Below, one piece after another: positions 1 through 64,000 of a stretch of DNA of 64,000 nucleotides. The DNA lies in assembly GCF_018390695.1 (NCBI RefSeq), contig NZ_JAHBGF010000046.1, forward strand, positions 186,001 through 250,000, read 5' to 3'. The notes below the pieces were generated by a model, which was given only the letters and a program-made list of their open reading frames with translations, was not told where the DNA came from and searched no databases. The translations under genes were made by a program, and so were the position numbers. Positions within the stretch are counted from its first letter, which is position 1; every line of letters begins with the position of its first letter. The DNA comes from Ancylobacter sonchi. GTDB lineage: Bacteria > Pseudomonadota > Alphaproteobacteria > Rhizobiales > Xanthobacteraceae.

Positions 1-103
1 CCGTCCATCACCACCGCCGATGGGTCGTCGCACAGCTTTTGATGAACGCGACGGCATCGGCCGGCTATGCTAGGAGCGTCGTCGAACCAGCCGGGAACTC
101 CTC

Positions 104-1312
104 ATGTCGACCGCTACCAGTCCTTTCGTGCCGCGTCCCTCGCTTCTCGACTTCGTGCGTCCGCAGGCGCTGTCGCTGCCGGAAAGCGGCATCGTCGAGG
201 TGTTCAACTACGGGCGCACCCGCGAGGGGCTGATCCCGCTCTGGGCCGGCGAGGGCGACCTGCCGACCCCGGCCTTCATCAGCGAGGCCGCGACCCGTTC
301 GCTCGCCGCCGGCGAGACCTTCTACACCTGGCAGCGCGGCATTCCCGACCTGCGCGCCGCCATCGCCCGCTACATGACCGGGCTCTACGGCATCGCCGAG
401 GACCCGGAACGCTATTTCGTCACCGGCTCCGGCATGCACTCCATCCAGATCGCGCTGGCGCTCACCGTCGGGGCCGACGAGGAGGTGATCATTCCCTCGC
501 CGGAATGGCCCAACGCGGCGGCGGCGGCCCAGGCGGCCGGCGCGCGGCCGGTCTTCGTGCCGCTCGACTTCGATCCGGCGGATGGCTTCTCGCTCGACCT
601 CGGCCGGCTGGAGGACGCGGTGAGCCCCCGCACCCGTGCCATCTTCATCAACTCGCCAGCCAACCCGACCGGCTTCGTCGCCTCCCACGATGTGCTGCGC
701 GGCGTGCTCGACATCGCCCGCCGCCACGGGCTGTGGATCATCGCCGACGAGATCTATGGCCGCTTCTACTACGAGGCCGGCGAGGGCGGGCGCGCGCCGT
801 CCTTCCACGACGTGATGGAGCCGGAAGACCGCATCCTGTTCCTGCAGACCTTCTCGAAGAACTGGGCGATGACCGGCTGGCGCATGGGCTGGCTGGAGGC
901 GCATCCCTCACTGGGCGACGTCATCGAGAACCTGATCCAGTACACCAATTCCGGCGTCGCGGCCTTCATGCAGCGCGGCGGCGTGGCGGCGCTGGAGCGC
1001 GGCGAGAGCTTCGTCGCCCACCAGATCGAGCGGGCGCGGCGCGGGCGCGACATCGTCGCCGACGGGCTGCTGCCCACCAACCGGGTGCGGCTCGCCCGCC
1101 CACCGGGGGCGTTCTACGCCTTCTTCGGCGTCGAGGGCGAGACCGACATGCGGGCGCTGGCACTGAAGCTGGTCGACGAGGCCAATATCGGCCTCGCGCC
1201 GGGCACTGCCTTCGGGCCGGGCGGCGAGGACTTCATCCGCCTGTGCTTCGCCCGTGGCGAGGCGCAGCTGACCGAGGCGACCCGCCGCCTCGCGGACTGG
1301 CTGACGCGCTGA
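104..1312 (+). CDS. Class I/II PLP-dependent aminotransferase
   Basis: A 402-residue fold-type I aminotransferase, expected to move amino groups between an amino acid and a 2-oxo acid in the cytoplasm. The visible signature is complete: NSPANPTG around residues 183-190 with the PLP-ring Asn, DEIYGR at 215-220 with the Asp that pairs with the pyridine nitrogen, and SKNWAMTGWR at 251-260 with Lys252 as Schiff-base lysine. The ATG follows a short GGGA ribosome site. It stands alone: the next gene reads the same way after about 125 bases but is unrelated. Substrate cannot be told from sequence; aspartate/alanine-type or biosynthetic enzymes of this group are all possible. Confidence 0.9.
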   Translation: MSTATSPFVPRPSLLDFVRPQALSLPESGIVEVFNYGRTREGLIPLWAGEGDLPTPAFISEAATRSLAAGETFYTWQRGIPDLRAAIARYMTGLYGIAEDPERYFVTGSGMHSIQIALALTVGADEEVIIPSPEWPNAAAAAQAAGARPVFVPLDFDPADGFSLDLGRLEDAVSPRTRAIFINSPANPTGFVASHDVLRGVLDIARRHGLWIIADEIYGRFYYEAGEGGRAPSFHDVMEPEDRILFLQTFSKNWAMTGWRMGWLEAHPSLGDVIENLIQYTNSGVAAFMQRGGVAALERGESFVAHQIERARRGRDIVADGLLPTNRVRLARPPGAFYAFFGVEGETDMRALALKLVDEANIGLAPGTAFGPGGEDFIRLCFARGEAQLTEATRRLADWLTR

Positions 1313-1437
1313 ACCGGCGGTACTGGCCACAGGTAACTGGCGACGCCGCCGGCTTTGCATTACCCATGAACCCATGGGGACGATGACGCGCGGCAATTAA
1401 CGTGCGGCGTGCGTCGCGCCGGGCCGGGGGGCGGACA

Positions 1438-3390
1438 GTGGACGAGACGGGCGAGCGCTTCATTCCGGGAACCGCCGGCAGCATCGCCGTCGAGCACCAG
1501 CACCGCTACGCCTTCGCCGCCGGGCTGGTCGCCGACGCCGTCGTGCTCGACGTCGCCTGCGGCGAGGGCTATGGCGCGGCGTTTCTTGCCGGCAGCGCCG
1601 CGCGGGTGGTAGGCGTTGACCTCGATGCCGACGCCGTCGCCCATGCCGCCCGCGCCTATGGCGGCATCGACAACCTGTCCTTCGAGGCCGGGGACGTCGG
1701 CGGGCTGCCCTTCGCTGACGCCAGCTTCGACGCGGTGGTGAGCTTCGAGACCATCGAGCATGTCGGCGATCCGCGCGCGGCGCTCGCCGAGCTCAGGCGG
1801 GTGCTGAAGCCCGGCGGCCTGCTGGTCGTCTCCACGCCGGACCGCGAGGTCTATACCGACCTCCTCAACAACCGGAACCAGTTCCACCTCGCCGAGCTGT
1901 CGGCGGCCGAGTTCGACGGCGCGCTGCGGCAGCACTTCGCCCATGTCGCGCTGTGCGGGCAGGCGGTCGGCCTCGCCTCGGTGATCGCGCCTGCCGGCGC
2001 GGCCCCGGTGGCCGGGCCGGACCTCTGGTGGCTGCACGGGCGCGCGCCGGGCCGGGCGCCGCTGCCCCCGGCGCGGCCGGTGTTCCTGGTCGCGCTGTGC
2101 TCCGACGCGCCGCTGGAGGCCGTGTCCGCCTCGGTGCTGGTCGATGGCGGTGGCAGCGGCACCGGCGCCCTCGCCGCGCTGGAGGCGCGCGGCAACGAAC
2201 TCGCGGGAACGCTCGACGCGGTACGCCGGCAGGCGAGCGAGGATTATGACGGTCTCGTCCGGCAGGTCGCGGCCTTGCAGGCGGACGCCGTCGAGCGGGA
2301 CAGGCTGCTGGCCGGCAATGACCGGACCCTGCGCGAGCAACTGCGCATCCTCGATGAGCGCCAGGCGCTGATCCAGGTGCAGGCGGCGCAGCTTGCCGAG
2401 CAGCGCGCGGCGCATCTCGCGCAGGAGCGGCGGCTCGCCGACAAGGATCGGGCGCAGGCCCGCGAGATCGACCAGCTGACGCGCGACGTCGAGGCCGCGC
2501 GCGCCGATGGGCTGACACAGGCGCAGGCGAACCACCGGCGGGAGCTGGCCGCGTGGGAGCAGGAAGGCCGCGCGCGGTCCGAGGCGGTGGAGCGCGAGGG
2601 CGCGGAACGGCTCGCGGCGGTGCGCTCGATGGTCGCGCAGACCGAGCAGCTGGTTCTCGCCTTTGGCGAGGTCCGCGACGAGCAAGCGCGCGCGCTGGGG
2701 ATCCGCCCGAAGACGTTGCGCCAGCGCCTCGTGCAGTGCGTACCGTCGAGCCTGCGCAGGCTGCTGCGGCTGAACGGCCGGAGCGGGCGCGAGCGGCGGG
2801 CCGGCGCGGCGGCGCAGGCCGCAGCTCTGCGGGGGGCGGTGCTGCTGCAGCAGTGCCTCGACCAGCAGCGCGATATTCGCGAGCTGCTTGCGGCGCCGTT
2901 CGCCGCAGCGAGCGCGCCGGTGGAGGCCGTCGCGGCCCCGGTGGAGCCGGCGGTGGAACAGGTCGCGGAGTCGCTCGTCGAGCCATCCCTGGAGGCGCCT
3001 GTCGTAGAGGCATTCGACGAGGCGCCGACGCGCGTGCCCGATCCGCAGCAGGACGACATCCGGCTGCTGGAGGCCAGCGCGCTGTTCGACCGGCTCTGGT
3101 ACGCCGAGGCCTATGCGGTCGAGCCGCACGAGGCCGCGCGGCACTATCTCGACAGCGGATTCCGCAATGGCTGGAATCCGAGCCCGCTGTTCAGCACCGA
3201 CGATTATTTCCGTCGCAACAGGGACGTGTCGCTCGACCACAACCCGCTGGTGCACTATCTGCGCCACGGCATGCGCGAGGCGCGCGCGCTGCATGCGGCG
3301 GAGGGGCTGGCGGTGTCGCTGGCCGACCGCTTCTGGCGCTACGGCCTGCGCGGCATGCCGGACGCGGGCGCCACGCGGTCGCGCGACTGA
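1438..3390 (+). CDS. SAM methyltransferase with long coiled coil and C-terminal glycan-type motif
   Basis: About 650 residues in three parts. Residues 1-200 are a class I SAM-dependent methyltransferase: the start ERFIPGT is typical of sugar or polysaccharide methyltransferases and VLDVACGEGYG is motif I. Residues about 240-420 are rich in Glu, Gln, Arg and Ala and read as a long coiled coil. The last 120 residues carry repeats of the type HYLDSGFRNGWNPSPLF and HYLRHGMREARALH, which recur in rhizobial surface-polysaccharide enzymes. The GTG at 1438 behind a GGGGGG ribosome site is preferred over an in-frame GTG at 1402, because the conserved ERFIPG block then lies at the N-terminus. It converges on the secretion genes. 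Role in modifying a surface glycan is inferred. Confidence 0.75.
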   Translation: MDETGERFIPGTAGSIAVEHQHRYAFAAGLVADAVVLDVACGEGYGAAFLAGSAARVVGVDLDADAVAHAARAYGGIDNLSFEAGDVGGLPFADASFDAVVSFETIEHVGDPRAALAELRRVLKPGGLLVVSTPDREVYTDLLNNRNQFHLAELSAAEFDGALRQHFAHVALCGQAVGLASVIAPAGAAPVAGPDLWWLHGRAPGRAPLPPARPVFLVALCSDAPLEAVSASVLVDGGGSGTGALAALEARGNELAGTLDAVRRQASEDYDGLVRQVAALQADAVERDRLLAGNDRTLREQLRILDERQALIQVQAAQLAEQRAAHLAQERRLADKDRAQAREIDQLTRDVEAARADGLTQAQANHRRELAAWEQEGRARSEAVEREGAERLAAVRSMVAQTEQLVLAFGEVRDEQARALGIRPKTLRQRLVQCVPSSLRRLLRLNGRSGRERRAGAAAQAAALRGAVLLQQCLDQQRDIRELLAAPFAAASAPVEAVAAPVEPAVEQVAESLVEPSLEAPVVEAFDEAPTRVPDPQQDDIRLLEASALFDRLWYAEAYAVEPHEAARHYLDSGFRNGWNPSPLFSTDDYFRRNRDVSLDHNPLVHYLRHGMREARALHAAEGLAVSLADRFWRYGLRGMPDAGATRSRD

Positions 3391-3443
3391 CGCGCCTCGC
3401 CGTCCGTCTCGCGACCGGGATGGCCGCGTGACGTCCGCCCCGC

Positions 3444-4757
3444 TCAGCGGCCACGGAACGAACGGGCGACCTGGTCGGTGAGCGGCTTCACCAGATAGGA
3501 CAATACGCTGCGGTCGCCGGTCTTGATGAAGGCCTCGAGCTGCATGCCGGGCATCAGCCTGACGCCGTCGAGCCGGGCCAGCTCGGCCGGCGACAGCGTG
3601 ATGCGGACCGAATAGAAGCCCTCGCCGCCATTCTCCGTCGGCGGCACGATGTCCGGCGAGATGCGGCCGACCGTGCCAGCAAGCTCCGGGGTCTCCCACT
3701 GCGCCATCGCCGACAGGCGCACCACGGCCGGCTGGCCGACCGCCAGCTGGTCGATGAAGGGTGGCGCCACCCGCGCCTCTGCCTCCAGCTGGTCGTTGTT
3801 CGGCACCACCAGCATGATCGGCTCGCCCGGCCCGACCACCCCGCCAATGGTGTGCGCCGCCATCTGGTGGATCACGCCGTCCTGCGGCGCGCGGATCTCC
3901 ACGCGGCTGAGCTGGTCGCGCGCGGTGACGATGCGCTCGCGGGTTTCCGACAGCTTGGCGCGAAGGTCGGCGAGCTCGGTGGCGACCTCGCTGCGCATGT
4001 CCTGGTCGATCTGCAGGATCTGCAGCTGGGTCTCGACGATGCGGCCCCTGGTCTGGGCGATGTTGGCGATCAGCAGGCCCTTCTCGCCCTCCAGCCGAGC
4101 GCCGTCGCGCTCCAGCGCGGTGACCCGCTGGATGGAGACGAGGTTGTCGCTCCACAGCTGGCGCACGCTCTTCAGCTCGGTACCGATGAACTCGATTTCC
4201 CGCGTCTTGGAGGTGAGCTGGAATTCGAGGCCGTGGATCTCCTCCTTGAGCTGGGCGATGCGTTCCTCCAGCTGCGCCTTGCGCCCGTCGCGCAGGAAGC
4301 GGCGGGTGTCGAACAGCTTCTTCTCGCCGGCAAGGATGCGCGCGACATCGGGGTCCTCGGCACGGGCCAGCAGGTCCTCGTCGAACACCAGCTCGGCGGC
4401 GCCGTCGCGCTCGGCCTCGTTGCGGGCCTGTCGGGCCTCGAACTCGTCGAGGTTGTTGGAGAGGATGGCGAGATTGGCCTCGGCCACCGTCTTGTCGAGG
4501 CGCAGCAGCACGTCGCCGGCATGGACGCTGTCGCCTTCCTTGACCAGCAGCTCGCCGACGATGCCGCCGGTCGGATGCTGCACCTTCTTGAGGCTGGACG
4601 AGACGACGATCTGCCCCGGCGCGATGACGGCACCGGAAATCTGCGTCGCCACCGCCCAGCCGCCAATGCCGAACACCACGACGACCACCAGCAGGAGGCC
4701 GAGCGCGAGGTGGCGGCGGATCGAGCGGTGCGGGTTCGCGTAGGTCGGGTCCGTCAC
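3444..4757 (-). CDS. Type I secretion periplasmic adaptor, HlyD family
   Basis: A 437-residue membrane-fusion protein of the HlyD/PrtE type. It links an inner-membrane ABC exporter to an outer-membrane TolC-type channel. It shows a short cytoplasmic N-terminus, one membrane segment near residues 15-37, a biotinyl-lipoyl half site (GEL LVKEGDSVHAGDVLLRLD region), a long periplasmic helical hairpin, a second lipoyl half around RAPQDGVIHQM, and a beta-barrel C-terminus. Its start overlaps the stop of the exporter gene by 4 bases, so the two are translated together. No TolC-like gene is present in this window. Nearby RTX proteins are the likely cargo. Confidence 0.92.
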   Translation of the reverse strand: MTDPTYANPHRSIRRHLALGLLLVVVVVFGIGGWAVATQISGAVIAPGQIVVSSSLKKVQHPTGGIVGELLVKEGDSVHAGDVLLRLDKTVAEANLAILSNNLDEFEARQARNEAERDGAAELVFDEDLLARAEDPDVARILAGEKKLFDTRRFLRDGRKAQLEERIAQLKEEIHGLEFQLTSKTREIEFIGTELKSVRQLWSDNLVSIQRVTALERDGARLEGEKGLLIANIAQTRGRIVETQLQILQIDQDMRSEVATELADLRAKLSETRERIVTARDQLSRVEIRAPQDGVIHQMAAHTIGGVVGPGEPIMLVVPNNDQLEAEARVAPPFIDQLAVGQPAVVRLSAMAQWETPELAGTVGRISPDIVPPTENGGEGFYSVRITLSPAELARLDGVRLMPGMQLEAFIKTGDRSVLSYLVKPLTDQVARSFRGR

Positions 4758-6559
4758 GGCAGCGACCCCTCGAAGTCGCCGCGCGGGTGCTCCTCCGCCT
4801 CGGGAAGCGCCCGTGCCGGCGCCAGCGGCTTCTCGCCGCGCGCGCCCATAACGACGACATCGGCGCCGCCGGCGGGCACCGGCGCGGCGGAGGACTGCGC
4901 CAGCTTGCGCAGCACCTGCTCCTTGGGGCCGAAGGCGCGGACGCGGCCCTCATGCAGCACCAGCAGCCTGTCGATGCTGGCCAGCGCGCTGTGCCGGTGC
5001 GCGACGATGACGACGATGCCGCCGCGCGCCCGCACGCCGGCCACCGCCTGGTTCAGCGCCACCTCGCCATCGGCGTCGAGATTGGAGTTCGGCTCGTCGA
5101 GCACCACCAGGAACGGCGCGCCGAACAGCGCCCGCGCCAGAGCGATGCGCTGGCGCTGGCCGGCCGACAGCGCGGTGCCGTTCTCGCCGATCGGTGTCTC
5201 GTAGCCCTCCGCCAGCCGCAGGACGAGCTGGTGCACGCCGGCCGCCTCGGCGGCGGCGATGATCGCCGCCGGGTCGGGCGAAGGATGGAAGCGGGCGATG
5301 TTCTGCGCCACCGTGCCGGCGAACAGCTCGACGTCCTGCGGCAGATAGCCGATGGCGGCGCCGAGTTCCTCCGAGCGCCACTGCTCGAAAGCGGCGCCAT
5401 CCAAACGCACCTTGCCTCGCGCCGGCTGCCACACCCCGACCAGCGCCCGGACGAGGCTGGACTTTCCCGAGCCGGACGGCCCGACGATGCCGAGGCACTG
5501 GCCGGCCTCCAGCGAAAAGCCGACCTCCTGCACCACCAGCTTGCGGCTGCCCGGCGGCGCGACGGAGATCGTCTCCACCGCCAGCGCCTTGTGCGGCCTC
5601 GGCAGGGCGATCGGCTCGCCATCGGCGGGAAACGCCTTCAGCAGATCGCCGAGCCGCTTCCAGCCCTGCCGCGCGGCGACGAAGCCCTTCCAGTGGGCGA
5701 TGGCGAGCTCCACCGGCGCCAGCGTCCGCGCGCTGAGGATCGAGGCGGCGATCATGATGCCGGCGCTGGCCTCGCCGCGGATCACCAGCACGGCGCCGAC
5801 GGCGAGCACGGCGGATTGCAGGGCGAGGCGCAGGCCCTTGGAGAGCGAGCCGAGGCCGTTGCCGATATCGGCGGCGCGCTGCTGCTCGCGGGTGTAGCGC
5901 CGGTTGGCCGCCGCCCAGACCGCGCCGAAGCGCTCGGTCATCGCCATGGCGGCGAGCACCTCGGCGTTGCGGCGCCCGACTTCCGACAGCGCATTGCGCT
6001 GGGTCATCTCGATCATCGCCTGCCGCACCGGGTGCCGGGTCAGCGTCTCGGTGAGGACGGTGAAGCCGATGAGGATGAGGCAGCCGATCAGCGCGGTGAC
6101 GCCGATGAGCGGATGGAACAGGAAGCAGATGGCGAGGTAGAGCGGCATCCACGGTATGTCGAACAGCGCGGTCGGCCCGAGGCCGGAGAGGAAGCCGCGC
6201 AGCTGGTCGAGATCGCGCATCGGTTGCAGCCCGTCGCCGGACGGCACCAGCCGCAGCGGGGCGCGCACCACGGCGCCATAGACGCGCGCGCCGATGCCCT
6301 CATCGAGCGCGAGCCCGATGCGCGACAGGATGCGCAGGCGCACGATGTCGAGCGCCACCTGGAAACCGTAGAGCCCGGCGGCGAGGATGGAGATAGCGAC
6401 CAAGGTGGGGATGCTGCGGCTGGGCAGCACGCGGTCATAGACCTCCAGCATGAAGATCGAGCCGGTGAGGTAGAGGATGTTGATGACGCCGGTCATCAGC
6501 CCGATACCGATAAAGGCGGAACGGCAGGCCCGCATCGCCTGGGCGAGTTCGGAAATCAT
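4754..6559 (-). CDS. Type I secretion ABC transporter, PrtD family (permease plus ATPase)
   Basis: A 601-residue half-transporter that powers one-step export of RTX proteins. Residues 1-300 form the membrane domain with several hydrophobic segments; there is no N-terminal C39 peptidase domain, which fits the PrtD class. The ATPase has Walker A GPSGSGKS at 360-367, signature LSAGQ at 464-468 (Ala instead of the usual Gly) and Walker B FLVVLDE at about 483-489. It is first in an operon with the HlyD adaptor and diverges from three tandem RTX genes, which makes those proteins its probable substrates. The C-terminal tail of about 60 residues is Pro/Ala/Glu-rich and not part of the fold. Confidence 0.93.
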   Translation of the reverse strand: MISELAQAMRACRSAFIGIGLMTGVINILYLTGSIFMLEVYDRVLPSRSIPTLVAISILAAGLYGFQVALDIVRLRILSRIGLALDEGIGARVYGAVVRAPLRLVPSGDGLQPMRDLDQLRGFLSGLGPTALFDIPWMPLYLAICFLFHPLIGVTALIGCLILIGFTVLTETLTRHPVRQAMIEMTQRNALSEVGRRNAEVLAAMAMTERFGAVWAAANRRYTREQQRAADIGNGLGSLSKGLRLALQSAVLAVGAVLVIRGEASAGIMIAASILSARTLAPVELAIAHWKGFVAARQGWKRLGDLLKAFPADGEPIALPRPHKALAVETISVAPPGSRKLVVQEVGFSLEAGQCLGIVGPSGSGKSSLVRALVGVWQPARGKVRLDGAAFEQWRSEELGAAIGYLPQDVELFAGTVAQNIARFHPSPDPAAIIAAAEAAGVHQLVLRLAEGYETPIGENGTALSAGQRQRIALARALFGAPFLVVLDEPNSNLDADGEVALNQAVAGVRARGGIVVIVAHRHSALASIDRLLVLHEGRVRAFGPKEQVLRKLAQSSAAPVPAGGADVVVMGARGEKPLAPARALPEAEEHPRGDFEGSLP

Positions 6560-6867
6560 CGCGCTTCGGTCCCGGACATGCGCCGGACCACCAAAGCCGC
6601 TGGTTGCGGCCGGTCGTGTCCGAATGCGCCCCTCGCTTGCAATCCCGGGTCATGATGCCCGCAGGCGGGGGCGGAAGCTATCGGTTTCTCGACGCTTCCG
6701 CCGTCGTCGAGCTGTAGCCGGGCGGTATTAAGCTGCCGGCTGACATTGCGGCACCGTCAGGCGAGGACTTTGTTGACGGGGGACGACTTCAATTTAGAGT
6801 GGCAGTAAATATGGCGTCGGCGGTGGAATACGTTGCTGTCCGGCAGGCAGGCGCGGGAGGGCGGGGT
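6560..6867. promoter_or_regulatory. Divergent intergenic region between exporter operon and RTX genes
   Basis: About 308 bases between the start of the ABC exporter and the first RTX gene, and therefore the shared promoter area. A possible RTX promoter is TTGACG at 6773-6778 and TAGAGT at 6795-6800 with a 16-base spacer; the match is only moderate. The stretch 6790-6812 is locally AT-rich. A strong ribosome site GGGAGG at 6855-6860 decides the ATG at 6868 as the start of the RTX gene. No dyad operator was recognised. Confidence 0.45.
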
Positions 6868-8871
6868 ATGGCGGGTGCGGGTACGACGACGGTAGCGGCG
6901 ACGGGTGATGATTATCTCGATGGCCTGATCGACGGCGTCAAATGGGCGGGGCCGACGACCTTCAGCTTGGGTGTCTCCGTCTATCAGCGAGCCTCCATTG
7001 GGGCGACGTTTCTTGGCAACTTTATCGATTGGGCTGGTGACGGGGACATTTATTGGTCGCTGAAGCTGTATGGAGGCGTAACGTCTCTCATCAATCTCGA
7101 CCTGACGCGCGAAGCGCCGACCTCCTACGACAACTGGGGGGATCCGAGATACTCCAATAACGGAGACATCCGGACCAGCAACGGCAGCCTAGGCGAAGTA
7201 GTGTATAGCGCCGACTCTCCCGCGGCAGGAACGGGAGCGGACATTGTATTCAACAGTGATCTCAACAATACCGCCCAAGATCTGCGCCATCCCGGCCTCG
7301 GCAATTACGCGTTCCTCATCGACTTGCAGGCGATCGGTCACGCGCTCGGACTGAAGTCGGCCAGCGAGGCCGGCGGGGTCGCCGATGTCGCGGTGCCGGC
7401 GGACAAGGATTCGCTCGAATACACGGTGATGAGCGAGCGCTCCTATGTCGGCGGGCCGAAGGGGGACGGTGCCTACACGACCGGCGAGTGGGACAATCCG
7501 CAGACCTTCATGGCGCTCGACATTCAGGCGCTGCAAAAGCTTTACGGTGCCGATTATACCACCAATGCCACCAACACGACCTACACGTGGGACCCTTCCA
7601 CCGGCGCGATGTCGGTGAACAAGGTAAAGCAGGGAGTTCCCGGTGAGTATCTTGGGATAGATAAAAACGGATATATCAACCCGCTCTTCGCGACCAACGC
7701 GAACAAGATCTTCCTGACCATCTGGGACGGCGGCGGCAACGACACCTACGACTTCTCGAACTACACCGACAACATGACGATCGACCTGTCGCCGGGCGGC
7801 GCGAGCCTGTTCTCGCAGGCGCAGCGTGCCTCGCTCGGCGACGGCGTCTATGCGCAGGGCAACGTCTACAATTCCTATCTGTACAACGACAATCCGCGCT
7901 CGCTGATCGAGAACGCCATCGGTGGCAGCGGCAACGACACGCTGCTCGGCAACATCACCAACAACGTGCTGAACGGTAATGCCGGCGCCGACACCATGGT
8001 CGGCCTCGCCGGCAATGACAGCTACGTCGTCGACAATCTCGGCGATGTCGTCGTCGAGGCGACGGGCGAGGGGACGGATCTCGTCTATGTCCGGGTAAGC
8101 AGCTATGTGCTGCCGGCAAATGTCGAGAACGCCAAGGCCGAGGAAGGCTTCGGCAACATCGATGTCTGGGGCAATGGGCTTGCCAATACCATGTCGGGCA
8201 ATGCGGCCAACAACGTGCTGCACGGCGGGGCGGGCGCCGATACGCTGTACGGCCTCGCCGGCAACGACCACCTCGACGGCGGTGCCGGGCCGGACGCGAT
8301 GCTCGGCGGGCTCGGCAACGACACCTACATCGTCGACAGCTATTCCGACGTGGTCTACGAGGCACCGGGCGAGGGTGTGTCCGACACGCTGTGGACCTCG
8401 GTGAACCGCGGCCTCGACGCCGACTTCGAGAACATCGTGCTGTTCGGCACGGCGACAGACGCCGGCGGCAACGACAAGAAGAACATCGTTGCCGGCAACG
8501 AACTGAACAACAACCTCTATGGCGGCGGCAATGTCGACAGCCTCTACGGCCATGACGGCAATGACCGGCTGTTCGGCGAGGACGGCAACGACTACATGAC
8601 CGGCGGCAAGGGTACCGACGCCTATTATGGCGGGGCGGGCTATGACTACGCGATCCTGGAGAAGGGCGGCGGGGTCGACTATTTCGTCGACTGGAACGTG
8701 ACGCGCGACCGCGTGGTGTTCGACAGCGCCATCTTCTCCTCGATCGGCGCGGCGATGAACGCGGCGTTCCAGAACGGCACCGACGTGGTGATCTGGGACG
8801 GGCATGACGGCATCGTGCTGCAGAACGCCAAGCTTGCCGACCTCACCACGAGCAACTTCCTGTTCACCTGA
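6868..8871 (+). CDS. RTX protein with degenerate serralysin (M10) fold, copy 1
   Basis: About 667 residues. The start matches serralysins (GDDYLDGLIDGVKW, like the family's xIDGLLSGxKW), and the middle has the M10 C-terminal block LDIQALQKLYGADY and IWDGGGNDTYDFSNY. These are followed by glycine/aspartate RTX repeats (GNAGADTMVGLAGND and similar) that bind calcium outside the cell. The zinc motif HExxHxxGxxH should fall at residues 154-164, but reads QAIGHALGLKS: only His158 remains, while the first His, the catalytic Glu and the third His are lost. The Met-turn EYTVMSERSY is kept. So the fold is probably intact but protease activity should be absent. There is no Sec signal, as expected for a type I secretion cargo. 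GTG starts at 6799 or ATG at 6811 are possible but lack a good ribosome site. Confidence 0.85.
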   Translation: MAGAGTTTVAATGDDYLDGLIDGVKWAGPTTFSLGVSVYQRASIGATFLGNFIDWAGDGDIYWSLKLYGGVTSLINLDLTREAPTSYDNWGDPRYSNNGDIRTSNGSLGEVVYSADSPAAGTGADIVFNSDLNNTAQDLRHPGLGNYAFLIDLQAIGHALGLKSASEAGGVADVAVPADKDSLEYTVMSERSYVGGPKGDGAYTTGEWDNPQTFMALDIQALQKLYGADYTTNATNTTYTWDPSTGAMSVNKVKQGVPGEYLGIDKNGYINPLFATNANKIFLTIWDGGGNDTYDFSNYTDNMTIDLSPGGASLFSQAQRASLGDGVYAQGNVYNSYLYNDNPRSLIENAIGGSGNDTLLGNITNNVLNGNAGADTMVGLAGNDSYVVDNLGDVVVEATGEGTDLVYVRVSSYVLPANVENAKAEEGFGNIDVWGNGLANTMSGNAANNVLHGGAGADTLYGLAGNDHLDGGAGPDAMLGGLGNDTYIVDSYSDVVYEAPGEGVSDTLWTSVNRGLDADFENIVLFGTATDAGGNDKKNIVAGNELNNNLYGGGNVDSLYGHDGNDRLFGEDGNDYMTGGKGTDAYYGGAGYDYAILEKGGGVDYFVDWNVTRDRVVFDSAIFSSIGAAMNAAFQNGTDVVIWDGHDGIVLQNAKLADLTTSNFLFT

Positions 8872-9026
8872 GGCACAGAGGGCTGTGCTGCGCGGACGGT
8901 GCCCGTTCGCCGGCGTGCCGGTCGTCGCTTGAGTAGGTAACCTTGCAGTGGCGCGCGACCGGCAGACAGCAGCAACGACTTGACGAGAGCGCCCCCTTCA
9001 AGCTCCGGTTCACCGAGGACGACGAT

Positions 9027-11579
9027 ATGGCCCAGCCTTGGGATCTATTGCATTCCTGGTCTTCGGACAGGATCGAGAGCCTCAATCGGATCATCGCGAC
9101 GGCCGACGGCCAGATGCTCGACGGTACGCCTGCCGGCGACTGGATGCGGTCCGACGAATATGACGACGTGACGCTCAATGGCAGTGACGGCGACGACGCC
9201 ATCACCGCCGATGGCGGCAACAGAGGCGAGTTCAATGCCGGCGCCGGAAACGACTATCTGAGCGCCGGCCGGGTCGGTTCCGATTTCGAGGACTATCCGC
9301 AGAATACTGGCGGCGTCTTCAACGGAGGCGACGGCGACGACCTGTTTGACGGCAACGAAGGCTCGAATGTCACCTTCAACGGCGGTGACGGAGGTGATGT
9401 TTTCACGACCTCCTTGGCAACAGACAGCACGTTCAACGGAGATGCCGGCGACGATTTCTTTTTCCTCGATGGACTGGAGTCCGGCGACTCGACGAATACC
9501 TACAATGGCGGGACCGGAATCGATACCGCCATGTTAGAAGATTTGTTCGATACCTATGACTTCAAGCGAATCGGGCAGACGCTGACCATAATAAAAGAAT
9601 ACAGCACGGCTACGGTCACAAACATCGAGTATTTTAGATTCCAAGGTCCGGGTCCGGGAGAATACACGGAGCTCACATTGGATCAGCTTGCCATGGATCG
9701 TGTCGCCACCATCGACGCGACGGGCGATGACTATGTCGATGGCCTGTTGCAGGGCAGCAAGTGGATTTCTCCTGTGACATATACTCTTCCGAGAGTGTGG
9801 TATTCGGGCTTCGATCTAACAAAAGGCATGCCGGCAGCCTTGATTAGAATATATAGTCAAGTTGAAAATATCATGCAGCTCAATATAAATGAAAAATGGG
9901 AATACCGAGACGATGATGAGGGGGAGCACTATCCCGCAAGAGACGCCGATATCCACATCTACTTCCTAGAAGGGGGGCATTCCGCCCCGGCGGTGGTCCA
10001 GGGCCCGGATGAAGGGGGAAACGCCGACATCTATCCCAACGACCCGCTCTTTCGGCAGCGTGCCGTTGCCGGCAACGAAACCTATCTCGTGGCTCTCCAG
10101 ATCGTGGCGCAGTCGCTCGGCCTCAAATTCGCCGGCGAGACCGGCAGGGTCGCCGATGTGGCGGTGCCGGCGGACAAGGATTCGCTGGAATATACGGTGC
10201 TGAGCCAGCGTTCCTATCCCGGCGGCCCGGCCGGCGACTACACCGTAGCCGCCAACAACTTTCCGCAGACCCTCATGACGCTCGATGTCCAGGCGCTGCA
10301 GACGCTTTATGGCGCGGACTACAGCTACAACCGCTCGGACAACGTCTATCGCTGGAATGCGACGACGGGATGGATGTCCATTGATGGCGCCTTGCAGAAC
10401 GCTCCTGCCGGGAACACGATCTTTCTGACCATCTGGGACGGCGGCGGCAACGATACCTACGACTTCTCGAACTACACGGACGCGATGTCGATCGACCTGT
10501 CGCCGGGTGGCGCCAGCCTGTTCTCGCAGGCGCTGCGCGCCTCGCTCGGCGATGGCGTCATGGCGCGGGGCAATGTCTACAACGCCTATCTCTACAACGA
10601 CAATCCGGCCTCGCTGATCGAGAACGCCATCGGCGGCAGCGGCAACGACACGCTGCGCGGCAATGTCGCCGCCAATGCGCTGAACGGCAATGCCGGCGCC
10701 GACACCATGTCCGGCCTCGCCGGCGATGACAGCTATGTGGTCGACAATCTCGGCGATGTCGTCGTCGAGGCGGCGGGCGAGGGCACGGATCTCGTCTATG
10801 TGCGGGTCAGCGGCTATGTGCTGCCCGCCAATGTGGAGAACGCCAGGGCCGAGAATGGCCGCGGCGACATCGAAATCCGGGGCAACGAACTGGGCAACGT
10901 GCTGGCCGGAAATCTCGACGGCAACGCGCTCTACGGCAATGCCGGGGCCGACACGCTTTATGGCAGTGTCGGCAATGACCATCTCGACGGCGGCACCGGG
11001 CCGGACGCCATGGTCGGCGGCTCCGGCGACGACACCTACATCGTCGACAACTATTCCGACGTGGTCTACGAAAAGCCGAACCAGGGTACCGATACGTTGT
11101 GGACCTCGGTGAGCCGCGGCCTCGACAACGACTTCGAGAACATCGTGCTGTTCGGCGCCGCCACCGATGCCGGCGGCAATTCCAAGAACAACATCGTTTC
11201 CGGCAATCAGCGCGGCAACAACCTCTATGGCGGCGGCGGGTCGGACAGCCTCTATGGCAAGGCCGGCAGCGACCGGCTGTTCGGCGAGGACGGCAATGAC
11301 TACATGACCGGTGGTACCGGTCGGGACGCCTATTATGGCGGGGCAGGCTACGACTACGCCATCATCGAGAAGGGCGGCGGGGTCGACTATTTCGTCGACT
11401 GGAAGGTGTCGGAGGACCGGGTGGCGTTCGACAGCGACCTCTTCCCGTCGATCGGCGCGGTGCTGACGGCGGCGTTCCAGAACGGCACCGACGTGGTGAT
11501 CTGGGACGGCCATGACGGCATCGTGCTGCAGAACGCCCAACTGACGCAGCTGACGACCAGCAATTTCCTGTTCGTGTAG
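9027..11579 (+). CDS. RTX protein with degenerate serralysin fold and extra N-terminal repeats, copy 2
   Basis: About 850 residues. It differs from its neighbours by roughly 225 additional N-terminal residues containing RTX-like glycine/aspartate blocks (NGSDGDD, GGDGDDLFDGNEG). From residue 228 it follows the common plan: ATGDDYVDGLLQGSKW, then the M10 region, then RTX repeats. The zinc site at 358-368 reads QIVAQSLGLKF, so all three His ligands and the Glu are gone, and the Met-turn Met is Leu (EYTVLSQRSY). The ATG at 9027 behind GAGG is preferred over a TTG at 8943. Bases 9770-9910 are clearly more AT-rich than the surroundings. The C-terminal 130 residues are nearly identical to copy 3. 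Confidence 0.82.
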   Translation: MAQPWDLLHSWSSDRIESLNRIIATADGQMLDGTPAGDWMRSDEYDDVTLNGSDGDDAITADGGNRGEFNAGAGNDYLSAGRVGSDFEDYPQNTGGVFNGGDGDDLFDGNEGSNVTFNGGDGGDVFTTSLATDSTFNGDAGDDFFFLDGLESGDSTNTYNGGTGIDTAMLEDLFDTYDFKRIGQTLTIIKEYSTATVTNIEYFRFQGPGPGEYTELTLDQLAMDRVATIDATGDDYVDGLLQGSKWISPVTYTLPRVWYSGFDLTKGMPAALIRIYSQVENIMQLNINEKWEYRDDDEGEHYPARDADIHIYFLEGGHSAPAVVQGPDEGGNADIYPNDPLFRQRAVAGNETYLVALQIVAQSLGLKFAGETGRVADVAVPADKDSLEYTVLSQRSYPGGPAGDYTVAANNFPQTLMTLDVQALQTLYGADYSYNRSDNVYRWNATTGWMSIDGALQNAPAGNTIFLTIWDGGGNDTYDFSNYTDAMSIDLSPGGASLFSQALRASLGDGVMARGNVYNAYLYNDNPASLIENAIGGSGNDTLRGNVAANALNGNAGADTMSGLAGDDSYVVDNLGDVVVEAAGEGTDLVYVRVSGYVLPANVENARAENGRGDIEIRGNELGNVLAGNLDGNALYGNAGADTLYGSVGNDHLDGGTGPDAMVGGSGDDTYIVDNYSDVVYEKPNQGTDTLWTSVSRGLDNDFENIVLFGAATDAGGNSKNNIVSGNQRGNNLYGGGGSDSLYGKAGSDRLFGEDGNDYMTGGTGRDAYYGGAGYDYAIIEKGGGVDYFVDWKVSEDRVAFDSDLFPSIGAVLTAAFQNGTDVVIWDGHDGIVLQNAQLTQLTTSNFLFV

Positions 11580-11745
11580 CTAGCTGACGGGAAGGAACGG
11601 GCGACGGCGGGCTGCAGGCTGGCGCGTCGAGCAGGGATGGTTCGACGAGTGCGACACGGCTCCAGGTGAGGCCGGCACCGCACCATCATCAGGATGATGT
11701 GGCTTCCCCAGCGTGGGGGCGCGATAGGGCAAGAAGGGGGGCGTC

Positions 11746-13623
11746 ATGGCAAGCGTGGCGAAGGTCGGTGCGGCTGAGAGTGCGTACATCAATGGACTTA
11801 TTGAAGGATACAAATGGGTTGGGAATGTAATATATGCATTCCCGAGCTCAGGGTCGGATTATTACTACCCATCGTCCAGCGAGCCGTCCGGGTTTCGCCC
11901 GGGAGCGGTTGTAACGCACAGCGACGTTGCGTTCATTTTTGCTGGCGAAGTATCTAATTTTACCACGTTGAATATAGTAAGAGAATCTAGCTCTTGGGGC
12001 GACATCCGGATCGGAAAGTCGTTCTATGCCGCCACGGCGCATGCCTATGCCCCGCAGGAAGCCTATCGGGGCGGTGACATCTGGCTGCCTCCGACAAGCA
12101 CCGCGCCCTTGATGGGCGATGCCGGCTATATGGGGTTCCATGCCCTTCTGGGCCGTGCGCTCGGCTTGAAGGCGAGCGGAGATCTCGGCGGTGTCGGCAA
12201 CGTCGCGGTGCCGGCCGACAGGGATTCGATCGAATACACGGTGATGAGCCAGCGCGCCTATCCCGGCGCGCCGGCCGGCTCGCTGTCATCGGTCGAGGCG
12301 AACGGCTTCGCGCAGACCTTCATGGCACTCGACATATTGGCGCTGCAGACGCTCTACGGTGCCGACTACAGCTACAATAGGGGCAACTCGGTCTATACGT
12401 GGGATCCGGCCACCGGCGCCCGCTACGTCGATGGCGCGGAGAGGGCGTCGCCGGTCAACCGGATCTTCCATACCATCTGGGACGGTGGCGGCATCGATAC
12501 CTACGACCTGTCGAACTACACGACGGCGGTCTCGGTAGACCTCGCGCCGGGTGCCTCCAGCCTGCTGTCGCAGGCGCAGCGCGCCTATCTCGGCGACAAT
12601 GTCTATGCGCGCGGCAACGTCTACAATGCGTATCTGTTCAACGACAATCCGGCCTCGCTGATCGAGAATGCCGTCGGCGGCTCGGCCAACGACACGCTGC
12701 GCGGCAATGTCGGCAACAATTTTCTGAATGGGGGCAAGGGCCTCGACACGATGATCGGCCTCACCGGCAATGACGGCTATGTCATCGACAATCTCGGCGA
12801 CGTGGTCGTCGAGGCGGAGAATGCCGGCACCGACACGATCTATCTGCGGCTGAACGGTTATGCTCTGCCGACCAATGTCGAGAACATCAAGATCGACGAG
12901 GGCTACGCCAATATCGAAGCGTGGGGCAACGGCGCCGCCAACCTGATAGCCGGCAACATGCTGGAGAACACGCTCCACGGCGGCGGCGGCGTCGACACGC
13001 TCTACGGCATGGAGGGCAATGACCGTCTCGATGGCGGCACCGGAGCCGACATCATGATCGGCGGCGTCGGTGACGATACCTATGTCGTCGACACCCTCTC
13101 CGACGTGCTGTTCGAAGGGCGCGAGCAGGGCGTCGATACGGTGTGGACCTCGGTCAATCGCGGCCTCGACAAGGAGTTCGAGAACATCGTGCTCTTCGGC
13201 ACCGCCACCGATGCCGGGGGAAATGACGACGACAACATCGTGTCCGGCAATGCGCGCGGCAACAACCTCTATGGCGGCGGCGGCTCGGACAGCCTCTACG
13301 GCCAGGCCGGCAGCGACCGGCTGTTCGGCGAGGACGGCAACGACTACATGACCGGCGGCACCGGCCGGGACGCCTATTATGGCGGGGCGGGTTACGACTA
13401 CGCCATCATCGAGAAGGGCGGCGGGGTCGACTATTTCGTCGACTGGAAGGTGTCGGAGGACCGGGTGGCGTTCGACAGCGACATCTTTTCCTCGATCGGC
13501 GCGGTGCTGACGGCGGCGTTCCAGAGCGGCACCGACGTGGTGATCTGGGACGGCCATGACGGCATCGTCCTGCAGAACGCCAAGATCGCTGACTTCACGA
13601 CCAGCAATTTCCTGTTCGTGTAG
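11746..13623 (+). CDS. RTX protein with degenerate serralysin fold, copy 3
   Basis: A 625-residue member of the tandem family, starting at an ATG behind a strong AAGGGGGG site. N-terminus ESAYINGLIEGYKWVGNVIYAFP matches the serralysin start; LDILALQTLYGADY and IWDGGGIDTYDLSNY mark the M10 C-terminal region and RTX repeats follow. At the zinc site, residues 133-143 read ALLGRALGLKA: Arg stands where the second His should be, and no ligand is left. The Met-turn EYTVMSQRAY is kept. The variable region at bases 11810-11990 is AT-rich. The gene ends the RTX array; 176 bases separate it from the nucleotide-sugar genes. Confidence 0.84.
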   Translation: MASVAKVGAAESAYINGLIEGYKWVGNVIYAFPSSGSDYYYPSSSEPSGFRPGAVVTHSDVAFIFAGEVSNFTTLNIVRESSSWGDIRIGKSFYAATAHAYAPQEAYRGGDIWLPPTSTAPLMGDAGYMGFHALLGRALGLKASGDLGGVGNVAVPADRDSIEYTVMSQRAYPGAPAGSLSSVEANGFAQTFMALDILALQTLYGADYSYNRGNSVYTWDPATGARYVDGAERASPVNRIFHTIWDGGGIDTYDLSNYTTAVSVDLAPGASSLLSQAQRAYLGDNVYARGNVYNAYLFNDNPASLIENAVGGSANDTLRGNVGNNFLNGGKGLDTMIGLTGNDGYVIDNLGDVVVEAENAGTDTIYLRLNGYALPTNVENIKIDEGYANIEAWGNGAANLIAGNMLENTLHGGGGVDTLYGMEGNDRLDGGTGADIMIGGVGDDTYVVDTLSDVLFEGREQGVDTVWTSVNRGLDKEFENIVLFGTATDAGGNDDDNIVSGNARGNNLYGGGGSDSLYGQAGSDRLFGEDGNDYMTGGTGRDAYYGGAGYDYAIIEKGGGVDYFVDWKVSEDRVAFDSDIFSSIGAVLTAAFQSGTDVVIWDGHDGIVLQNAKIADFTTSNFLFV

Positions 13624-13799
13624 CAATTATCCGCGCTCCGGCCGGCGCTGTGGTCGTCCGGAAGCGACATTTTGCGTGGGAGCGGCCCGGTTTTATCGCC
13701 AGCCCGGGTCGTTCTCATGATCCGACTTTAGCGAAACCTTCATCGCCATTGCCGTAAGCGAGGTAAAGACATCCGCGCTCCGCTACCCGGAATCGATCC

Positions 13800-14774
13800 A
13801 TGCACCTCGAACGACGCGTCCTCATCACCGGCGGAGCCGGGTTCCTGGGGTCGCATCTGGCGGAATTCCTGCTCAAGCGGGGATGCCAAGTCCTATGCGT
13901 CGACAATTTCTTCACCGGCACCCGGCGCAACATCGAACATCTGATCGGCCATTCCGGCTTCGAACTGCTGCGGCACGACATTGCCCATCCGCTCTTCGTG
14001 GAAGTCGACGAGATCTACAATCTCGCCTGCCCGGCCTCGCCGATCCACTACCAGCGCGATCCGGTACAGACCACGAAGACCAGCGTGCTCGGCGCGATCA
14101 ACATGCTGGGTCTCGCCAAGCGGCTCAATGCCAAGATCCTCCAGGCCTCCACCAGCGAAGTCTATGGCGATCCCCAGGTGCATCCGCAGTCGGAGGACTA
14201 TTGGGGCAATGTCAATCCGATCGGGCCGCGCTCCTGCTACGATGAGGGCAAGCGCTGCGCCGAGACCCTGTTCTTCGACTACTGGCGCCAGCATCGATTG
14301 CAGGTCAAGATCGCGCGGATTTTCAATACCTACGGCCCGCGAACCCATCCCAATGACGGGCGGGTGGTGTCGAGTTTCATCGTGCAGGCCCTGCTGAATC
14401 GGGATATTACAGTCCATGGTAGTGGCGAGCAGACGCGTTCTTTTTGCTATGTTGATGATATGATTGATGGTTTGATCAAGCTTATGGAAAGTCCGGCACA
14501 GGTGACGGGGCCGATCAATCTCGGAAACCCCAGCGAGTTCACCATTCTGGAACTGGCCAACCTGGTCATTGATCTTGTCGGATCGCGCTCGAAGATCGTG
14601 TTCAAGCCGCTGCCGGAGGATGATCCGCGCCAGCGCCGGCCGGATGTGGCGCGGGCGCGCCAGCAACTCGGCTGGCAGGCGGTGACACCGCTGCGTGAAG
14701 GCCTGAAGCGGACCATCCCCTATTTCGAGGCGTTGGTTTCGCAAGGACTGGTGCAGCGTGTTATCGCTGTCTGA
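13800..14774 (+). CDS. uxs: UDP-glucuronate decarboxylase (UDP-xylose synthase)
   Basis: A 324-residue short-chain dehydrogenase/epimerase that makes UDP-xylose and CO2 from UDP-glucuronate using tightly bound NAD. Seen: Rossmann GGAGFLGSH at the N-terminus, [15 protein letters not shown] (a strong hallmark of this subfamily), TSEVYGDP, the catalytic YDEGK (YxxxK), and [19 protein letters not shown]. Length fits the soluble bacterial form without membrane anchor. galE follows after 44 bases, so a nucleotide-sugar operon is likely. Bases 14400-14475 are less GC-rich than the rest of the gene. UDP-xylose would feed surface glycan or glycoprotein synthesis. Confidence 0.9.
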
Positions 14775-14818
14775 GCGGAAACGGCGATGGGGGCGGTGAC
14801 ATTGGAACGAAAGTGGTG

Positions 14819-15871
14819 ATGGCGGAACGAATCCTGGTGGTCGGTGGGGCCGGCTATATCGGCGCCCATACCTGCAAGGCGCTCGCGCAAGCCGGCTTCC
14901 TGCCGGTGACCTTCGACAATCTCTCCACCGGCCACCGCGATTTCGTGCGCTGGGGGCCACTGGTCGAGGGCGATATCCACGATGCTGCCGCCGTGGCCGC
15001 CGCCGTGCGCGAGCATGGCGTGGTGGCCGCCATCCATTTCGCCGCCTCCGCCTATGTCGGCGAATCGATGGTCGACCCGGCCAAATATTACGAGAACAAC
15101 GTCGTCGGCTCGCTGTCGCTGCTGAACGGGCTGCGCGCCGCCGGCTGCGACAAGCTGGTGTTCTCCTCGACCTGCGCCGTCTACGGCCAGCCCGAGCACA
15201 TGCCGATCGACGAAAGCGTGCCGACCGTGCCGGTCAATCCGTACGGCCAGACCAAGCGCATGGTCGAGCACATGCTCGACGATTTCGGCATGGCCTACGG
15301 CCTGAAATCGGTGGTGCTGCGCTATTTCAACGCCTGCGGCGCCGATGCGGACGGCGATCTCGGCGAACTGCGCGATCCCGAAACCCACATCATCCCGCGC
15401 GCGCTGATGACGCTGCAGGGCTATATCGACGATTTCAGCGTGTTCGGCGCCGACTTCCCCACGCCGGACGGCACCGCGGTGCGCGACTACATCCATGTCG
15501 ACGATCTGGCCGATGCCCATGTGCTGGCCTTGCACCGCCTGCTGCGCGGTGAGCCGGGCGGCACCTTCAACCTCGGCACCGGCGAGGGCTATTCGATCCG
15601 GCAGGTGCTGACGGTGATCGAGGAGGTGACCGGCCTGAAGCTGCCGGAGGTCGTCGGCGACCGGCGACCCGGCGACCCGGACATCCTGGTGGCCAATCCG
15701 GCACGGGCGCGCGAGGAACTCGGCTTCGAGACCCGACGTTCGGACCTGCGGCAGATCATCGAGACCGCCTGGCAGTGGCACCTGCGCGCCCATCCCCGGC
15801 GCAACGCACCCGTCGAGGCGGCGTCGGCTCTCGCCGCGGATGCTCTCGCCGTCAATGCCGCGAGACGGTGA
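14819..15871 (+). CDS. galE: UDP-glucose 4-epimerase
   Basis: About 350 residues, interconverting UDP-glucose and UDP-galactose with bound NAD. Motifs: GGAGYIGAHT at the start, FSSTCAVYG with the catalytic Ser/Thr, and YGQTK (YxxxK). The tail LGTGEGYSIRQVL and GDRRPGDPDIL is typical of GalE. Three start codons lie in a row (GTG 14813, GTG 14816, ATG 14819); the ATG is chosen because translation from it gives the family's usual N-terminus. It is the second gene of the nucleotide-sugar pair, and the following unknown gene begins within 30 bases, pointing to one transcript through to the glycosyltransferases. Confidence 0.93.
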   Translation: MAERILVVGGAGYIGAHTCKALAQAGFLPVTFDNLSTGHRDFVRWGPLVEGDIHDAAAVAAAVREHGVVAAIHFAASAYVGESMVDPAKYYENNVVGSLSLLNGLRAAGCDKLVFSSTCAVYGQPEHMPIDESVPTVPVNPYGQTKRMVEHMLDDFGMAYGLKSVVLRYFNACGADADGDLGELRDPETHIIPRALMTLQGYIDDFSVFGADFPTPDGTAVRDYIHVDDLADAHVLALHRLLRGEPGGTFNLGTGEGYSIRQVLTVIEEVTGLKLPEVVGDRRPGDPDILVANPARAREELGFETRRSDLRQIIETAWQWHLRAHPRRNAPVEAASALAADALAVNAARR

Positions 15872-15897
15872 CCGTGCATCCCGCGGGAGAACCAGCC

Positions 15898-16695
15898 ATG
15901 CGCCATCTCGCCGAAACCGGCCAGGAAGTGCCGACGCCGCTGCCCGCGCTGGCCAGCCGGCGCCAGCCGGGTTCGACCTGGACCGACGTGCTGGCCCTGC
16001 ACCTCGAAGCGCGTCGTAACTGGCGCGAGCTGGCCGAGACCGCCGGCGATGGCGAGGACGCGCCCAACGAGGTGGATGTGTTCCTCATCGGCATCATCGC
16101 CCGTTTCGCCGGCGTCAGACGGGTGCTGGTCGCCTCCGCCGAGCTGGCGCGCCGGCTCGATCACTGCCGCGCCGATCCGGCTTTCGTCTTCGTGGCCGCC
16201 ATGGACGAGGCGCCATCTCATGGTGCGATCTCCGGCGAGGTGTGGCTCTACCCGGTGACGGCGATCGAGCAGGCCGAACGGGCCGCCGCCGTCGGGGCTG
16301 TCGTGCTGGTGCACGGTGTCGGGCGTGACTGGCAGCCGCCACTGGCGTCGGCGGGCGTCGAGAGCGTGCGCCGCCGGCCGCTGGCGGGGCTGTCGCCGGC
16401 GCTCTGGAAGTCGTCGCTGCTGCTGCTCGCCGCCGAGAGGGCGTGCGCCGAGCGCGACCGCCTGCTGGGGCAGGTCACCACCCTATTGGCCGATCGCGCC
16501 ATCGACCCGTTCTTCCTCCTGGGCCAGATCCAGGAATTGCGGGCCGCCGCCCGCCGGCCGGAGGCCGCGCCCGACGATGTCGACGCGCTCAAGACGCGCG
16601 TGGCCGAACTGGAGCTGGAGGTGAGTCGGCTGCGGCGCTACGCGCTGATGCAGCAGGAGAGCCTTGCGCGCCTCGGCGCCGCCGAACATCCGTAG
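15898..16695 (+). CDS. Unrecognised protein with C-terminal coiled coil, glycan cluster
   Basis: About 265 residues, not recognised. Residues 1-180 look globular, with alternating hydrophobic strands (VDVFLIGIIARF, RVLVASAELARRL, FVFVAAMDEA), as in an alpha/beta fold. The last 70 residues (DALKTRVAELELEVSRLRRYALMQQ) are a coiled coil. The ATG at 15898 behind GGGAGA is chosen; a GTG at 15874 directly after galE is the alternative. The next gene starts 13 bases downstream. Its place between galE and two glycosyltransferase-like genes suggests a role in assembling or regulating a glycan, but no domain supports a definite function. Confidence 0.65.
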   Translation: MRHLAETGQEVPTPLPALASRRQPGSTWTDVLALHLEARRNWRELAETAGDGEDAPNEVDVFLIGIIARFAGVRRVLVASAELARRLDHCRADPAFVFVAAMDEAPSHGAISGEVWLYPVTAIEQAERAAAVGAVVLVHGVGRDWQPPLASAGVESVRRRPLAGLSPALWKSSLLLLAAERACAERDRLLGQVTTLLADRAIDPFFLLGQIQELRAAARRPEAAPDDVDALKTRVAELELEVSRLRRYALMQQESLARLGAAEHP

Positions 16696-16708
16696 CGGGT
16701 GCGGCGGC

Positions 16709-17656
16709 ATGCTTCCGATCATCGCTCCCCTCGGCCTCAACTGGTTCTATGAGGATATCGCGACCAATCTGGCGCAGGACCTGACGGCGTTCGGGCTGCC
16801 GGCCATGGCGCGGTCCTCCCATGATGTCGATGCGCTCGGCACGCAGGCCGGCGGCACGGTGCTGATCGTCAACTATTCCGAATGCCTGATCGCGGCAGAG
16901 CGGGCGGCGCGGCGTGGCGAACTGGTCGCAGCGCTCGACGCCTTCGAGCATCGGATCCTCGTCAATTACGACACCATCTACTCGCACTGGTTCGGCAACC
17001 AGTTCCCGTCGGATGCGCCGCCGATCACCGCCATCGCCGACCTGACGATGATGCGGCAGGTGGAGGCGCCCCTCGTCCGGGGCGTGCCCTATAAATGGGT
17101 GCCGGAGGCGTTTTCGGACCGCGAGCGCGCGACGGTCCGCCCCTGGGAGGCCGCCCGCCCGCTGCCCTGGGCCATGCTCGGCCATGCCACCGCCGACCGG
17201 GCCGCCTTCCTGTCCGCCGCGATGGCGGCGCTGGGCAGCGACGGCTTCGCCTTCCTGCCTCCGCACCGGCCGTTCGACCGCCGCTCCGGCTTCGAGGCGG
17301 CGGAGATCGCGCGGGTGCTCGGCCGCGCCGACCTCTATCTGTGGAGCAGCCATCACAATTTCCCCTATCACGAGGGGTTCCGGGCGCTGCATGCCGTCGC
17401 CGCCGGCGCGGTGCCGGCCAAGGTCGATCCGCTGAATGCCGGCCATTTCGCCGATGTCCCGTGGGTCTATCCGAATCTCGAGGCGGTGCGGGAGGCGCGC
17501 GAGCGGCTAGGGCTGGCCGGGCTCTACCGGCAGGCCTTCGATTTCATCGAGGGGCATGGCCGGCTGGCCGCCAATGTCGCCGAGGCGATCGCGCCCTGGT
17601 ACCCGGCGGCGCGCGCCCTGCTGAGCGGCGGTCGCCGGCTGGAGGTCGTGCAATGA
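16709..17656 (+). CDS. Putative GT-B-like glycosyltransferase or related protein
   Basis: About 315 residues, with no certain family. The C-terminal half (LYLWSSHHNFPYHEGFRALHAVAAGAVPAKVD, then VPWVYPNLEAV) resembles the donor-binding half of GT-B glycosyltransferases such as the CgeB-like group, where a Glu and a small-residue turn hold the nucleotide sugar. The N-terminal half (LIVNYSECLI, ILVNYDTIYSHWF) would be the acceptor domain. The ATG at 16709 is used, 13 bases after the previous stop; the stop overlaps the next gene by 4 bases (ATGA), so both are translationally coupled. Function is inferred from fold resemblance and context. Confidence 0.6.
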   Translation: MLPIIAPLGLNWFYEDIATNLAQDLTAFGLPAMARSSHDVDALGTQAGGTVLIVNYSECLIAAERAARRGELVAALDAFEHRILVNYDTIYSHWFGNQFPSDAPPITAIADLTMMRQVEAPLVRGVPYKWVPEAFSDRERATVRPWEAARPLPWAMLGHATADRAAFLSAAMAALGSDGFAFLPPHRPFDRRSGFEAAEIARVLGRADLYLWSSHHNFPYHEGFRALHAVAAGAVPAKVDPLNAGHFADVPWVYPNLEAVREARERLGLAGLYRQAFDFIEGHGRLAANVAEAIAPWYPAARALLSGGRRLEVVQ

Positions 17657-18426
17657 CCGGCGGGCGCAACCCTCACGGCGTGTCGATCTGCATTCCGAAC
17701 TGGAACCACCGCAATTATCTCGGCCGGTCCGTCGGCAGCGCGCTGCGGGCGGCCGAGGCGCTGAAGGCCCGGGGCGTCGGCTGCCAGGTCATCGTGGTGG
17801 ACGATTATTCGCGCGACGGCTCGCAGCGCCTGCTGGCGTCGATGGCGCTGGCCGACCGGCTGGGCGTGCTCGACCCCATCCTCGCCACCGAGAATGAGGG
17901 GCTGGCGGCGACGCGCAACCGCGCGATGCGCAACGCGCGCTACAAGTATGTCTGCTTCATGGACGCCGACAACGAGCTGGTGCCGGACAATCTCCAGCAT
18001 TTCTGGCGTGCGGCGCGCGACACCGGCGCGGCGGTCACCTACGGCAATCTGGTGATGCACAATGGCGAGCGTTCGATCGGCCTCCTGTCGAACGATTTCG
18101 TCGACGAGCGCATCTACGACATGAACTATATCGACGCCTTCTCGCTGGTCGATGCCGACCAGGTGGAGGAGCTGGGCGGCTATTACGGCAAGCATGCCGC
18201 CGCGCATGAAGACTGGGAGCTGCTGCTGCATCTGTGCGCGGAGGACCGGCTGCTGGTCTTCGTGCCGATGGTCCTCGGCTATTATCACGTCGCGCCCCTG
18301 TCGATGATCCAGACCACCGCCTTCGATCACTCGAAGATGCGGCGCGTCTATGCCCAGCGCAAAAGCGGCCTGCCCCTTGGCTTTGACGGGCGGCGTATCT
18401 ATCATCCCGACATAGGCTGGCTGTAG
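17653..18426 (+). CDS. Family 2 glycosyltransferase
   Basis: About 257 residues with a GT-A fold. Seen in order: VSICIPNWNHRNYLGRSVGSAL, VIVVDDYSRDGS, ATENEGLAATRNRAM, the metal-binding DXD in CFMDADNE, and AHEDWELLLHL, which holds the catalytic-base ED pair. It would transfer a sugar from a nucleotide donor to a surface glycan. The start ATG overlaps the previous stop by 4 bases. No membrane segment is visible, so it is a cytoplasmic or peripheral enzyme. It ends the glycan cluster; fixL begins 34 bases later but belongs to another process. Confidence 0.88.
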   Translation: MTGGRNPHGVSICIPNWNHRNYLGRSVGSALRAAEALKARGVGCQVIVVDDYSRDGSQRLLASMALADRLGVLDPILATENEGLAATRNRAMRNARYKYVCFMDADNELVPDNLQHFWRAARDTGAAVTYGNLVMHNGERSIGLLSNDFVDERIYDMNYIDAFSLVDADQVEELGGYYGKHAAAHEDWELLLHLCAEDRLLVFVPMVLGYYHVAPLSMIQTTAFDHSKMRRVYAQRKSGLPLGFDGRRIYHPDIGWL

Positions 18427-18459
18427 CGCGGCACCAGCGAGGGCGACGACGATCCGGGT

Positions 18460-19725
18460 GTGACGATCGGGAACGAGTTGGCGCGTCATGGGCCGCTCAA
18501 GACAGCCGTGTTGCGTATCACTGGACAGGCCGACGTCATGCGCGAAACGACTGGCGAGTGCGAGCGCATCGAGCCGAACACCGTGTCCGGTGCACGGTTG
18601 CTCTCGGTGCTCGACACGGCGGCGGATGGCATCATCGTCATCGACGAGCGCGGCCGCATCCTGGTGTTCAACAAGGCCTGCGAGAAGATGTTCGGCTTCC
18701 CGGCCACGCAGGTGATCGGCCAGAACGTCAAGGTGGTGATGCCCACCGAATATGCCGCCGACCACGACGAATATATCGGCAGCTATATCCGCACCGGCGA
18801 GAGGAAGATCATCGGCATCGGCCGCGAGGTGCATGGGCGCCATGCCGACGGCACCGTGTTCCCGCTGGAACTGTCGGTGGGCGAGGCGCAGACGCCGGAG
18901 GGGCGCCAGTTCATCGGCATCCTGCGCGACCTGCGCCCGCGCAAGGAGGGCGAGCAGCGCCTCGCCGAATTGCAGAGCGAGCTGGTGCATCTCGCCCGCG
19001 TCTCCGCCATCGACGAGATGGGCGCGGCGATCGCCCACGAACTCAACCAGCCGCTCACCGCCCTGATGCTCTATCTGCAGGCGATCCGTCGCGCCCATGC
19101 CAAGGGCGTCAACCTCAGCGTCTCGGTCGGCGACATTCTCGACAAGGCGACCGGCGAGGCCGAGCGCGCCGGCCATATCATCCAGCGCATGCGGCAATTC
19201 GTGGAGAAGCGCGACCCGGTGCGCCAGCTGCGCGCGCTCGATCCGCTGGTGGACGACGCGATCGAGCTGACCCTGCTCGGCCAGCGCCACCGCATCGCCA
19301 TCGGCCGCGAGCAGCAGGACGGCCTGCCGCAGGTGCTGGTCGATCCGGTGCAGATCCAGCAGATCATCGTCAACCTGGTGCGCAACGCCATCGAGGCGGC
19401 GGCGCAGGCGCGGCGTCCGGCCATTCGTATCGCGACCTCCCGGACCGCCAGCCATGTGATGCTGGAGGTTTCGGACAACGGACCGGGTATTTCGCCCGAC
19501 GCACTGCCGAAGCTGTTCCAGGCCTTCGCTAGTTCAAAACGTCGCGGCATGGGGCTCGGGCTTGCGATTTCCCGGACGATCGCCCAGAACCACGGCGGCG
19601 ATCTGGTCGTCGATCCCGGTGGCGATGGGCGCGGCGCCTGCTTCGCCCTGTCGCTGCCGATCTGGGCCGACAGCCGCGGAACCAACGCCGATCAGGGAGG
19701 GCAGCCGCATGGCCGGGCTGGGTGA
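18460..19725 (+). CDS. fixL: Oxygen sensor histidine kinase FixL (heme PAS)
   Basis: A soluble 421-residue kinase (395 if the ATG at 18538 is used). The single PAS domain carries the FixL heme signature: the proximal His lies in ADHDEYIGSYIRTGE and the distal-pocket Arg in RKIIGIGREV, followed by HADGTVFPLELSVGE. The kinase part has the H-box AHELNQPL, N-box VNLVRNAIEAA, and ATP loops DNGPGI and GMGLGLAI. No membrane segment is present, unlike the Sinorhizobium protein. It should phosphorylate FixJ when oxygen is low. It overlaps fixJ by 17 bases. The exact start is uncertain because no candidate has a strong ribosome site. Confidence 0.92.
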   Translation: MTIGNELARHGPLKTAVLRITGQADVMRETTGECERIEPNTVSGARLLSVLDTAADGIIVIDERGRILVFNKACEKMFGFPATQVIGQNVKVVMPTEYAADHDEYIGSYIRTGERKIIGIGREVHGRHADGTVFPLELSVGEAQTPEGRQFIGILRDLRPRKEGEQRLAELQSELVHLARVSAIDEMGAAIAHELNQPLTALMLYLQAIRRAHAKGVNLSVSVGDILDKATGEAERAGHIIQRMRQFVEKRDPVRQLRALDPLVDDAIELTLLGQRHRIAIGREQQDGLPQVLVDPVQIQQIIVNLVRNAIEAAAQARRPAIRIATSRTASHVMLEVSDNGPGISPDALPKLFQAFASSKRRGMGLGLAISRTIAQNHGGDLVVDPGGDGRGACFALSLPIWADSRGTNADQGGQPHGRAG

Positions 19726-20326
19726 CATCTTTGTCGTCGACGATGATCCGGCGATCCGCGACGCCCTTTCGCTGGTGATGAGCCTCGAGGGCTATCACGT
19801 GCGCAGCTTCTCCGACGGCGCCGCCTTCCTCGCCATCGCCCGGCAGAACGTGCCGGCCTGCGTCATCCTCGACGTGCACATGCCCGGCCGCTCCGGCCTC
19901 GACATATTGAAGGAGCTGGAGGCCGACCGCTATCCGGCGCCGATCTTCATCATCTCCGGCCAGGGCGACATCCCGATGGCGGTCGATGCCATCCGCCATG
20001 GCGCGCTCGACTTCATCGAGAAGCCGTTCGACGCCGACACGGTGGTGGAGCGGGTGCGCGAGGCGATCGCCGCGCAGGCGCAGCGCGCCGGCAACGGCTC
20101 GGGCGACCTGCTGACCGCGCATTTCCCCGGCCACGGCCTGCTGACCCCGCGCGAGCGCGAGGTGCTGGTGCAGATCGCCAACGGTGCCTCCAACAAGGAG
20201 GCCGGCCGCAAGCTCGGCATTTCGCCGCGCACCATCGAGGTGCACCGAGCCCGCATCATGGAGAAGCTCGGCGCCAAGAATGCCGCCGACCTCGTGCGCA
20301 TCGTGCTCAAGGACGGACGCGCCTGA
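19709..20326 (+). CDS. fixJ: Response regulator FixJ
   Basis: 205 residues. The receiver domain has the acidic pocket VVDDD at 9-13, phosphate acceptor Asp55 in CVILDVHMPG, the switch Ser in FIISGQGDI and Lys in EKPFD. The C-terminal LuxR-type helix-turn-helix is LTPREREVLVQIANGASNKEAGRKLGISPRTIEVHRARIMEKL. It is the partner of FixL and should activate fixK, whose upstream region carries a direct repeat that could be its site. The ATG lies inside the end of fixL, giving translational coupling. Confidence 0.95.
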   Translation: MAGLGDIFVVDDDPAIRDALSLVMSLEGYHVRSFSDGAAFLAIARQNVPACVILDVHMPGRSGLDILKELEADRYPAPIFIISGQGDIPMAVDAIRHGALDFIEKPFDADTVVERVREAIAAQAQRAGNGSGDLLTAHFPGHGLLTPREREVLVQIANGASNKEAGRKLGISPRTIEVHRARIMEKLGAKNAADLVRIVLKDGRA

Positions 20327-20429
20327 CGCGCCCGTCCACACTGCCGGCCGACTGGCCTGCTGCGCATTCCTACGAATTGCCGCCATCGGTTGCCTTCGCC
20401 ACCTTCGGGGAAAAGCGGGAGGCACGGCG

Positions 20430-20777
20430 GTGCGAATTCACGTGCTCGAGGACGATGGCGGGGTGAGCGATTCGCTCAGCTTCGCCCTGAACAACCTCGG
20501 CTACGACGTGGTCTTCCATAAGACGGCCGAGAGCTTCTTCTCGCAGTCGCCGCCTGCTGCCGGCGACGTGGTGCTGGTGGATCTCAGCCTGCCGGGCATA
20601 ACCGGCGGCCAGGCGGTGCGCTGGCTGCAGGGCCTCGCCCATCCCCCGCAAGTGGTGGTGGTGACCGGCCAGTCCCAGACGGTGATCGATCACCAGCTGC
20701 GCGGCCTCGCGCCGCTCAGGGTGGTGCGCAAGCCGCTGGATTTCGAGGCGCTGGTGGCGGCGCTGCCGGATGCCTGA
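20430..20777 (+). CDS. Single-domain receiver protein between fixJ and fixK
   Basis: 115 residues, receiver domain only. The GTG start sits behind a strong GGGAGG site. All active-site residues are present: Asp8 and Asp9, phosphate acceptor Asp51 in VVLVDLSLPG, Thr79 in VVTGQ and Lys101 in RKPLD. There is no output domain. In Caulobacter a receiver-domain protein, FixT, in the same system inhibits FixL and binds an Fe-S cluster through cysteines; this protein has no Cys but an intact phosphorylation site. So a phosphate sink or FixL modulator is the more likely role. It is a separate gene, 103 bases after fixJ, and it precedes fixK. Confidence 0.85.
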   Translation: MRIHVLEDDGGVSDSLSFALNNLGYDVVFHKTAESFFSQSPPAAGDVVLVDLSLPGITGGQAVRWLQGLAHPPQVVVVTGQSQTVIDHQLRGLAPLRVVRKPLDFEALVAALPDA

Positions 20778-20811
20778 CGCCGAGCGCGGCATTCCCGACG
20801 TTTCGCGCTTC

Positions 20812-20844
20812 CGCAGTTTCCCTTGCGCAGTTTCCCTTACGCAG
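20812..20844 (+). promoter_or_regulatory. Direct repeat upstream of fixK, candidate FixJ binding site
   Basis: Two identical 13-base copies of CGCAGTTTCCCTT at 20812-20824 and 20826-20838, followed by a partial copy CGCAG at 20840-20844, repeat with a 14-base period. They lie 66-98 bases before the fixK start, the place expected for an activator. The segment TTACGCAG resembles the FixJ recognition pattern GTAMGTAG known from rhizobia, with differences. Assignment to FixJ is inference from position and partial match. Confidence 0.55.
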
Positions 20845-20909
20845 CCGCCCCAACTGTGCGGCGCAACATTCGTCCGTATGGTCTGCCACACAGCGTAACG
20901 GAGGCTTCC

Positions 20910-21602
20910 ATGCGACAGGCAATCGAGGATCGGATCGGCGCCAGCCACGGGCCTTCGCACGGCACCGCCGCCGAGCCCGGCCGCACGCTGTCCGACGCGC
21001 CGACCCCGGGTCTCCGGGTCGGGCCGCACGCGGTCCTGCTGCACGAGGGCGATCCGGCCCGCCGCATCATGGAACTGGTCGAGGGGGCGGTGATGCTCAC
21101 CAAGCTGCTGCCCGACGGCCGCCGCCAGGTGGTGGAACTGCTCGGCCCCGGCGATGTGTTCGGCCTCGCCTGCGGCGACGTCTATGTCTGTTCCGCCGAG
21201 ACGCTCACCGCCAGCGTGGTGGTCGCGCATGAGCGCGGCGCGCTGGAGCGTGACGGCGCGCTCGCCGCCCGGCTGCTGCGCTGCTTCGAGAGCCAGCTCT
21301 GCACCCTGCACGCGCATGCGCTGGTGCTCGGGCGCATGTCGGCGCTGGAGCGCGTCGCCTTCTTCCTGCTGCGGCTGATGCCGGAAGGTCGTCAGGAGGA
21401 GCGGCGCGACACGCGGCTGGACGGCTCCGTGCATATCGCCATGACCCGGCAGGAGATCGCCGATTTCCTCGGCCTGACGCTGGAGACCGTGAGCCGGGCG
21501 TTCTCCGAACTGAAGCGTCGCGGGCTGGTCGCGCTGCTGCGCGCCGACGAGGTGCGCATCCGCGACCGCGACAGCATGGAGCGGCTGGCCGGCGCCGCCT
21601 GA
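20910..21602 (+). CDS. fixK: Crp/Fnr-family regulator, FixK type
   Basis: 230 residues from the ATG at 20910, which has a GGAGG site; longer in-frame starts upstream would run through the direct repeat. A cyclic-nucleotide-binding-type beta roll is followed by a dimer helix and a helix-turn-helix, TRQEIADFLGLTLETVSRAFSELKRRG. The E-x-x-S-R residues (ETVSR) are those with which FNR reads TTGAT half sites. The N-terminus lacks the four-Cys cluster of FNR, so the protein does not sense oxygen with an Fe-S cluster and depends on FixLJ, as in FixK. Target candidates include the box in front of hemN. Confidence 0.88.
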   Translation: MRQAIEDRIGASHGPSHGTAAEPGRTLSDAPTPGLRVGPHAVLLHEGDPARRIMELVEGAVMLTKLLPDGRRQVVELLGPGDVFGLACGDVYVCSAETLTASVVVAHERGALERDGALAARLLRCFESQLCTLHAHALVLGRMSALERVAFFLLRLMPEGRQEERRDTRLDGSVHIAMTRQEIADFLGLTLETVSRAFSELKRRGLVALLRADEVRIRDRDSMERLAGAA

Positions 21603-21704
21603 GATCGACGGAATACGCCGGAGGGGGACAAACAAGAACAAGTTCATCCGGTCGTGCGGCGCGAGGCGTTTGCCCCATTACGCTCTCGGCGCCGCTCCTT
21701 CACA

Positions 21705-21736
21705 CGCCCCGTGGCTTGCCGCGGGGCGTTTTGTTT
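21705..21736 (+). terminator. Rho-independent terminator after fixK
   Basis: A 10-base-pair GC stem (CGCCCCGTGG with CCGCGGGGCG, one G-T pair) closes a CTTG loop and is followed by TTTTGTTT. It lies in the 150-base gap between the converging fixK and hemN genes and ends fixK transcription. Confidence 0.85.
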
Positions 21737-21752
21737 CAGTGGCCGGTACCGG

Positions 21753-23072
21753 TCACACCGCCACCGAGTGCCGCGCGGCCCCCTGTTGCAGCCGGGCGTC
21801 GAGCGCGGCGGCGGCGAGGCGCACGAAGGGGCGCCCGCTCGCGGTGACCTCGACATGGCCGCCCTCGATGCGGATCAGCCCGTCCGCCGCCAGCGGGGCG
21901 AGGCGCGGCGCGGCTTCGCTCAGGATCTCCTCGTCGAGATCCACCGCGAAGTCGCACATCAGCCGCTCGATGAGCCGGCCGCGCCGGATGTCGTCACGGG
22001 TGAAGGCGACGCCGCGCACCGTGGCAAAATGGCCGGCATCGAGCGCGCGGATATAGCCGTGCGAATCGGCGGTGTTCTGGGTGAAGCCCTGCGGGAAGCG
22101 GCTGATCGCCGAGGCGCCGAGCCCGATGAGCGCATCCGCCTGATCGACGGTGTAGCCCTGGAAATTGCGCCGCAGCCGGCCCTCGCGCGCCGCTACCGCC
22201 ATCGGGTCGTCTGGCCTCGCGAAATGGTCGAGGCCGATGGCGACATAGCCGAGTGCGACCAGCGCCTCGCGCGCGGCCTCCGCCTGTTCCAGCCGCTCGG
22301 CGGCGCCGGGCAGGGCGCTCTGGTCGATCAGGCGCTGATTCGGCCGCACCCACGGCACATGCGCATAGCCGAACAGCGCGAGGCGGTCGGGCCGCAGCTG
22401 TGCTGCCATGTGGGCGGTGCGGCGCACGTCGCGCGCGGTCTGGCGCGGCAGGCCGTACATCAGGTCGAGATTGACGGCGGCGACGCCGGCCTCGCGGATC
22501 AGCGTCACCGCACGCTCGACGGTGCCGAAGGGCTGCACGCGGCCGATGGCGCTCTGCACATGGGCGGAAAAATCCTGCACGCCAAAGCTGACTCGGTCGA
22601 CGCCGATGGCGGCGAGGGCATCGGCCAGCGCCTCGTCGGTCTCGCGCGGGTCGAGCTCGATGGCGTGTTCGGCCAGCGGGTCGAGGTCGAACGCCTCGGC
22701 GAGGCGGGCATGCAGCCGGCGCAGGGCATCCGGGCCGATGAGGCTGGGCGTGCCGCCGCCCCAGGCGATGTGGGTCACCGGCCGGCCGCCGGCCTCGACC
22801 GCCGTCAGGGCGATCTCGCGCTCCAGCCGCGCGACATAGGCCGCGACCGGACTGGCCCGTCGCGTCGCCTTGGTGGTGCAGCCGCAATAGAAGCAGAGCG
22901 CCGAGCAGAACGGCACATGCAGATAGAGCGACAGGCTGGCGCCGGGCGCCAGCGCCGCGAGCCATTGCGCATGCTGGCCGGTACCGATCTCCGCGCTGAA
23001 ATGCGGCGCGGTCGGGTAGGAGGTGTAGCGCGGCACGGCGCGCTCGGCATGAAAAAGGGCGGAACTGGTCAT
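21753..23072 (-). CDS. hemN: Oxygen-independent coproporphyrinogen III dehydrogenase
   Basis: 439 residues, a radical SAM enzyme that converts coproporphyrinogen III to protoporphyrinogen IX without oxygen. The cluster motif is C56-x3-C60-x2-C63 followed by Gly-Cys65 (CSALCFYCGC), as in true HemN and unlike HemW. PRYTSYPTAPHF near the start and AWGGGTPSL are further family blocks. The ATG at 23072 is used; upstream in-frame sequence is a chance extension overlapping the opposite gene. The promoter region carries a FixK/FNR-type box, so expression under low oxygen is expected. Confidence 0.95.
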   Translation of the reverse strand: MTSSALFHAERAVPRYTSYPTAPHFSAEIGTGQHAQWLAALAPGASLSLYLHVPFCSALCFYCGCTTKATRRASPVAAYVARLEREIALTAVEAGGRPVTHIAWGGGTPSLIGPDALRRLHARLAEAFDLDPLAEHAIELDPRETDEALADALAAIGVDRVSFGVQDFSAHVQSAIGRVQPFGTVERAVTLIREAGVAAVNLDLMYGLPRQTARDVRRTAHMAAQLRPDRLALFGYAHVPWVRPNQRLIDQSALPGAAERLEQAEAAREALVALGYVAIGLDHFARPDDPMAVAAREGRLRRNFQGYTVDQADALIGLGASAISRFPQGFTQNTADSHGYIRALDAGHFATVRGVAFTRDDIRRGRLIERLMCDFAVDLDEEILSEAAPRLAPLAADGLIRIEGGHVEVTASGRPFVRLAAAALDARLQQGAARHSVAV

Positions 23073-23106
23073 GTGTGGAAATTGACCTTCGCGGGCGGGA
23101 GGCGCA

Positions 23107-23120
23107 TTGATCCGGAACAA
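23107..23120. promoter_or_regulatory. FNR/FixK-type box upstream of hemN
   Basis: TTGATCCGGAACAA matches the palindrome TTGAT-N4-ATCAA at nine of ten defined bases. It is centred about 41 bases before the hemN ATG on the minus strand, and 16 bases before the opposite gene. The FixK encoded 1.5 kb away has the ETVSR recognition residues that fit this half site. Confidence 0.7.
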
Positions 23121-23135
23121 ACGAAATAGCCGTTC

Positions 23136-24251
23136 ATGCCGCATCCGCATTCTTCCGAATCCCGTCGCGCGCGTCTGCGCGGATATGCCCGACTTGCCGG
23201 AACGCTGGCGCTGGCCTTTGCCGGCGGTGGGCTGTTCGCGTTTCTCGGCATGCCCGCCGGCTGGCTGTCCGGCGCGCTGGTGGCCTGCGCCATCGCCTCG
23301 CTGGCCGGGGCGCCGATCGGCATCGGCCGACGGGTACGCGACGTCACCTTCGTGCTGCTCGGCACCTCCATGGGCTCGGCGGTGTCGCCGGAGACGCTGC
23401 GGGGCATCGCCACCTGGCCGGCCACCATGACGATCCTTATGGTCTCGCTGCCGGCGATGATGCTGGCGGTCGGGTTCTATCTCGAGAAGATCGCCAAATG
23501 GGACCGGCGCAGCGCCTTCTTCGCCGCCGCGCCGGGGGCGCTGTCCGCCGTGCTGATCATGGCCGAGACCTCGGGCGCCGATGTGCGCCGGGTGGTGTTC
23601 GGCCAGTCGCTGCGGCTGTTCGTGCTGGTGGCGCTGCTGCCGGCGGCGATGGGCGGGCTGGGGCACCAGCCGGCCGGCACGCTGCCGATCAATCCGGTGG
23701 CGCCCGATCTCTACAACCTGCTGCTGTCGCTCGGTGCCGGCGCGCTCGGCGGCTTTCTGTTCGAGCGGGCGCGGTTTCCCGGCGGCGCCATGGTCGGCGC
23801 CATGCTGACCAGCGGCGTGCTGCACGGCTCCGGCTTCGTCGAGGGGCGGCTGCCCGACCTCCTGCTGATCGTCTGCTTCGTCGTCCTCGGCGCCAATTCC
23901 GGCGCGCGCTTCGCCGGCACCTCGATGGCGACGCTGCGGCGCTTCTTCGTCGACGGGCTGGTGGCGCTGACGGTGGCGGTGAGTGTCGCCTTCCTCTTCG
24001 CGCTGCTGGCGGCGTGGGTTTCCGGCGAGGCGCTGCCCAAAGTGTTCCTCGCCTATGTGCCGGGCGCGCTGGAGGCGATGACCATCATGGCCTTCGTGCT
24101 GGGCGTCGATCCGGCCTTCGTCGCCGCGCACCATCTGGCACGCTTCGTCGGGCTGTCGCTGTGCCTGCCGCTGGTCGTGCGCTTCGTGTTCGGGCCGTCG
24201 GCAGTGCCGAAGCCCGGCACCGCCGATCCCGATGCCGAGCCGAAGGACTGA
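23136..24251 (+). CDS. AbrB-family membrane protein (putative transporter)
   Basis: 371 residues, mostly hydrophobic with about ten membrane segments. It has the internal duplication typical of the AbrB/ammonia-monooxygenase-like membrane family: GMPAGWLSGALVACAIASLAG in the first half and GGAMVGAMLTSGVLHGSG in the second. FFAAAPGALSAVLIMAE and YVPGALEAMTIMAFVLG are matching inner repeats. The family has been tied to regulation of aidB in E. coli, but transport of an unknown substrate is more probable. It diverges from hemN and the FixK box lies just before its start, so oxygen control of this gene is possible too. Confidence 0.8.
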   Translation: MPHPHSSESRRARLRGYARLAGTLALAFAGGGLFAFLGMPAGWLSGALVACAIASLAGAPIGIGRRVRDVTFVLLGTSMGSAVSPETLRGIATWPATMTILMVSLPAMMLAVGFYLEKIAKWDRRSAFFAAAPGALSAVLIMAETSGADVRRVVFGQSLRLFVLVALLPAAMGGLGHQPAGTLPINPVAPDLYNLLLSLGAGALGGFLFERARFPGGAMVGAMLTSGVLHGSGFVEGRLPDLLLIVCFVVLGANSGARFAGTSMATLRRFFVDGLVALTVAVSVAFLFALLAAWVSGEALPKVFLAYVPGALEAMTIMAFVLGVDPAFVAAHHLARFVGLSLCLPLVVRFVFGPSAVPKPGTADPDAEPKD

Positions 24252-24281
24252 CGGGCCGTCGGTTTCGCGGCGGCGGGTGCC

Positions 24282-25508
24282 TTATTCCGCGGCTTCGGCG
24301 CGGGCGACGAAGTCGAGCCCGAGCTTCGTCCACACATCGACCATCGCGGTGACGAGCTGCTCGACGAGGGCGTCGTCGTGCAGCGGGCCGGGGGTGATGC
24401 GCAGCCGCTCGGTGCCGCGCGGCACGGTCGGGTAGTTGATCGGCTGGATGTAGATGCCGTGCTCGGCGAGCAGCATGTCGCTCGCCGCCTTGCACAATTC
24501 GGCATTGCCGACCATCACCGGCACGATGTGGGTATCGGTGTCGAGCTGCGGCAGGCCGGCGGCCTCGAAGGCATTCTTCACCTTGGCCACCTGCTCCTGC
24601 TGGCGGGCGCGCTCGGCGCTGGACGCCTTGAGGTGGCGCACCGAGGCGGCAGCCGCGGCGGCGACCGCCGGCGGCAGCGCGGTGGTGAAGATGAAGCCCG
24701 GCGCATAGGAGCGCACCGCGTCGATCACCGCGCGCTTGCCGGTGATGTAGCCGCCGACCACGCCGAACGCCTTGCCGAGCGTGCCCTCGATGACGTCGAC
24801 CCGGTGCATCACCCCGTCGCGCTCGGCGACGCCGGCGCCGCGCGGGCCGTACATGCCGACCGCATGCACCTCGTCGAGATAGGTCATGGCGCCGTATTTC
24901 TCGGCGAGGTCACAGATGGCCGCGATGGGGGCGACATCGCCATCCATCGAATAGATGCTCTCGAACACGACGAGCTTGGGCCGTTCGCCGGCGGCGATCA
25001 GCAGCTCTTCCAGATGCGCGAGGTCGTTGTGGCGGAACACCGCCTTGTCGCGCCCGGCATGCCGCACGCCCTCGATCATCGAGTTGTGGTTGAGGGCGTC
25101 GGAGAGGATCAGACAATCCGGGATCAGCCGGGCGATCGTCGAGATGCCGGTCTCGTTGGAGATGTAGCCGGAGGTGAAGACGAGGCCGGCCTGCTTGCCA
25201 TGCAGGTCGGCGAGCTCGCGCTCCAACTCGACGATGGCGTGGCTGTTACCGGAAATGTTGCGGGTGCCGCCGGCGCCGGCGCCGACCGTGCGGGCGGAGG
25301 CGCACATCGCCTCGATGACGCTCGCGTGGCAACCCATGCCGAGATAGTCGTTGGAACACCAGATGACGATGTCGCGGGCACCATTCGGCGAATGCCAAGT
25401 CGCGCGGGGGAAGCGGGCGACGTCGCGCTCGATCTCGGCGAAGGTGCGATAGCGCCGCTCGCTCTTCAGCGTGTCGACGGCGGCCTCGAAAATCCCGGTG
25501 TAATCCAT
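24282..25508 (-). CDS. hemA: 5-aminolevulinate synthase
   Basis: 408 residues, the alphaproteobacterial (Shemin pathway) enzyme joining glycine and succinyl-CoA to 5-aminolevulinate, CoA and CO2. Seen: [43 protein letters not shown] and the PLP lysine Lys246 in [16 protein letters not shown] is the usual N-terminus. It ends 30 bases from the converging AbrB-type gene. With hemN beside it and the Fix regulators upstream, this is a heme-supply segment that fits microaerobic growth. Confidence 0.96.
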
Positions 25509-25593
25509 CAGTGCATCCACTCTGCTTCGCCGGGCGGTGGCGGCCGGGGATTCCGGCCGCCCCCTTCCCATGCGGGCGTCGAGGGCACCATGA

Positions 25594-25623
25594 ACTTCAG
25601 AAAGGTTCCGATCAACCTGTCAA
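25594..25623 (-). promoter_or_regulatory. Candidate hemA promoter
   Basis: On the minus strand a perfect -35 hexamer TTGACA lies at 25618-25623 and a weak -10 TGAAGT at 25594-25599, with an 18-base spacer. The -35 begins inside the T-run of the hairpin just upstream, so terminator and promoter are fused. Based on motif match only. Confidence 0.35.
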
Positions 25624-25625
25624 AA

Positions 25626-25653
25626 TGCCCACGCGGCGATCGAACGCGTGGCA
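25626..25653 (-). terminator. Candidate terminator of the guanidine operon
   Basis: On the minus strand, TGCCACGCG pairs with CGCGTGGGCA (one bulge) around a nine-base loop, followed by TTTT. It lies about 50 bases downstream of the His-rich gene and directly before the hemA promoter candidate. The T-run is short, so efficiency is uncertain. Confidence 0.5.
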
Positions 25654-25705
25654 TTGCGACACGTCGATGTCACGACTGCGCGAGCGCGCGGCACCGCGCC
25701 GATGC

Positions 25706-26218
25706 TCACGTCTCGGTCAGCTTGCGCACGTCCGCCAGCGGCAGCGGGCGCAGGCCCTTGCCGTCGAAATAGACGAAGCGCAGCTGCTGGCGGCGCGACA
25801 CCATGGCTTTCGGCAACGGATCGTAGCGGAAGCTGCCGCCGCCCAGATGCGGCATCACCGCCCCGACATCGGTGGCGGCGTTGCTCTCGACACGCAACAG
25901 GCTGACGCGGGCGCCGTCCTCGGTGATGGCGTCGAACGGCACGCGGGCGAGGCGCAGGAAGCTGGTCGGGTCGGAAGCGGCCGCGAAGCCCTCGACGAAG
26001 GCCTGCTCGACGAGGTCGAGATCCGGCTCCTCGTGATGGTGCTCCTCCGGCGGCGGCGCATCGGGCAGGTGCGGCGTCTGCCACTGGGCGACGTGCGAGG
26101 GGCCGTGGCCGTGATTGTGGCCGGAGGCGTGGGAGTGGGAATGGCTGTGAGCGTGCCCGTGGGAATGGCCGCCGGCGCCGTGGTCGTGATGATGGTCGTG
26201 ATCGTGGCCGCGATGCAT
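25706..26218 (-). CDS. Very His-rich protein downstream of guanidine hydrolase gene (putative metal store or chaperone)
   Basis: 170 residues. The first 42 contain 18 His in HDHDHHHDHG and HSHGHAHSHSHSH runs, with another HHH cluster near residue 60, a composition that binds nickel, cobalt or zinc. Residues about 65-170 form a small globular domain (LVEQAFVEGFAAASDPTSFLRLARVPF, LLRVESNAATD, LRFVYFDGKG) that I do not recognise. There is no signal peptide, so it acts in the cytoplasm. It follows the guanidine hydrolase gene in the same direction after 298 bases of hairpin-rich repeat. Known Ni-dependent guanidine hydrolase uses HypA/HypB-like helpers (GhaA, GhaB), absent here. This protein may do that job; this is inference. 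Confidence 0.75.
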   Translation of the reverse strand: MHRGHDHDHHHDHGAGGHSHGHAHSHSHSHASGHNHGHGPSHVAQWQTPHLPDAPPPEEHHHEEPDLDLVEQAFVEGFAAASDPTSFLRLARVPFDAITEDGARVSLLRVESNAATDVGAVMPHLGGGSFRYDPLPKAMVSRRQQLRFVYFDGKGLRPLPLADVRKLTET

Positions 26219-26240
26219 GACTGATTTCCTTTTGTTTCCC

Positions 26241-26470
26241 TCTCCCCGCCCGAACCCGGCCGTTGCCGCGTTCGGTTCTGGCGAGGCCTAAGCCGGAAAC
26301 ATCCGGCTTAGGCGGAGAGGTGGCCCGCGCAGCGGGTCGGTGCGGTGCGGCGCGTTTGCGGAAGGTCGAGGACCCCTCACCCCACCCCTCTCCGCCGACT
26401 TCGGATGCATCCGAAGTCGGCCACTCTGAGTGCGAAATTCGGCAGCAGCCGAGTTCCGTGTGGGGAGAAG
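26241..26470. repeat. Intergenic hairpin repeat, block A
   Basis: The 298 bases between the guanidine hydrolase and His-rich genes hold a row of hairpins. One is a 12-bp perfect stem at 26286-26313 (arm GCCTAAGCCGGA, loop AACA). Another is a perfect 26-base palindrome at 26395-26420 (arm CCGACTTCGGAT). Weaker ones have cores GGC-CGTT-GCC (about 26251-26275) and GGC-AGCA-GCC (about 26437-26453). CCCTCTCC and GGGGAGAAGG blocks flank them. Related hairpins recur near 37.7 kb and 52.1-52.3 kb. No gene is visible here. Confidence 0.8.
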
Positions 26471-26516
26471 GAGCTTTCCAGCGTGCGTGCCGCTCCGAGG
26501 AGGGGGGAGGGTTCGC

Positions 26517-27722
26517 TCAGAAGCTCACCGGCTTGTCGATGATGTGCTTGTGCGAGCCGAGCTTGCCATGCGCCAGCATCGAGCCCAGCGCCTCGACCAC
26601 CACGCGGGTGCCGAACAGCGCGGTGATGTCGGAGGTGTCGTAGGGCGGCGAGACCTCAACCACTTCCAGCCCGCACAGGCCTTCGGCGGCGACGAGGCCG
26701 AGGATCTTCAGCGCCTCGCGCGGCAGGAAGCCGCCCGGCTCCGGCCAGCCGGTGCCCGGCACGAAGCCGCAATCGATGCTGTCGACGTCGAAGGAGATGT
26801 AGACCGCGTCGGCGTCCTTCCAGGCGAGCTCGAGCGCGATCTCGGCGGTCTTCTCCAACCCGATCTTCTCGATGTCGTCGATGGTCAGCACGTTGGTGCC
26901 GCGCTTGCGGGCTTCCTGCACGCCGTAGCGCGGAACCTGCCAGCCGCCGATGCCGAGCTGCACGAGGTTCTTCGGCGAGACGTTCGGCAGGTTGGTCGCC
27001 CAGTACCACGGCGTGGTGTGCATCCGCTCGTCGAGATCCTTCTCCTGGATGTCGATGTGGCGGTCGAAATGGATGATGCCGATACGCTTCGAGGTACATT
27101 CGGCGATGCCGCGCACGCAGGGAAAGCCGATCGAGTGGTCGCCACCCAGCATGATCGGCAGCGCGCCGGAGGAGAAGACGTGGCTGACGCCCTTGGAGAT
27201 CTGGTCGAAGCTCTTCTCCAGATTGGCGGGGATGGTGAACACGTCGCCGACGTCGCACAGCGTCATCTGCTCGCGCAGGTCGACGCCGAGCTCATAGTTG
27301 TAGGGTGTGTACAGCGCCGAGATGCGGCGGATGCCCTGCGGCCCGAAGCGGGTGCCGGGGCGGTAAGTCGTTCCCGAGTCGAACGGAATGCCCAGCACGG
27401 CGGCATCGTATTTGCCGACATCGCGGACGTTCTCGACGTAAGGGGCCTTCATGAAGGTGTTGATGCCGGCGAAATGCGGCAGCTCGCCGCGCGCGAAGGT
27501 CGGGATCGACTTGTCGTTGATCGAATCGGCGCCGGGCAGGCCCATGTCGAGGGCCCATTTCTGCTCCTTGCGCCAGCCGTCCTCGGAGAGCTTCTCCTCG
27601 GATTCCAGCGCCTTCCAGCCCTGCATCCCCTTGATCTCGAAATTGGGATGGTGGCGGCGGCGGCGGGCCGGTGCCGGGGCAAGGCCGGCGAAACGGGTCG
27701 AACGGGTGGGATGGGAACGCAT
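26517..27722 (-). CDS. gdmH: Arginase-superfamily guanidine hydrolase (GdmH type, Ni-dependent)
   Basis: 401 residues, predicted to hydrolyse guanidine to urea and ammonia. All binuclear metal ligands of the arginase/agmatinase fold are present: His196 in GGDHS, Asp220, His222 and Asp224 in HFDRHID, Asp312 and Asp314 in SFDVDSID. Two traits separate it from agmatinase: a long N-terminal region of about 100 residues, and Trp326 in GTGWPEPGG where agmatinases have Thr. I believe this corresponds to the guanidine-binding Trp of cyanobacterial GdmH. An AAGGAG site 8 bases before the ATG fixes the start. A guanidine-I riboswitch lies in its leader, which is the strongest functional evidence. Agmatinase or guanidinobutyrase remain less likely alternatives. 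Confidence 0.85.
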   Translation of the reverse strand: MRSHPTRSTRFAGLAPAPARRRRHHPNFEIKGMQGWKALESEEKLSEDGWRKEQKWALDMGLPGADSINDKSIPTFARGELPHFAGINTFMKAPYVENVRDVGKYDAAVLGIPFDSGTTYRPGTRFGPQGIRRISALYTPYNYELGVDLREQMTLCDVGDVFTIPANLEKSFDQISKGVSHVFSSGALPIMLGGDHSIGFPCVRGIAECTSKRIGIIHFDRHIDIQEKDLDERMHTTPWYWATNLPNVSPKNLVQLGIGGWQVPRYGVQEARKRGTNVLTIDDIEKIGLEKTAEIALELAWKDADAVYISFDVDSIDCGFVPGTGWPEPGGFLPREALKILGLVAAEGLCGLEVVEVSPPYDTSDITALFGTRVVVEALGSMLAHGKLGSHKHIIDKPVSF

Positions 27723-27724
27723 CA

Positions 27725-27769
27725 GGTTCTCTCCTTGCGATCAGTCCTTGCGACCGGTCCTGGAGAACC
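27725..27769 (-). promoter_or_regulatory. Possible ribosome-site hairpin of the riboswitch leader
   Basis: On the minus strand GGTTCTC (27763-27769) is fully complementary to GAGAACC (27725-27731), which overlaps the end of the AAGGAG ribosome site of gdmH. Pairing would partly hide the site. A second alternative pair is GGGAGG at the aptamer end (27815-27820) with CCCTCC at 27784-27789. Together they could form an expression platform that switches translation or termination. Confidence 0.5.
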
Positions 27770-27814
27770 CTTCGGGATGAGCCGGAGGGTCACGCCGCGA
27801 ACCGCTCGCGCGAG

Positions 27815-27930
27815 CCTCCCGGGCTTTTATCCCGCCGTGGACCCGGCGAATGTGGTGGAACGAGGTTCCCCGCCGGGCTGTCCCTCTCGGCCCAGACGCA
27901 TCGCGAACGATGCCGGAACCCTAGGGACAC
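27815..27930 (-). promoter_or_regulatory. Guanidine-I (ykkC) riboswitch aptamer
   Basis: On the minus strand, in the leader of gdmH, the conserved ykkC blocks appear in correct order: CTAGGGTTCCG (27914-27924), GGGCCGAGAGG (27883-27893) and GGGATAAAAGCCCGGGAG (within 27815-27835). GGTTCC of the first block can pair with GGAACC about 45 bases further on, as in the long first helix. The gene controlled is a guanidine-hydrolase type enzyme, so the guanidine-binding subtype 1 is far more likely than the ppGpp or PRPP subtypes of the same RNA family. The aptamer ends about 92 bases before the gdmH start. Confidence 0.93.
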
Positions 27931-28054
27931 TGAAACGATATCCGGGGTCGCGGCGGATCGGAAGCCCTGATTTGCCGAACCGGCCGGAAGCGGCGCGTGT
28001 TTTCGCGGTAAGCTGGATCGGTATGTCGTTTGGGTTGGAAACGGAGTTCCGCGC

Positions 28055-28693
28055 ATGCTCAGGCTCGACCACCTCACCGTCATCGCGCCGACTTTGAGCG
28101 AGGGGGTTGCGCATGTCCGGGACTGCCTCGGCCTCGACGTGCCGTTCGGGACTCGTCACCACTACATGGGAACCCACAATCACCGGCTTCAGCTCGGCAA
28201 CGCGATCTATCTGGAGATCGTCGCGCTCGATCCGGCGGGGACAGATCCCGGCCGGGCACGCTGGTTCGGTCTCGACAATCAGGAACAGGTCCGGTCGGAC
28301 TGGAACGAGGGCCGTCGCCTGAGAGGGTGGGTGGCAAACACCGATGTCATCGATCCCGTTGTGGCGGCATATGGCACGATGTTCGGCGACAAGGTTTCGC
28401 TTCCTGCGGAAAGCCCGACCTTCGATTTCACCATCCCGTCCGATGGCTCGCTTCCCCTTGGCGGCGCGCTTCCCTCCATCATCGACCACAGGGGCGATAC
28501 GGCCTACATCGCCTCGATCCCGGATCTGGAGGCGCGCCTGACATCCTTCACGCTCGACCACCCGGATCCCGCCGCCATCGCGACGCTCCACCGCGAACTC
28601 GCCATCGAGCCGAGGCTGGAGATCGTCCGCGGCCGCGACATTCGCTATCGGGCGCTGATCCAGACGCCGGGCGGATTGAAGGAACTGACCTGA
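28055..28693 (+). CDS. VOC superfamily (glyoxalase-like) protein
   Basis: 212 residues with the vicinal-oxygen-chelate plan. MLRLDHLTVIAPTLSEGVAHVRDCLGLDVPFG gives the first beta-alpha-beta-beta-beta unit with a metal-type His, and HNHRLQLGNAIYLEIVALDP follows. A second unit begins near residue 90. It resembles the glyoxalase-like domain 3 group, whose members have unknown substrates. The ATG follows an ACGGAG site. It diverges from the guanidine riboswitch leader, with about 124 bases between its start and the aptamer. No link to guanidine can be shown. Confidence 0.78.
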   Translation: MLRLDHLTVIAPTLSEGVAHVRDCLGLDVPFGTRHHYMGTHNHRLQLGNAIYLEIVALDPAGTDPGRARWFGLDNQEQVRSDWNEGRRLRGWVANTDVIDPVVAAYGTMFGDKVSLPAESPTFDFTIPSDGSLPLGGALPSIIDHRGDTAYIASIPDLEARLTSFTLDHPDPAAIATLHRELAIEPRLEIVRGRDIRYRALIQTPGGLKELT

Positions 28694-28724
28694 CCGCGAC
28701 CGCCCGGCGACAAATGCATTGAAT

Positions 28725-28764
28725 CGTCATCCCGGCCGACGCAGGCGGCGTGGCCGGGATGACG
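28725..28764. terminator. Bidirectional terminator-like hairpin
   Basis: A 13-bp perfect stem, CGTCATCCCGGCC with GGCCGGGATGACG, and a 14-base loop lie between the converging VOC and hupE genes. There is no long T-run. Such CGTCATCCCGG hairpins are common between converging genes in rhizobial-type genomes. Confidence 0.6.
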
Positions 28765-28784
28765 GGCAGGTGCGGGTGAGGCGA

Positions 28785-29399
28785 TCAGATGACGCCGGAC
28801 AGCAGGCCGAGGCCGGCTACCGCCACCACGGCGCCGAGCGCCTGGGTGAGGCGCGGCGCGCGGGCTTCGCCGAGCTTGCCGACGGCGAGGCCGAGGCCGA
28901 CGCCGACAAAATGCAGCGCCGCCGTGGCGAGCATGAAGCCGGCGGCATAGGCGAGGCCGGAGGCGTCGGCCGGCATTTCGGTGCCGTGGGCGTGGCCGTG
29001 GAACACGGCGAAGAAGCCGACCAGCGCCATGGCGACGCCGAGCGGCGCGTTCTTCCAGCCCATGGCGACCACGAGGCCGAGCGCCACGATGGAGCCGAGG
29101 ATGCCGAACTCGACGAAGGGCAGGCCGATGCCGGCCATGCCGAGCGCGCCGCCGACCGCCATCAGCGCCACGAAGGTCGCCGGCACCGCCCAGATGGCGC
29201 GGCCGCCGAGCTGGGCGGCGAAGATGCCGACCGCCACCATGGCCAGCACGTGGTCGAGGCCGCCGATCGGGTGGGCGAAGCCGTGCACGAGGCCGGCGGC
29301 GCCTTCATGGCCGGGATGGGCGAAGGCGAGGGCGGGAGACAGCGCGAAGACGGCGGTAAGCGCGGCGCGGCGCAGCTGGGACGAAACGGCGTTCGACAT
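28785..29399 (-). CDS. hupE: HupE/UreJ-family nickel permease
   Basis: 204 residues: a signal peptide ending near AFAHPGHE, then about six membrane segments. The family motif HPIGGLDH is at residues 43-50 and a second His-rich motif FHGHAHGTEMP near residue 133; both are thought to carry the metal. HupE/UreJ proteins move Ni2+ (sometimes Co2+) across the inner membrane. No hydrogenase or urease genes are present in the window. A NikR operator lies 75-102 bases before its start and nikR is the next gene upstream, so repression by excess nickel is expected. Confidence 0.9.
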   Translation of the reverse strand: MSNAVSSQLRRAALTAVFALSPALAFAHPGHEGAAGLVHGFAHPIGGLDHVLAMVAVGIFAAQLGGRAIWAVPATFVALMAVGGALGMAGIGLPFVEFGILGSIVALGLVVAMGWKNAPLGVAMALVGFFAVFHGHAHGTEMPADASGLAYAAGFMLATAALHFVGVGLGLAVGKLGEARAPRLTQALGAVVAVAGLGLLSGVI

Positions 29400-29473
29400 G
29401 ACAACCCCTGTGGAACAGGCAGGCCGCCTTCGGGAAAGACCCGGTGCGCGAGAATCCCGGTGCGTACGTCTGC

Positions 29474-29501
29474 GTATGATGATTTGACCAAATCAGCATA
29501 C
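29474..29501. promoter_or_regulatory. NikR operator upstream of hupE
   Basis: GTATGA at 29474-29479 and GCATAC at 29496-29501 are separated by exactly 16 bases, matching the NikR site GTATGA-N16-TCATAC with one mismatch. The spacer TGATTTGACCAAATCA is itself a near-perfect dyad (TGATTTG/CAAATCA). The site lies between nikR and hupE, both on the minus strand, and would give hupE its own nickel-repressed promoter. Confidence 0.85.
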
Positions 29502-29550
29502 GTCCGGGGTAGTGCGGGTCAATCAGCTTTTTGCGAGCGCGAAGACTTTT

Positions 29551-30036
29551 TCACCGGGAGTGAACATGGTCGTGCGGGTGCCCGTGACCATGCTCATGCC
29601 CGTGCCCCTGCGCGGACGCTTCCTCGCCGGCCGGTACCAGATGCAAATTGCCGTAGCGCACGCCGCGCTGGGTGACGACGGTGTCGGCCAGCTGCTTCAC
29701 CTCATCCGCCGGCCCGCGCAGCACCGAGACCTCGAGGCAGGTGCCGTGGTCGAGATGTACGTGCAGCGAGGCGACGGTGAGATCGTGATGCCCGTGCTGC
29801 ACCTGGGTGAGGCGGCGCGCCAGCTCGCGCTTCTCGTGATCATAGACATAGCTCAGCGTGGCGATGCAGGGCTGCCTGTTCGCGTCCTCGTCGGCCGCCG
29901 GCGCCTCCTCCATGCCGAGCGCGGTGCGCAGCGCATCGCGGATCGCCTCGGAGCGGTTCTCATAACCGCGTCGCGCGGCATGGGCGTCGAGGGCGGCGAG
30001 CAGCGCGTCGTCGATGGTCACGGTCACGCGCTGCAT
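29551..30036 (-). CDS. nikR: Nickel-responsive regulator NikR, with His-rich tail
   Basis: 161 residues. N-terminal ribbon-helix-helix (MQRVTVTIDDALLAALDAHAARRGYENRSEAIRDALR) plus a C-terminal ACT-like nickel domain. The square-planar nickel ligands are visible: His92, His94 and Cys100 in LHVHLDHGTC, with the fourth His from the HGHH segment around residue 81. The tail after residue 140 (HGHEHGHGHPHDHVH) is an additional His-rich extension not needed for the core fold and could scavenge metal. It controls the adjacent hupE through the operator in between. The upp gene lies 21 bases upstream of it, reading the same strand. Confidence 0.94.
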   Translation of the reverse strand: MQRVTVTIDDALLAALDAHAARRGYENRSEAIRDALRTALGMEEAPAADEDANRQPCIATLSYVYDHEKRELARRLTQVQHGHHDLTVASLHVHLDHGTCLEVSVLRGPADEVKQLADTVVTQRGVRYGNLHLVPAGEEASAQGHGHEHGHGHPHDHVHSR

Positions 30037-30057
30037 GGTTCCCTCGCTCTGGAGCGT

Positions 30058-30720
30058 TCACTTGGTGCCGAAGATGCGGTCTCCGGCGTCGCCGATACCC
30101 GGCACGATATAGCCGTGGTCGTTGAGATGGCTGTCAACCGCCGCCGTGTAGACCGGCACGTCGGGATGCGCCTCGTGGAACACCTTCAGCCCTTCCGGCG
30201 CGGCGATGAGGCAGACGAACTTGATCGACTGGCAGCCGGCGGCCTTCACCTGGTCGACCGCCGCCGCCGCCGAATTGCCGGTGGCCAGCATCGGATCGAG
30301 CACGATGGCGGTGCGCTCGGAAATGTCGCGCGGCAGCTTGAGATAATATTCCACCGCCTGCAGCGACACCGGGTCGCGGTAGAGGCCGACATGGCCGACG
30401 CGGGCGGCGGGCAGGATTTCCAGCATGCCTTCGAGGATGCCGCCGCCGGCGCGCAGCACGGAGACGAGGCAGAGCTTCTTGCCGGACAGGATCGGCGCCT
30501 GCATCGTCGTCAGCGGCGTCTCGATCTCGGTCATCTCCAGCGGCATGTCGCGCGTCACCTCATAGGCGAGCAGCATGCTGATCTCGCGCAAGAGCAGCCG
30601 GAACTCGTTGGCCGGCGTGCGCGAGCGGCGCATCAGCGTCAGCTTGTGCTGGATCAGCGGATGATCGACCACGACGGTGGAGGGCGGGGCGGTGACGGGC
30701 GCGGTGTCGGTCGTGGTCAT
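30058..30720 (-). CDS. upp: Uracil phosphoribosyltransferase
   Basis: 220 residues, forming UMP and pyrophosphate from uracil and PRPP. The PRPP loop is [17 protein letters not shown] and the uracil-binding C-terminus is [17 protein letters not shown]. The ATG at 30720 is chosen; an upstream start would add 15 residues running into the promoter region. It diverges from urc1. In yeasts the uracil phosphoribosyltransferase Urc6 supplies UMP to the URC route, so here upp likely serves catabolism as well as salvage. Confidence 0.95.
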
Positions 30721-30810
30721 GGGACGCTCGCTGAAGGCGGGGTGGGAGGCGGGACAGAGTCCCACAAGCTAGCGGAAACGCGAAGGGCGATACATTCCGC
30801 CGATACAAAT

Positions 30811-30830
30811 TTCGGACCAGTCCGTCCGAA
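30811..30830. promoter_or_regulatory. Dyad operator candidate between upp and urc1
   Basis: TTCGGACCAGTCCGTCCGAA contains two overlapping dyads: TTCGGAC/GTCCGAA around six bases, and CGGAC-CA-GTCCG. AAATT and AATTTT flank it. It lies in the 218-base divergent region of the uracil genes and has the form of a TetR- or GntR-type operator. The matching regulator is not in the window. Confidence 0.5.
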
Positions 30831-30938
30831 AATTTTCGCCTCCCGCCACCTACCCCCTTGCAGAACGTCACATAACGCGCTCACATTCAGTGCTTCCCGA
30901 GGACCGGCCGCCAAGGCCGGGCGAGAAGCGAGCCCATC

Positions 30939-32207
30939 ATGTCCGTCACTACCGGTTCCGGCGGTCGTTCCCGCAATCACATCGTCCTCACCTCCCATGG
31001 CGCGCCGACCGGCGTGTCCGCGAGCGCGCCGGTGCTCGACTGGGGCGCGCCGACGGCGCTCCAGCGCGGCCCGGTGGTCGCCACCCTCACCGATTCCAAG
31101 CGACGCAACGCCATCGGCACGCATGGCGGCGGCTACTCGGTGTATCGCGCGCTCGCCATCGCCGCCGGGGCACTGCCGGCCGACTTCAAGGCCGACCTCA
31201 CCAATACCGCGCCGTCCGACCTGATCGGACCGCACCCGCAATGGGCGGACCCGACCAAGATCGTCTCCATCGATCCCTATGGCCACATGGTCGGCGAAGC
31301 CTTCGCCGACCTCATCGCCGAGGGCGTCGACGTGCGCCCGACCATCGCCATCACCCGCGCCCATATCGACATGCCGGAGATCCGCGACGCCATCCGCGCC
31401 GGACGGCTGAAGATCGACGGCGACATCATCGGCCCCAAGGGCGACGTGCGCGTCACCAAGGCGGCGATCGATCCCGTCTGGTACCTGCCCGGCATCGCCC
31501 AGCGCTTCGGCATGGGCGAGGGCCAGCTGCGCCGGGCGCTGTTCGAATATACCGGCGGCATGTTCCCCGAACTGGTCACACGTGGCGACCTGAAGGTGTT
31601 CCTGCCGCCGATCGGCGGCATGACGCTCTACATGTTCGGCGATCCCTCGAAGATCGGCGACGGGGTGACCCCGATTGCCTGCCGCGTGCATGACGAGTGC
31701 AACGGCTCCGACGTGTTCTCCTCCGACATCTGCACCTGCCGGCCCTATCTCGCCCATGGCATCGAATTGTGCGTGGAGATGGCGCAGAAGGGCGGCACCG
31801 GCCTCGTGGTCTACAACCGCAAGGAAGGCCGGGCGCTCGGCGAGGTGACCAAGTTCCTCGTCTACAACGCACGCAAGCGGCAGGAGGGCGGCGACCTGCC
31901 GGAGACCTATTTCAAGCGCACCGAATGCGTCGCCGGTGTGCAGGACATGCGCTTCCAGGAACTGATGCCGGACGTGTTCCACTGGCTGGGCATCACCCAG
32001 ATCGACCGCTTCGCCTCGATGAGCGACATGAAGTTCAACGCGCTCGACCGCGCCGGTATCAAGGTGATCGAGCGGGTGGCGATCCCCGACGAGCTGATCC
32101 CGCAGGATGCCCGCGTCGAGATGGAGGCCAAGGTCTCGGCCGGCTATTACGGTGCCGGCTTCCAGAGCCAGTATGACGAGACGCAGGGGCGCGGGCTGAA
32201 GGAATAG
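30939..32207 (+). CDS. urc1: Urc1, GTP cyclohydrolase II-like protein of uracil catabolism
   Basis: 422 residues. The C-terminal half is RibA-like: CRVHDECNGSDVFSSDICTC keeps the zinc pattern C-x10-C-x-C of GTP cyclohydrolase II, and KEGRALGE matches the active-site loop. About 200 extra N-terminal residues (THGGGYSVYRALAIAAG and more) set it apart from riboflavin-pathway RibA and match the URC1 group, which is required for pyrimidine-ring breakdown through UMP. The reaction order is not fully settled in the literature. Its neighbours urc4 and upp complete the set, which makes this assignment much safer than ribA. Confidence 0.85.
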   Translation: MSVTTGSGGRSRNHIVLTSHGAPTGVSASAPVLDWGAPTALQRGPVVATLTDSKRRNAIGTHGGGYSVYRALAIAAGALPADFKADLTNTAPSDLIGPHPQWADPTKIVSIDPYGHMVGEAFADLIAEGVDVRPTIAITRAHIDMPEIRDAIRAGRLKIDGDIIGPKGDVRVTKAAIDPVWYLPGIAQRFGMGEGQLRRALFEYTGGMFPELVTRGDLKVFLPPIGGMTLYMFGDPSKIGDGVTPIACRVHDECNGSDVFSSDICTCRPYLAHGIELCVEMAQKGGTGLVVYNRKEGRALGEVTKFLVYNARKRQEGGDLPETYFKRTECVAGVQDMRFQELMPDVFHWLGITQIDRFASMSDMKFNALDRAGIKVIERVAIPDELIPQDARVEMEAKVSAGYYGAGFQSQYDETQGRGLKE

Positions 32208-32272
32208 GCCCGATCTCATCGTCCGCCTTGCGCTCGCGTGGGGCGGGCGATTTCACGAGGATAGAGGCGGAC

Positions 32273-32575
32273 ATGGCCGGCGACGACGAAGACTATGTGT
32301 ATGACGAGGCGACCGGCGAATGGCGCCCATCCTCGGAGATGAAGGCGCAAGCCGCTGCGGCCAGCGCGGCGCGCGACGCCTCCGGAACCGTGCTGGCGGA
32401 CGGGGATTCCGTGGTTCTCGTCAAGGACCTGAAGGTGAAGGGCGCCGGCCAGACGCTGAAGCAGGGCACGGTGATCCGCTCGATCCGCCTGACCGACAAT
32501 CCGGAGGAGATCGACTGCCGCCACGACAGCATCAAGGGCCTGGTGCTGCGCACGGAATTTGTGCGCAAGCGCTGA
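32273..32575 (+). CDS. PhnA-domain protein lacking the zinc ribbon
   Basis: About 100 residues. The C-terminal part DSVVLVKDLKVKGAGQTLKQGTVIRSIRLTDNPEEIDCRHDSIKGLVLRTEFVRK is the PhnA/YjdM domain. The N-terminal CxxC zinc ribbon of full-length PhnA is replaced by an acidic, Cys-free stretch (GDDEDYVYDEATGEW). It lies between urc1 and urc4 and ends 28 bases before urc4, so it is probably cotranscribed. PhnA itself has no firm role despite its name; a link to uracil breakdown is suggested only by position. Confidence 0.8.
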   Translation: MAGDDEDYVYDEATGEWRPSSEMKAQAAAASAARDASGTVLADGDSVVLVKDLKVKGAGQTLKQGTVIRSIRLTDNPEEIDCRHDSIKGLVLRTEFVRKR

Positions 32576-32603
32576 CGCCGGCCACTCCCGAGAAGGACGA
32601 CGC

Positions 32604-33830
32604 ATGATCCCGCCCGAACTCGCCGCCTTGCGTTCCCCCCACGCCGTGCGCGCCCGTAGTCACATGGTGCTGGACCACGTGCTGGCGGGGGCCTCGCCGT
32701 ATTTCACTGTCGATGAAACCCGGCTCGGCGCGGTGGCGGATTATGTGGCGGAGGTGGCGCGCCGCGCCTATCCGACGCTCGACATCCCCTATCACAGCCG
32801 CTGGCGACACTTCGACGCCGGCGGGGTGGCGCGCTGGGATGCGCTCGCCGGGACGCTCACCAGCGTCGACACGCCGGAGCGCGCGCGGATCATGGTCGAT
32901 CTCGCGGTGGTGAGCGTGCTGCTCGACGCTGGTGCCGGCGACGCCTGGCGCTACCATGAGGACGCGACCGGGCTCACCGTGACCCGTTCGGAAGGGCTGG
33001 CGGTGGCCAGCCTGCACATGTTCCAGGCCGGCGCGTTCTCTTCCGACCCGGCGGTGCCGTTGCGCGTCGACGCGCCGGCGCTGATCGCGCTCGACGCCGC
33101 GACGCTGGCCCGGCATTTCCAGGTGACCGCCGACAACCCACTGGTGGGCGTGCCGGGGCGGGTGACGCTGCTCAACCGGCTCGGTGAGGCGATGGCGGCG
33201 CGTACCGACCTGTTCGGCGACGGGGCGACGCGGCCGGGCGGGCTGATCGACGCGCTGCTGCCGCAGGCCAAGGTCGGTCGGCTGCCGGCGGCGCGCATCC
33301 TGGAGGCGCTGCTCGACGGGCTGTCGGCGATCTGGCCGGCGGGGCTGGTGGTGGACGGCGTGGTGCTGGGCGATGTCGGCCGGCACGGCGCGATCACCGT
33401 GCCGGACCGCTCGGCCGGGTTGGTGCCGTTCCACAAGCTCTCGCAGTGGCTGACCTATTCGCTGCTCGAGCCGTTCGAGGCCGCCGGCGTCGCGGTGGTG
33501 GATCTCGACGAACTCACCGCGCTGCCGGAATACCGCAATGGCGGCCTGTTGGTGGATCTGGAGCTGATCGTGCCGCGTCAGCCCATCGACCCCGCGCAGA
33601 AGCACCCGGTGGGCTCGGAGATGATCGTCGAGTGGCGGGCGCTTACCGTGGCGCTGATGGACCGGCTCGCGGGGGAGGTGCGCGAGCGGCTCGGGCTCGA
33701 CGCCGACGCGTTCCCGCTCGCCAAGCTGCTGCAGGGCGGCACGTGGGCGGCCGGGCGGCAGATCGCCGCGCAGAAGCGCGCAGGCGGACCGCCGCCCATC
33801 GCCATCGACGCCGACGGCACGGTGTTCTGA
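32604..33830 (+). CDS. urc4: Urc4, DUF1688 protein of uracil catabolism
   Basis: About 408 residues, spanning the DUF1688 family over full length (PELAALRSPHAVRARSHMVLDHVLAGASPYFTVDE, HSRWRHFDAGG, VSVLLDAGAGDAWRYHE, EGLAVASLHMFQAGAFS, LVVDGVVLGDVGRHGAITVPD). In yeasts URC4 is essential for growth on uracil and works with URC1; its chemistry is not established. The ATG at 32604 follows AGAAGGA. It ends in a hairpin facing the next, oppositely reading gene. Confidence 0.88.
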   Translation: MIPPELAALRSPHAVRARSHMVLDHVLAGASPYFTVDETRLGAVADYVAEVARRAYPTLDIPYHSRWRHFDAGGVARWDALAGTLTSVDTPERARIMVDLAVVSVLLDAGAGDAWRYHEDATGLTVTRSEGLAVASLHMFQAGAFSSDPAVPLRVDAPALIALDAATLARHFQVTADNPLVGVPGRVTLLNRLGEAMAARTDLFGDGATRPGGLIDALLPQAKVGRLPAARILEALLDGLSAIWPAGLVVDGVVLGDVGRHGAITVPDRSAGLVPFHKLSQWLTYSLLEPFEAAGVAVVDLDELTALPEYRNGGLLVDLELIVPRQPIDPAQKHPVGSEMIVEWRALTVALMDRLAGEVRERLGLDADAFPLAKLLQGGTWAAGRQIAAQKRAGGPPPIAIDADGTVF

Positions 33831-33844
33831 ACGCTGGAAACGCA

Positions 33845-33869
33845 CATGCCCGGGACGAGCCCGGGCATG
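33845..33869. terminator. Bidirectional terminator-like hairpin after urc4
   Basis: A perfect 10-bp stem, CATGCCCGGG with CCCGGGCATG, closes the loop ACGAG in the 63-base gap between converging urc4 and the TctC-type gene. No T-run follows. Confidence 0.6.
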
Positions 33870-33893
33870 GCGCTGGCGGGGGGAGGCGCGGCG

Positions 33894-34898
33894 TCAGTCG
33901 ATCTGCGCGCCGGAAGCCTTGACGATCGGCGCCCATTTGGCGAGTTCGGCCTTCACATGGGCGGCGAGCTCGTCCGGCGTCGAGCCGATGACGGTGGCGC
34001 TGAAATCGGCGAGGCGGGCCTGCACCTTCGGGTCAGAGAGCGACTTGTTGGCGGCGGCGTTCAGCTTGGCGACCACTTCCGGCGGCGTGCCGGCCGGGGC
34101 GAACAGCGCGTTCCAGGTATAGGTCTCGTAGCCGGGAATGGTCTCGGCGATGGCCGGGACGTCCGGGAAGGACGGCGCGCGCTTGGCGGTGGTGACGCCC
34201 AGCGCCCGCAGCTTGCCGCTCTTGATGTGGCCGGCCGAGGAGGGCAGGTTGTCGAACATGATCGGCACCTGGTTGGCCAGCACGTCGTTCAGTGCCGGGC
34301 CGGCGCCCTGATAGGGGATGTGCTGCATCTGCACGCCGGCCAGGCTCTTGAACAGCTCGCCGGAGAGATGCAGCGGCGTGCCGTTGCCGGAAGAGGCGTA
34401 GCTATACTTGTCCGGGTCCTTCTTGAGCAGCTCGACCAGCTCGGGAACGGTCTTGGCCGGGAATTCCGGGTTCACGACGAGCACGTTCGGCACCACCACC
34501 AGCAGCGAGATGGGCGCGAAGCTCTTTTCCGCGTCGTAGGGAATCTTCTTGTACAGCGCCGGGTTGAGCGCGTGGGTGGCCACCGTGCCCATCAGGATGG
34601 TGTAGCCGTCCGGATTGGCCTTCGCCACCTGCGCCGCGCCGAGATTGCCGCCGGCGCCGCCCTTGTTCTCGACCACGACCGGCTGGCCGAGCTCGGCGCT
34701 CATGCGCTCGGCGACGAGGCGCCCAACGAGATCGGTGGAGCCGCCGGCCGGGAAGGGGATGACGAGGGTGACGGGACGCTCCGGGAAGCCCTGCGCGAGC
34801 GAGGGAGCGGCGGCGAAGGCGAAAGCGGCGGCGCTGGCGGCGGCAAGAAGCGTGCGGAACTTGCCACCAAAGGCGGCGCGAGGCGTGGCGCGAAACAT
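33894..34898 (-). CDS. TctC/Bug-family tripartite transporter binding protein
   Basis: 334 residues with a cleavable signal peptide (LLAAASAAAFAFAAAPSLAQG). The mature part starts FPERPVTLVIPFPAGGSTDLVGRLVAERMSAELGQPVVVENKGGAGGNLGA, the hallmark of Bug/TctC periplasmic proteins that bind carboxylates and similar solutes. The membrane partners TctA and TctB are not in the window; orphan Bug proteins are frequent in such genomes. It diverges from the polyamine-type ABC operon over a 330-base region. Confidence 0.92.
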   Translation of the reverse strand: MFRATPRAAFGGKFRTLLAAASAAAFAFAAAPSLAQGFPERPVTLVIPFPAGGSTDLVGRLVAERMSAELGQPVVVENKGGAGGNLGAAQVAKANPDGYTILMGTVATHALNPALYKKIPYDAEKSFAPISLLVVVPNVLVVNPEFPAKTVPELVELLKKDPDKYSYASSGNGTPLHLSGELFKSLAGVQMQHIPYQGAGPALNDVLANQVPIMFDNLPSSAGHIKSGKLRALGVTTAKRAPSFPDVPAIAETIPGYETYTWNALFAPAGTPPEVVAKLNAAANKSLSDPKVQARLADFSATVIGSTPDELAAHVKAELAKWAPIVKASGAQID

Positions 34899-35228
34899 GG
34901 CGTATCTCCCATGGGGACGGATGGTGGCATCTTGTCGGGTGCCTTTTGGTCACGTTCCCCGATTTGGCGACCGGGCTCAACGGCTTCGCCGGTAAGTTCG
35001 ACCAATGGACGGCGGGTTTTCCGTGATTGGATTCGATTATTCGTAAAATTGTATCCGATTTGACCAGCGCTCGCGCACGATGCCCAAAAGCTGGGCGCCC
35101 GATTGGCGGCTTTCCCGTCTCCACCTATCATCTTCGGGGCGATTTTCCCGTCCGGCGCCGCCCGCGACAACTGGCATAGGCCTTGCGAAGGTGGTCGCCG
35201 AGACGGACGGGCGAGGGTGACAGGCCAG
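34899..35228. promoter_or_regulatory. Divergent region between TctC-type gene and ABC importer operon
   Basis: 330 bases without a gene. An AT-rich section at 35020-35065 has inverted ATTGGAT (35026-35032) and ATCCGAT (35053-35059) half sites. A candidate sigma-54 promoter lies at 35172-35186 and is listed separately. A GAGG ribosome site before 35229 sets the start of the ATPase gene. Confidence 0.5.
35172..35186 (+). promoter_or_regulatory. Candidate sigma-54 (-24/-12) promoter
   Basis: TGGCATAGGCCTTGC has the invariant GG and GC separated by exactly ten bases and matches TGGCAC-N5-TTGC at all but one defined base. It lies 43 bases before the ABC ATPase start, leaving a leader of about 30 bases. 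This would place the importer under nitrogen or other enhancer-dependent control. Confidence 0.6.
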
Positions 35229-36323
35229 ATGAGCAAAGGCGCCGACATCGAGCTGATCCAGGTCACCAAGCGCTATGGGCTGGCGCTGGCGGTCGATGCG
35301 GTGTCGCTCAAGATTCCCAAGGGTACCTATTGTTGCCTGCTCGGCCCCTCCGGCTGCGGCAAGACCACGACGCTGCGCATGATCGCCGGCCATGAGAGCA
35401 TCACCCAGGGCGACGTTCGCCTCGGCCCGGCGGTGGTCACCGACCTGCCGCCGGCCAAGCGCGGCACGGCGATGATGTTCCAGAGCTATGCGCTGTTTCC
35501 CCATCTCGACACCGTCGACAACGTCGCCTTCAGCCTGAAGATGAAAGGCGTCGACAAGCCGACCCGTCGCGCCAAGGCGATGGAGATGCTCAAGCTGGTG
35601 CAGCTCGATCATCTCGCCGAGCGCCGGCCGGCGCAGCTCTCCGGCGGCCAGCAGCAGCGCGTGGCGCTGGCGCGGGCGTTGATCACCGATCCGCAGGCGC
35701 TGCTGCTCGACGAGCCGCTCTCCGCGCTCGACCCGTTCCTCAAGATCAAGGTGCGGCAGGAGCTGAAGAAGCTGCAATTGCAGCTCGGCATCTCCTTCAT
35801 CCACGTCACCCATAGCCAGGAGGAGGCGATGGCGCTCTCCGACCTGGTGGTGGTGATGAATGGCGGGCGCATCGAGCAGGCGGCGGAGCCGCGCGAGGTG
35901 TTCAACCGGCCGGCAACCGCCTTCGTCGCCCGCTTCATGGGCGACCACAACGTGATCGCCGGCCGCGTCGCCGGCAAGGCGGGCGATGCGTTCACCTTCG
36001 AGGTGCCGGGCGGCGCGTCCTTCGCCGCGCCGGACGGCGAGGGGCTTGAGCCCGGTGCGCCGGTGGAGATCGCCGTGCGCACCGACCGCATCCGCATCGG
36101 CGAGCCGTCGATCGCCGGCTGCGGGCTCACCGGCCTCGTGCAGAACATCGAATATCACGGCCAGAAGGTGCAGGTGGCGCTCTCGGCGCCCGGGGTCGAC
36201 GACTTCGCGGTGCAGGTGCCGGAATCCGCCTTCTTCGCCAATCCGCTGTCCCTCGGCGAGGCGGTGCCGCTCGCCTGGACGCCGGACGACGTCCACCTGC
36301 TCAAGCCTTCGCCTTCCGCCTGA
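35229..36323 (+). CDS. ABC importer ATPase, PotA type
   Basis: About 364 residues. Walker A GPSGCGKTT, Q-loop MMFQSYALFPH, signature LSGGQQQR, Walker B ALLLDEPLSALD and the switch His in IHVTHSQEEAMALSD are all present. A C-terminal TOBE domain from about residue 260 regulates the pump. It energises the two permeases downstream. With a spermidine/putrescine-type binding protein as next gene, the cargo is probably a polyamine or related amine. In-frame starts upstream would read through the sigma-54 promoter candidate, so the ATG at 35229 is used. Confidence 0.93.
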   Translation: MSKGADIELIQVTKRYGLALAVDAVSLKIPKGTYCCLLGPSGCGKTTTLRMIAGHESITQGDVRLGPAVVTDLPPAKRGTAMMFQSYALFPHLDTVDNVAFSLKMKGVDKPTRRAKAMEMLKLVQLDHLAERRPAQLSGGQQQRVALARALITDPQALLLDEPLSALDPFLKIKVRQELKKLQLQLGISFIHVTHSQEEAMALSDLVVVMNGGRIEQAAEPREVFNRPATAFVARFMGDHNVIAGRVAGKAGDAFTFEVPGGASFAAPDGEGLEPGAPVEIAVRTDRIRIGEPSIAGCGLTGLVQNIEYHGQKVQVALSAPGVDDFAVQVPESAFFANPLSLGEAVPLAWTPDDVHLLKPSPSA

Positions 36324-36380
36324 GAGAGACACGGCCAGCGGACGGGGGTCCGCGGCCAAACGACATATCGGGAGACAGAC

Positions 36381-37667
36381 ATGACGAAGAAGACCACCTC
36401 CAAGGGCGTCAGCCGCCGCCAGCTGCTCAAGGGGGCGGCCGCAGCGGGCGGCCTCGCCGCCGGCGCCGGCGTCGTCACCGGCTTCCCGACCATCTGGGCG
36501 CAGAACCCGATCACGCTGCGCCAGTTCGGTACCGGCGTGTCGAACATCAATGCCATCGCCGAGAAGTGTAAGGCGGACCTCGGCATCACCCTGCAGATGA
36601 CGGCGCTCGATTCCGACGCGGTATCGCAGCGCGTGGTGACGCAGGCCAACTCCTTCGACATCGCCGACATCGAATACTGGATCTGCAAGAAGGTGTTCCC
36701 GGCCGGCACGCTGCAGCCGATGGACGTGAAGAAGATCAAGTATTACGACGACATCGTGCCGATCTTCACCACCGGCAAGCTCACCCCGGAATCGAAGATC
36801 GCCCAGGGTACCGCGCCGAATACCGTCGGCTTCGTCGAGGGGCCGGACTCCAAGACGTTCGCCAAGGCGCCCACCCAGTGGATGACGCTGATCCCCACCA
36901 TCTACAACGCCGACACCTTCGGCATTCGCCCCGACCTCGTCGGCCGGCCGATCAAGAATTGGAAGGACATTCTCGATCCCGCCTTCAAGGGCAAGACCTC
37001 GATACTGAACATCCCGTCCATCGGCATCATGGACGCGGCGATGATCTGCGAGAGCGCCGGCGTCATCAAGTATGGCGACAAGGGCAACATGACCAAGGCG
37101 GAGATCGACACCACCATCGATTTCCTGATCAAGACCAAAAAGGCCGGCCAGTTCCGCGCTTTCTGGAAGACCTTCGACGAGAGCGTCAACCTGATGGCCT
37201 CGGGCGAGGTGGTGATCCAGTCCATGTGGTCGCCGGCGGTGGCGGCGGTGCGCTCCAAGGGCATCCCCTGCGTCTACCAGCCGCTGGAAGAGGGCTACCG
37301 CGCCTGGGGCGGCGGCCTCGGCATGGCCAAGCACCTGAAGGGCGCGCAACTCGATGCCGCCTATGAGTACATCAACTGGTACCTCTCCGGCTGGGTCGGC
37401 GCCTATCTGAACCGCCAGGGCTACTATTCGGCCGTGCTCTCCACCGCCGAGAAGAACATGACGCCGGACGAGTGGGCGTTCTGGATGCTCGGCCAGCCGG
37501 CCAAGGCCGACATTCTCTCGCCGGAAGGCAAGGTGATGTACACGGCGGGCGCGGTGCGCGACGGCGGCTCCTTCAAGGAGCGCATGGGCGCGGTGGCCTG
37601 CTGGAACTCGGTGATGGACGAGGACCGCTACATGGTCCGCCGCTGGAACGAGTTCATCGCCGCGTAA
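36381..37667 (+). CDS. ABC extracellular substrate-binding protein, PotD type, Tat signal
   Basis: 428 residues. The N-terminus SRRQLLKGAAAAGGLAAGAG is a twin-arginine signal, so it is exported folded and acts in the periplasm. The mature part has the two-lobe family 1 plan (FGTGVSNINAIAEKC, YEYINWYLSGWVGAYLNRQGYYSAV). It follows the ATPase gene after 57 bases. A hairpin-rich repeat of about 200 bases separates it from the permease genes, which may raise its message level relative to theirs. Substrate: amine-type, inferred. Confidence 0.9.
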   Translation: MTKKTTSKGVSRRQLLKGAAAAGGLAAGAGVVTGFPTIWAQNPITLRQFGTGVSNINAIAEKCKADLGITLQMTALDSDAVSQRVVTQANSFDIADIEYWICKKVFPAGTLQPMDVKKIKYYDDIVPIFTTGKLTPESKIAQGTAPNTVGFVEGPDSKTFAKAPTQWMTLIPTIYNADTFGIRPDLVGRPIKNWKDILDPAFKGKTSILNIPSIGIMDAAMICESAGVIKYGDKGNMTKAEIDTTIDFLIKTKKAGQFRAFWKTFDESVNLMASGEVVIQSMWSPAVAAVRSKGIPCVYQPLEEGYRAWGGGLGMAKHLKGAQLDAAYEYINWYLSGWVGAYLNRQGYYSAVLSTAEKNMTPDEWAFWMLGQPAKADILSPEGKVMYTAGAVRDGGSFKERMGAVACWNSVMDEDRYMVRRWNEFIAA

Positions 37668-37689
37668 AAAGTGGCGGAAGCCAGTCGGA

Positions 37690-37855
37690 GCGCCCCTCCT
37701 TCTCCTTGCGCCGGACTCGGCAGTTGCCGAGTTCGGCCTCACGCTGGTCGAAATCGGAAGCATCCGATTTCGACGGCGAGGGACGAGGGGAGGGGCTCCG
37801 GGATTGGTAATCGCCATTCCCCTCGCCCAACCCTCTCCACATGGGGAGAGGGCTT
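37690..37855. repeat. Intergenic hairpin repeat, block B
   Basis: Between the binding protein and first permease of the polyamine-type operon. Hairpin 37711-37736 has an 11-bp stem (arm CCGGACTCGGC) with loop AGTT. Hairpin 37747-37774 has a 12-bp perfect stem (arm GTCGAAATCGGA) with loop AGCA. Then CCCTCTCC-ACAT-GGGGAGAGGG (about 37831-37851) forms a further stem. The cores GGC-AGTT-GCC and GGA-AGCA-TCC are shared in type with blocks A and C. Confidence 0.8.
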
Positions 37856-37879
37856 CAGGTCCCCCACCGGAACGCCCGC

Positions 37880-38731
37880 ATGACGCTTTCACGCCTCGCG
37901 CCCTATCTTCAGGCGACGCCGCTGACGCTGATCCTCGCGGCCTTTCTGGTGCTGCCCATCGCCACCATCGCGATGGTGAGCTTCTGGGACTATGATTCCA
38001 TCCAGATCTTCCCGGCCTTCGTCTTCACCAATTACGAGGAGACGATCACCTCGCCGGTGACCTGGAACACCTACATCAACACCTTCAAATACACCCTGAT
38101 CGTGTGGGCGCTGACGCTGCTCATCGGCTTCTGGGTGGCCTATTATCTCGCCTTCCACATCCGCTCGACGACGATGCAGATGGTGCTGTTCCTCGTCTGC
38201 ACCATCCCGTTCCTGACCTCGAACATCATTCGCATGATCTCGTGGATCCCGTTCCTCGGCCGCAACGGGCTGTTGAACCAGACGCTGATGAGCATGGGGA
38301 TCATAAACCAGCCGCTGGAGTTCCTGCTGTTCTCCGACTTCGCGGTGGTGCTCGCCATGGTGCATCTCTACACGCTGTTCATGGTGACGCCGATCTTCAA
38401 CACGCTGATGCGCATCGACCGGGCGCTGATCGAGGCGGCGCGCGACGCCGGCGCCAATGGCTGGCAGATCCTCACCAACGTCATCATCCCGCTGGCCAAG
38501 CCCGGCATTGCCATCGGCTCGATCTTCGTCGTCACGCTGGTGATGGGCGACTTCATCACCGTGCGCTTCATGTCCGGCGGCCAGTCGGCCTCGGTGGGCC
38601 TGATGATGGCGAACCAGATCGCGCTGCTGCAATACCCGGCCGCCGCGGCCAATGCGATGATCCTGCTGATCATCGTGCTGATGCTGGTCGGCGCCATCTT
38701 GCGCGTCGTCAACATCCGCAAGGAACTGTGA
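37880..38731 (+). CDS. ABC importer permease, PotB type
   Basis: About 283 residues with six membrane segments. The cytoplasmic coupling motif is RALIEAARDAGANGWQILTNVIIPLAKPGI (EAA loop). It pairs with the next gene to form the heteromeric channel. The ATG at 37880 is used; an upstream extension would run into the hairpin repeat. A gap of 19 bases to the next permease indicates one transcript. Confidence 0.92.
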   Translation: MTLSRLAPYLQATPLTLILAAFLVLPIATIAMVSFWDYDSIQIFPAFVFTNYEETITSPVTWNTYINTFKYTLIVWALTLLIGFWVAYYLAFHIRSTTMQMVLFLVCTIPFLTSNIIRMISWIPFLGRNGLLNQTLMSMGIINQPLEFLLFSDFAVVLAMVHLYTLFMVTPIFNTLMRIDRALIEAARDAGANGWQILTNVIIPLAKPGIAIGSIFVVTLVMGDFITVRFMSGGQSASVGLMMANQIALLQYPAAAANAMILLIIVLMLVGAILRVVNIRKEL

Positions 38732-38750
38732 GGCTGGGAAGGATCTCGCG

Positions 38751-39581
38751 ATGAACTCGGAAAAGCGCAGCCTCGGTTTCTACGTCCTCACGGCCTTCTT
38801 CGCGCTGTTCGTGCTGTTCCTGTACGGCCCGCTGACGACGATCTTCATCCTGTCGTTCCAGGGCCCGAATGGCGGCCTCACCTTCCCGATGAACGGCTCC
38901 TCGGTACACTGGTTCAAGAACCTCCTGTTCGAGCAGCAGGCTGTGGGCGATTTCGGCGGCGCCTTCACCCGCTCGCTCCTCCTCGGGCTGATGACCATGC
39001 TGGCGACGGTGGTGGTGTCGCTGCTCGCCGGCCTCGCCTTTCGCCGCCGCTTCCTCGGCTCCGGCCCGCTATTCTACCTGACGATCGCCAGCCTGATCGT
39101 GCCCTCGATCCTGATCTCGCTGGGCATCGGCCTCGCCTTCCAGGTGTTCGGGCTGAACCCGGCCTGGTACTCGTCGGCCTTCGGCGCGCATCTCACCTGG
39201 ACGCTGCCATTCGGCCTCCTGATCATGTTCGCGGTGTTCAACCGCTTCAACCCGTCCTACGAGGAAGCCGCGCGCGACCTCGGCGCCACGTCGTGGCAGA
39301 CCTTCGCGCATGTGGTGCTGCCGATCATCCTGCCGAGCCTGGTCGGCGTCGGCCTGTTCGGCTTCACGCTCTCCTATGACGAGTTCGCCCGCACGCTGAT
39401 GACCGCCGGCACCTTCAACACGCTGCCGCTGGAGATCTACGGCATGACCACCAATGTCACCACGCCGGTGCTCTATGCGCTGGGCACGGTGACGACGGTG
39501 TTCTCGATGGCGATCATCGTGGTGGCGCTCGTCGCCATCGCCGTCCTGCGGAAGCGCCGGGCGCGGAAGGTAGCGGGCTGA
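38751..39581 (+). CDS. ABC importer permease, PotC type
   Basis: 276 residues, six membrane segments, EAA loop YEEAARDLGATSWQTFAHVVLPIILPSLVG. It is the second channel subunit and the last gene of the polyamine-type operon. The charged tail RKRRARK faces the cytoplasm. Confidence 0.92.
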   Translation: MNSEKRSLGFYVLTAFFALFVLFLYGPLTTIFILSFQGPNGGLTFPMNGSSVHWFKNLLFEQQAVGDFGGAFTRSLLLGLMTMLATVVVSLLAGLAFRRRFLGSGPLFYLTIASLIVPSILISLGIGLAFQVFGLNPAWYSSAFGAHLTWTLPFGLLIMFAVFNRFNPSYEEAARDLGATSWQTFAHVVLPIILPSLVGVGLFGFTLSYDEFARTLMTAGTFNTLPLEIYGMTTNVTTPVLYALGTVTTVFSMAIIVVALVAIAVLRKRRARKVAG

Positions 39582-39758
39582 TCTCGCCGCCCGTTTCCTG
39601 CCGCTGCGGAAAGATTTGCCTTCACAGAGGCTTGCGCAGAAAGTGCTTGCCGGCGACGAGAAGGAACCGGATAGTTCGTGGCGGGTTGATGTCCAGAATA
39701 AGTCGTGCGGCTGGAACCCACCGGGCCGAAGCGGCGTGGACGTTATGGGAGAAACGCC

Positions 39759-39980
39759 ATGAACATCTGCACCACGGACCGCAGCATCTGCGATCTGCTC
39801 AAGGAAGTGGCCAAGGACGACCGCAAGCACGCCTTGATTATCAAGCTGCGCAGCGGCGACACCGTCACCGCCTATGGACCGATCGAAGTGGCGGACCGGT
39901 TCATGCTGTGCCGTCTGCACGACAACAACTATCAGGGCAACCAGCTGATCGCGCTCGATACCATCGAGTTCATCCGCTGA
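39759..39980 (+). CDS. Small unrecognised protein
   Basis: 73 residues (MNICTTDRSICDLLKEVAKDD...). The ATG follows a GGGAGA site. The central strand pattern HALIIKLRSGDTVTAYGPIEVADRFMLCRL and ALDTIEFIR suggests a small beta-barrel of SH3 or Sm-like type. No signal peptide or membrane segment. It stands alone, 177 bases after the permease, facing the OCD gene. Function unknown. Confidence 0.6.
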   Translation: MNICTTDRSICDLLKEVAKDDRKHALIIKLRSGDTVTAYGPIEVADRFMLCRLHDNNYQGNQLIALDTIEFIR

Positions 39981-40000
39981 ACGCGCGCCACTGAGGCGAA

Positions 40001-40933
40001 TCAGCTCCCGACCACCAGACGCGCGGCGGCGAGATCCTCCAGCGCCGCGCCCACCGACTTGAACAGCGTCACCTCTTCCGCCGTGCGACGGCCGGGATGG
40101 CGGCCGAGCGCGAGGTCTTGCAGGTCGGCCCGCAGCGCCTCGGCCGACCACAGTCCGGCTTTCAGCGGCTGCAAGAGGTCGCCCGCCTCGGCCAATGCCC
40201 CCGCTCGCGTATCGACGAATACCTCGGCGCGCTGCACCAGCGCGTCGTCGCTCTCGCGCATCGCCGGGTTGAAGGCGCCGACCAGATCGATATGGGTGCC
40301 CGGGCGCACGTCGGCTCCCTTGACCAGCGGCGCCGTCGAGGTGGTGGCGCAGCTGACGATGTCGGCCTCGCCGAGCGCGGCGGCGATGTCGTCGACCGCC
40401 CGCGCCTCCAGGCCACAGGCACCGATGGTGGCGGCGAGCACCTCGGCCTTGTCGCGGCGCCGCCCCCACACCAGCACCCGCTCGATCGGCCGCACCGCGC
40501 GATGCGCGGCGGCGAGCTGCGCCGCGACATGGCCGGTGCCGACGATCAGCAGCGTGCGGCTGTCCGCGCGGGCCAGCCAGGAGGCGGCGAGCGCCGAGGC
40601 GGCGGCGGTGCGGCGATTGGTGAGCACGTCGCCCTCCATCACCGCGCGCGGCTGGCCGGTGACGCCGTCGAACAGCACATAGAGCGAGCCCACCGCGCCA
40701 AGCCCGTGCGCGGCATTGTTGGGGAACACGGTGACCAGCTTGGTGCCGATGGCCTCGCCACGCTTCCAGGCCGGCATGGTGAGCAGGTGGCCGGGGGCGG
40801 CCGGGGTGCCGACGTCGAAGGCGCCGCGCACCGGCATCGCCTCGTCATGCGTGGCGAAGGCCTCGCGCAGGGCCGCGATCAGGCGGGGATAGTCGAGGGC
40901 GGCCTCGATTTCCTCGGCGGCGTAGAAGCGCAT
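40001..40933 (-). CDS. Ornithine cyclodeaminase/mu-crystallin family protein
   Basis: 310 residues, NAD(P)-dependent. The Rossmann motif is LLIVGTGHVAAQLAAAHRAV, preceded by VMEGDVLTNRRTAAASALAASWLA, the family's substrate loop with conserved Arg and Thr. Members include ornithine cyclodeaminase, alanine dehydrogenase and ketimine reductases, and sequence alone does not choose between them. It lies downstream of a GntR-type regulator on the same strand and near a divergent peptide-type importer, so it may act on an imported amino acid derivative. Confidence 0.87.
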   Translation of the reverse strand: MRFYAAEEIEAALDYPRLIAALREAFATHDEAMPVRGAFDVGTPAAPGHLLTMPAWKRGEAIGTKLVTVFPNNAAHGLGAVGSLYVLFDGVTGQPRAVMEGDVLTNRRTAAASALAASWLARADSRTLLIVGTGHVAAQLAAAHRAVRPIERVLVWGRRRDKAEVLAATIGACGLEARAVDDIAAALGEADIVSCATTSTAPLVKGADVRPGTHIDLVGAFNPAMRESDDALVQRAEVFVDTRAGALAEAGDLLQPLKAGLWSAEALRADLQDLALGRHPGRRTAEEVTLFKSVGAALEDLAAARLVVGS

Positions 40934-41089
40934 GGGCTCGTCTCCTGAAGCGGCGGAAAGGCGAGCGCGAAGCTAGAGCATGTTCCCCGCCGGCGGAATG
41001 AGCCTTTGGAGGCGAGCGGCGCAGCCTGTTGAAATCTTGGGCTGTCCCAGTGACGGGCGCGCGGGTGGGCGCCTGCCTGCGACGCGACG

Positions 41090-41761
41090 TCAGTTCGCCT
41101 GCCAGCGGGCGGCGGGCGGGGTGGCGAGCTGCTCGAAAGCATCCTCGACCAGGCTGACATGGTGCAGCATGGCGGCATGGGCGGCGGAGGCGTCGCCGGT
41201 CAGCACCGCCCGCATCACCGCCCCGTGCTCGGCATGGGAGAGCGCCAGCCGGCCGGGAGCACGGAACTGCGCGTGGCGGAACGGCGCCAGCCGCCGGCGC
41301 AGTGTCGCGGTCATCTCCGCCAGCACCGGGTTGTGCGAGCCGGCATAGAACAGGGTGTGGAAATTGCTATTGGCGGCGGCATAGGCCTCGACGTCGTCGC
41401 GCGCCACCATGTCGGCCATGCTGTCATAGAGGGCGCCGAGCCGCCGCCGCTCGATCGGCGTCATGCTGAGCGCGGAGAGCCGGGCGCAGGTGGCCTCCAG
41501 CTCGCCCATGGCGACGAACAGCGTTTCCAGCTGCTGGGAGGTGACCTCGGCGACGATGGCGCCGCGGCGCGGGCGCAACTCGATCAGCCCGGTGGTGGCG
41601 AGCTTGCGCAGCGCTTCTCGGACCGGCGTGCGCGAAGTGCCGTAGCGGGCGGCCAGCATGTGCTCGTCGAGGCGAGTGCCGGGTTCCAGCGAGCCGTTGA
41701 TGATGGCATCGGCGATCTCGCCGGCCAGCTTTTCGGTGCGCGTCTGCCGTTCGTCGGCCAT
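41090..41761 (-). CDS. GntR-family regulator, FadR (FCD) subfamily
   Basis: 223 residues. N-terminal winged helix (RLDEHMLAARYGTSRTPVREALRKLATTGLIELRPRRGAIV) followed by an all-helical FCD domain whose metal-type residues appear in NSNFHTLFYAGSHNP, LSHAEHGAVM and AMLHHV. It diverges from the peptide-type ABC operon and precedes the OCD gene, and likely controls both. The small ligand would be an acid or amino acid derivative. Confidence 0.92.
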   Translation of the reverse strand: MADERQTRTEKLAGEIADAIINGSLEPGTRLDEHMLAARYGTSRTPVREALRKLATTGLIELRPRRGAIVAEVTSQQLETLFVAMGELEATCARLSALSMTPIERRRLGALYDSMADMVARDDVEAYAAANSNFHTLFYAGSHNPVLAEMTATLRRRLAPFRHAQFRAPGRLALSHAEHGAVMRAVLTGDASAAHAAMLHHVSLVEDAFEQLATPPAARWQAN

Positions 41762-41887
41762 GCGGGAATATGCCTGCTCGAAGAGGTTGTTTCCCCTGTC
41801 CTACAAACTCATCGCATGAATCGCGATCCGCATACAGCACAGAATTTCAGCGTCCGTGACAGCAATTTGAGCACGCAAGATTCAAAA

Positions 41888-41901
41888 ATTGCATGCACAA
41901 T
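41888..41901. promoter_or_regulatory. Dyad in the GntR/ABC divergent region
   Basis: ATTGCATGCACAAT includes the perfect palindrome TGCATGCA and flanking TTG/CAA, a form seen in FadR-subfamily operators. It lies in the AT-rich part of the 240-base divergent region, 101 bases before the binding-protein gene. Assignment to the adjacent GntR regulator is inference. Confidence 0.45.
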
Positions 41902-42001
41902 ATTGTCCCGAGAGTACAGAAATCGCCCTTTCCGTTGCCCGTTCATCGCCGCCGGCTCGTCATTGCCTGCCGCCCGGCGTCATCCCTCGGAGCCTCGCCT
42001 C

Positions 42002-43630
42002 ATGAATCGTCGCGAATTCCTGAAGTCCGCATCCGTATTGTCCTCCGTGGCCGCCACCGGCGTCGCCGCGCCGGCCGTCTGGTCGTCGGCAAGCGCGCAG
42101 TCGGCACGGGCCGAGACGCTGCTGCTGGTCAGCGAGGCCGGGCCGAACAATCTCGACATCCATGGCGTCGGCACCAACCGCCCCGGCTATGAGGTGGCGT
42201 GGAACTGCTACGACCGGCTGATGAGCTACGGCACCAAGACGCTGGCGGACGGCTCGGTGAGCTACGACCAGAACAAGCTGGTACCCGAGCTCGCCGAGAG
42301 CTGGGACGTCACCGCCAATTCCGCCACCTTCAAGCTGCGCAAGAACGCCACCTTCCATGACGGCTCGCCGGTCACCGCGCAGGACGTGAAGTGGTCCTTC
42401 GACCGCGCGGTCTCGGTGGGCGGCTTCCCGACCTTCCAGATGAAGGCCGGCTCGCTGGAGAAGCCCGAACAGTTCGTGGTGGTGGACGACCACACTTTCC
42501 GCGTCGACTTCATCCGCCCCGACCGGCTGACCATGCCGGACCTCGCGGTGATCGTGCCCTCGGTGTTCAATTCCAAGCTGGTGCAGTCCAAGGCCACCGA
42601 GCAGGACAAATGGGGCATGGAGTTCACCAAGCAGAACACCGCCGGCGGCGGCGCCTACAAGGTGGCGAAGTGGACCTCCGGCACCGAGGTGATCTTCGAG
42701 CGCAACGAGAGCTGGGCCTGCGGCCCGATGCCGTCGATCAAGCGGGTGGTGTGGCGCATGGTGCCCTCCGCCGGCAACCGGCGGGCGCTGATCGAGCGCG
42801 GCGATGCCGACATCTCGTTCGATTTGCCGGCGAAGGACTTCGTCGAGCTCGACAAGGCCGGCAAGGTGAAGGTGGTGTCGAACCCGGTCAGCAACGGCGT
42901 GCAGTATATCGGCATGAACGTCACCAAGCCGCCCTTCGACAAGCTCGAGGTGCGCCAGGCGGTGGCCTATGCCATTCCCTACCAGAAGATCATGGACGCG
43001 GTGATGTTCGGCCTCGGCAAGCCGCTCTACGGCGCCGCCTCCAACAAGGTGAGCCAGCCGGTGTGGCCGCAGGCGCATGGCTACAACACCGATATCGCCA
43101 AGGCGAAGGAACTGCTGGCCAAGGCCGGCTATCCGGAGGGCTTCGAGACCACGCTGTCCTTCGACCTCGGCGCGGCGGTGGTGAACGAGCCGCTCTGCAC
43201 GCTGGTGCAGGAGAGCCTCGGCCAGATCGGCATCAAGGTGACGCTGAACAAGATTCCGGGCGCCAACTGGCGCGGCGAGATCACCAAGAAGGAGATGCCG
43301 CTGATCGCCAACTTCTTCTCGGGCTGGCTCGATTACCCGGAATACTTCTTCTTCTGGGCCTATCACGGCCAGAACGCGGTGTTCAACACCATGGGCTACA
43401 AGAGTGCCGAGATGGACAAGCTGATCGACGGCGCCCGCGCCACGGCGGCAGCGGGCGACTGGCCGGCCTACGACAAGGACGTCACCGGCTTCATCGACCT
43501 CGCCTTCGCCGACATGCCGCGCGTGCCGCTGTTCCAGCCCTATCTCAACGTGGCCATGCAGAAGTCGATCGCCGGCTATCAGTACTGGTTCCACCGGCAG
43601 CTCGACTACCGCACGCTGCGCAAGGCGTGA
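42002..43630 (+). CDS. ABC importer binding protein, family 5 (peptide type)
   Basis: 542 residues. The start MNRREFLKSASVLSSVAATG is a twin-arginine signal. The mature part has the DppA/OppA-like plan (LVPELAESWDVTANSATFKLRKNATFHDGSPVTAQDVKWSFDRAV, NTAGGGAYKVAKWTSGTEV). Family 5 proteins bind dipeptides, oligopeptides, nickel chelates, opines or glycosides; the specificity is not visible here. It is the first gene of a four-gene importer. A stem-loop lies directly after its stop. Confidence 0.92.
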   Translation: MNRREFLKSASVLSSVAATGVAAPAVWSSASAQSARAETLLLVSEAGPNNLDIHGVGTNRPGYEVAWNCYDRLMSYGTKTLADGSVSYDQNKLVPELAESWDVTANSATFKLRKNATFHDGSPVTAQDVKWSFDRAVSVGGFPTFQMKAGSLEKPEQFVVVDDHTFRVDFIRPDRLTMPDLAVIVPSVFNSKLVQSKATEQDKWGMEFTKQNTAGGGAYKVAKWTSGTEVIFERNESWACGPMPSIKRVVWRMVPSAGNRRALIERGDADISFDLPAKDFVELDKAGKVKVVSNPVSNGVQYIGMNVTKPPFDKLEVRQAVAYAIPYQKIMDAVMFGLGKPLYGAASNKVSQPVWPQAHGYNTDIAKAKELLAKAGYPEGFETTLSFDLGAAVVNEPLCTLVQESLGQIGIKVTLNKIPGANWRGEITKKEMPLIANFFSGWLDYPEYFFFWAYHGQNAVFNTMGYKSAEMDKLIDGARATAAAGDWPAYDKDVTGFIDLAFADMPRVPLFQPYLNVAMQKSIAGYQYWFHRQLDYRTLRKA

Positions 43631-43644
43631 CGCCGGGCTAGCGA

Positions 43645-43669
43645 CCCGACCGGCACGCCGCCGGTCGGG
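43645..43669 (+). repeat. Intercistronic stem-loop after the binding-protein gene
   Basis: CCCGACCGGC pairs perfectly with GCCGGTCGGG over ten base pairs around the loop ACGCC. It lies between the binding-protein and first permease genes with no T-run, so it more likely protects the upstream message than ends transcription fully. Confidence 0.7.
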
Positions 43670-43697
43670 CGGAATCCTTGATCAGGGGGAGGTGCGC

Positions 43698-44711
43698 GTG
43701 CTCAAGCAGATCGTCCGCCGCCTCGGCACCGCCGTGCCGAGCCTTATCGGCGTCGTCATCGTCACCTTCCTGCTGACGCGGGTGCTGCCCGGCGACACCG
43801 CCGCCTATTTCGCCGGGCCGGCGGCGACCCCGCAGGCCATCGCCGAGATCAAGACCAAGCTCGGCCTAGACCAGCGGCTGCCAGTGCAGTTCCTCGCCTA
43901 TGTGAAGGACCTCGCCACTGGCAATCTCGGCATGTCGCTGACCACCGGCCAGCCGGTGTTCGAGGACATCCGGGCCCGGCTGCCGGCCTCAGCTGAGTTG
44001 ACCCTGCTCGGCCTCCTCCTCTCGGTGGCGGTGTCGGTGCCGCTCGGTATCCTCGCCGCGGTGCGGCAGGGCTCGTGGATCGATCACCTCTGCCGCGTCG
44101 TCGCTACCGCCGGCGTATCACTGCCGGTGTTCTTCACCGGGCTGCTGCTGGTCTATGTGTTCTACTACAAGCTCGGCTGGGCGCCGGCGCCGATGGGGCG
44201 GCTCGACTTCATCTATTCCGCGCCCGACACGGTGACCGGCTTCTACCTGATCGACAGCCTGATCGCCGGCGATGTCGAGCTGTTCCGCGCCGCCTGGTCG
44301 CAGATCTGGCTGCCGGCGGTGACGCTCGCCATCTTCTCGCTGGCGCCTATCGCCCGCATGACCCGCGCTTCCATGCTGTCCGTGCTCGCTTCCGACTTCG
44401 TGCGGACCGCGCGGGCGAGCGGGCTGAAGCCCTCCAAGGTCGTGATGGGCTATGCGTTCCGCAACGCGCTGCTGCCGGTGATCACCACGCTCGGCATGGT
44501 GTTCTCCTTCCTGCTCGGTGCCAATGTGCTGGTGGAGAAGGTGTTCGCCTGGCCGGGCATCGGCTCCTACGCCATCGAGGCGCTGATCACCTCCGACTAT
44601 GCGCCGGTGCAGGGCTTCGTGCTCGCCATGGCCATTCTGTACGTGCTGCTGAACCTCGCGATCGACATCCTGTACGGGCTGGTCGATCCGCGCGTGCGCA
44701 TCGAAGCCTGA
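43698..44711 (+). CDS. ABC importer permease, DppB type
   Basis: About 337 residues. Motifs: LTRVLPGDTAAYFAG after the first membrane segment and the coupling loop FVRTARASGLKPSKVVMGYAFRNALLPVITTLG. Six membrane segments are visible. The GTG at 43698 with a GGGGGAGG site is preferred over the GTG at 43692, which would leave no spacing. The next permease starts ten bases after the stop. Confidence 0.93.
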   Translation: MLKQIVRRLGTAVPSLIGVVIVTFLLTRVLPGDTAAYFAGPAATPQAIAEIKTKLGLDQRLPVQFLAYVKDLATGNLGMSLTTGQPVFEDIRARLPASAELTLLGLLLSVAVSVPLGILAAVRQGSWIDHLCRVVATAGVSLPVFFTGLLLVYVFYYKLGWAPAPMGRLDFIYSAPDTVTGFYLIDSLIAGDVELFRAAWSQIWLPAVTLAIFSLAPIARMTRASMLSVLASDFVRTARASGLKPSKVVMGYAFRNALLPVITTLGMVFSFLLGANVLVEKVFAWPGIGSYAIEALITSDYAPVQGFVLAMAILYVLLNLAIDILYGLVDPRVRIEA

Positions 44712-44721
44712 GGAGGGCGCC

Positions 44722-45597
44722 ATGAGCCTTGCCGCCACCGACGCCGCGCCGAAGGACAGCCTGTTCTCACATGCCCGGCACATCGTCGCCGAGAACCCGG
44801 TCACCGGAATCGCCTTCGGCCTGTTCGCGCTATTCGCTTTGGCGGCGCTGATCGGTCCTTATGTGGTGCCGCACGACCCGCTGGCGAGCAACACCTCGGC
44901 GGCGCTGCAGCCGCCGTCGGCGACCTACTGGTTCGGTACAGACCAGCTCGGGCGGGACATCTTCTCCCGCGTGGTGGTGGCGAGCCGGCTCGACATGATC
45001 ATCGCCGTCGCCTCGGTGGCGTTGGTGTTCGTCGCCGGCGGCTTCGCCGGCATCGCCTCCGGCTATTTCGGCGGCTGGACCGACCGCATCGTCGGCCGCG
45101 TCTCCGACACCATCATGGCCTTTCCGCTTTTCGTGCTGGCGATGGGCATCGTGGCGGCGCTCGGCAACACCGTGACCAACATCATCATCGCCACCGCGAT
45201 CATCAACTTCCCGCTCTATGTGCGCGTCGCCCGCGCCGAGGCCAATATCCGCCGCGAGGCGGGCTTCGTGCAGGCGGCGCGGCTCTCCGGCAATTCGGAG
45301 ATGCGCATCCTGCTCGGCCACATCGCGCCGAACATACTGCCGATCATGATGGTGCAGGTGTCGCTCACCATGGGCTACGCCATCCTCAATGCGGCGGGGC
45401 TGTCCTTCATCGGCCTCGGCGTGCGCCCGCCCACCCCGGAATGGGGGATCATGGTGGCGGAGGGTGCGTCCTTCATCATCTCCGGCGAATGGTGGATCGC
45501 CTTCTTTCCCGGCGTGACGCTGATGCTGGCGGTGTTCTGCTTCAACCTGCTCGGCGATGGCCTGCGCGACCTCGTCGATCCGCAGCGGCGCACCTGA
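44722..45597 (+). CDS. ABC importer permease, DppC type
   Basis: 291 residues with the DppC pattern: a cytoplasmic N-terminal stretch, HDPLASN...FGTDQLGRDIFSRVV after the first membrane segment, and the coupling loop AEANIRREAGFVQAARLSGNSEMRILLGHIAPNI. It forms the channel with the preceding permease. The ATPase gene follows after 11 bases. Confidence 0.94.
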   Translation: MSLAATDAAPKDSLFSHARHIVAENPVTGIAFGLFALFALAALIGPYVVPHDPLASNTSAALQPPSATYWFGTDQLGRDIFSRVVVASRLDMIIAVASVALVFVAGGFAGIASGYFGGWTDRIVGRVSDTIMAFPLFVLAMGIVAALGNTVTNIIIATAIINFPLYVRVARAEANIRREAGFVQAARLSGNSEMRILLGHIAPNILPIMMVQVSLTMGYAILNAAGLSFIGLGVRPPTPEWGIMVAEGASFIISGEWWIAFFPGVTLMLAVFCFNLLGDGLRDLVDPQRRT

Positions 45598-45608
45598 GGG
45601 AGGCGACG

Positions 45609-47342
45609 ATGAACATTCATGCGGGAAACATGTCTGCGGGTGTCAACAACATGCAGCCGCCCCTGCTGGAGGTGCGCGACCTCACCGTCGAGTTCGCCAC
45701 CCGGCGCGGCACCGTCCAGGCGGTGAAGCAGGTGGACCTGACGCTGGCCAAGGGCGAGACGCTCGGCATCGTCGGCGAATCCGGCTCGGGCAAGTCCGTC
45801 ACCTCCTACGCGGTGATGCGCATCCTCGACCGTGCCGGGCGCATCGCCGAGGGGACGATCTCCTTTGGCGGCGTCGATATCGGGACCGCCTCGGAGGGCC
45901 AGGTGCGGGCGCTGCGCGGGCGGGAGATGTCGATGATCTTCCAGAATCCGCGCGCGGCGCTGAACCCGATCCGCAAGGTCGGCAAGCAGATCGAGGATGT
46001 GCTGATCGAGCACGTGCAGGCGCAGCCGGGTGACGCGAAGGAAAAGGCGATCGAGGTCCTGAAGGCGGTGCGCATCGCCCGGCCGGAGGAGCGCTACCAC
46101 GCCTATCCGTTCGAATTGTCCGGCGGCATGTGCCAGCGCATCGTCATCGCACTGGCGCTGGCCTGCCGACCGCAGCTCTTGATCGCCGACGAGCCCACCA
46201 CCGGCCTCGACGTGACGACGCAGAAGGCGGTGATGGACCTCGTGGTCGAGCTCACCCGCGAGCGCAACATGTCCACCATCCTCATCACCCACGATCTCGG
46301 CCTGGCCGCCGCCTATTGCGACCGGGTGATGGTGATGGAGAAGGGCAAGGTGGTGGAGACCGCCAATGCCGAGGCAGTCTTCCGCGCGCCGCAGCACGCC
46401 TATACCCGCAAGCTGATGCGGGCGACGCCGCGCAAGGGCGTCACCCTGCGCGACCTCTTGCCGGAGGATGCCGCGCCCGCCGCGCCGGCTCCGACGGCGC
46501 CGGTGGAGGGCGCCGGCACGCCGCTTCTGATCGTCGAGAACCTAGTGAAGGAATATCCGCGCCAGACTCCGACCTCGGGCATGGCCGGGCTGTTCGGCAT
46601 CAAGGGCGCGGCGGCCGATCCGTTCCGCGCGGTGGACGGCATCAGCTTCTCGGTGGCGCGCGGCGAAAGCCTCGGCCTTGTCGGTGAGTCCGGCTGCGGC
46701 AAGTCCACCACCTCGATGATGCTGATGCGCCTCGTCGACCCGACCTCCGGGCGCATCGTGTTCAAGGGCGAGGAGTTGTCCGCCATTCCCGCCAAGCGCT
46801 TCGCCGGCTCGAAATGGCGCTCGCGCATCCAGCTGGTGTTCCAGGATCCGACCGACAGCCTCAACCCGCGCTACACTGCCGCCCGCGCCATCGCCGACCC
46901 GCTGATGCAGATGGGATCCGGCCTGTCCGGCAAGGCGCTGCGGGCGAAGGTGGAGGAACTGGCCGGCCTCGTCGGTCTGCCGGTGCACCTGCTGGACCGC
47001 TTTCCGCACCAGCTTTCTGGCGGGCAGAAGGCGCGCGTCGGCATCGCCCGCGCCATCGCGCCTGATCCGGACCTCGTCATCCTCGACGAGCCGACGGCGG
47101 CGCTCGACGTCTCCGTGCAGGCGGTGGTGCTGAACCTGCTGCAGGACCTCAAGCAGCGGCTTGGCATGAGCTACATCTTTGTCAGCCACGACCTCGAAGT
47201 GGTGCGCATGCTGTGCGACCGGGTGATCGTGATGCGCACCGGCCGCATCGTCGAGGAGGGCGCGACCGAGGCGATCATGGCAGCGCCCAAGGCCGAGTAC
47301 ACCCGCGAATTGCTCGCTTCGATCCCGCATCCGCCGATCTGA
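45609..47342 (+). CDS. Fused tandem ABC ATPase, DppD-DppF type
   Basis: About 577 residues joining the two ATPases that are often separate genes. The first domain has GESGSGKSVTS, SGGMCQRIVIALALACRPQLLIADEPTTGLD; the second has GESGCGKSTTS, SGGQKARVGIARAIAPDPDLVILDEPTAALD. A linker of Pro/Ala (EDAAPAAPAPTAPVEG) joins them near residue 300. The ATG at 45609 behind GGGAGG is used. It completes the peptide-type importer. Confidence 0.93.
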   Translation: MNIHAGNMSAGVNNMQPPLLEVRDLTVEFATRRGTVQAVKQVDLTLAKGETLGIVGESGSGKSVTSYAVMRILDRAGRIAEGTISFGGVDIGTASEGQVRALRGREMSMIFQNPRAALNPIRKVGKQIEDVLIEHVQAQPGDAKEKAIEVLKAVRIARPEERYHAYPFELSGGMCQRIVIALALACRPQLLIADEPTTGLDVTTQKAVMDLVVELTRERNMSTILITHDLGLAAAYCDRVMVMEKGKVVETANAEAVFRAPQHAYTRKLMRATPRKGVTLRDLLPEDAAPAAPAPTAPVEGAGTPLLIVENLVKEYPRQTPTSGMAGLFGIKGAAADPFRAVDGISFSVARGESLGLVGESGCGKSTTSMMLMRLVDPTSGRIVFKGEELSAIPAKRFAGSKWRSRIQLVFQDPTDSLNPRYTAARAIADPLMQMGSGLSGKALRAKVEELAGLVGLPVHLLDRFPHQLSGGQKARVGIARAIAPDPDLVILDEPTAALDVSVQAVVLNLLQDLKQRLGMSYIFVSHDLEVVRMLCDRVIVMRTGRIVEEGATEAIMAAPKAEYTRELLASIPHPPI

Positions 47343-47438
47343 GCCGGAGCGAGTGGGGTTGCGGGCCGGCGGCGGATTGAGCTTCGCCGTCAAAGCCGCG
47401 ATGATGCCGGCGCCCCGGCGCCGGAGATTCGTTCCCTG

Positions 47439-48419
47439 ATGTTCACTGCCCTGCTGCGCCATCCGGTGAAGCTCATCATCGGCGTCGTGCTGGCGCTGTT
47501 CGCCGCCTACGAGGTCAGCGTCCGCTTTCTCGCCTATACCGCCGATGCCTATGTGATGAGCGACATCATCGTCATCTCCTCGGAGATCGAGGGGCCGGTC
47601 TCGACGCTGGCGGTGCAGAACAACCAGAAGGTTGCCGCCGGCCAACTGCTGTTCGAGATCGAGAAGACCCCCTATCAGCTGAAAGTGCAGCAGACGCAGG
47701 CGGCGGTGCAGCAGGCCGAAGCCGATCTGCAACTGGCCAAGGACGAGGTCGGCTCGGCGCAGGCGGGGGTCGCTGCGGCGCAGGCGGTGCTGACCAATGC
47801 GCAGGCTCAGCTCGGCCGGGTGAAGTCGCTGTCGACCGAAGGCTTCTCGCCCGAGGCGACGCTCGACGTCGCCACCCGCGACGTCGCCACCGCCACCGCC
47901 AATGTGCAGACCGCGCAGGCGGCGCTGGCGGTGTCGAGCCGGCGGGTGACGGTGGCCGGCGCCACCATCGCGGCGGCCAAGGCCGATTTCGACAAGGCGC
48001 AGTACGATTTCTCCAAGACCACGGTGGCGGCGCCGGAGCCCGGCCGCATCGCGCCCTTCACCATCCGCCAGGGCGATTATCTGAAGACCGGCACCGAGGT
48101 GCTGGCGGTGGTGACGGATCGCCGCCCGCGCGTGGTCGCCAACATCCCCGAGCGCCATCTCGCCCGCATCCGCACCGGCCAGCGCGTGTGGCTCACCCTC
48201 GGCTCCGATCCGTGGGTGCTGCATCACGGCCGGGTGAGCGGCATCGCCGCCGGCGTCTCGCGCTCGCCGGACAATCCGCAAGTGGTGCCCTATGTCGAGC
48301 CGACGACCGATTGGGTGCGGCTGCCGCGGCGCTTCCCCATCGAGATCACGCTCGACGACTGGCCGGCCGATCTCGCTCTGTTCTACGGCGCCGATGCCCG
48401 CGCGCTGATCTGGTTCTGA
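47439..48419 (+). CDS. HlyD-family membrane-fusion protein (AaeA/EmrA type)
   Basis: 326 residues: one N-terminal membrane segment (LIIGVVLALFAAYEVSVRFLAY), a lipoyl half (SEIEGPVSTLAVQNNQKVAAGQLLFEIEK), a helical hairpin rich in Ala and Gln, and the second half (VAAPEPGRIAPFTIRQGDYLKTG). It would connect the following FUSC-type inner-membrane protein to an outer-membrane channel. The gap to that gene is 16 bases. Likely cargo is aromatic or other weak acids, by family analogy. Confidence 0.88.
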   Translation: MFTALLRHPVKLIIGVVLALFAAYEVSVRFLAYTADAYVMSDIIVISSEIEGPVSTLAVQNNQKVAAGQLLFEIEKTPYQLKVQQTQAAVQQAEADLQLAKDEVGSAQAGVAAAQAVLTNAQAQLGRVKSLSTEGFSPEATLDVATRDVATATANVQTAQAALAVSSRRVTVAGATIAAAKADFDKAQYDFSKTTVAAPEPGRIAPFTIRQGDYLKTGTEVLAVVTDRRPRVVANIPERHLARIRTGQRVWLTLGSDPWVLHHGRVSGIAAGVSRSPDNPQVVPYVEPTTDWVRLPRRFPIEITLDDWPADLALFYGADARALIWF

Positions 48420-48435
48420 GCCGGGAGGCCGGGCG

Positions 48436-49428
48436 ATGGACGACGTCACCCGGCAGGCCCTCGCCACCGCCTCGGGCGTTCTCGCGGCGGTGTATATCTC
48501 GCTCGCCATGGGGCTGGCCGATCCCTATTGGGCGGCGCTCTCGGTGATGATCATCGCCAATGTCGACCGCGACCAGCTGTTCACCAAGGGCGTGCTGCGC
48601 ATCGCCGGCACCTTCATCGGCGTCATGCTGGGCTATGTCATCGGCCAGTGGGTGGAGGGGCTGCAACTGCCGCAGGCGGCGCTGGTGATGATCGCCGCCG
48701 GCATCGGCACCTATGGCCGCCAGCGCAGCGCCTATGGTTATGCCTGGTTCTACGGCGCGCTCACCTTCGCGCTGGTGATGCTCTACACCATGGTACAGCC
48801 GCAGGATCTGTATTCCTTCGCCTGGTACCGCTGCTACGAGATCGTCATCGGCGTCACCTGCGGCACGCTGGCGAACTGGGCGCTCGGCCCGCGGGCGGGG
48901 GAGCTCGGCCATATCGTCGCCGCGCCCACCGCCACCACGCCGGAAAGCGCGCTGAAGCAGTCCTATACCGCCGCTCTGGGTGCGCTGGTGATCATCCTCG
49001 CCTGGACCTTCTTCGACCTGCCGCAATTGCCGCAGGTGCTGATTTCCAGCCTGATCATCATCGATGCCGACCCGGCGGCCAGCCGCCATCGCGGCTATCA
49101 GCGCATCATCGGCTGCATCATCGGCGGTACCGCCGGGCTGGCGGTGATCGGCATCGACGCCACCGAGGAATGGTGGTGGGCGACCATGCTGTTCCTCGGC
49201 GTGTTCCTGTGCGCGCGCATCCATCTCGCCAAATCGGCGCAGACCTATATCGGCACCCAGTCGGCGATCGCCTACCTCGTCACCCTGGTATCGACCGGGC
49301 CGCCGACGACGCTCGACCCGCCGGTGGAGCGGCTGGTGGGGATCATCATCGGGGTGAGCATCATGACCGTGCTGGTCTGGGCGCTGAACGCCAGGCAGAT
49401 CGCCGCCGAGAAGGCGGCCGGCGGCTGA
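48436..49428 (+). CDS. FUSC-family efflux membrane protein (AaeB-like, short)
   Basis: 330 residues with two blocks of about four to five membrane segments each and a short central loop, an arrangement of FUSC/aromatic-acid exporters (ALSVMIIANVDRDQLFTKGVLRIAGTFIGVMLGYVIG). It is about half the length of E. coli AaeB, so it probably works as a dimer. It pairs with the preceding HlyD-type gene as an efflux unit of unknown cargo. Confidence 0.85.
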   Translation: MDDVTRQALATASGVLAAVYISLAMGLADPYWAALSVMIIANVDRDQLFTKGVLRIAGTFIGVMLGYVIGQWVEGLQLPQAALVMIAAGIGTYGRQRSAYGYAWFYGALTFALVMLYTMVQPQDLYSFAWYRCYEIVIGVTCGTLANWALGPRAGELGHIVAAPTATTPESALKQSYTAALGALVIILAWTFFDLPQLPQVLISSLIIIDADPAASRHRGYQRIIGCIIGGTAGLAVIGIDATEEWWWATMLFLGVFLCARIHLAKSAQTYIGTQSAIAYLVTLVSTGPPTTLDPPVERLVGIIIGVSIMTVLVWALNARQIAAEKAAGG

Positions 49429-49431
49429 GCC

Positions 49432-49779
49432 TCACGCGCCGCGCGGCGGGGCGATCTCGTCGAGCAGCGTGGCGAGGTCGTCGCCGCGCCGCACCAGCCG
49501 CCAGCGCTCCGGCGCGCCGGCCGGCACCACGACGGCGGCGCCCTTGGGGCAGACGCCGAGGCAGTCGACCTCGACCACCGCCACGCCGGCGCCCTTGCGC
49601 CGGGGCTTCTTCATCGGCTTGCCGCCTTCGCGATGGGCGACGGCGCCGCGCAGCGCCGGCGCGAGGCGGTCGCCGCCTTCCGCGCCGAAGCCCTTCTTGA
49701 GCTTCTTCGCGCATTTGCGGCAGACCAGCACCACGTCGGTCCAGTCGGAGGCGATCGGCTTCATCGGGCGGGTTTTCAT
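49432..49779 (-). CDS. Thioredoxin-like [2Fe-2S] ferredoxin-family protein
   Basis: 115 residues. VVLVCRKCAKKL near the N-terminus and VDCLGVCPKGAAVVV in the second half give the Cys pattern of thioredoxin-like 2Fe-2S ferredoxins, with four Cys that could hold a cluster. There is a Lys/Arg-rich insert (KPMKKPRRKGAG) between them. An ATG at 49764 is an alternative start; neither has a clear ribosome site. The 14-base tandem repeat lies 31 bases upstream of its start, within its leader or promoter. Redox partner unknown. Confidence 0.75.
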   Translation of the reverse strand: MKTRPMKPIASDWTDVVLVCRKCAKKLKKGFGAEGGDRLAPALRGAVAHREGGKPMKKPRRKGAGVAVVEVDCLGVCPKGAAVVVPAGAPERWRLVRRGDDLATLLDEIAPPRGA

Positions 49780-49809
49780 CGCGCCCGATGTGCCATGGCG
49801 GGAGACGCT

Positions 49810-49907
49810 TGGGAAGCGAAGCCTGGGAAGCGACGCCTGGGAAGCGACGCCTGGGAAGCGAAGCCTGGGAAGCGACGCCTGGGAAGCGACGCCTGGGAAG
49901 CGCGCCG
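49810..49907. repeat. Tandem repeat, seven copies of a 14-base unit
   Basis: Seven head-to-tail copies of TGGGAAGCGACGCC start at 49810, 49824, 49838, 49852, 49866, 49880 and 49894. Copies 1 and 4 have A for C at position 11 and the last copy diverges at its end. A partial unit precedes the array. It fills the gap between the amino acid ABC ATPase stop and the ferredoxin-like gene. The unit is not a multiple of three and has no gene in it. It is a typical variable-number tandem repeat. Confidence 0.92.
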
Positions 49908-49911
49908 CGCC

Positions 49912-50640
49912 TCAGTGCGTCACGCCGAGGAACTGCTTCAGCTCCGGCGTCTTCGGATTGGCGAACACCTCTTCCGGCGGCCCGATCTCATGCACCCGGC
50001 CCTGATGCATGAACACCACGCGCGAGCACACGTCGCGGGCGAAGCGCATCTCGTGCGTCACCATGAGCAGCGTCATGCCCTCGGAGGCGAGCTCCTTCAC
50101 CACCGCGAGCACCTCGTTGACCAGCTCCGGGTCGAGGGCGGAGGTGATCTCGTCGCAGAGCAGGGCGATGGGCTGCATGGCGAGCGCTCGGGCGATGGCG
50201 ACGCGCTGCTGCTGGCCGCCGGAGAGTTGGTCCGGATAGGCATCGAACTTGTGGCCGAGCCCGACCCGCTCCAGCATCTTCTTCGCCATCACCTCGGCCT
50301 CGGCCTTCGGCGTCTTCTTCACCACCATCTGCGACAGCATGACGTTGCGCCCGGCGGTGAGGTGCGGGAACAGGTTGAAGCCCTGGAAGATCATCCCGAC
50401 CTTCAGCCGCAGCGCCTTCAGGTGCAGCTCGTCCGGCAGCAATTGCGCGCCGGCCACCGAGATCGAGCCATCGTCGATGGTCTCCAGCCCGTTGATGCAG
50501 CGCAGCAGCGTCGACTTGCCGGAGCCCGACTTGCCGATGATGGCGATCACCTCGCCCGGCTCGACGTCGATATTGATGCCCTTGAGCACTTCGTTGTCGC
50601 CGAAGCGCTTCTTCACCTCAGTGATTTCGATGAGCGACAT
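49912..50640 (-). CDS. Polar amino acid ABC importer ATPase (GlnQ/HisP type)
   Basis: 242 residues. Walker [20 protein letters not shown]-loop [13 protein letters not shown], signature [17 protein letters not shown], Walker [17 protein letters not shown] (Ile-Thr in place of the usual Pro-Thr) and switch His in MVTHEM. It overlaps the upstream permease gene by 23 bases. It is the last gene of the importer operon, which is read from the binding protein downwards on the minus strand. Confidence 0.95.
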
Positions 50641-51277
50641 TGAGCTTCCTCTCGAGGATCTGGGAAGACTTGGACAAAGGCCAGCACAGGCAGAAATAGA
50701 TCAGCGCCACGAAGCCGTAGACGGTGAAGGGCTCGAAGGTGGCGTTGGTCACCATGGTTCCGGCCTTGGAGAGCTCCACGAAGCCGATGATCGAGGTAAG
50801 CGCCGTGCCTTTCACTACCTGCACCGAGAAGCCGACGGTGGGCGGCACCGCCACCCGCAGCGCCTGCGGCAGGATCACCCAGCGCATCTGCTGCAGATAA
50901 CCCATGCCGAGCGAGGACGACGCCTCCCACTGGCCCTTGGCGACGGATTCGACGCAGCCGCGCCAGATCTCGGCGAGGAAGGCGGCGGTCCACAGGATCA
51001 GCGCCACGGCGGCCGCCAGCCAGGCCGGCACGTCGATGCCGAACAGGCCGAGGCCGAAAAAGGCGAGGAACAGCTGCATCAGCAGCGGCGTGCCCTGGAA
51101 CAGCTCGATATAGGTCTTGGCGAAGGCCGGCCCAAGCCGCCCCTTGCCGATGCGCGCGAACAAGAGCGCCACGCCGACGAGGCTGCCGCCGACGAAGGAG
51201 ACGATGGAGAGCAGGACAGTCCAGCGCGCCGCCAACAGCAGGTTGCGCAGGATGTCCCAGGTGGTGAAATCGTTCAT
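50618..51277 (-). CDS. Polar amino acid ABC importer permease
   Basis: 219 residues of the HisM/GlnP type, with about five membrane segments and the family block FQGTPLLMQLFLAFFGLG followed by the coupling loop EIWRGCVESVAKGQWEASSSLGMGYLQQMRWVILPQALR. It overlaps the ATPase gene and follows the other permease by ten bases. Confidence 0.94.
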   Translation of the reverse strand: MNDFTTWDILRNLLLAARWTVLLSIVSFVGGSLVGVALLFARIGKGRLGPAFAKTYIELFQGTPLLMQLFLAFFGLGLFGIDVPAWLAAAVALILWTAAFLAEIWRGCVESVAKGQWEASSSLGMGYLQQMRWVILPQALRVAVPPTVGFSVQVVKGTALTSIIGFVELSKAGTMVTNATFEPFTVYGFVALIYFCLCWPLSKSSQILERKLNVAHRNH

Positions 51278-51287
51278 CGCCGTCTCC

Positions 51288-51959
51288 TCACCGTGCCGTT
51301 CGCCGTGGGAAGATCGTCCAGCCGAGCCCGCGCAGCAGCTGGCGCAGCACGATGGCCAGCGCCAGATAGATCAGCGTCGCGGCGAAATAGGTCTCGAAGG
51401 CGCGGAAGGTGCGCGACTGGATGAAGTTCGCCGCGAAGGTGAGATCCTCCGCCGCGATCTGTGACACCGCCGCCGAGCCGAGCATGACGATGACGATCTG
51501 CGACGACAGCGCCGGCCAGATGCGTTGCAGCGCCGGCACCAGCACGACGTACCAGAAGGTCTGGATGCGGCTCATGCCGAGGCTGGCGCCAGCCTCGAAC
51601 TGGCCGCGCGGCGTCGCCTGGATACCGGCGCGGATGATCTCGCAGCCATAGGCGCCGAGATTGATCACCATGGCGAGGTTGGCCGCCGGCAATTCCCCCA
51701 TGCGCAGCCCGAGCGCCGGCAGGCCGAAGAAGATGAAGAACAGCTGGATCAGGAACGGCGTGTTGCGGATCATCTCCACATAGGCCGCGACGATGGGCTT
51801 GAGCCATCCGGGGCCGAGCGCCCGCGCCCAGGCGCAGGCGATGCCGAGGCTGACCCCCAGCGCGCCGCCGACCAGCGTGAGCTCGACGGTGATGCCGATG
51901 CCCTTGAGCAGTACCGGCCAGTAATCGGCCAGCCAGCCGAAATCGAACGCGTAGTTCAT
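51288..51959 (-). CDS. Polar amino acid ABC importer permease
   Basis: About 223 residues. RNTPFLIQLFFIFFGLPALG and the coupling loop EIIRAGIQATPRGQFEAGASLGMSRIQTFWYVVLVPALQ identify the HisQ/HisM-type channel subunit. The ATG at 51959 is used, because longer starts would read through the upstream repeat. A 389-base hairpin-containing gap separates it from its binding-protein gene. Confidence 0.93.
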   Translation of the reverse strand: MNYAFDFGWLADYWPVLLKGIGITVELTLVGGALGVSLGIACAWARALGPGWLKPIVAAYVEMIRNTPFLIQLFFIFFGLPALGLRMGELPAANLAMVINLGAYGCEIIRAGIQATPRGQFEAGASLGMSRIQTFWYVVLVPALQRIWPALSSQIVIVMLGSAAVSQIAAEDLTFAANFIQSRTFRAFETYFAATLIYLALAIVLRQLLRGLGWTIFPRRTAR

Positions 51960-52348
51960 GCCACTGAACTCCCGCTGGTGGGGTGATGTCGGGAAAGTCC
52001 TCGCCCCGTAGGGAGAAGGATCAGGCGATGGGGATGCAGGTAGCTCCCTTTCCCCGCCTCGAACCCGGCTGTTGCCGAGCTCGATCTTTGGTAGGTCAAA
52101 CCCGGCAACAGCCGAGTTCGATGGAGAAGGGTGGGTGAGGGCCTTCGACGCTTCCCAGTCGAGCCGCCCCTCACCAACCGGCTGCGCGGACCACTTCTCC
52201 ACCCGAGCCGGATATTTGCGGCTTCGGCCTTGCCCGACCCGAGCCCGGCAACAGCCGGGTTCGGGTGGGGAGAGGTTACGGGGGCGATCGGACCTGCGAG
52301 CGACGGGGCGCCTTCAGGTCAGTCCGGACGATCGGGCCACGAAGCCGC
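51960..52348. repeat. Gene-free region with intergenic hairpin repeat, block C
   Basis: 389 bases between the amino acid binding-protein gene and its permeases. Imperfect hairpins with cores GGC-TGTT-GCC (about 52061-52084) and GGC-AACA-GCC (about 52099-52120) are followed by a 13-bp stem at 52237-52266 (arm ACCCGAGCCCGGC, loop AACA, one G-T pair). CCCTCACC- and GGGGAGAGG-like blocks flank them. No gene is visible. The hairpin type matches blocks A and B. Confidence 0.78.
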
Positions 52349-53146
52349 TCACAGATCGGCGGGCAGCTTGGTGCCGAGCCACTTCTCGGAGATGGCGTCC
52401 AGCGCGCCGTCCTTCTTGGCAGTGGCGATGATGCCGTCGACCTTGGCGAGCAGCGCCGGCTCGTTCTTGTTGAGGCCGATATAGCAGGGCGAGTTCTTGA
52501 TCAGGAACTTGATCTCCGGCTTCTTCGGCGGGTTGCGCGCGAGGATGGCGGCGGCGACCACGTTGCCGGTAGCGATGACGTCGACCTGCCCGGACAGGAA
52601 GGCGGAGATGGTGCCGTTATTGTCCTCGTAGCGCTTGATGGTGGCGTCGGCGGGGGCGACCTTGGTCAGTTCGAGGTCTTCCACCGCGCCGCGGGTGACG
52701 CCGATGGTCTTGCCGGCGAGATCCTTCGCCTCCTTCACCGCCACGTCGGTCGGGCCGAACACGCCGTTGAAGAACGGCGCATAGGCGGCGGAGAAGTCGA
52801 TGACCTTCTCACGCTCCGGGTTCTTGCCCAGCGAGGAGATGACGAGGTCGACCTTGTTGGTCTGGAGATAGGGGATGCGGTTGGCGCTGGTCACCGGCAC
52901 CAGTTCCAGCTTCACGCCCAGCTTTTCGGCGATCAGCTTGGCCACGTCGACGTCATAGCCCTTGGGGGCCATGTCGGCGCCGACGCTGCCGAAGGGCGGG
53001 AAGTCCTGCGGCACGGCGATGCGGATGACCTTGCCGGCCTCGATGGTGGCGAGCGCGTCGGCATGCGCCGGCTGGATCAGGGCAGGCAGTGCCTGCGCGG
53101 CAACGACAGCGCCGGCAAGTAGGGCGAGCAGGGTACGGCGGTTCAT
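52349..53146 (-). CDS. Polar amino acid ABC importer binding protein, family 3
   Basis: 265 residues with a signal peptide (RTLLALLAGAVVAAQALPALIQPAHA) and the family 3 plan: IRIAVPQDFPPFGSVGADMAPKGYDVDVAKLIAEKLG, LVISSLGKNPEREKVIDFSAAYAPFF, GKTIGVTRGAVEDLELTK. It delivers the solute to the two permeases downstream. The GntR-type regulator gene ends only 3 bases before its start, so regulator and importer are on one transcript. Confidence 0.94.
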   Translation of the reverse strand: MNRRTLLALLAGAVVAAQALPALIQPAHADALATIEAGKVIRIAVPQDFPPFGSVGADMAPKGYDVDVAKLIAEKLGVKLELVPVTSANRIPYLQTNKVDLVISSLGKNPEREKVIDFSAAYAPFFNGVFGPTDVAVKEAKDLAGKTIGVTRGAVEDLELTKVAPADATIKRYEDNNGTISAFLSGQVDVIATGNVVAAAILARNPPKKPEIKFLIKNSPCYIGLNKNEPALLAKVDGIIATAKKDGALDAISEKWLGTKLPADL

Positions 53147-53149
53147 GGA

Positions 53150-53905
53150 TCAGTCCTCTTTAGTCGATGGATGATGATGCGCATGCGGTGCCGCGGCGCC
53201 GTGGGCGTGCGGCATGGAAGGGGCGACGTCGCTGAAGGTCGACGGGACCAGCAGTTCGCGCAGCGAGGCGAGCGGGTCGGGCTTGGCGGAGAGGTCGAGG
53301 CCGGCCTCCACCTTGCCGATGTGTTCGTCCATCAGCCGGGCGGCGCCGGCGAGGTCGCCGGCCTCCATCGCCGCGACGATGTCCTCGTGGTCGTGGCTGG
53401 ATTCCTCGGCCTTCTCGGTCGGCTGGTAGAGCATGGAGATCAGCGTGGTGCGGGCGGTGAGGTCGCGGATGATCTCGGTGAGCAGCCGGTTGCCCAGCGC
53501 GTCGGCAAGATGGATGTGGAAGTCGCCGAGCAGGCACGCGCGCGACGACACGTCGCCCGTCTCGATGGCCTGCCGCTCGATGGCGACATGCTCCTTGAGG
53601 CTGGCGAGCACCTTGGGCGGCACCTCGCGCACGGTCTGCAACAGGCCGGTCTCGATGACGCGGCGGGTCTGGAACGCCTCGCGCGCCTCGTCGGCGGACG
53701 GCTCGACCACGAACCAGCCGCGCCGCGCGCTCACCTGCACGATGCCGCGCGTCTCCAGCCGCATCATCGCCTCGCGCACGCGGGTGCGGGAGACGCCGAA
53801 CAGGTCGGCGAGCTTCTGTTCGCCGAGCCTTGTACCGGGCGGGATACGACCGGCCAGGATGGCGGAGAGGATCGCTTCTTCGATATTGGCGGTAGACGGG
53901 TTCAT
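53150..53905 (-). CDS. GntR-family regulator (FadR subfamily) with His-rich tail
   Basis: About 251 residues. Winged helix (GTRLGEQKLADLFGVSRTRVREAMMRLETRGIVQVSARRGWFVVEP) plus FCD helical domain with metal-type His in GDFHIHLADALGN and SHDHEDIV. The last 20 residues (PHAHGAAAPHAHHHPSTKED) are His-rich, which is not usual for the family. An operator-like palindrome lies just before its start, suggesting autoregulation of the regulator-importer operon. The ATG at 53905 is chosen; a longer TTG start would read through that palindrome. Confidence 0.92.
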   Translation of the reverse strand: MNPSTANIEEAILSAILAGRIPPGTRLGEQKLADLFGVSRTRVREAMMRLETRGIVQVSARRGWFVVEPSADEAREAFQTRRVIETGLLQTVREVPPKVLASLKEHVAIERQAIETGDVSSRACLLGDFHIHLADALGNRLLTEIIRDLTARTTLISMLYQPTEKAEESSHDHEDIVAAMEAGDLAGAARLMDEHIGKVEAGLDLSAKPDPLASLRELLVPSTFSDVAPSMPHAHGAAAPHAHHHPSTKED

Positions 53906-53917
53906 CACGCTGGGCTC

Positions 53918-53940
53918 ACAGGCTTGTATACAAGACCTGT
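53918..53940. promoter_or_regulatory. GntR-type operator before the amino acid importer operon
   Basis: CTTGTATACAAG at 53923-53934 is a perfect 12-base palindrome, extended by ACAGG and CCTGT on the two sides. TTGTATACAA is a common FadR-subfamily operator form. It lies 13 bases upstream of the GntR start codon and would block the whole operon. Confidence 0.75.
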
Positions 53941-54044
53941 AAGCAATCGTTGTGCCAACGATCCCGTGTCGCAACCTGTTGCGAGGATTGTCGATCCATA
54001 TACAATTTATGAGGGTATTTTTTCATCTGCCGGGGGGCAGTTTC

Positions 54045-54809
54045 ATGGACAATGTCAGAGCCGCCGCCGCTGCGGCCTATGCCGGTTGGCAGAAGTCGCT
54101 CAACAAGCCTTTCATCATCATCGCCGTGATGTGCCTGATCATCGCCGCAGCGGAAGCTTTCGGCCAGATCGCTGGCGACGGATCGAAAGTCAGCATTCTC
54201 CTCGCCCTTGCCATCGTCACCTTGCTGGCGCCGAAGATCGAGTCGTTTTCCTTCGGGTCGGACGGGGTCAAGGCGGCGCTCGCCAAGATCGACACCAACA
54301 ACATTGCCGCCACGACCGAGGTGGACAGCAACATCAATGTGAAGCTCGATCAGCTCTTCCGTGAGGTCGCCTCGCTCAAGGCGATGCTCGCACCGCCGGG
54401 CGAGACCCCCCTGTCCGAGGCGTTGCCGGAATTCGTCGAGCCGCCGCCGCCGATCCTGGCAAACGATCCGAACAAAGGTCGATTTGGAGGCAATGAGCGG
54501 CAAAATGGTCGCGTTTTGAGCGCGACGGTCGAGGAATCGATGCTGAATGGCGATTGGTGCAAGCTCACCCTGGCGGTGCGCCCGACCAGGGGAGCTGCGC
54601 CCGTCACCGGCAAGGTCGTGTTCTACCTGCACGATTCCTTCTCGCCGGACCGCTACACGATCAATGCCGAGCGTGGCGAGGCGGTGCTGACGCTGCGTTC
54701 CTACGGCGCCTTTACCGCCGGCGCCATCGTCGATGGATCGACGATGCTCGAACTCGATCTGGCGGAAAGTCCCAATGTCGGGGCTCCGGATGCCTGGAGG
54801 ACGCGCTGA
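54045..54809 (+). CDS. Membrane protein with prokaryotic YEATS (pYEATS) domain
   Basis: About 254 residues. Two membrane segments lie near residues 22-40 and 50-66, followed by a helical linker (NINVKLDQLFREVASLKAML) and a Pro-rich hinge. From about residue 150 comes an immunoglobulin-like domain, with VVFYLHDSFSPDRYTINAERGEAVLTLRSYGAFTAGAIVDG as the pYEATS hallmark. Such domains are predicted to take part in signalling or assembly at the membrane; no ligand is known to me. The ATG at 54045 behind GGGGGG is used. It diverges from the GntR-type gene and has no obvious partner. Confidence 0.72.
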   Translation: MDNVRAAAAAAYAGWQKSLNKPFIIIAVMCLIIAAAEAFGQIAGDGSKVSILLALAIVTLLAPKIESFSFGSDGVKAALAKIDTNNIAATTEVDSNINVKLDQLFREVASLKAMLAPPGETPLSEALPEFVEPPPPILANDPNKGRFGGNERQNGRVLSATVEESMLNGDWCKLTLAVRPTRGAAPVTGKVVFYLHDSFSPDRYTINAERGEAVLTLRSYGAFTAGAIVDGSTMLELDLAESPNVGAPDAWRTR

Positions 54810-54843
54810 GCCAGGGAGGACGCGGTAGGGAAGGCCGGGCGCG

Positions 54844-57015
54844 CTACTCGGCTGCCGCCCGGCCATGCCCCAAGCGGCGGCTGATCGCCTCGACAAGTTC
54901 CCCCGCCGCCTCGGCTATCACCGTGCCGGGCGGGTAGATCGCCTCGGCGCCGGCGGCGCGCACCGCCTCATAGTCCTGCGGCGGCACCACGCCGCCGACC
55001 ACGATCATGATGTCGCCGCGCCCCTCCGCCTCCAGCGCCGCCTTCACCTGCGGCACCAGCGTGAGATGGCCGGCCGCCAGCGACGAGATGCCGATGACGT
55101 GCACATCGTTCTCCACTGCCTGCCGGGCGGCTTCCTGCGGCGTGGCGAACAGCGGACCGATGTCGACGTCGAAGCCGAGATCGGCGAAAGCGGAGGCGAT
55201 CACCTTCTGGCCGCGGTCGTGGCCGTCCTGCCCGACCTTGGCGACGAGGATGCGCGGGCGCCTTCCTTCCTCGCTCTCGAAGGCCTCGACCCGCTGGCGC
55301 ACCGCCGCGACCTTGTCGCTCATGCCGCGAGCTCCCGTGTTTTCCGCCTCCCGCCGATAGATGCCCGACACGGCGCGGATTTCCGCGCGATGCCGGCCGA
55401 AGACGCTCTCCAGCGTATCGGAAATCTCGCCGACCGTCGCCCGCGCGCGCGCGGCGTCGATGGCGAGCGCCAGGAGGTTGCCGCCGCCGGCCGCGCCGTT
55501 GCGCAGCGCGGTGAGCGCGGCGTCGAGTGCCTGCGGATCGCGCCCGGCCTTCAGCTGGCGCAGCTTGTCGATCTGGGCGGCGCGGACGGCGGAATTGTCG
55601 ACCTTGAGCACGTCGATGGGCGTCTCGCTCGCCGGCTTGTACTTGTTGACGCCGACCACGGTCTGCGCCCCGGCGTCGATATGCGCCTGCGTGATCGCCG
55701 CCGCCTCCTCGATGCGCAGCTTGGGGATGCCGGCCTCGATGGCCTTCGCCATGCCGCCCAGTGCCTCGACCTCGGCGATGTGCGCGCTCGCCCGCGCCGC
55801 GAGATCGGCGGTCAGCTTTTCCACATAGAACGAGCCGCCCCACGGGTCGATGGCGCGGGTGGTGCCGCTCTCCTGCTGCAAGAGGATCTGGGTGTTGCGG
55901 GCGATGCGGGCGGAGAAGTCGGTCGGCAGCGCCAGCGCCTCGTCGAGCGCGTTGGTGTGCAGCGACTGGGTATGGCCCTGCGTCGCCGCCATCGCCTCGA
56001 CCATGGTGCGTATCACATTGTTGAACACGTCCTGCGCGGTGAGGCTCCAGCCGGAGGTCTGCGAATGGGTACGCAGCGGCAGCGACTTCGGATTCTCAGC
56101 CCCGAGATCGGCCATCAGCTTCGCCCAGATCAGCCGGGCGGCGCGCAGCTTGGCGACCTCCATGAAGAAGTTCATGCCGATCGCCCAGAAGAACGACAGG
56201 CGCGGCGCGAAGCTGTCGATCGGCAGGCCAGCCTTGACGCCGGCGCGGGCATATTCGAGCCCGTCGGCGAGCGTGTAGGCGAGCTCCAGGTCCTGCGTCG
56301 CCCCGGCTTCCTGCATGTGGTAGCCGGAGATCGAGATCGAGTTGAAGCGCGGCATCGCCGATGACGTGAAGGCGAAGATGTCGGAGATGATCCGCATCGA
56401 GGGCGCCGGCGGGTAGATATAGGTGTTGCGGACCATGAACTCCTTGAGGATGTCGTTCTGGATGGTCCCCGAGAGCTGGGCCGGCTTCACCCCCTGCTCC
56501 TCGGCGGCGACGACATAGAGCGCCAGCACCGGCAGCACCGCGCCGTTCATGGTCATCGACACGCTCATCTTGTCGAGCGGGATGCCCGAGAACAGCGTGC
56601 GCATGTCGAGGATGGAATCGATGGCCACCCCGGCCATGCCGACATCGCCGGCGACGCGCGGATGGTCGCTGTCATAGCCGCGATGGGTGGCGAGATCGAA
56701 GGCGACCGACAGGCCCTTCTGGCCGGCGGCGAGGTTGCGCCGGTAGAAGGCGTTGGAATCCTCCGCCGTGGAGAAGCCGGCATACTGCCGGATCGTCCAG
56801 GGCTGGGTGGCGTACATGGTCGGGTAGGGGCCGCGCAGGAACGGCGCCAGCCCTGGATAGCTGTCGACGAAGCCGAGCCCGGCGAGGTCGTCCGGGCCGT
56901 AGCTGCACTTCACCGCGATGCCTTCCGGCGTCATCCAGTCGGCGGCGCCGGGGTCCGGCGCGGCGAGCGCCGGCCGGCGCCAGTCGAGGCCGGAGAAGTT
57001 CGGGATGCGGCTCAT
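54844..57015 (-). CDS. mutB: Methylmalonyl-CoA mutase large (catalytic) subunit
   Basis: 723 residues, adenosylcobalamin-dependent, converting methylmalonyl-CoA to succinyl-CoA. The TIM-barrel part contains [58 protein letters not shown]. The C-terminal cobalamin domain has GQDGHDRG with the axial His599, then SSLAAGH and GG-VVPPQDY. It is last in the pccB-pccA-mutA-mutB operon. Usual helpers (MeaB-type GTPase, epimerase) are not in the window. Confidence 0.97.
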
Positions 57016-57058
57016 CGGACAGCCTCCATGCCGAGATGGGTAAAGGCACTGCGCGGGC

Positions 57059-58927
57059 TCATGGTTCCGCTCCCGGCTTCAGCCCGAGCGCGGCATGCGC
57101 GGCGCGCAGCGACTCCAGCACGTCGCAGCCGGCAAAGATGAAGCCGTCCACTCCGGCTTCACGCAGCCCGGCCTCCTGCTCGGGCAGCCGCCCGGCGAGC
57201 CACAGGTGAGCGGCGCCAGCCTGTTCCAGCGCCCGCGCGGCCGCCTCCCCCCGCTCCGCATAGACGCCGTCCGACCCGCACAGGCAGGCCAGCCGCGTGC
57301 CGGAGGCGCGGAAGGCGGCGACGAGGGCGGCCTCGTCGGCAAAGCCGTCATTGCCGGGCGCGGCGATGCCGCCGGCCTCGAACAGGTTTTTCGCGAAACC
57401 GGCCCGCGCCGTGAAGTCGGCGGGCGTGCCGAGATTGGCGAGGAATACCGAGGGTGCCGGTTCGGTCCGTGCGGTGGCAGCGCGCAGCGCCTCGAAGGGC
57501 TCGGCGAGGCGCTTCGGCACCAGCGGCTCGACCAGCAGCGCGCCCTCGGCGGGGGGCGGCGCATCGAGGCGCGGCAGCGACGCCAGCACGGCTGGCACGG
57601 CGGCGCCGAGCAGCGGGAATTCCGAGGTGCCGGTGATCGGCGCCTTGCGGGTGGCGATGTCCTGCGCACGGGCGGCGCGGGCCTGCCCGATCTGCCGCTG
57701 CAGGCTGCCCGCTTGCAGCGCCTCGACGATCCCGCCTTCCTTGTCGAGGGCACGGAACAGCTCCCACGCGGCGGCGGCCAGCTCCTGCGTGCGTTCCTCG
57801 ACCGCGCCGGCGCCGGCGGCGGGATCGGCGACGCGGTGAATGTTGGCTTCCTCGATGAGGATCAATTGGGTGTTGCGGGCCAGCCGGCGGGCGCTGGCCT
57901 CCGGCAGGCCGAGCGCTTGGGTGAACGGTAGCACGGCGAGGCTGTCGGCTCCGCCTGCCCCGGCGGCGAAGGCGGCGATGGTGCCGCGCAGCAGGTTGGT
58001 GTGCGGGTCGAGCCGGGTGAGGCTGCGCCAGGCGGTCTCCATGTGGATGGCGAGCGGCGGCGGGCTGGCGACGCCGCAGGCCTCCAGCGCCGCCGCCCAG
58101 ATGAGCCGCAGCGCGCGCGGCTTGGCGAGGGTGAGGAACTGGTCGACATCGGCCACCAGCGTCGCCTCGATCAGCGGCGCGGCCTCCTCGATGGCGAGGC
58201 CGGAGGCCTCCAGCGCCCGCAGATAGGCGACGGCGGTGGCGAGCACGCTCGCCAGTTCCTGCGCGTCGGTGGCGCCGGCGACGTGGTACGGGCGTCCGTC
58301 CGCCCGCACCATCGGCGCGATGAAGCCGCGCAGCCGCAGCGCCGAGACGGTCTGGGCGAGGCGCAGCGACAGGCTGTCCCATTCCAGCGGCGAGGCGCCG
58401 AGCGCGGCGAGGTCGCCGATGGGATCGAGGCCGAAGCGGATGTCGAGCGTCCCGGGATCCTGGGCGTCGAGCAGCGATGCCAGCGCCAGGGCGATGTCGC
58501 GACCCTGGAAGCGCCCGGCCTCGACGCGCAGGGTGACGAGATCGGCCATCACCCCGTCAAGCGTGCCGGCGATCGCCGCGCGTGTCACCGGCAGGCCGAA
58601 GCCATGCGCCGAGGGGGCGCCGGCGAAGACGAGGGCGAGGCCGTCGGCGCCGTTGGCGAGGTCGTCCAGCGCCTGCGCATTGGCGGTGGCCGGATCGCTA
58701 TGGTCGATGCGGGTCAGCACCTTCCACGGCGCGCCCGCCGGCCGGGCGGCGACCAGCCCGGCCTCGACGCGGCGCGGCGGCAGGGCGTCGAACGCCAGGC
58801 CGTCATAGGTGCGGGTGACCATGCGCCGGTCATAGGGCGCGCCCTTGAGCACGCCCTCGACCAGCTTGAGCCAGTCCGCGCGGGTGGCGGCCGGCGGGGC
58901 GGCGAGGTCGAGATCGAGGGGTTCCAT
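57059..58927 (-). CDS. mutA: Methylmalonyl-CoA mutase small (non-catalytic) subunit
   Basis: 622 residues, homologous to the large subunit over its barrel ([36 protein letters not shown]). The C-terminal domain lacks the DxHxxG cobalamin motif, reading [24 protein letters not shown], as expected for the non-catalytic partner of the heterodimer. It lies 12 bases after pccA and 43 bases before mutB. The pairing with a large subunit indicates the alpha-beta type enzyme rather than a homodimer. Confidence 0.92.
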
Positions 58928-58939
58928 AGAGGACTGTCC

Positions 58940-60955
<2,016 letters not shown>

Positions 60956-60964
60956 GGATGAGCC

Positions 60965-62497
<1,533 letters not shown>

Positions 62498-62590
62498 GGC
62501 ATGCACCTTCTCCGGGGGCGCCAACCGGAGAGTCGGAAGGGCGCCCGCTCGCTTCGCCTCTTCTAAGCCCTTGTGACCCGCACGATAAGC

Positions 62591-62628
62591 TGTGAAAATG
62601 CGGATCGTAAAACTGTAAAAATTTCACA
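62591..62628. promoter_or_regulatory. Candidate operator between pccB and the ScfR-type regulator
   Basis: In the 239-base divergent region, TGTAAAAATTTCACA at 62614-62628 is a dyad with a single mismatched pair, and a further half site TGTGAAA lies at 62591-62597, 23 bases before the first arm. The region is AT-rich against its surroundings. The XRE-type regulator next to it is the natural candidate to bind here. Confidence 0.6.
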
Positions 62629-62736
62629 AGATCGACGCGCGGAGAGCAGAACCCCGCCAGCTCCCCCTCCGCGTCGGGAAGAGGGCGGGACGGCTGGATG
62701 ATGCCGTTTCATCGGGAGCCCTCGCCGGAGGCCATC

Positions 62737-64000
62737 ATGTCGAAGAAGGTATTCGCCGGTCATGCCGTGCGCAATCTGCGCGAAAGGCTGGGCCTTACCC
62801 AGATGGACTTCGCACGGCGCCTTTCGTTGTCGCCGAGCTACATCAACCAGATCGAGAGTAACCAGCGTCCGCTCACCGCCGCGGTGCTGCTGGCCATCGG
62901 CCGCACCTTCGACCTCGACATCACCCGTTTCGGTGCCGATGACCTCGACCGCATCGTCGCCGATCTGCGCGAGGCGCTGGCCGATCCGGTGTTCCGGGGG
63001 CTGGAGCCGAGCCTGCAGGACCTGAAGAACGCCACCACCCATGCGCCGGCCTTCGCCCACGCCTTCCTGCGCCTGCATGGGGCGATGCGCCGGCTGGTGG
63101 AGCGCCGCGCCGCGCTTGACGACGCGGTTACCTCGGCGGGCGGCGGCGAGGGCGACGGCGAGGCCCGCAACCTCGCCCCTTATGACGAGGTGCGCGACCA
63201 TTTCCACTACATCGACAATTATGTCGACGGCCTCGACCGGGCGGCGGAGGAGAAGAGCGCCGCGCTCGACCTGTTCGCCCGCCCCGACGCCGGCGCGGTG
63301 CTGGAGCGGCATCTGCGCGAGCGCCACGATATCGGCGTGGAGACCGCGCCCTCCGACGCGGTGGAGGCGCCGCTGCTGCGCTTCGATCGGCATCGCCGGG
63401 TGGCGACGCTGGCGCGCGGGCTCGATCCGGCGAGCCGCGCCTTCCGCCTCGCCACGCTCATCGCCCGCTTCGAGCAGGGCGAACTGATCGACCGGCATGT
63501 GGCGGAGGCGGGCTTCCGCAGCACCGCCGCCCGCGAGGTGTGCCGGCTGTCGCTGCAGAATTACTATGCCGGGGCGCTGATCCTGCCCTATCGCCGGTTC
63601 GCGCGGCTGGCGCGGGAGCGGCGGCACGATCTCGACCTGATCGCCGCCATCACCGGCGCCAGCCTGGAGCAGGTGTGCCACCGGCTCTCGACGTTGCAGC
63701 GGCCGGGCGAGAAGGGCGTGCCGTTCTACTTCCTGAAGGTGGATCGCGCGGGCAACGTCATCAAGCGCCACAGCGCTACGCGCTTCCAGTTCGCCCGCTA
63801 TGGCGGCGCCTGCCCGGTGTGGAACGTGCACGAGGCGTTCGAACAGCCCTCGAAGCTGCTGGCGCAGGTCGGCGAGATGCCGGACGGGGTGCGCTATCTC
63901 TGTCTCGCGCGGGGGGCCATCAAGCCCGTGCAGCGCTTCGGCCAGCGCGAGCGGCGCTATGCGCTCGGCATCGGCTGTGAGCTCTCCTATGCCGGGGAGA
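62737..64000 (+). CDS. ScfR/PrpR-type short-chain acyl-CoA regulator (cut by window end)
   Basis: An open frame of 421 residues runs off the window. N-terminal XRE helix-turn-helix (VRNLRERLGLTQMDFARRLSLSPSYINQIESNQRPLTA), then a helical region and an ImmA/IrrE-like segment (FRLATLIARFEQGELIDRHV, SLQNYYAGALILPYRRFARLARE). The DUF2083-type ligand domain begins at GVPFYFLKVDRAGNVIKRHSATRFQFARYGGACPVWN. Proteins of this make-up (RamB, PrpR, ScfR) sense short-chain acyl-CoA and control propionate use, which fits the divergent pcc-mut operon. The ATG at 62737 follows GGAGG. Confidence 0.88.
   Translation, partial: MSKKVFAGHAVRNLRERLGLTQMDFARRLSLSPSYINQIESNQRPLTAAVLLAIGRTFDLDITRFGADDLDRIVADLREALADPVFRGLEPSLQDLKNATTHAPAFAHAFLRLHGAMRRLVERRAALDDAVTSAGGGEGDGEARNLAPYDEVRDHFHYIDNYVDGLDRAAEEKSAALDLFARPDAGAVLERHLRERHDIGVETAPSDAVEAPLLRFDRHRRVATLARGLDPASRAFRLATLIARFEQGELIDRHVAEAGFRSTAAREVCRLSLQNYYAGALILPYRRFARLARERRHDLDLIAAITGASLEQVCHRLSTLQRPGEKGVPFYFLKVDRAGNVIKRHSATRFQFARYGGACPVWNVHEAFEQPSKLLAQVGEMPDGVRYLCLARGAIKPVQRFGQRERRYALGIGCELSYAGE

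Follow-up and report, generated by a model that had tools for sequence, protein, structure and literature searches.

A guanidine riboswitch and guanidinase locus of Ancylobacter sonchi with a histidine-rich companion protein as proposed nickel supplier

The 64,000-nucleotide stretch of Ancylobacter sonchi DNA analysed here (the window) probably carries a guanidine-inducible operon for guanidine catabolism in which a small histidine-rich (His-rich) protein acts as the nickel supplier of the guanidine hydrolase GdmH. In the mechanism that we propose, guanidine would bind a Guanidine-I aptamer and switch on the genes for GdmH and the His-rich protein; GdmH, a putative di-metal ureohydrolase, would convert guanidine into urea and ammonia, and the urea would then be split by a urease encoded elsewhere in the genome. 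The flexible histidine tail of the His-rich protein would collect Ni2+, which the folded core would then pass to apo-GdmH, as the HypA/HypB-type proteins GhaAB do in cyanobacteria. The comparisons reported below establish, at the level of sequence, the aptamer, the guanidinase family and specificity residues of the enzyme, the constant pairing of the two genes in the relatives sampled, the HypA-less character of their loci and the presence of urease. The pairing of this riboswitch with a guanidinase is described in the available text of PMC8390497 and PMC11410670, and the riboswitch and gdmH alone are thus a further example of a known pairing; what goes further is the His-rich companion, the less familiar part of the locus.

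The riboswitch, its leader and the layout of the operon

The Guanidine-I (ykkC) riboswitch aptamer lies on the minus strand at 27814-27935 and matches the Rfam model RF00442 with 94.5 bits (gathering score 63, E 7.4e-16, cmscan), the alignment at 27935-27814 covering the full length of the model (positions 1-107 of 107). It is the sole Rfam match reaching its gathering score in the 64-kb window and the sole Guanidine-I aptamer in the 5.8-Mb genome, and its E-value together with its conservation in relatives rules out a chance match. An earlier note on this DNA had read a ykkC leader here and proposed the Rfam covariance search, which bore it out: the three blocks that it quoted are found on the minus strand in the order claimed. 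The note had placed the element within 26517-27930, which is right for most of the aptamer, but the upper limit stops 5 nt short. By analogy with its relatives, the aptamer would bind guanidine and act in the ON direction.

Between the aptamer and gdmH, a leader of 91 nt (27723-27813, minus strand) contains the expression platform and the ribosome-binding site. No terminator-like site was found on the minus strand in the region 27500-28100. Pairing of the Shine-Dalgarno (SD) sequence with an anti-SD sequence is possible in the window leader, and in most of the 13 leaders with gdmH directly after the aptamer it did not go beyond that of shuffled sequences. SD sequestration was rejected, as 11-862 of 1000 shuffles gave an equal or stronger SD/anti-SD duplex across the 13 leaders, with just 2 of them at or below 22 of 1000. 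The SD was still not freed when the window leader was forced into the aptamer fold.

The same arrangement was sought in related loci, for which we used the best 80 of 566 confirmed candidates, and which are therefore closer relatives. In all 12 related genomes checked with Rfam an aptamer is found near gdmH, directly upstream in 6 and within a larger stretch in 6. With a custom model built from 13 aptamers, 74 of the 80 loci showed an aptamer upstream of gdmH, although the independent count is 67 of 73, since 7 of the 74 records also supplied model sequences. Three of the six aptamer-less loci (L086, L104 and L120) offer less than 2 kb of upstream sequence, L107 yielded no aptamer by the custom model, and L097 and L124 yielded none by either the custom model or Rfam. 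In these last two loci the His-rich gene accompanies gdmH, and the 10 kb upstream yielded neither guanidine-type ABC genes nor an aptamer. Among the 74 aptamers from these best 80 of 566 loci, 10 directly precede gdmH, 58 lie 0.4-3.6 kb upstream and 6 lie 4.0-7.4 kb upstream. A gene for a guanidine-type substrate-binding protein (SBP) is found upstream in 64 and a permease gene in 66 of the 80 (again the best 80 of 566 loci).

No ABC transporter genes were found in the window operon. The direct aptamer-gdmH form is present in 7 of 8 named Ancylobacter loci, and A. gelatini retains the ABC genes, its SBP corresponding to NCBIfam TIGR03427 ('putative urea ABC transporter substrate-binding protein'); the window operon can therefore be regarded as a shortened form. 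The idea that the transporter had moved elsewhere was discarded, since the SBP of the genome closest to the guanidine-type SBP of A. gelatini is just 49% identical to it, and we do not claim it as the importer. By eye, the neighbours of this SBP look like genes for pyrimidine use, and we take them to be RutA/RutF-like.

The order on the minus strand of the window is aptamer, leader, gdmH, a gap of 298 bp, the His-rich gene and a 5-aminolevulinate synthase gene (24282-25571). The gap contains palindromic repeats (26285-26422), two of them perfect with arms of 14 nt and 12 nt, and an imperfect second copy of one is found at 52205-52224, so these palindromes are possibly a mobile intergenic repeat. 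We propose that gdmH and the His-rich gene are co-transcribed in the window genome, which for this locus is an assumption because the genes lie 298 bp apart with palindromes between them.

The guanidinase gene and its relatives

The gdmH gene (26517-27722, minus strand) starts with an ATG preceded by AAGGAG and encodes a protein of 401 amino acids that is probably a nickel-dependent guanidine hydrolase, judging by its identity to characterised guanidinases: 66% to Synechocystis GdmH (PDB 7esr/7oi1) and 61% to the Nitrospira inopinata guanidinase (9fek). In a PDB sequence search these scored 547 and 526 bits, respectively, followed by guanidinobutyrase with 180, and no other solved ureohydrolase exceeded 181 bits. 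The six metal ligands (H196, D220, H222, D224, D312 and D314) are all present, as are the active-site His and Glu (H235 and E356), and W326 sits in the motif GTGWPEPGG. According to the available text of PMC11410670, guanidine specificity in the N. inopinata enzyme is set by T105 and W313, whose counterparts here are T119 and W326; the T119 match was counted from the published metal-ligand numbering.

In a tree of 56 hand-picked rows, GdmH falls inside a clade of 35 rows that includes both characterised guanidinases (support 100/99). Among the 21 rows outside it, whose order among themselves is unsure because several have long branches, are guanidinobutyrase, guanidinopropionase and six other ureohydrolase genes located in five stretches of the window genome itself. 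T119 is kept in 35/35 clade rows, and T stands at this position in 6/21 of the others; W326 is kept in 34/35 clade rows (with T in the Embleya row) and in 0/21 of the others. The D-R-H metal motif has Arg in all 35 clade rows and Ala or Ser in all 21 others. Among the matches listed, the closest gdmH genes of named isolates are those of Ancylobacter species (93-96%).

These results agree with the earlier note, which had read the gene as a guanidine hydrolase with all arginase-fold metal ligands, a Trp in GTGWPEPGG and a likeness to cyanobacterial GdmH, and which had asked for a phylogeny against other ureohydrolases: the ligands, the Trp and the clade placement are as described, guanidinobutyrase falls outside, and the covariance match of the leader points to the same substrate. 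It had also anticipated that routine annotation would call the gene agmatinase, and 4 of 11 plasmid records with gdmH do say 'agmatinase family protein', the remaining 7 being unannotated there. The best NCBIfam model for GdmH is an agmatinase subfamily, under its cut-off; the protein stays below the agmatinase models TIGR01230 (158.5 bits against a cut-off of 174.3) and NF002564 (210.7 against 302). On the strength of its relatives, GdmH would use guanidine as substrate and depend on nickel. For the genes that rhizobia, Ancylobacter, Roseibium and others currently carry under the name agmatinase, the annotation shifts towards guanidine use.

The Synechocystis operon of GdmH (Sll1077) resembles the window in its Guanidine-I riboswitch and in its guanidinase, whose ligands and specificity residues are identical to those of the window GdmH. 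Its ABC transporter genes are also present in most of the alphaproteobacterial loci sampled, although not in the window operon, and where Synechocystis has the HypA/HypB-type pair GhaA/GhaB the window has one His-rich protein, whose family is unmatched. The N. inopinata operon likewise has a Guanidine-I riboswitch, a closely similar guanidinase and no HypA/HypB-type chaperones nearby, but, according to the available text of PMC11410670, it differs from the window in having an APC permease and in that a search for a dedicated nickel-loading protein found none. Operons for metformin and dimethylguanidine hydrolases (MefH, DmgH, MetCaCb) also encode Ni-dependent ureohydrolases and, as far as the available text of PMC11399263 goes, may be adjoined by a HupE-type nickel transporter, as in the window; unlike the window, they combine a heteromeric enzyme with HypA/HypB chaperones. 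Metformin hydrolase chains in the PDB score 128-130 bits against GdmH, compared with 526-547 for the guanidinases.

Two tandem ureohydrolase genes of genome G000 (L142:6328-8243; contig C30, 144827-146742) are each 36% identical to GdmH, and one of them groups with guanidinopropionase in the tree. The pair may resemble the paired arginase-family proteins of metformin and dimethylguanidine hydrolases; the only HypA of G000 is on a different contig.

The His-rich companion and its pairing with gdmH

The gene downstream of gdmH (25706-26218, minus strand) encodes the proposed nickel-delivery protein, of 170 amino acids, with an N-terminal His-rich tail and a core of ~107 amino acids. The earlier note, right about the riboswitch and the enzyme, had missed it. 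We aligned 68 such proteins, from 67 loci and the window, leaving out 13 of 80 for wrong start choice, Ns or near-duplication. They contain a median of 20 His residues (range 6-33), which make up a median of 30% of the N-terminal part against 1.8% of the core. Of the 68, 61 contain a G-H-N motif, and the invariant residues of the core include F, D, R and P but no His or Cys. In one locus (L109) the His tail is C-terminal instead of N-terminal, and two homologues (L120 and L108) are low in His.

AlphaFold2 modelled the tail with low confidence, so that it is probably disordered, and the core with confidence (core alone, pLDDT 89.8, pTM 0.75). Searches of the core family against Pfam, NCBIfam and PDB sequences gave no convincing match (best E 0.0025), and the weak matches of the protein include metal transporters as well as tagged proteins that carry stretches rich in His. 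With Foldseek the core found no solved relative, nickel chaperones included (best E 0.18; none of the 50 listed exceeded a TM of 0.36), and the best PDB match of the full-length model had E 0.31 and a low TM-score. The nickel chaperones UreE, HypA and HypB carry His-rich stretches. Like the His-rich protein, they join a flexible His-rich stretch to a conserved folded domain, but they share with its core neither a homologous domain nor a fold match, and only weak matches to the tail were seen. We did not find the family described in the open literature; Funck 2022 and Nelson 2017 were outside the search and may mention it.

The association of this protein with gdmH is constant in the loci sampled. 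In 80/80 (the best 80 of 566 loci) the His-rich core is encoded on the same strand 38-516 bp after gdmH, and in many of these relatives the His-rich gene starts 2-25 bp from the gdmH stop. On two Paracoccaceae plasmids it overlaps the end of gdmH and is annotated 'hypothetical protein'. Across 398 Pseudomonadota genomes, gdmH (called at E at most 1e-100) is present in 7 and the His-rich protein in the same 7; of 385 genomes of the class, 13 have the His-rich core, including all 11 that have gdmH. The two samples overlap in at least G000 and G422, a limited number of first-look candidates was scored per genome, and some positive genomes (the window's, and at least G022 and G315) also fed the search alignment. 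The distances between GdmH proteins and those between cores are correlated (Spearman 0.79, with 0/1000 permutations as high). Co-occurrence and matching divergence could also follow from linkage and shared ancestry.

The two genomes with a core and no gdmH have broken settings. In G864 (L171:8260-9032) a core that is near-complete and carries its His tail at the C-terminus lies directly behind a piece of a guanidine-type SBP gene, and gdmH, permease and ATPase were not found in the 10.5-kb stretch; in G646 (L172:7103-7351) a partial core is interrupted by an in-frame stop. Both look like remains of broken or deleted operons, and G864, which keeps a near-complete core and tail, indicates that the His-rich protein can outlast gdmH.

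On the large plasmids of five Sinorhizobium fredii records (e.g. NC_012586.1 389330-391037), four of them unannotated in the collection, gdmH is also found near a His-rich core. No His-rich gene was found at the three actinobacterial gdmH loci (L139-L141). One of these, on a Rubrobacter plasmid (L139:6750-14358), combines a Guanidine-I aptamer, gdmH, a sodium:solute symporter gene and a formamidase gene with an adjoining urease cluster and no His-rich gene.

Nickel handling and the role of the His-rich protein

In published relatives that depend on nickel, the HypA/HypB-type chaperones adjoin the enzyme genes (PMC11399263, PMC11271267, available text), and metformin hydrolase operons carry them as well (PMC11399263). 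Frequent operon partners of riboswitch-controlled 'agmatinases' are hypA, hypB and ABC genes, as stated in the available part of PMC8390497, and GhaAB is stated to be required for GdmH activation in that of PMC11271267. With the window genome's own HypA and HypB as query and positive control, no HypA match and two weak HypB matches (26-28%) were found in the relatives' loci (best 80 of 566), and 16 of 22 genomes with gdmH (completeness 93% or more in each) gave no HypA match. The single HypA of the window genome (by Pfam) is on another contig, where by eye it forms part of an apparent hup/hyp hydrogenase cluster with a His-tailed HypB; hypA plus hypB beside gdmH, as in a GhaAB-type operon, were not found. 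Urease alpha is encoded in 22/22 gdmH genomes, with two genes in the window genome, which indicates that urea is usable and nickel is handled in these cells.

Since the protein carries a His tail and is tied to one nickel enzyme at loci where HypA is missing, it is most simply read as the nickel supplier of that enzyme, and we infer that it is a delivery protein dedicated to the guanidinase. We lean, by a modest degree, towards the further reading that it represents a new family of nickel metallochaperones, with a fold unlike those of HypA, HypB and UreE and with the guanidinase as single client, which replaces HypA/HypB in Alphaproteobacteria. The available text of PMC11271267 and PMC11410670 places two HypA/HypB-type proteins behind the nickel of the guanidinase in cyanobacteria and no evident chaperone in comammox Nitrospira, so the His-rich protein that constantly accompanies gdmH in the sampled alphaproteobacterial operons offers a testable third route. 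A family of 'hypothetical proteins' gains a likely role, and the protein is perhaps a tool for producing fully loaded guanidinase.

A nickel-loading protein is not always needed: as reported in the available text of PMC11410670, recombinant N. inopinata guanidinase is active in a partly metal-loaded state, and comammox genomes yielded no protein dedicated to nickel loading. For metformin hydrolase, one group found no significant effect of co-expressed chaperones on extract activity, although the knockout was unable to grow on metformin (PMC11271267, available text).

The guanidinase reading could be right and the His-rich protein be a cell-wide Ni2+ store or detoxifier with no specific part in metal insertion into GdmH. 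A low-confidence, probably disordered His tail fits storage equally well, the core fold matches no known chaperone and one genome (G864) keeps core and tail without gdmH. A general store, however, should often occur without gdmH, and this was seen in 0 of 398 and 2 of 385 genomes, both times in broken settings; the core is moreover conserved and its divergence tracks that of GdmH. We therefore consider storage unlikely. A regulatory or structural role of the protein alongside the GdmH hexamer, with metal not its main concern, would suit the invariant F, D, R and P residues of a core with no invariant His or Cys, and also the constant pairing with GdmH. It would sit poorly with a His-rich tail that is kept despite sequence drift and that moved to the other end in one lineage, and for the N. 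inopinata homohexamer, which resembles GdmH, the available text of PMC11410670 reports no partner of this kind; we consider this possibility quite unlikely.

Loading of GdmH by urease accessory proteins, with the His-rich gene as a passenger, draws on the presence of urease alpha in 22/22 gdmH genomes, where accessory proteins are to be expected; we rate it as very unlikely, for a passenger is not expected beside one and the same gene in 80/80 loci (best 80 of 566). Finally, the substrate of the enzyme could be another guanidino compound, guanidine being the inducer or a side substrate. For guanidine, the N. inopinata enzyme does have a high Km (13.6 mM, from the available text of PMC11410670). 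The aptamer family nevertheless reports guanidine, the residues that the same source gives as setting guanidine specificity have T119 and W326 as their counterparts, and GdmH is placed in the guanidinase clade, so that a different substrate seems most improbable.

Two further genes related to nickel lie upstream of the aptamer. A HupE/UreJ-type membrane protein, a possible nickel permease (28785-29399, minus strand; PF04955, E 9.9e-57), is encoded outside the riboswitch transcript, and a HupE homologue occurs in 30 of the 80 gdmH loci (best 80 of 566), which makes it an optional neighbour. The nickel-responsive regulator NikR (29551-30036, minus strand; NCBIfam NF002815, 194.6 bits against a cut-off of 83) was rejected as a member of the system, being present in only 2 of these 80 loci and outside the conserved unit.

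Elsewhere in the window, three large consecutive genes with RTX/serralysin-type calcium-binding repeats occupy 6799-13623, their NCBIfam matches being under the cut-offs. Adjoining the locus, at 30058-33830, are upp, a GTP cyclohydrolase II gene (PRK07198 type) and a DUF1688 gene. This set lies near gdmH in ten of ten Ancylobacter-group loci (L050-L058 and L119) and in none of the other loci (best 80 of 566); in yeast, a set of this kind makes up the URC pathway of uracil degradation, which releases urea.
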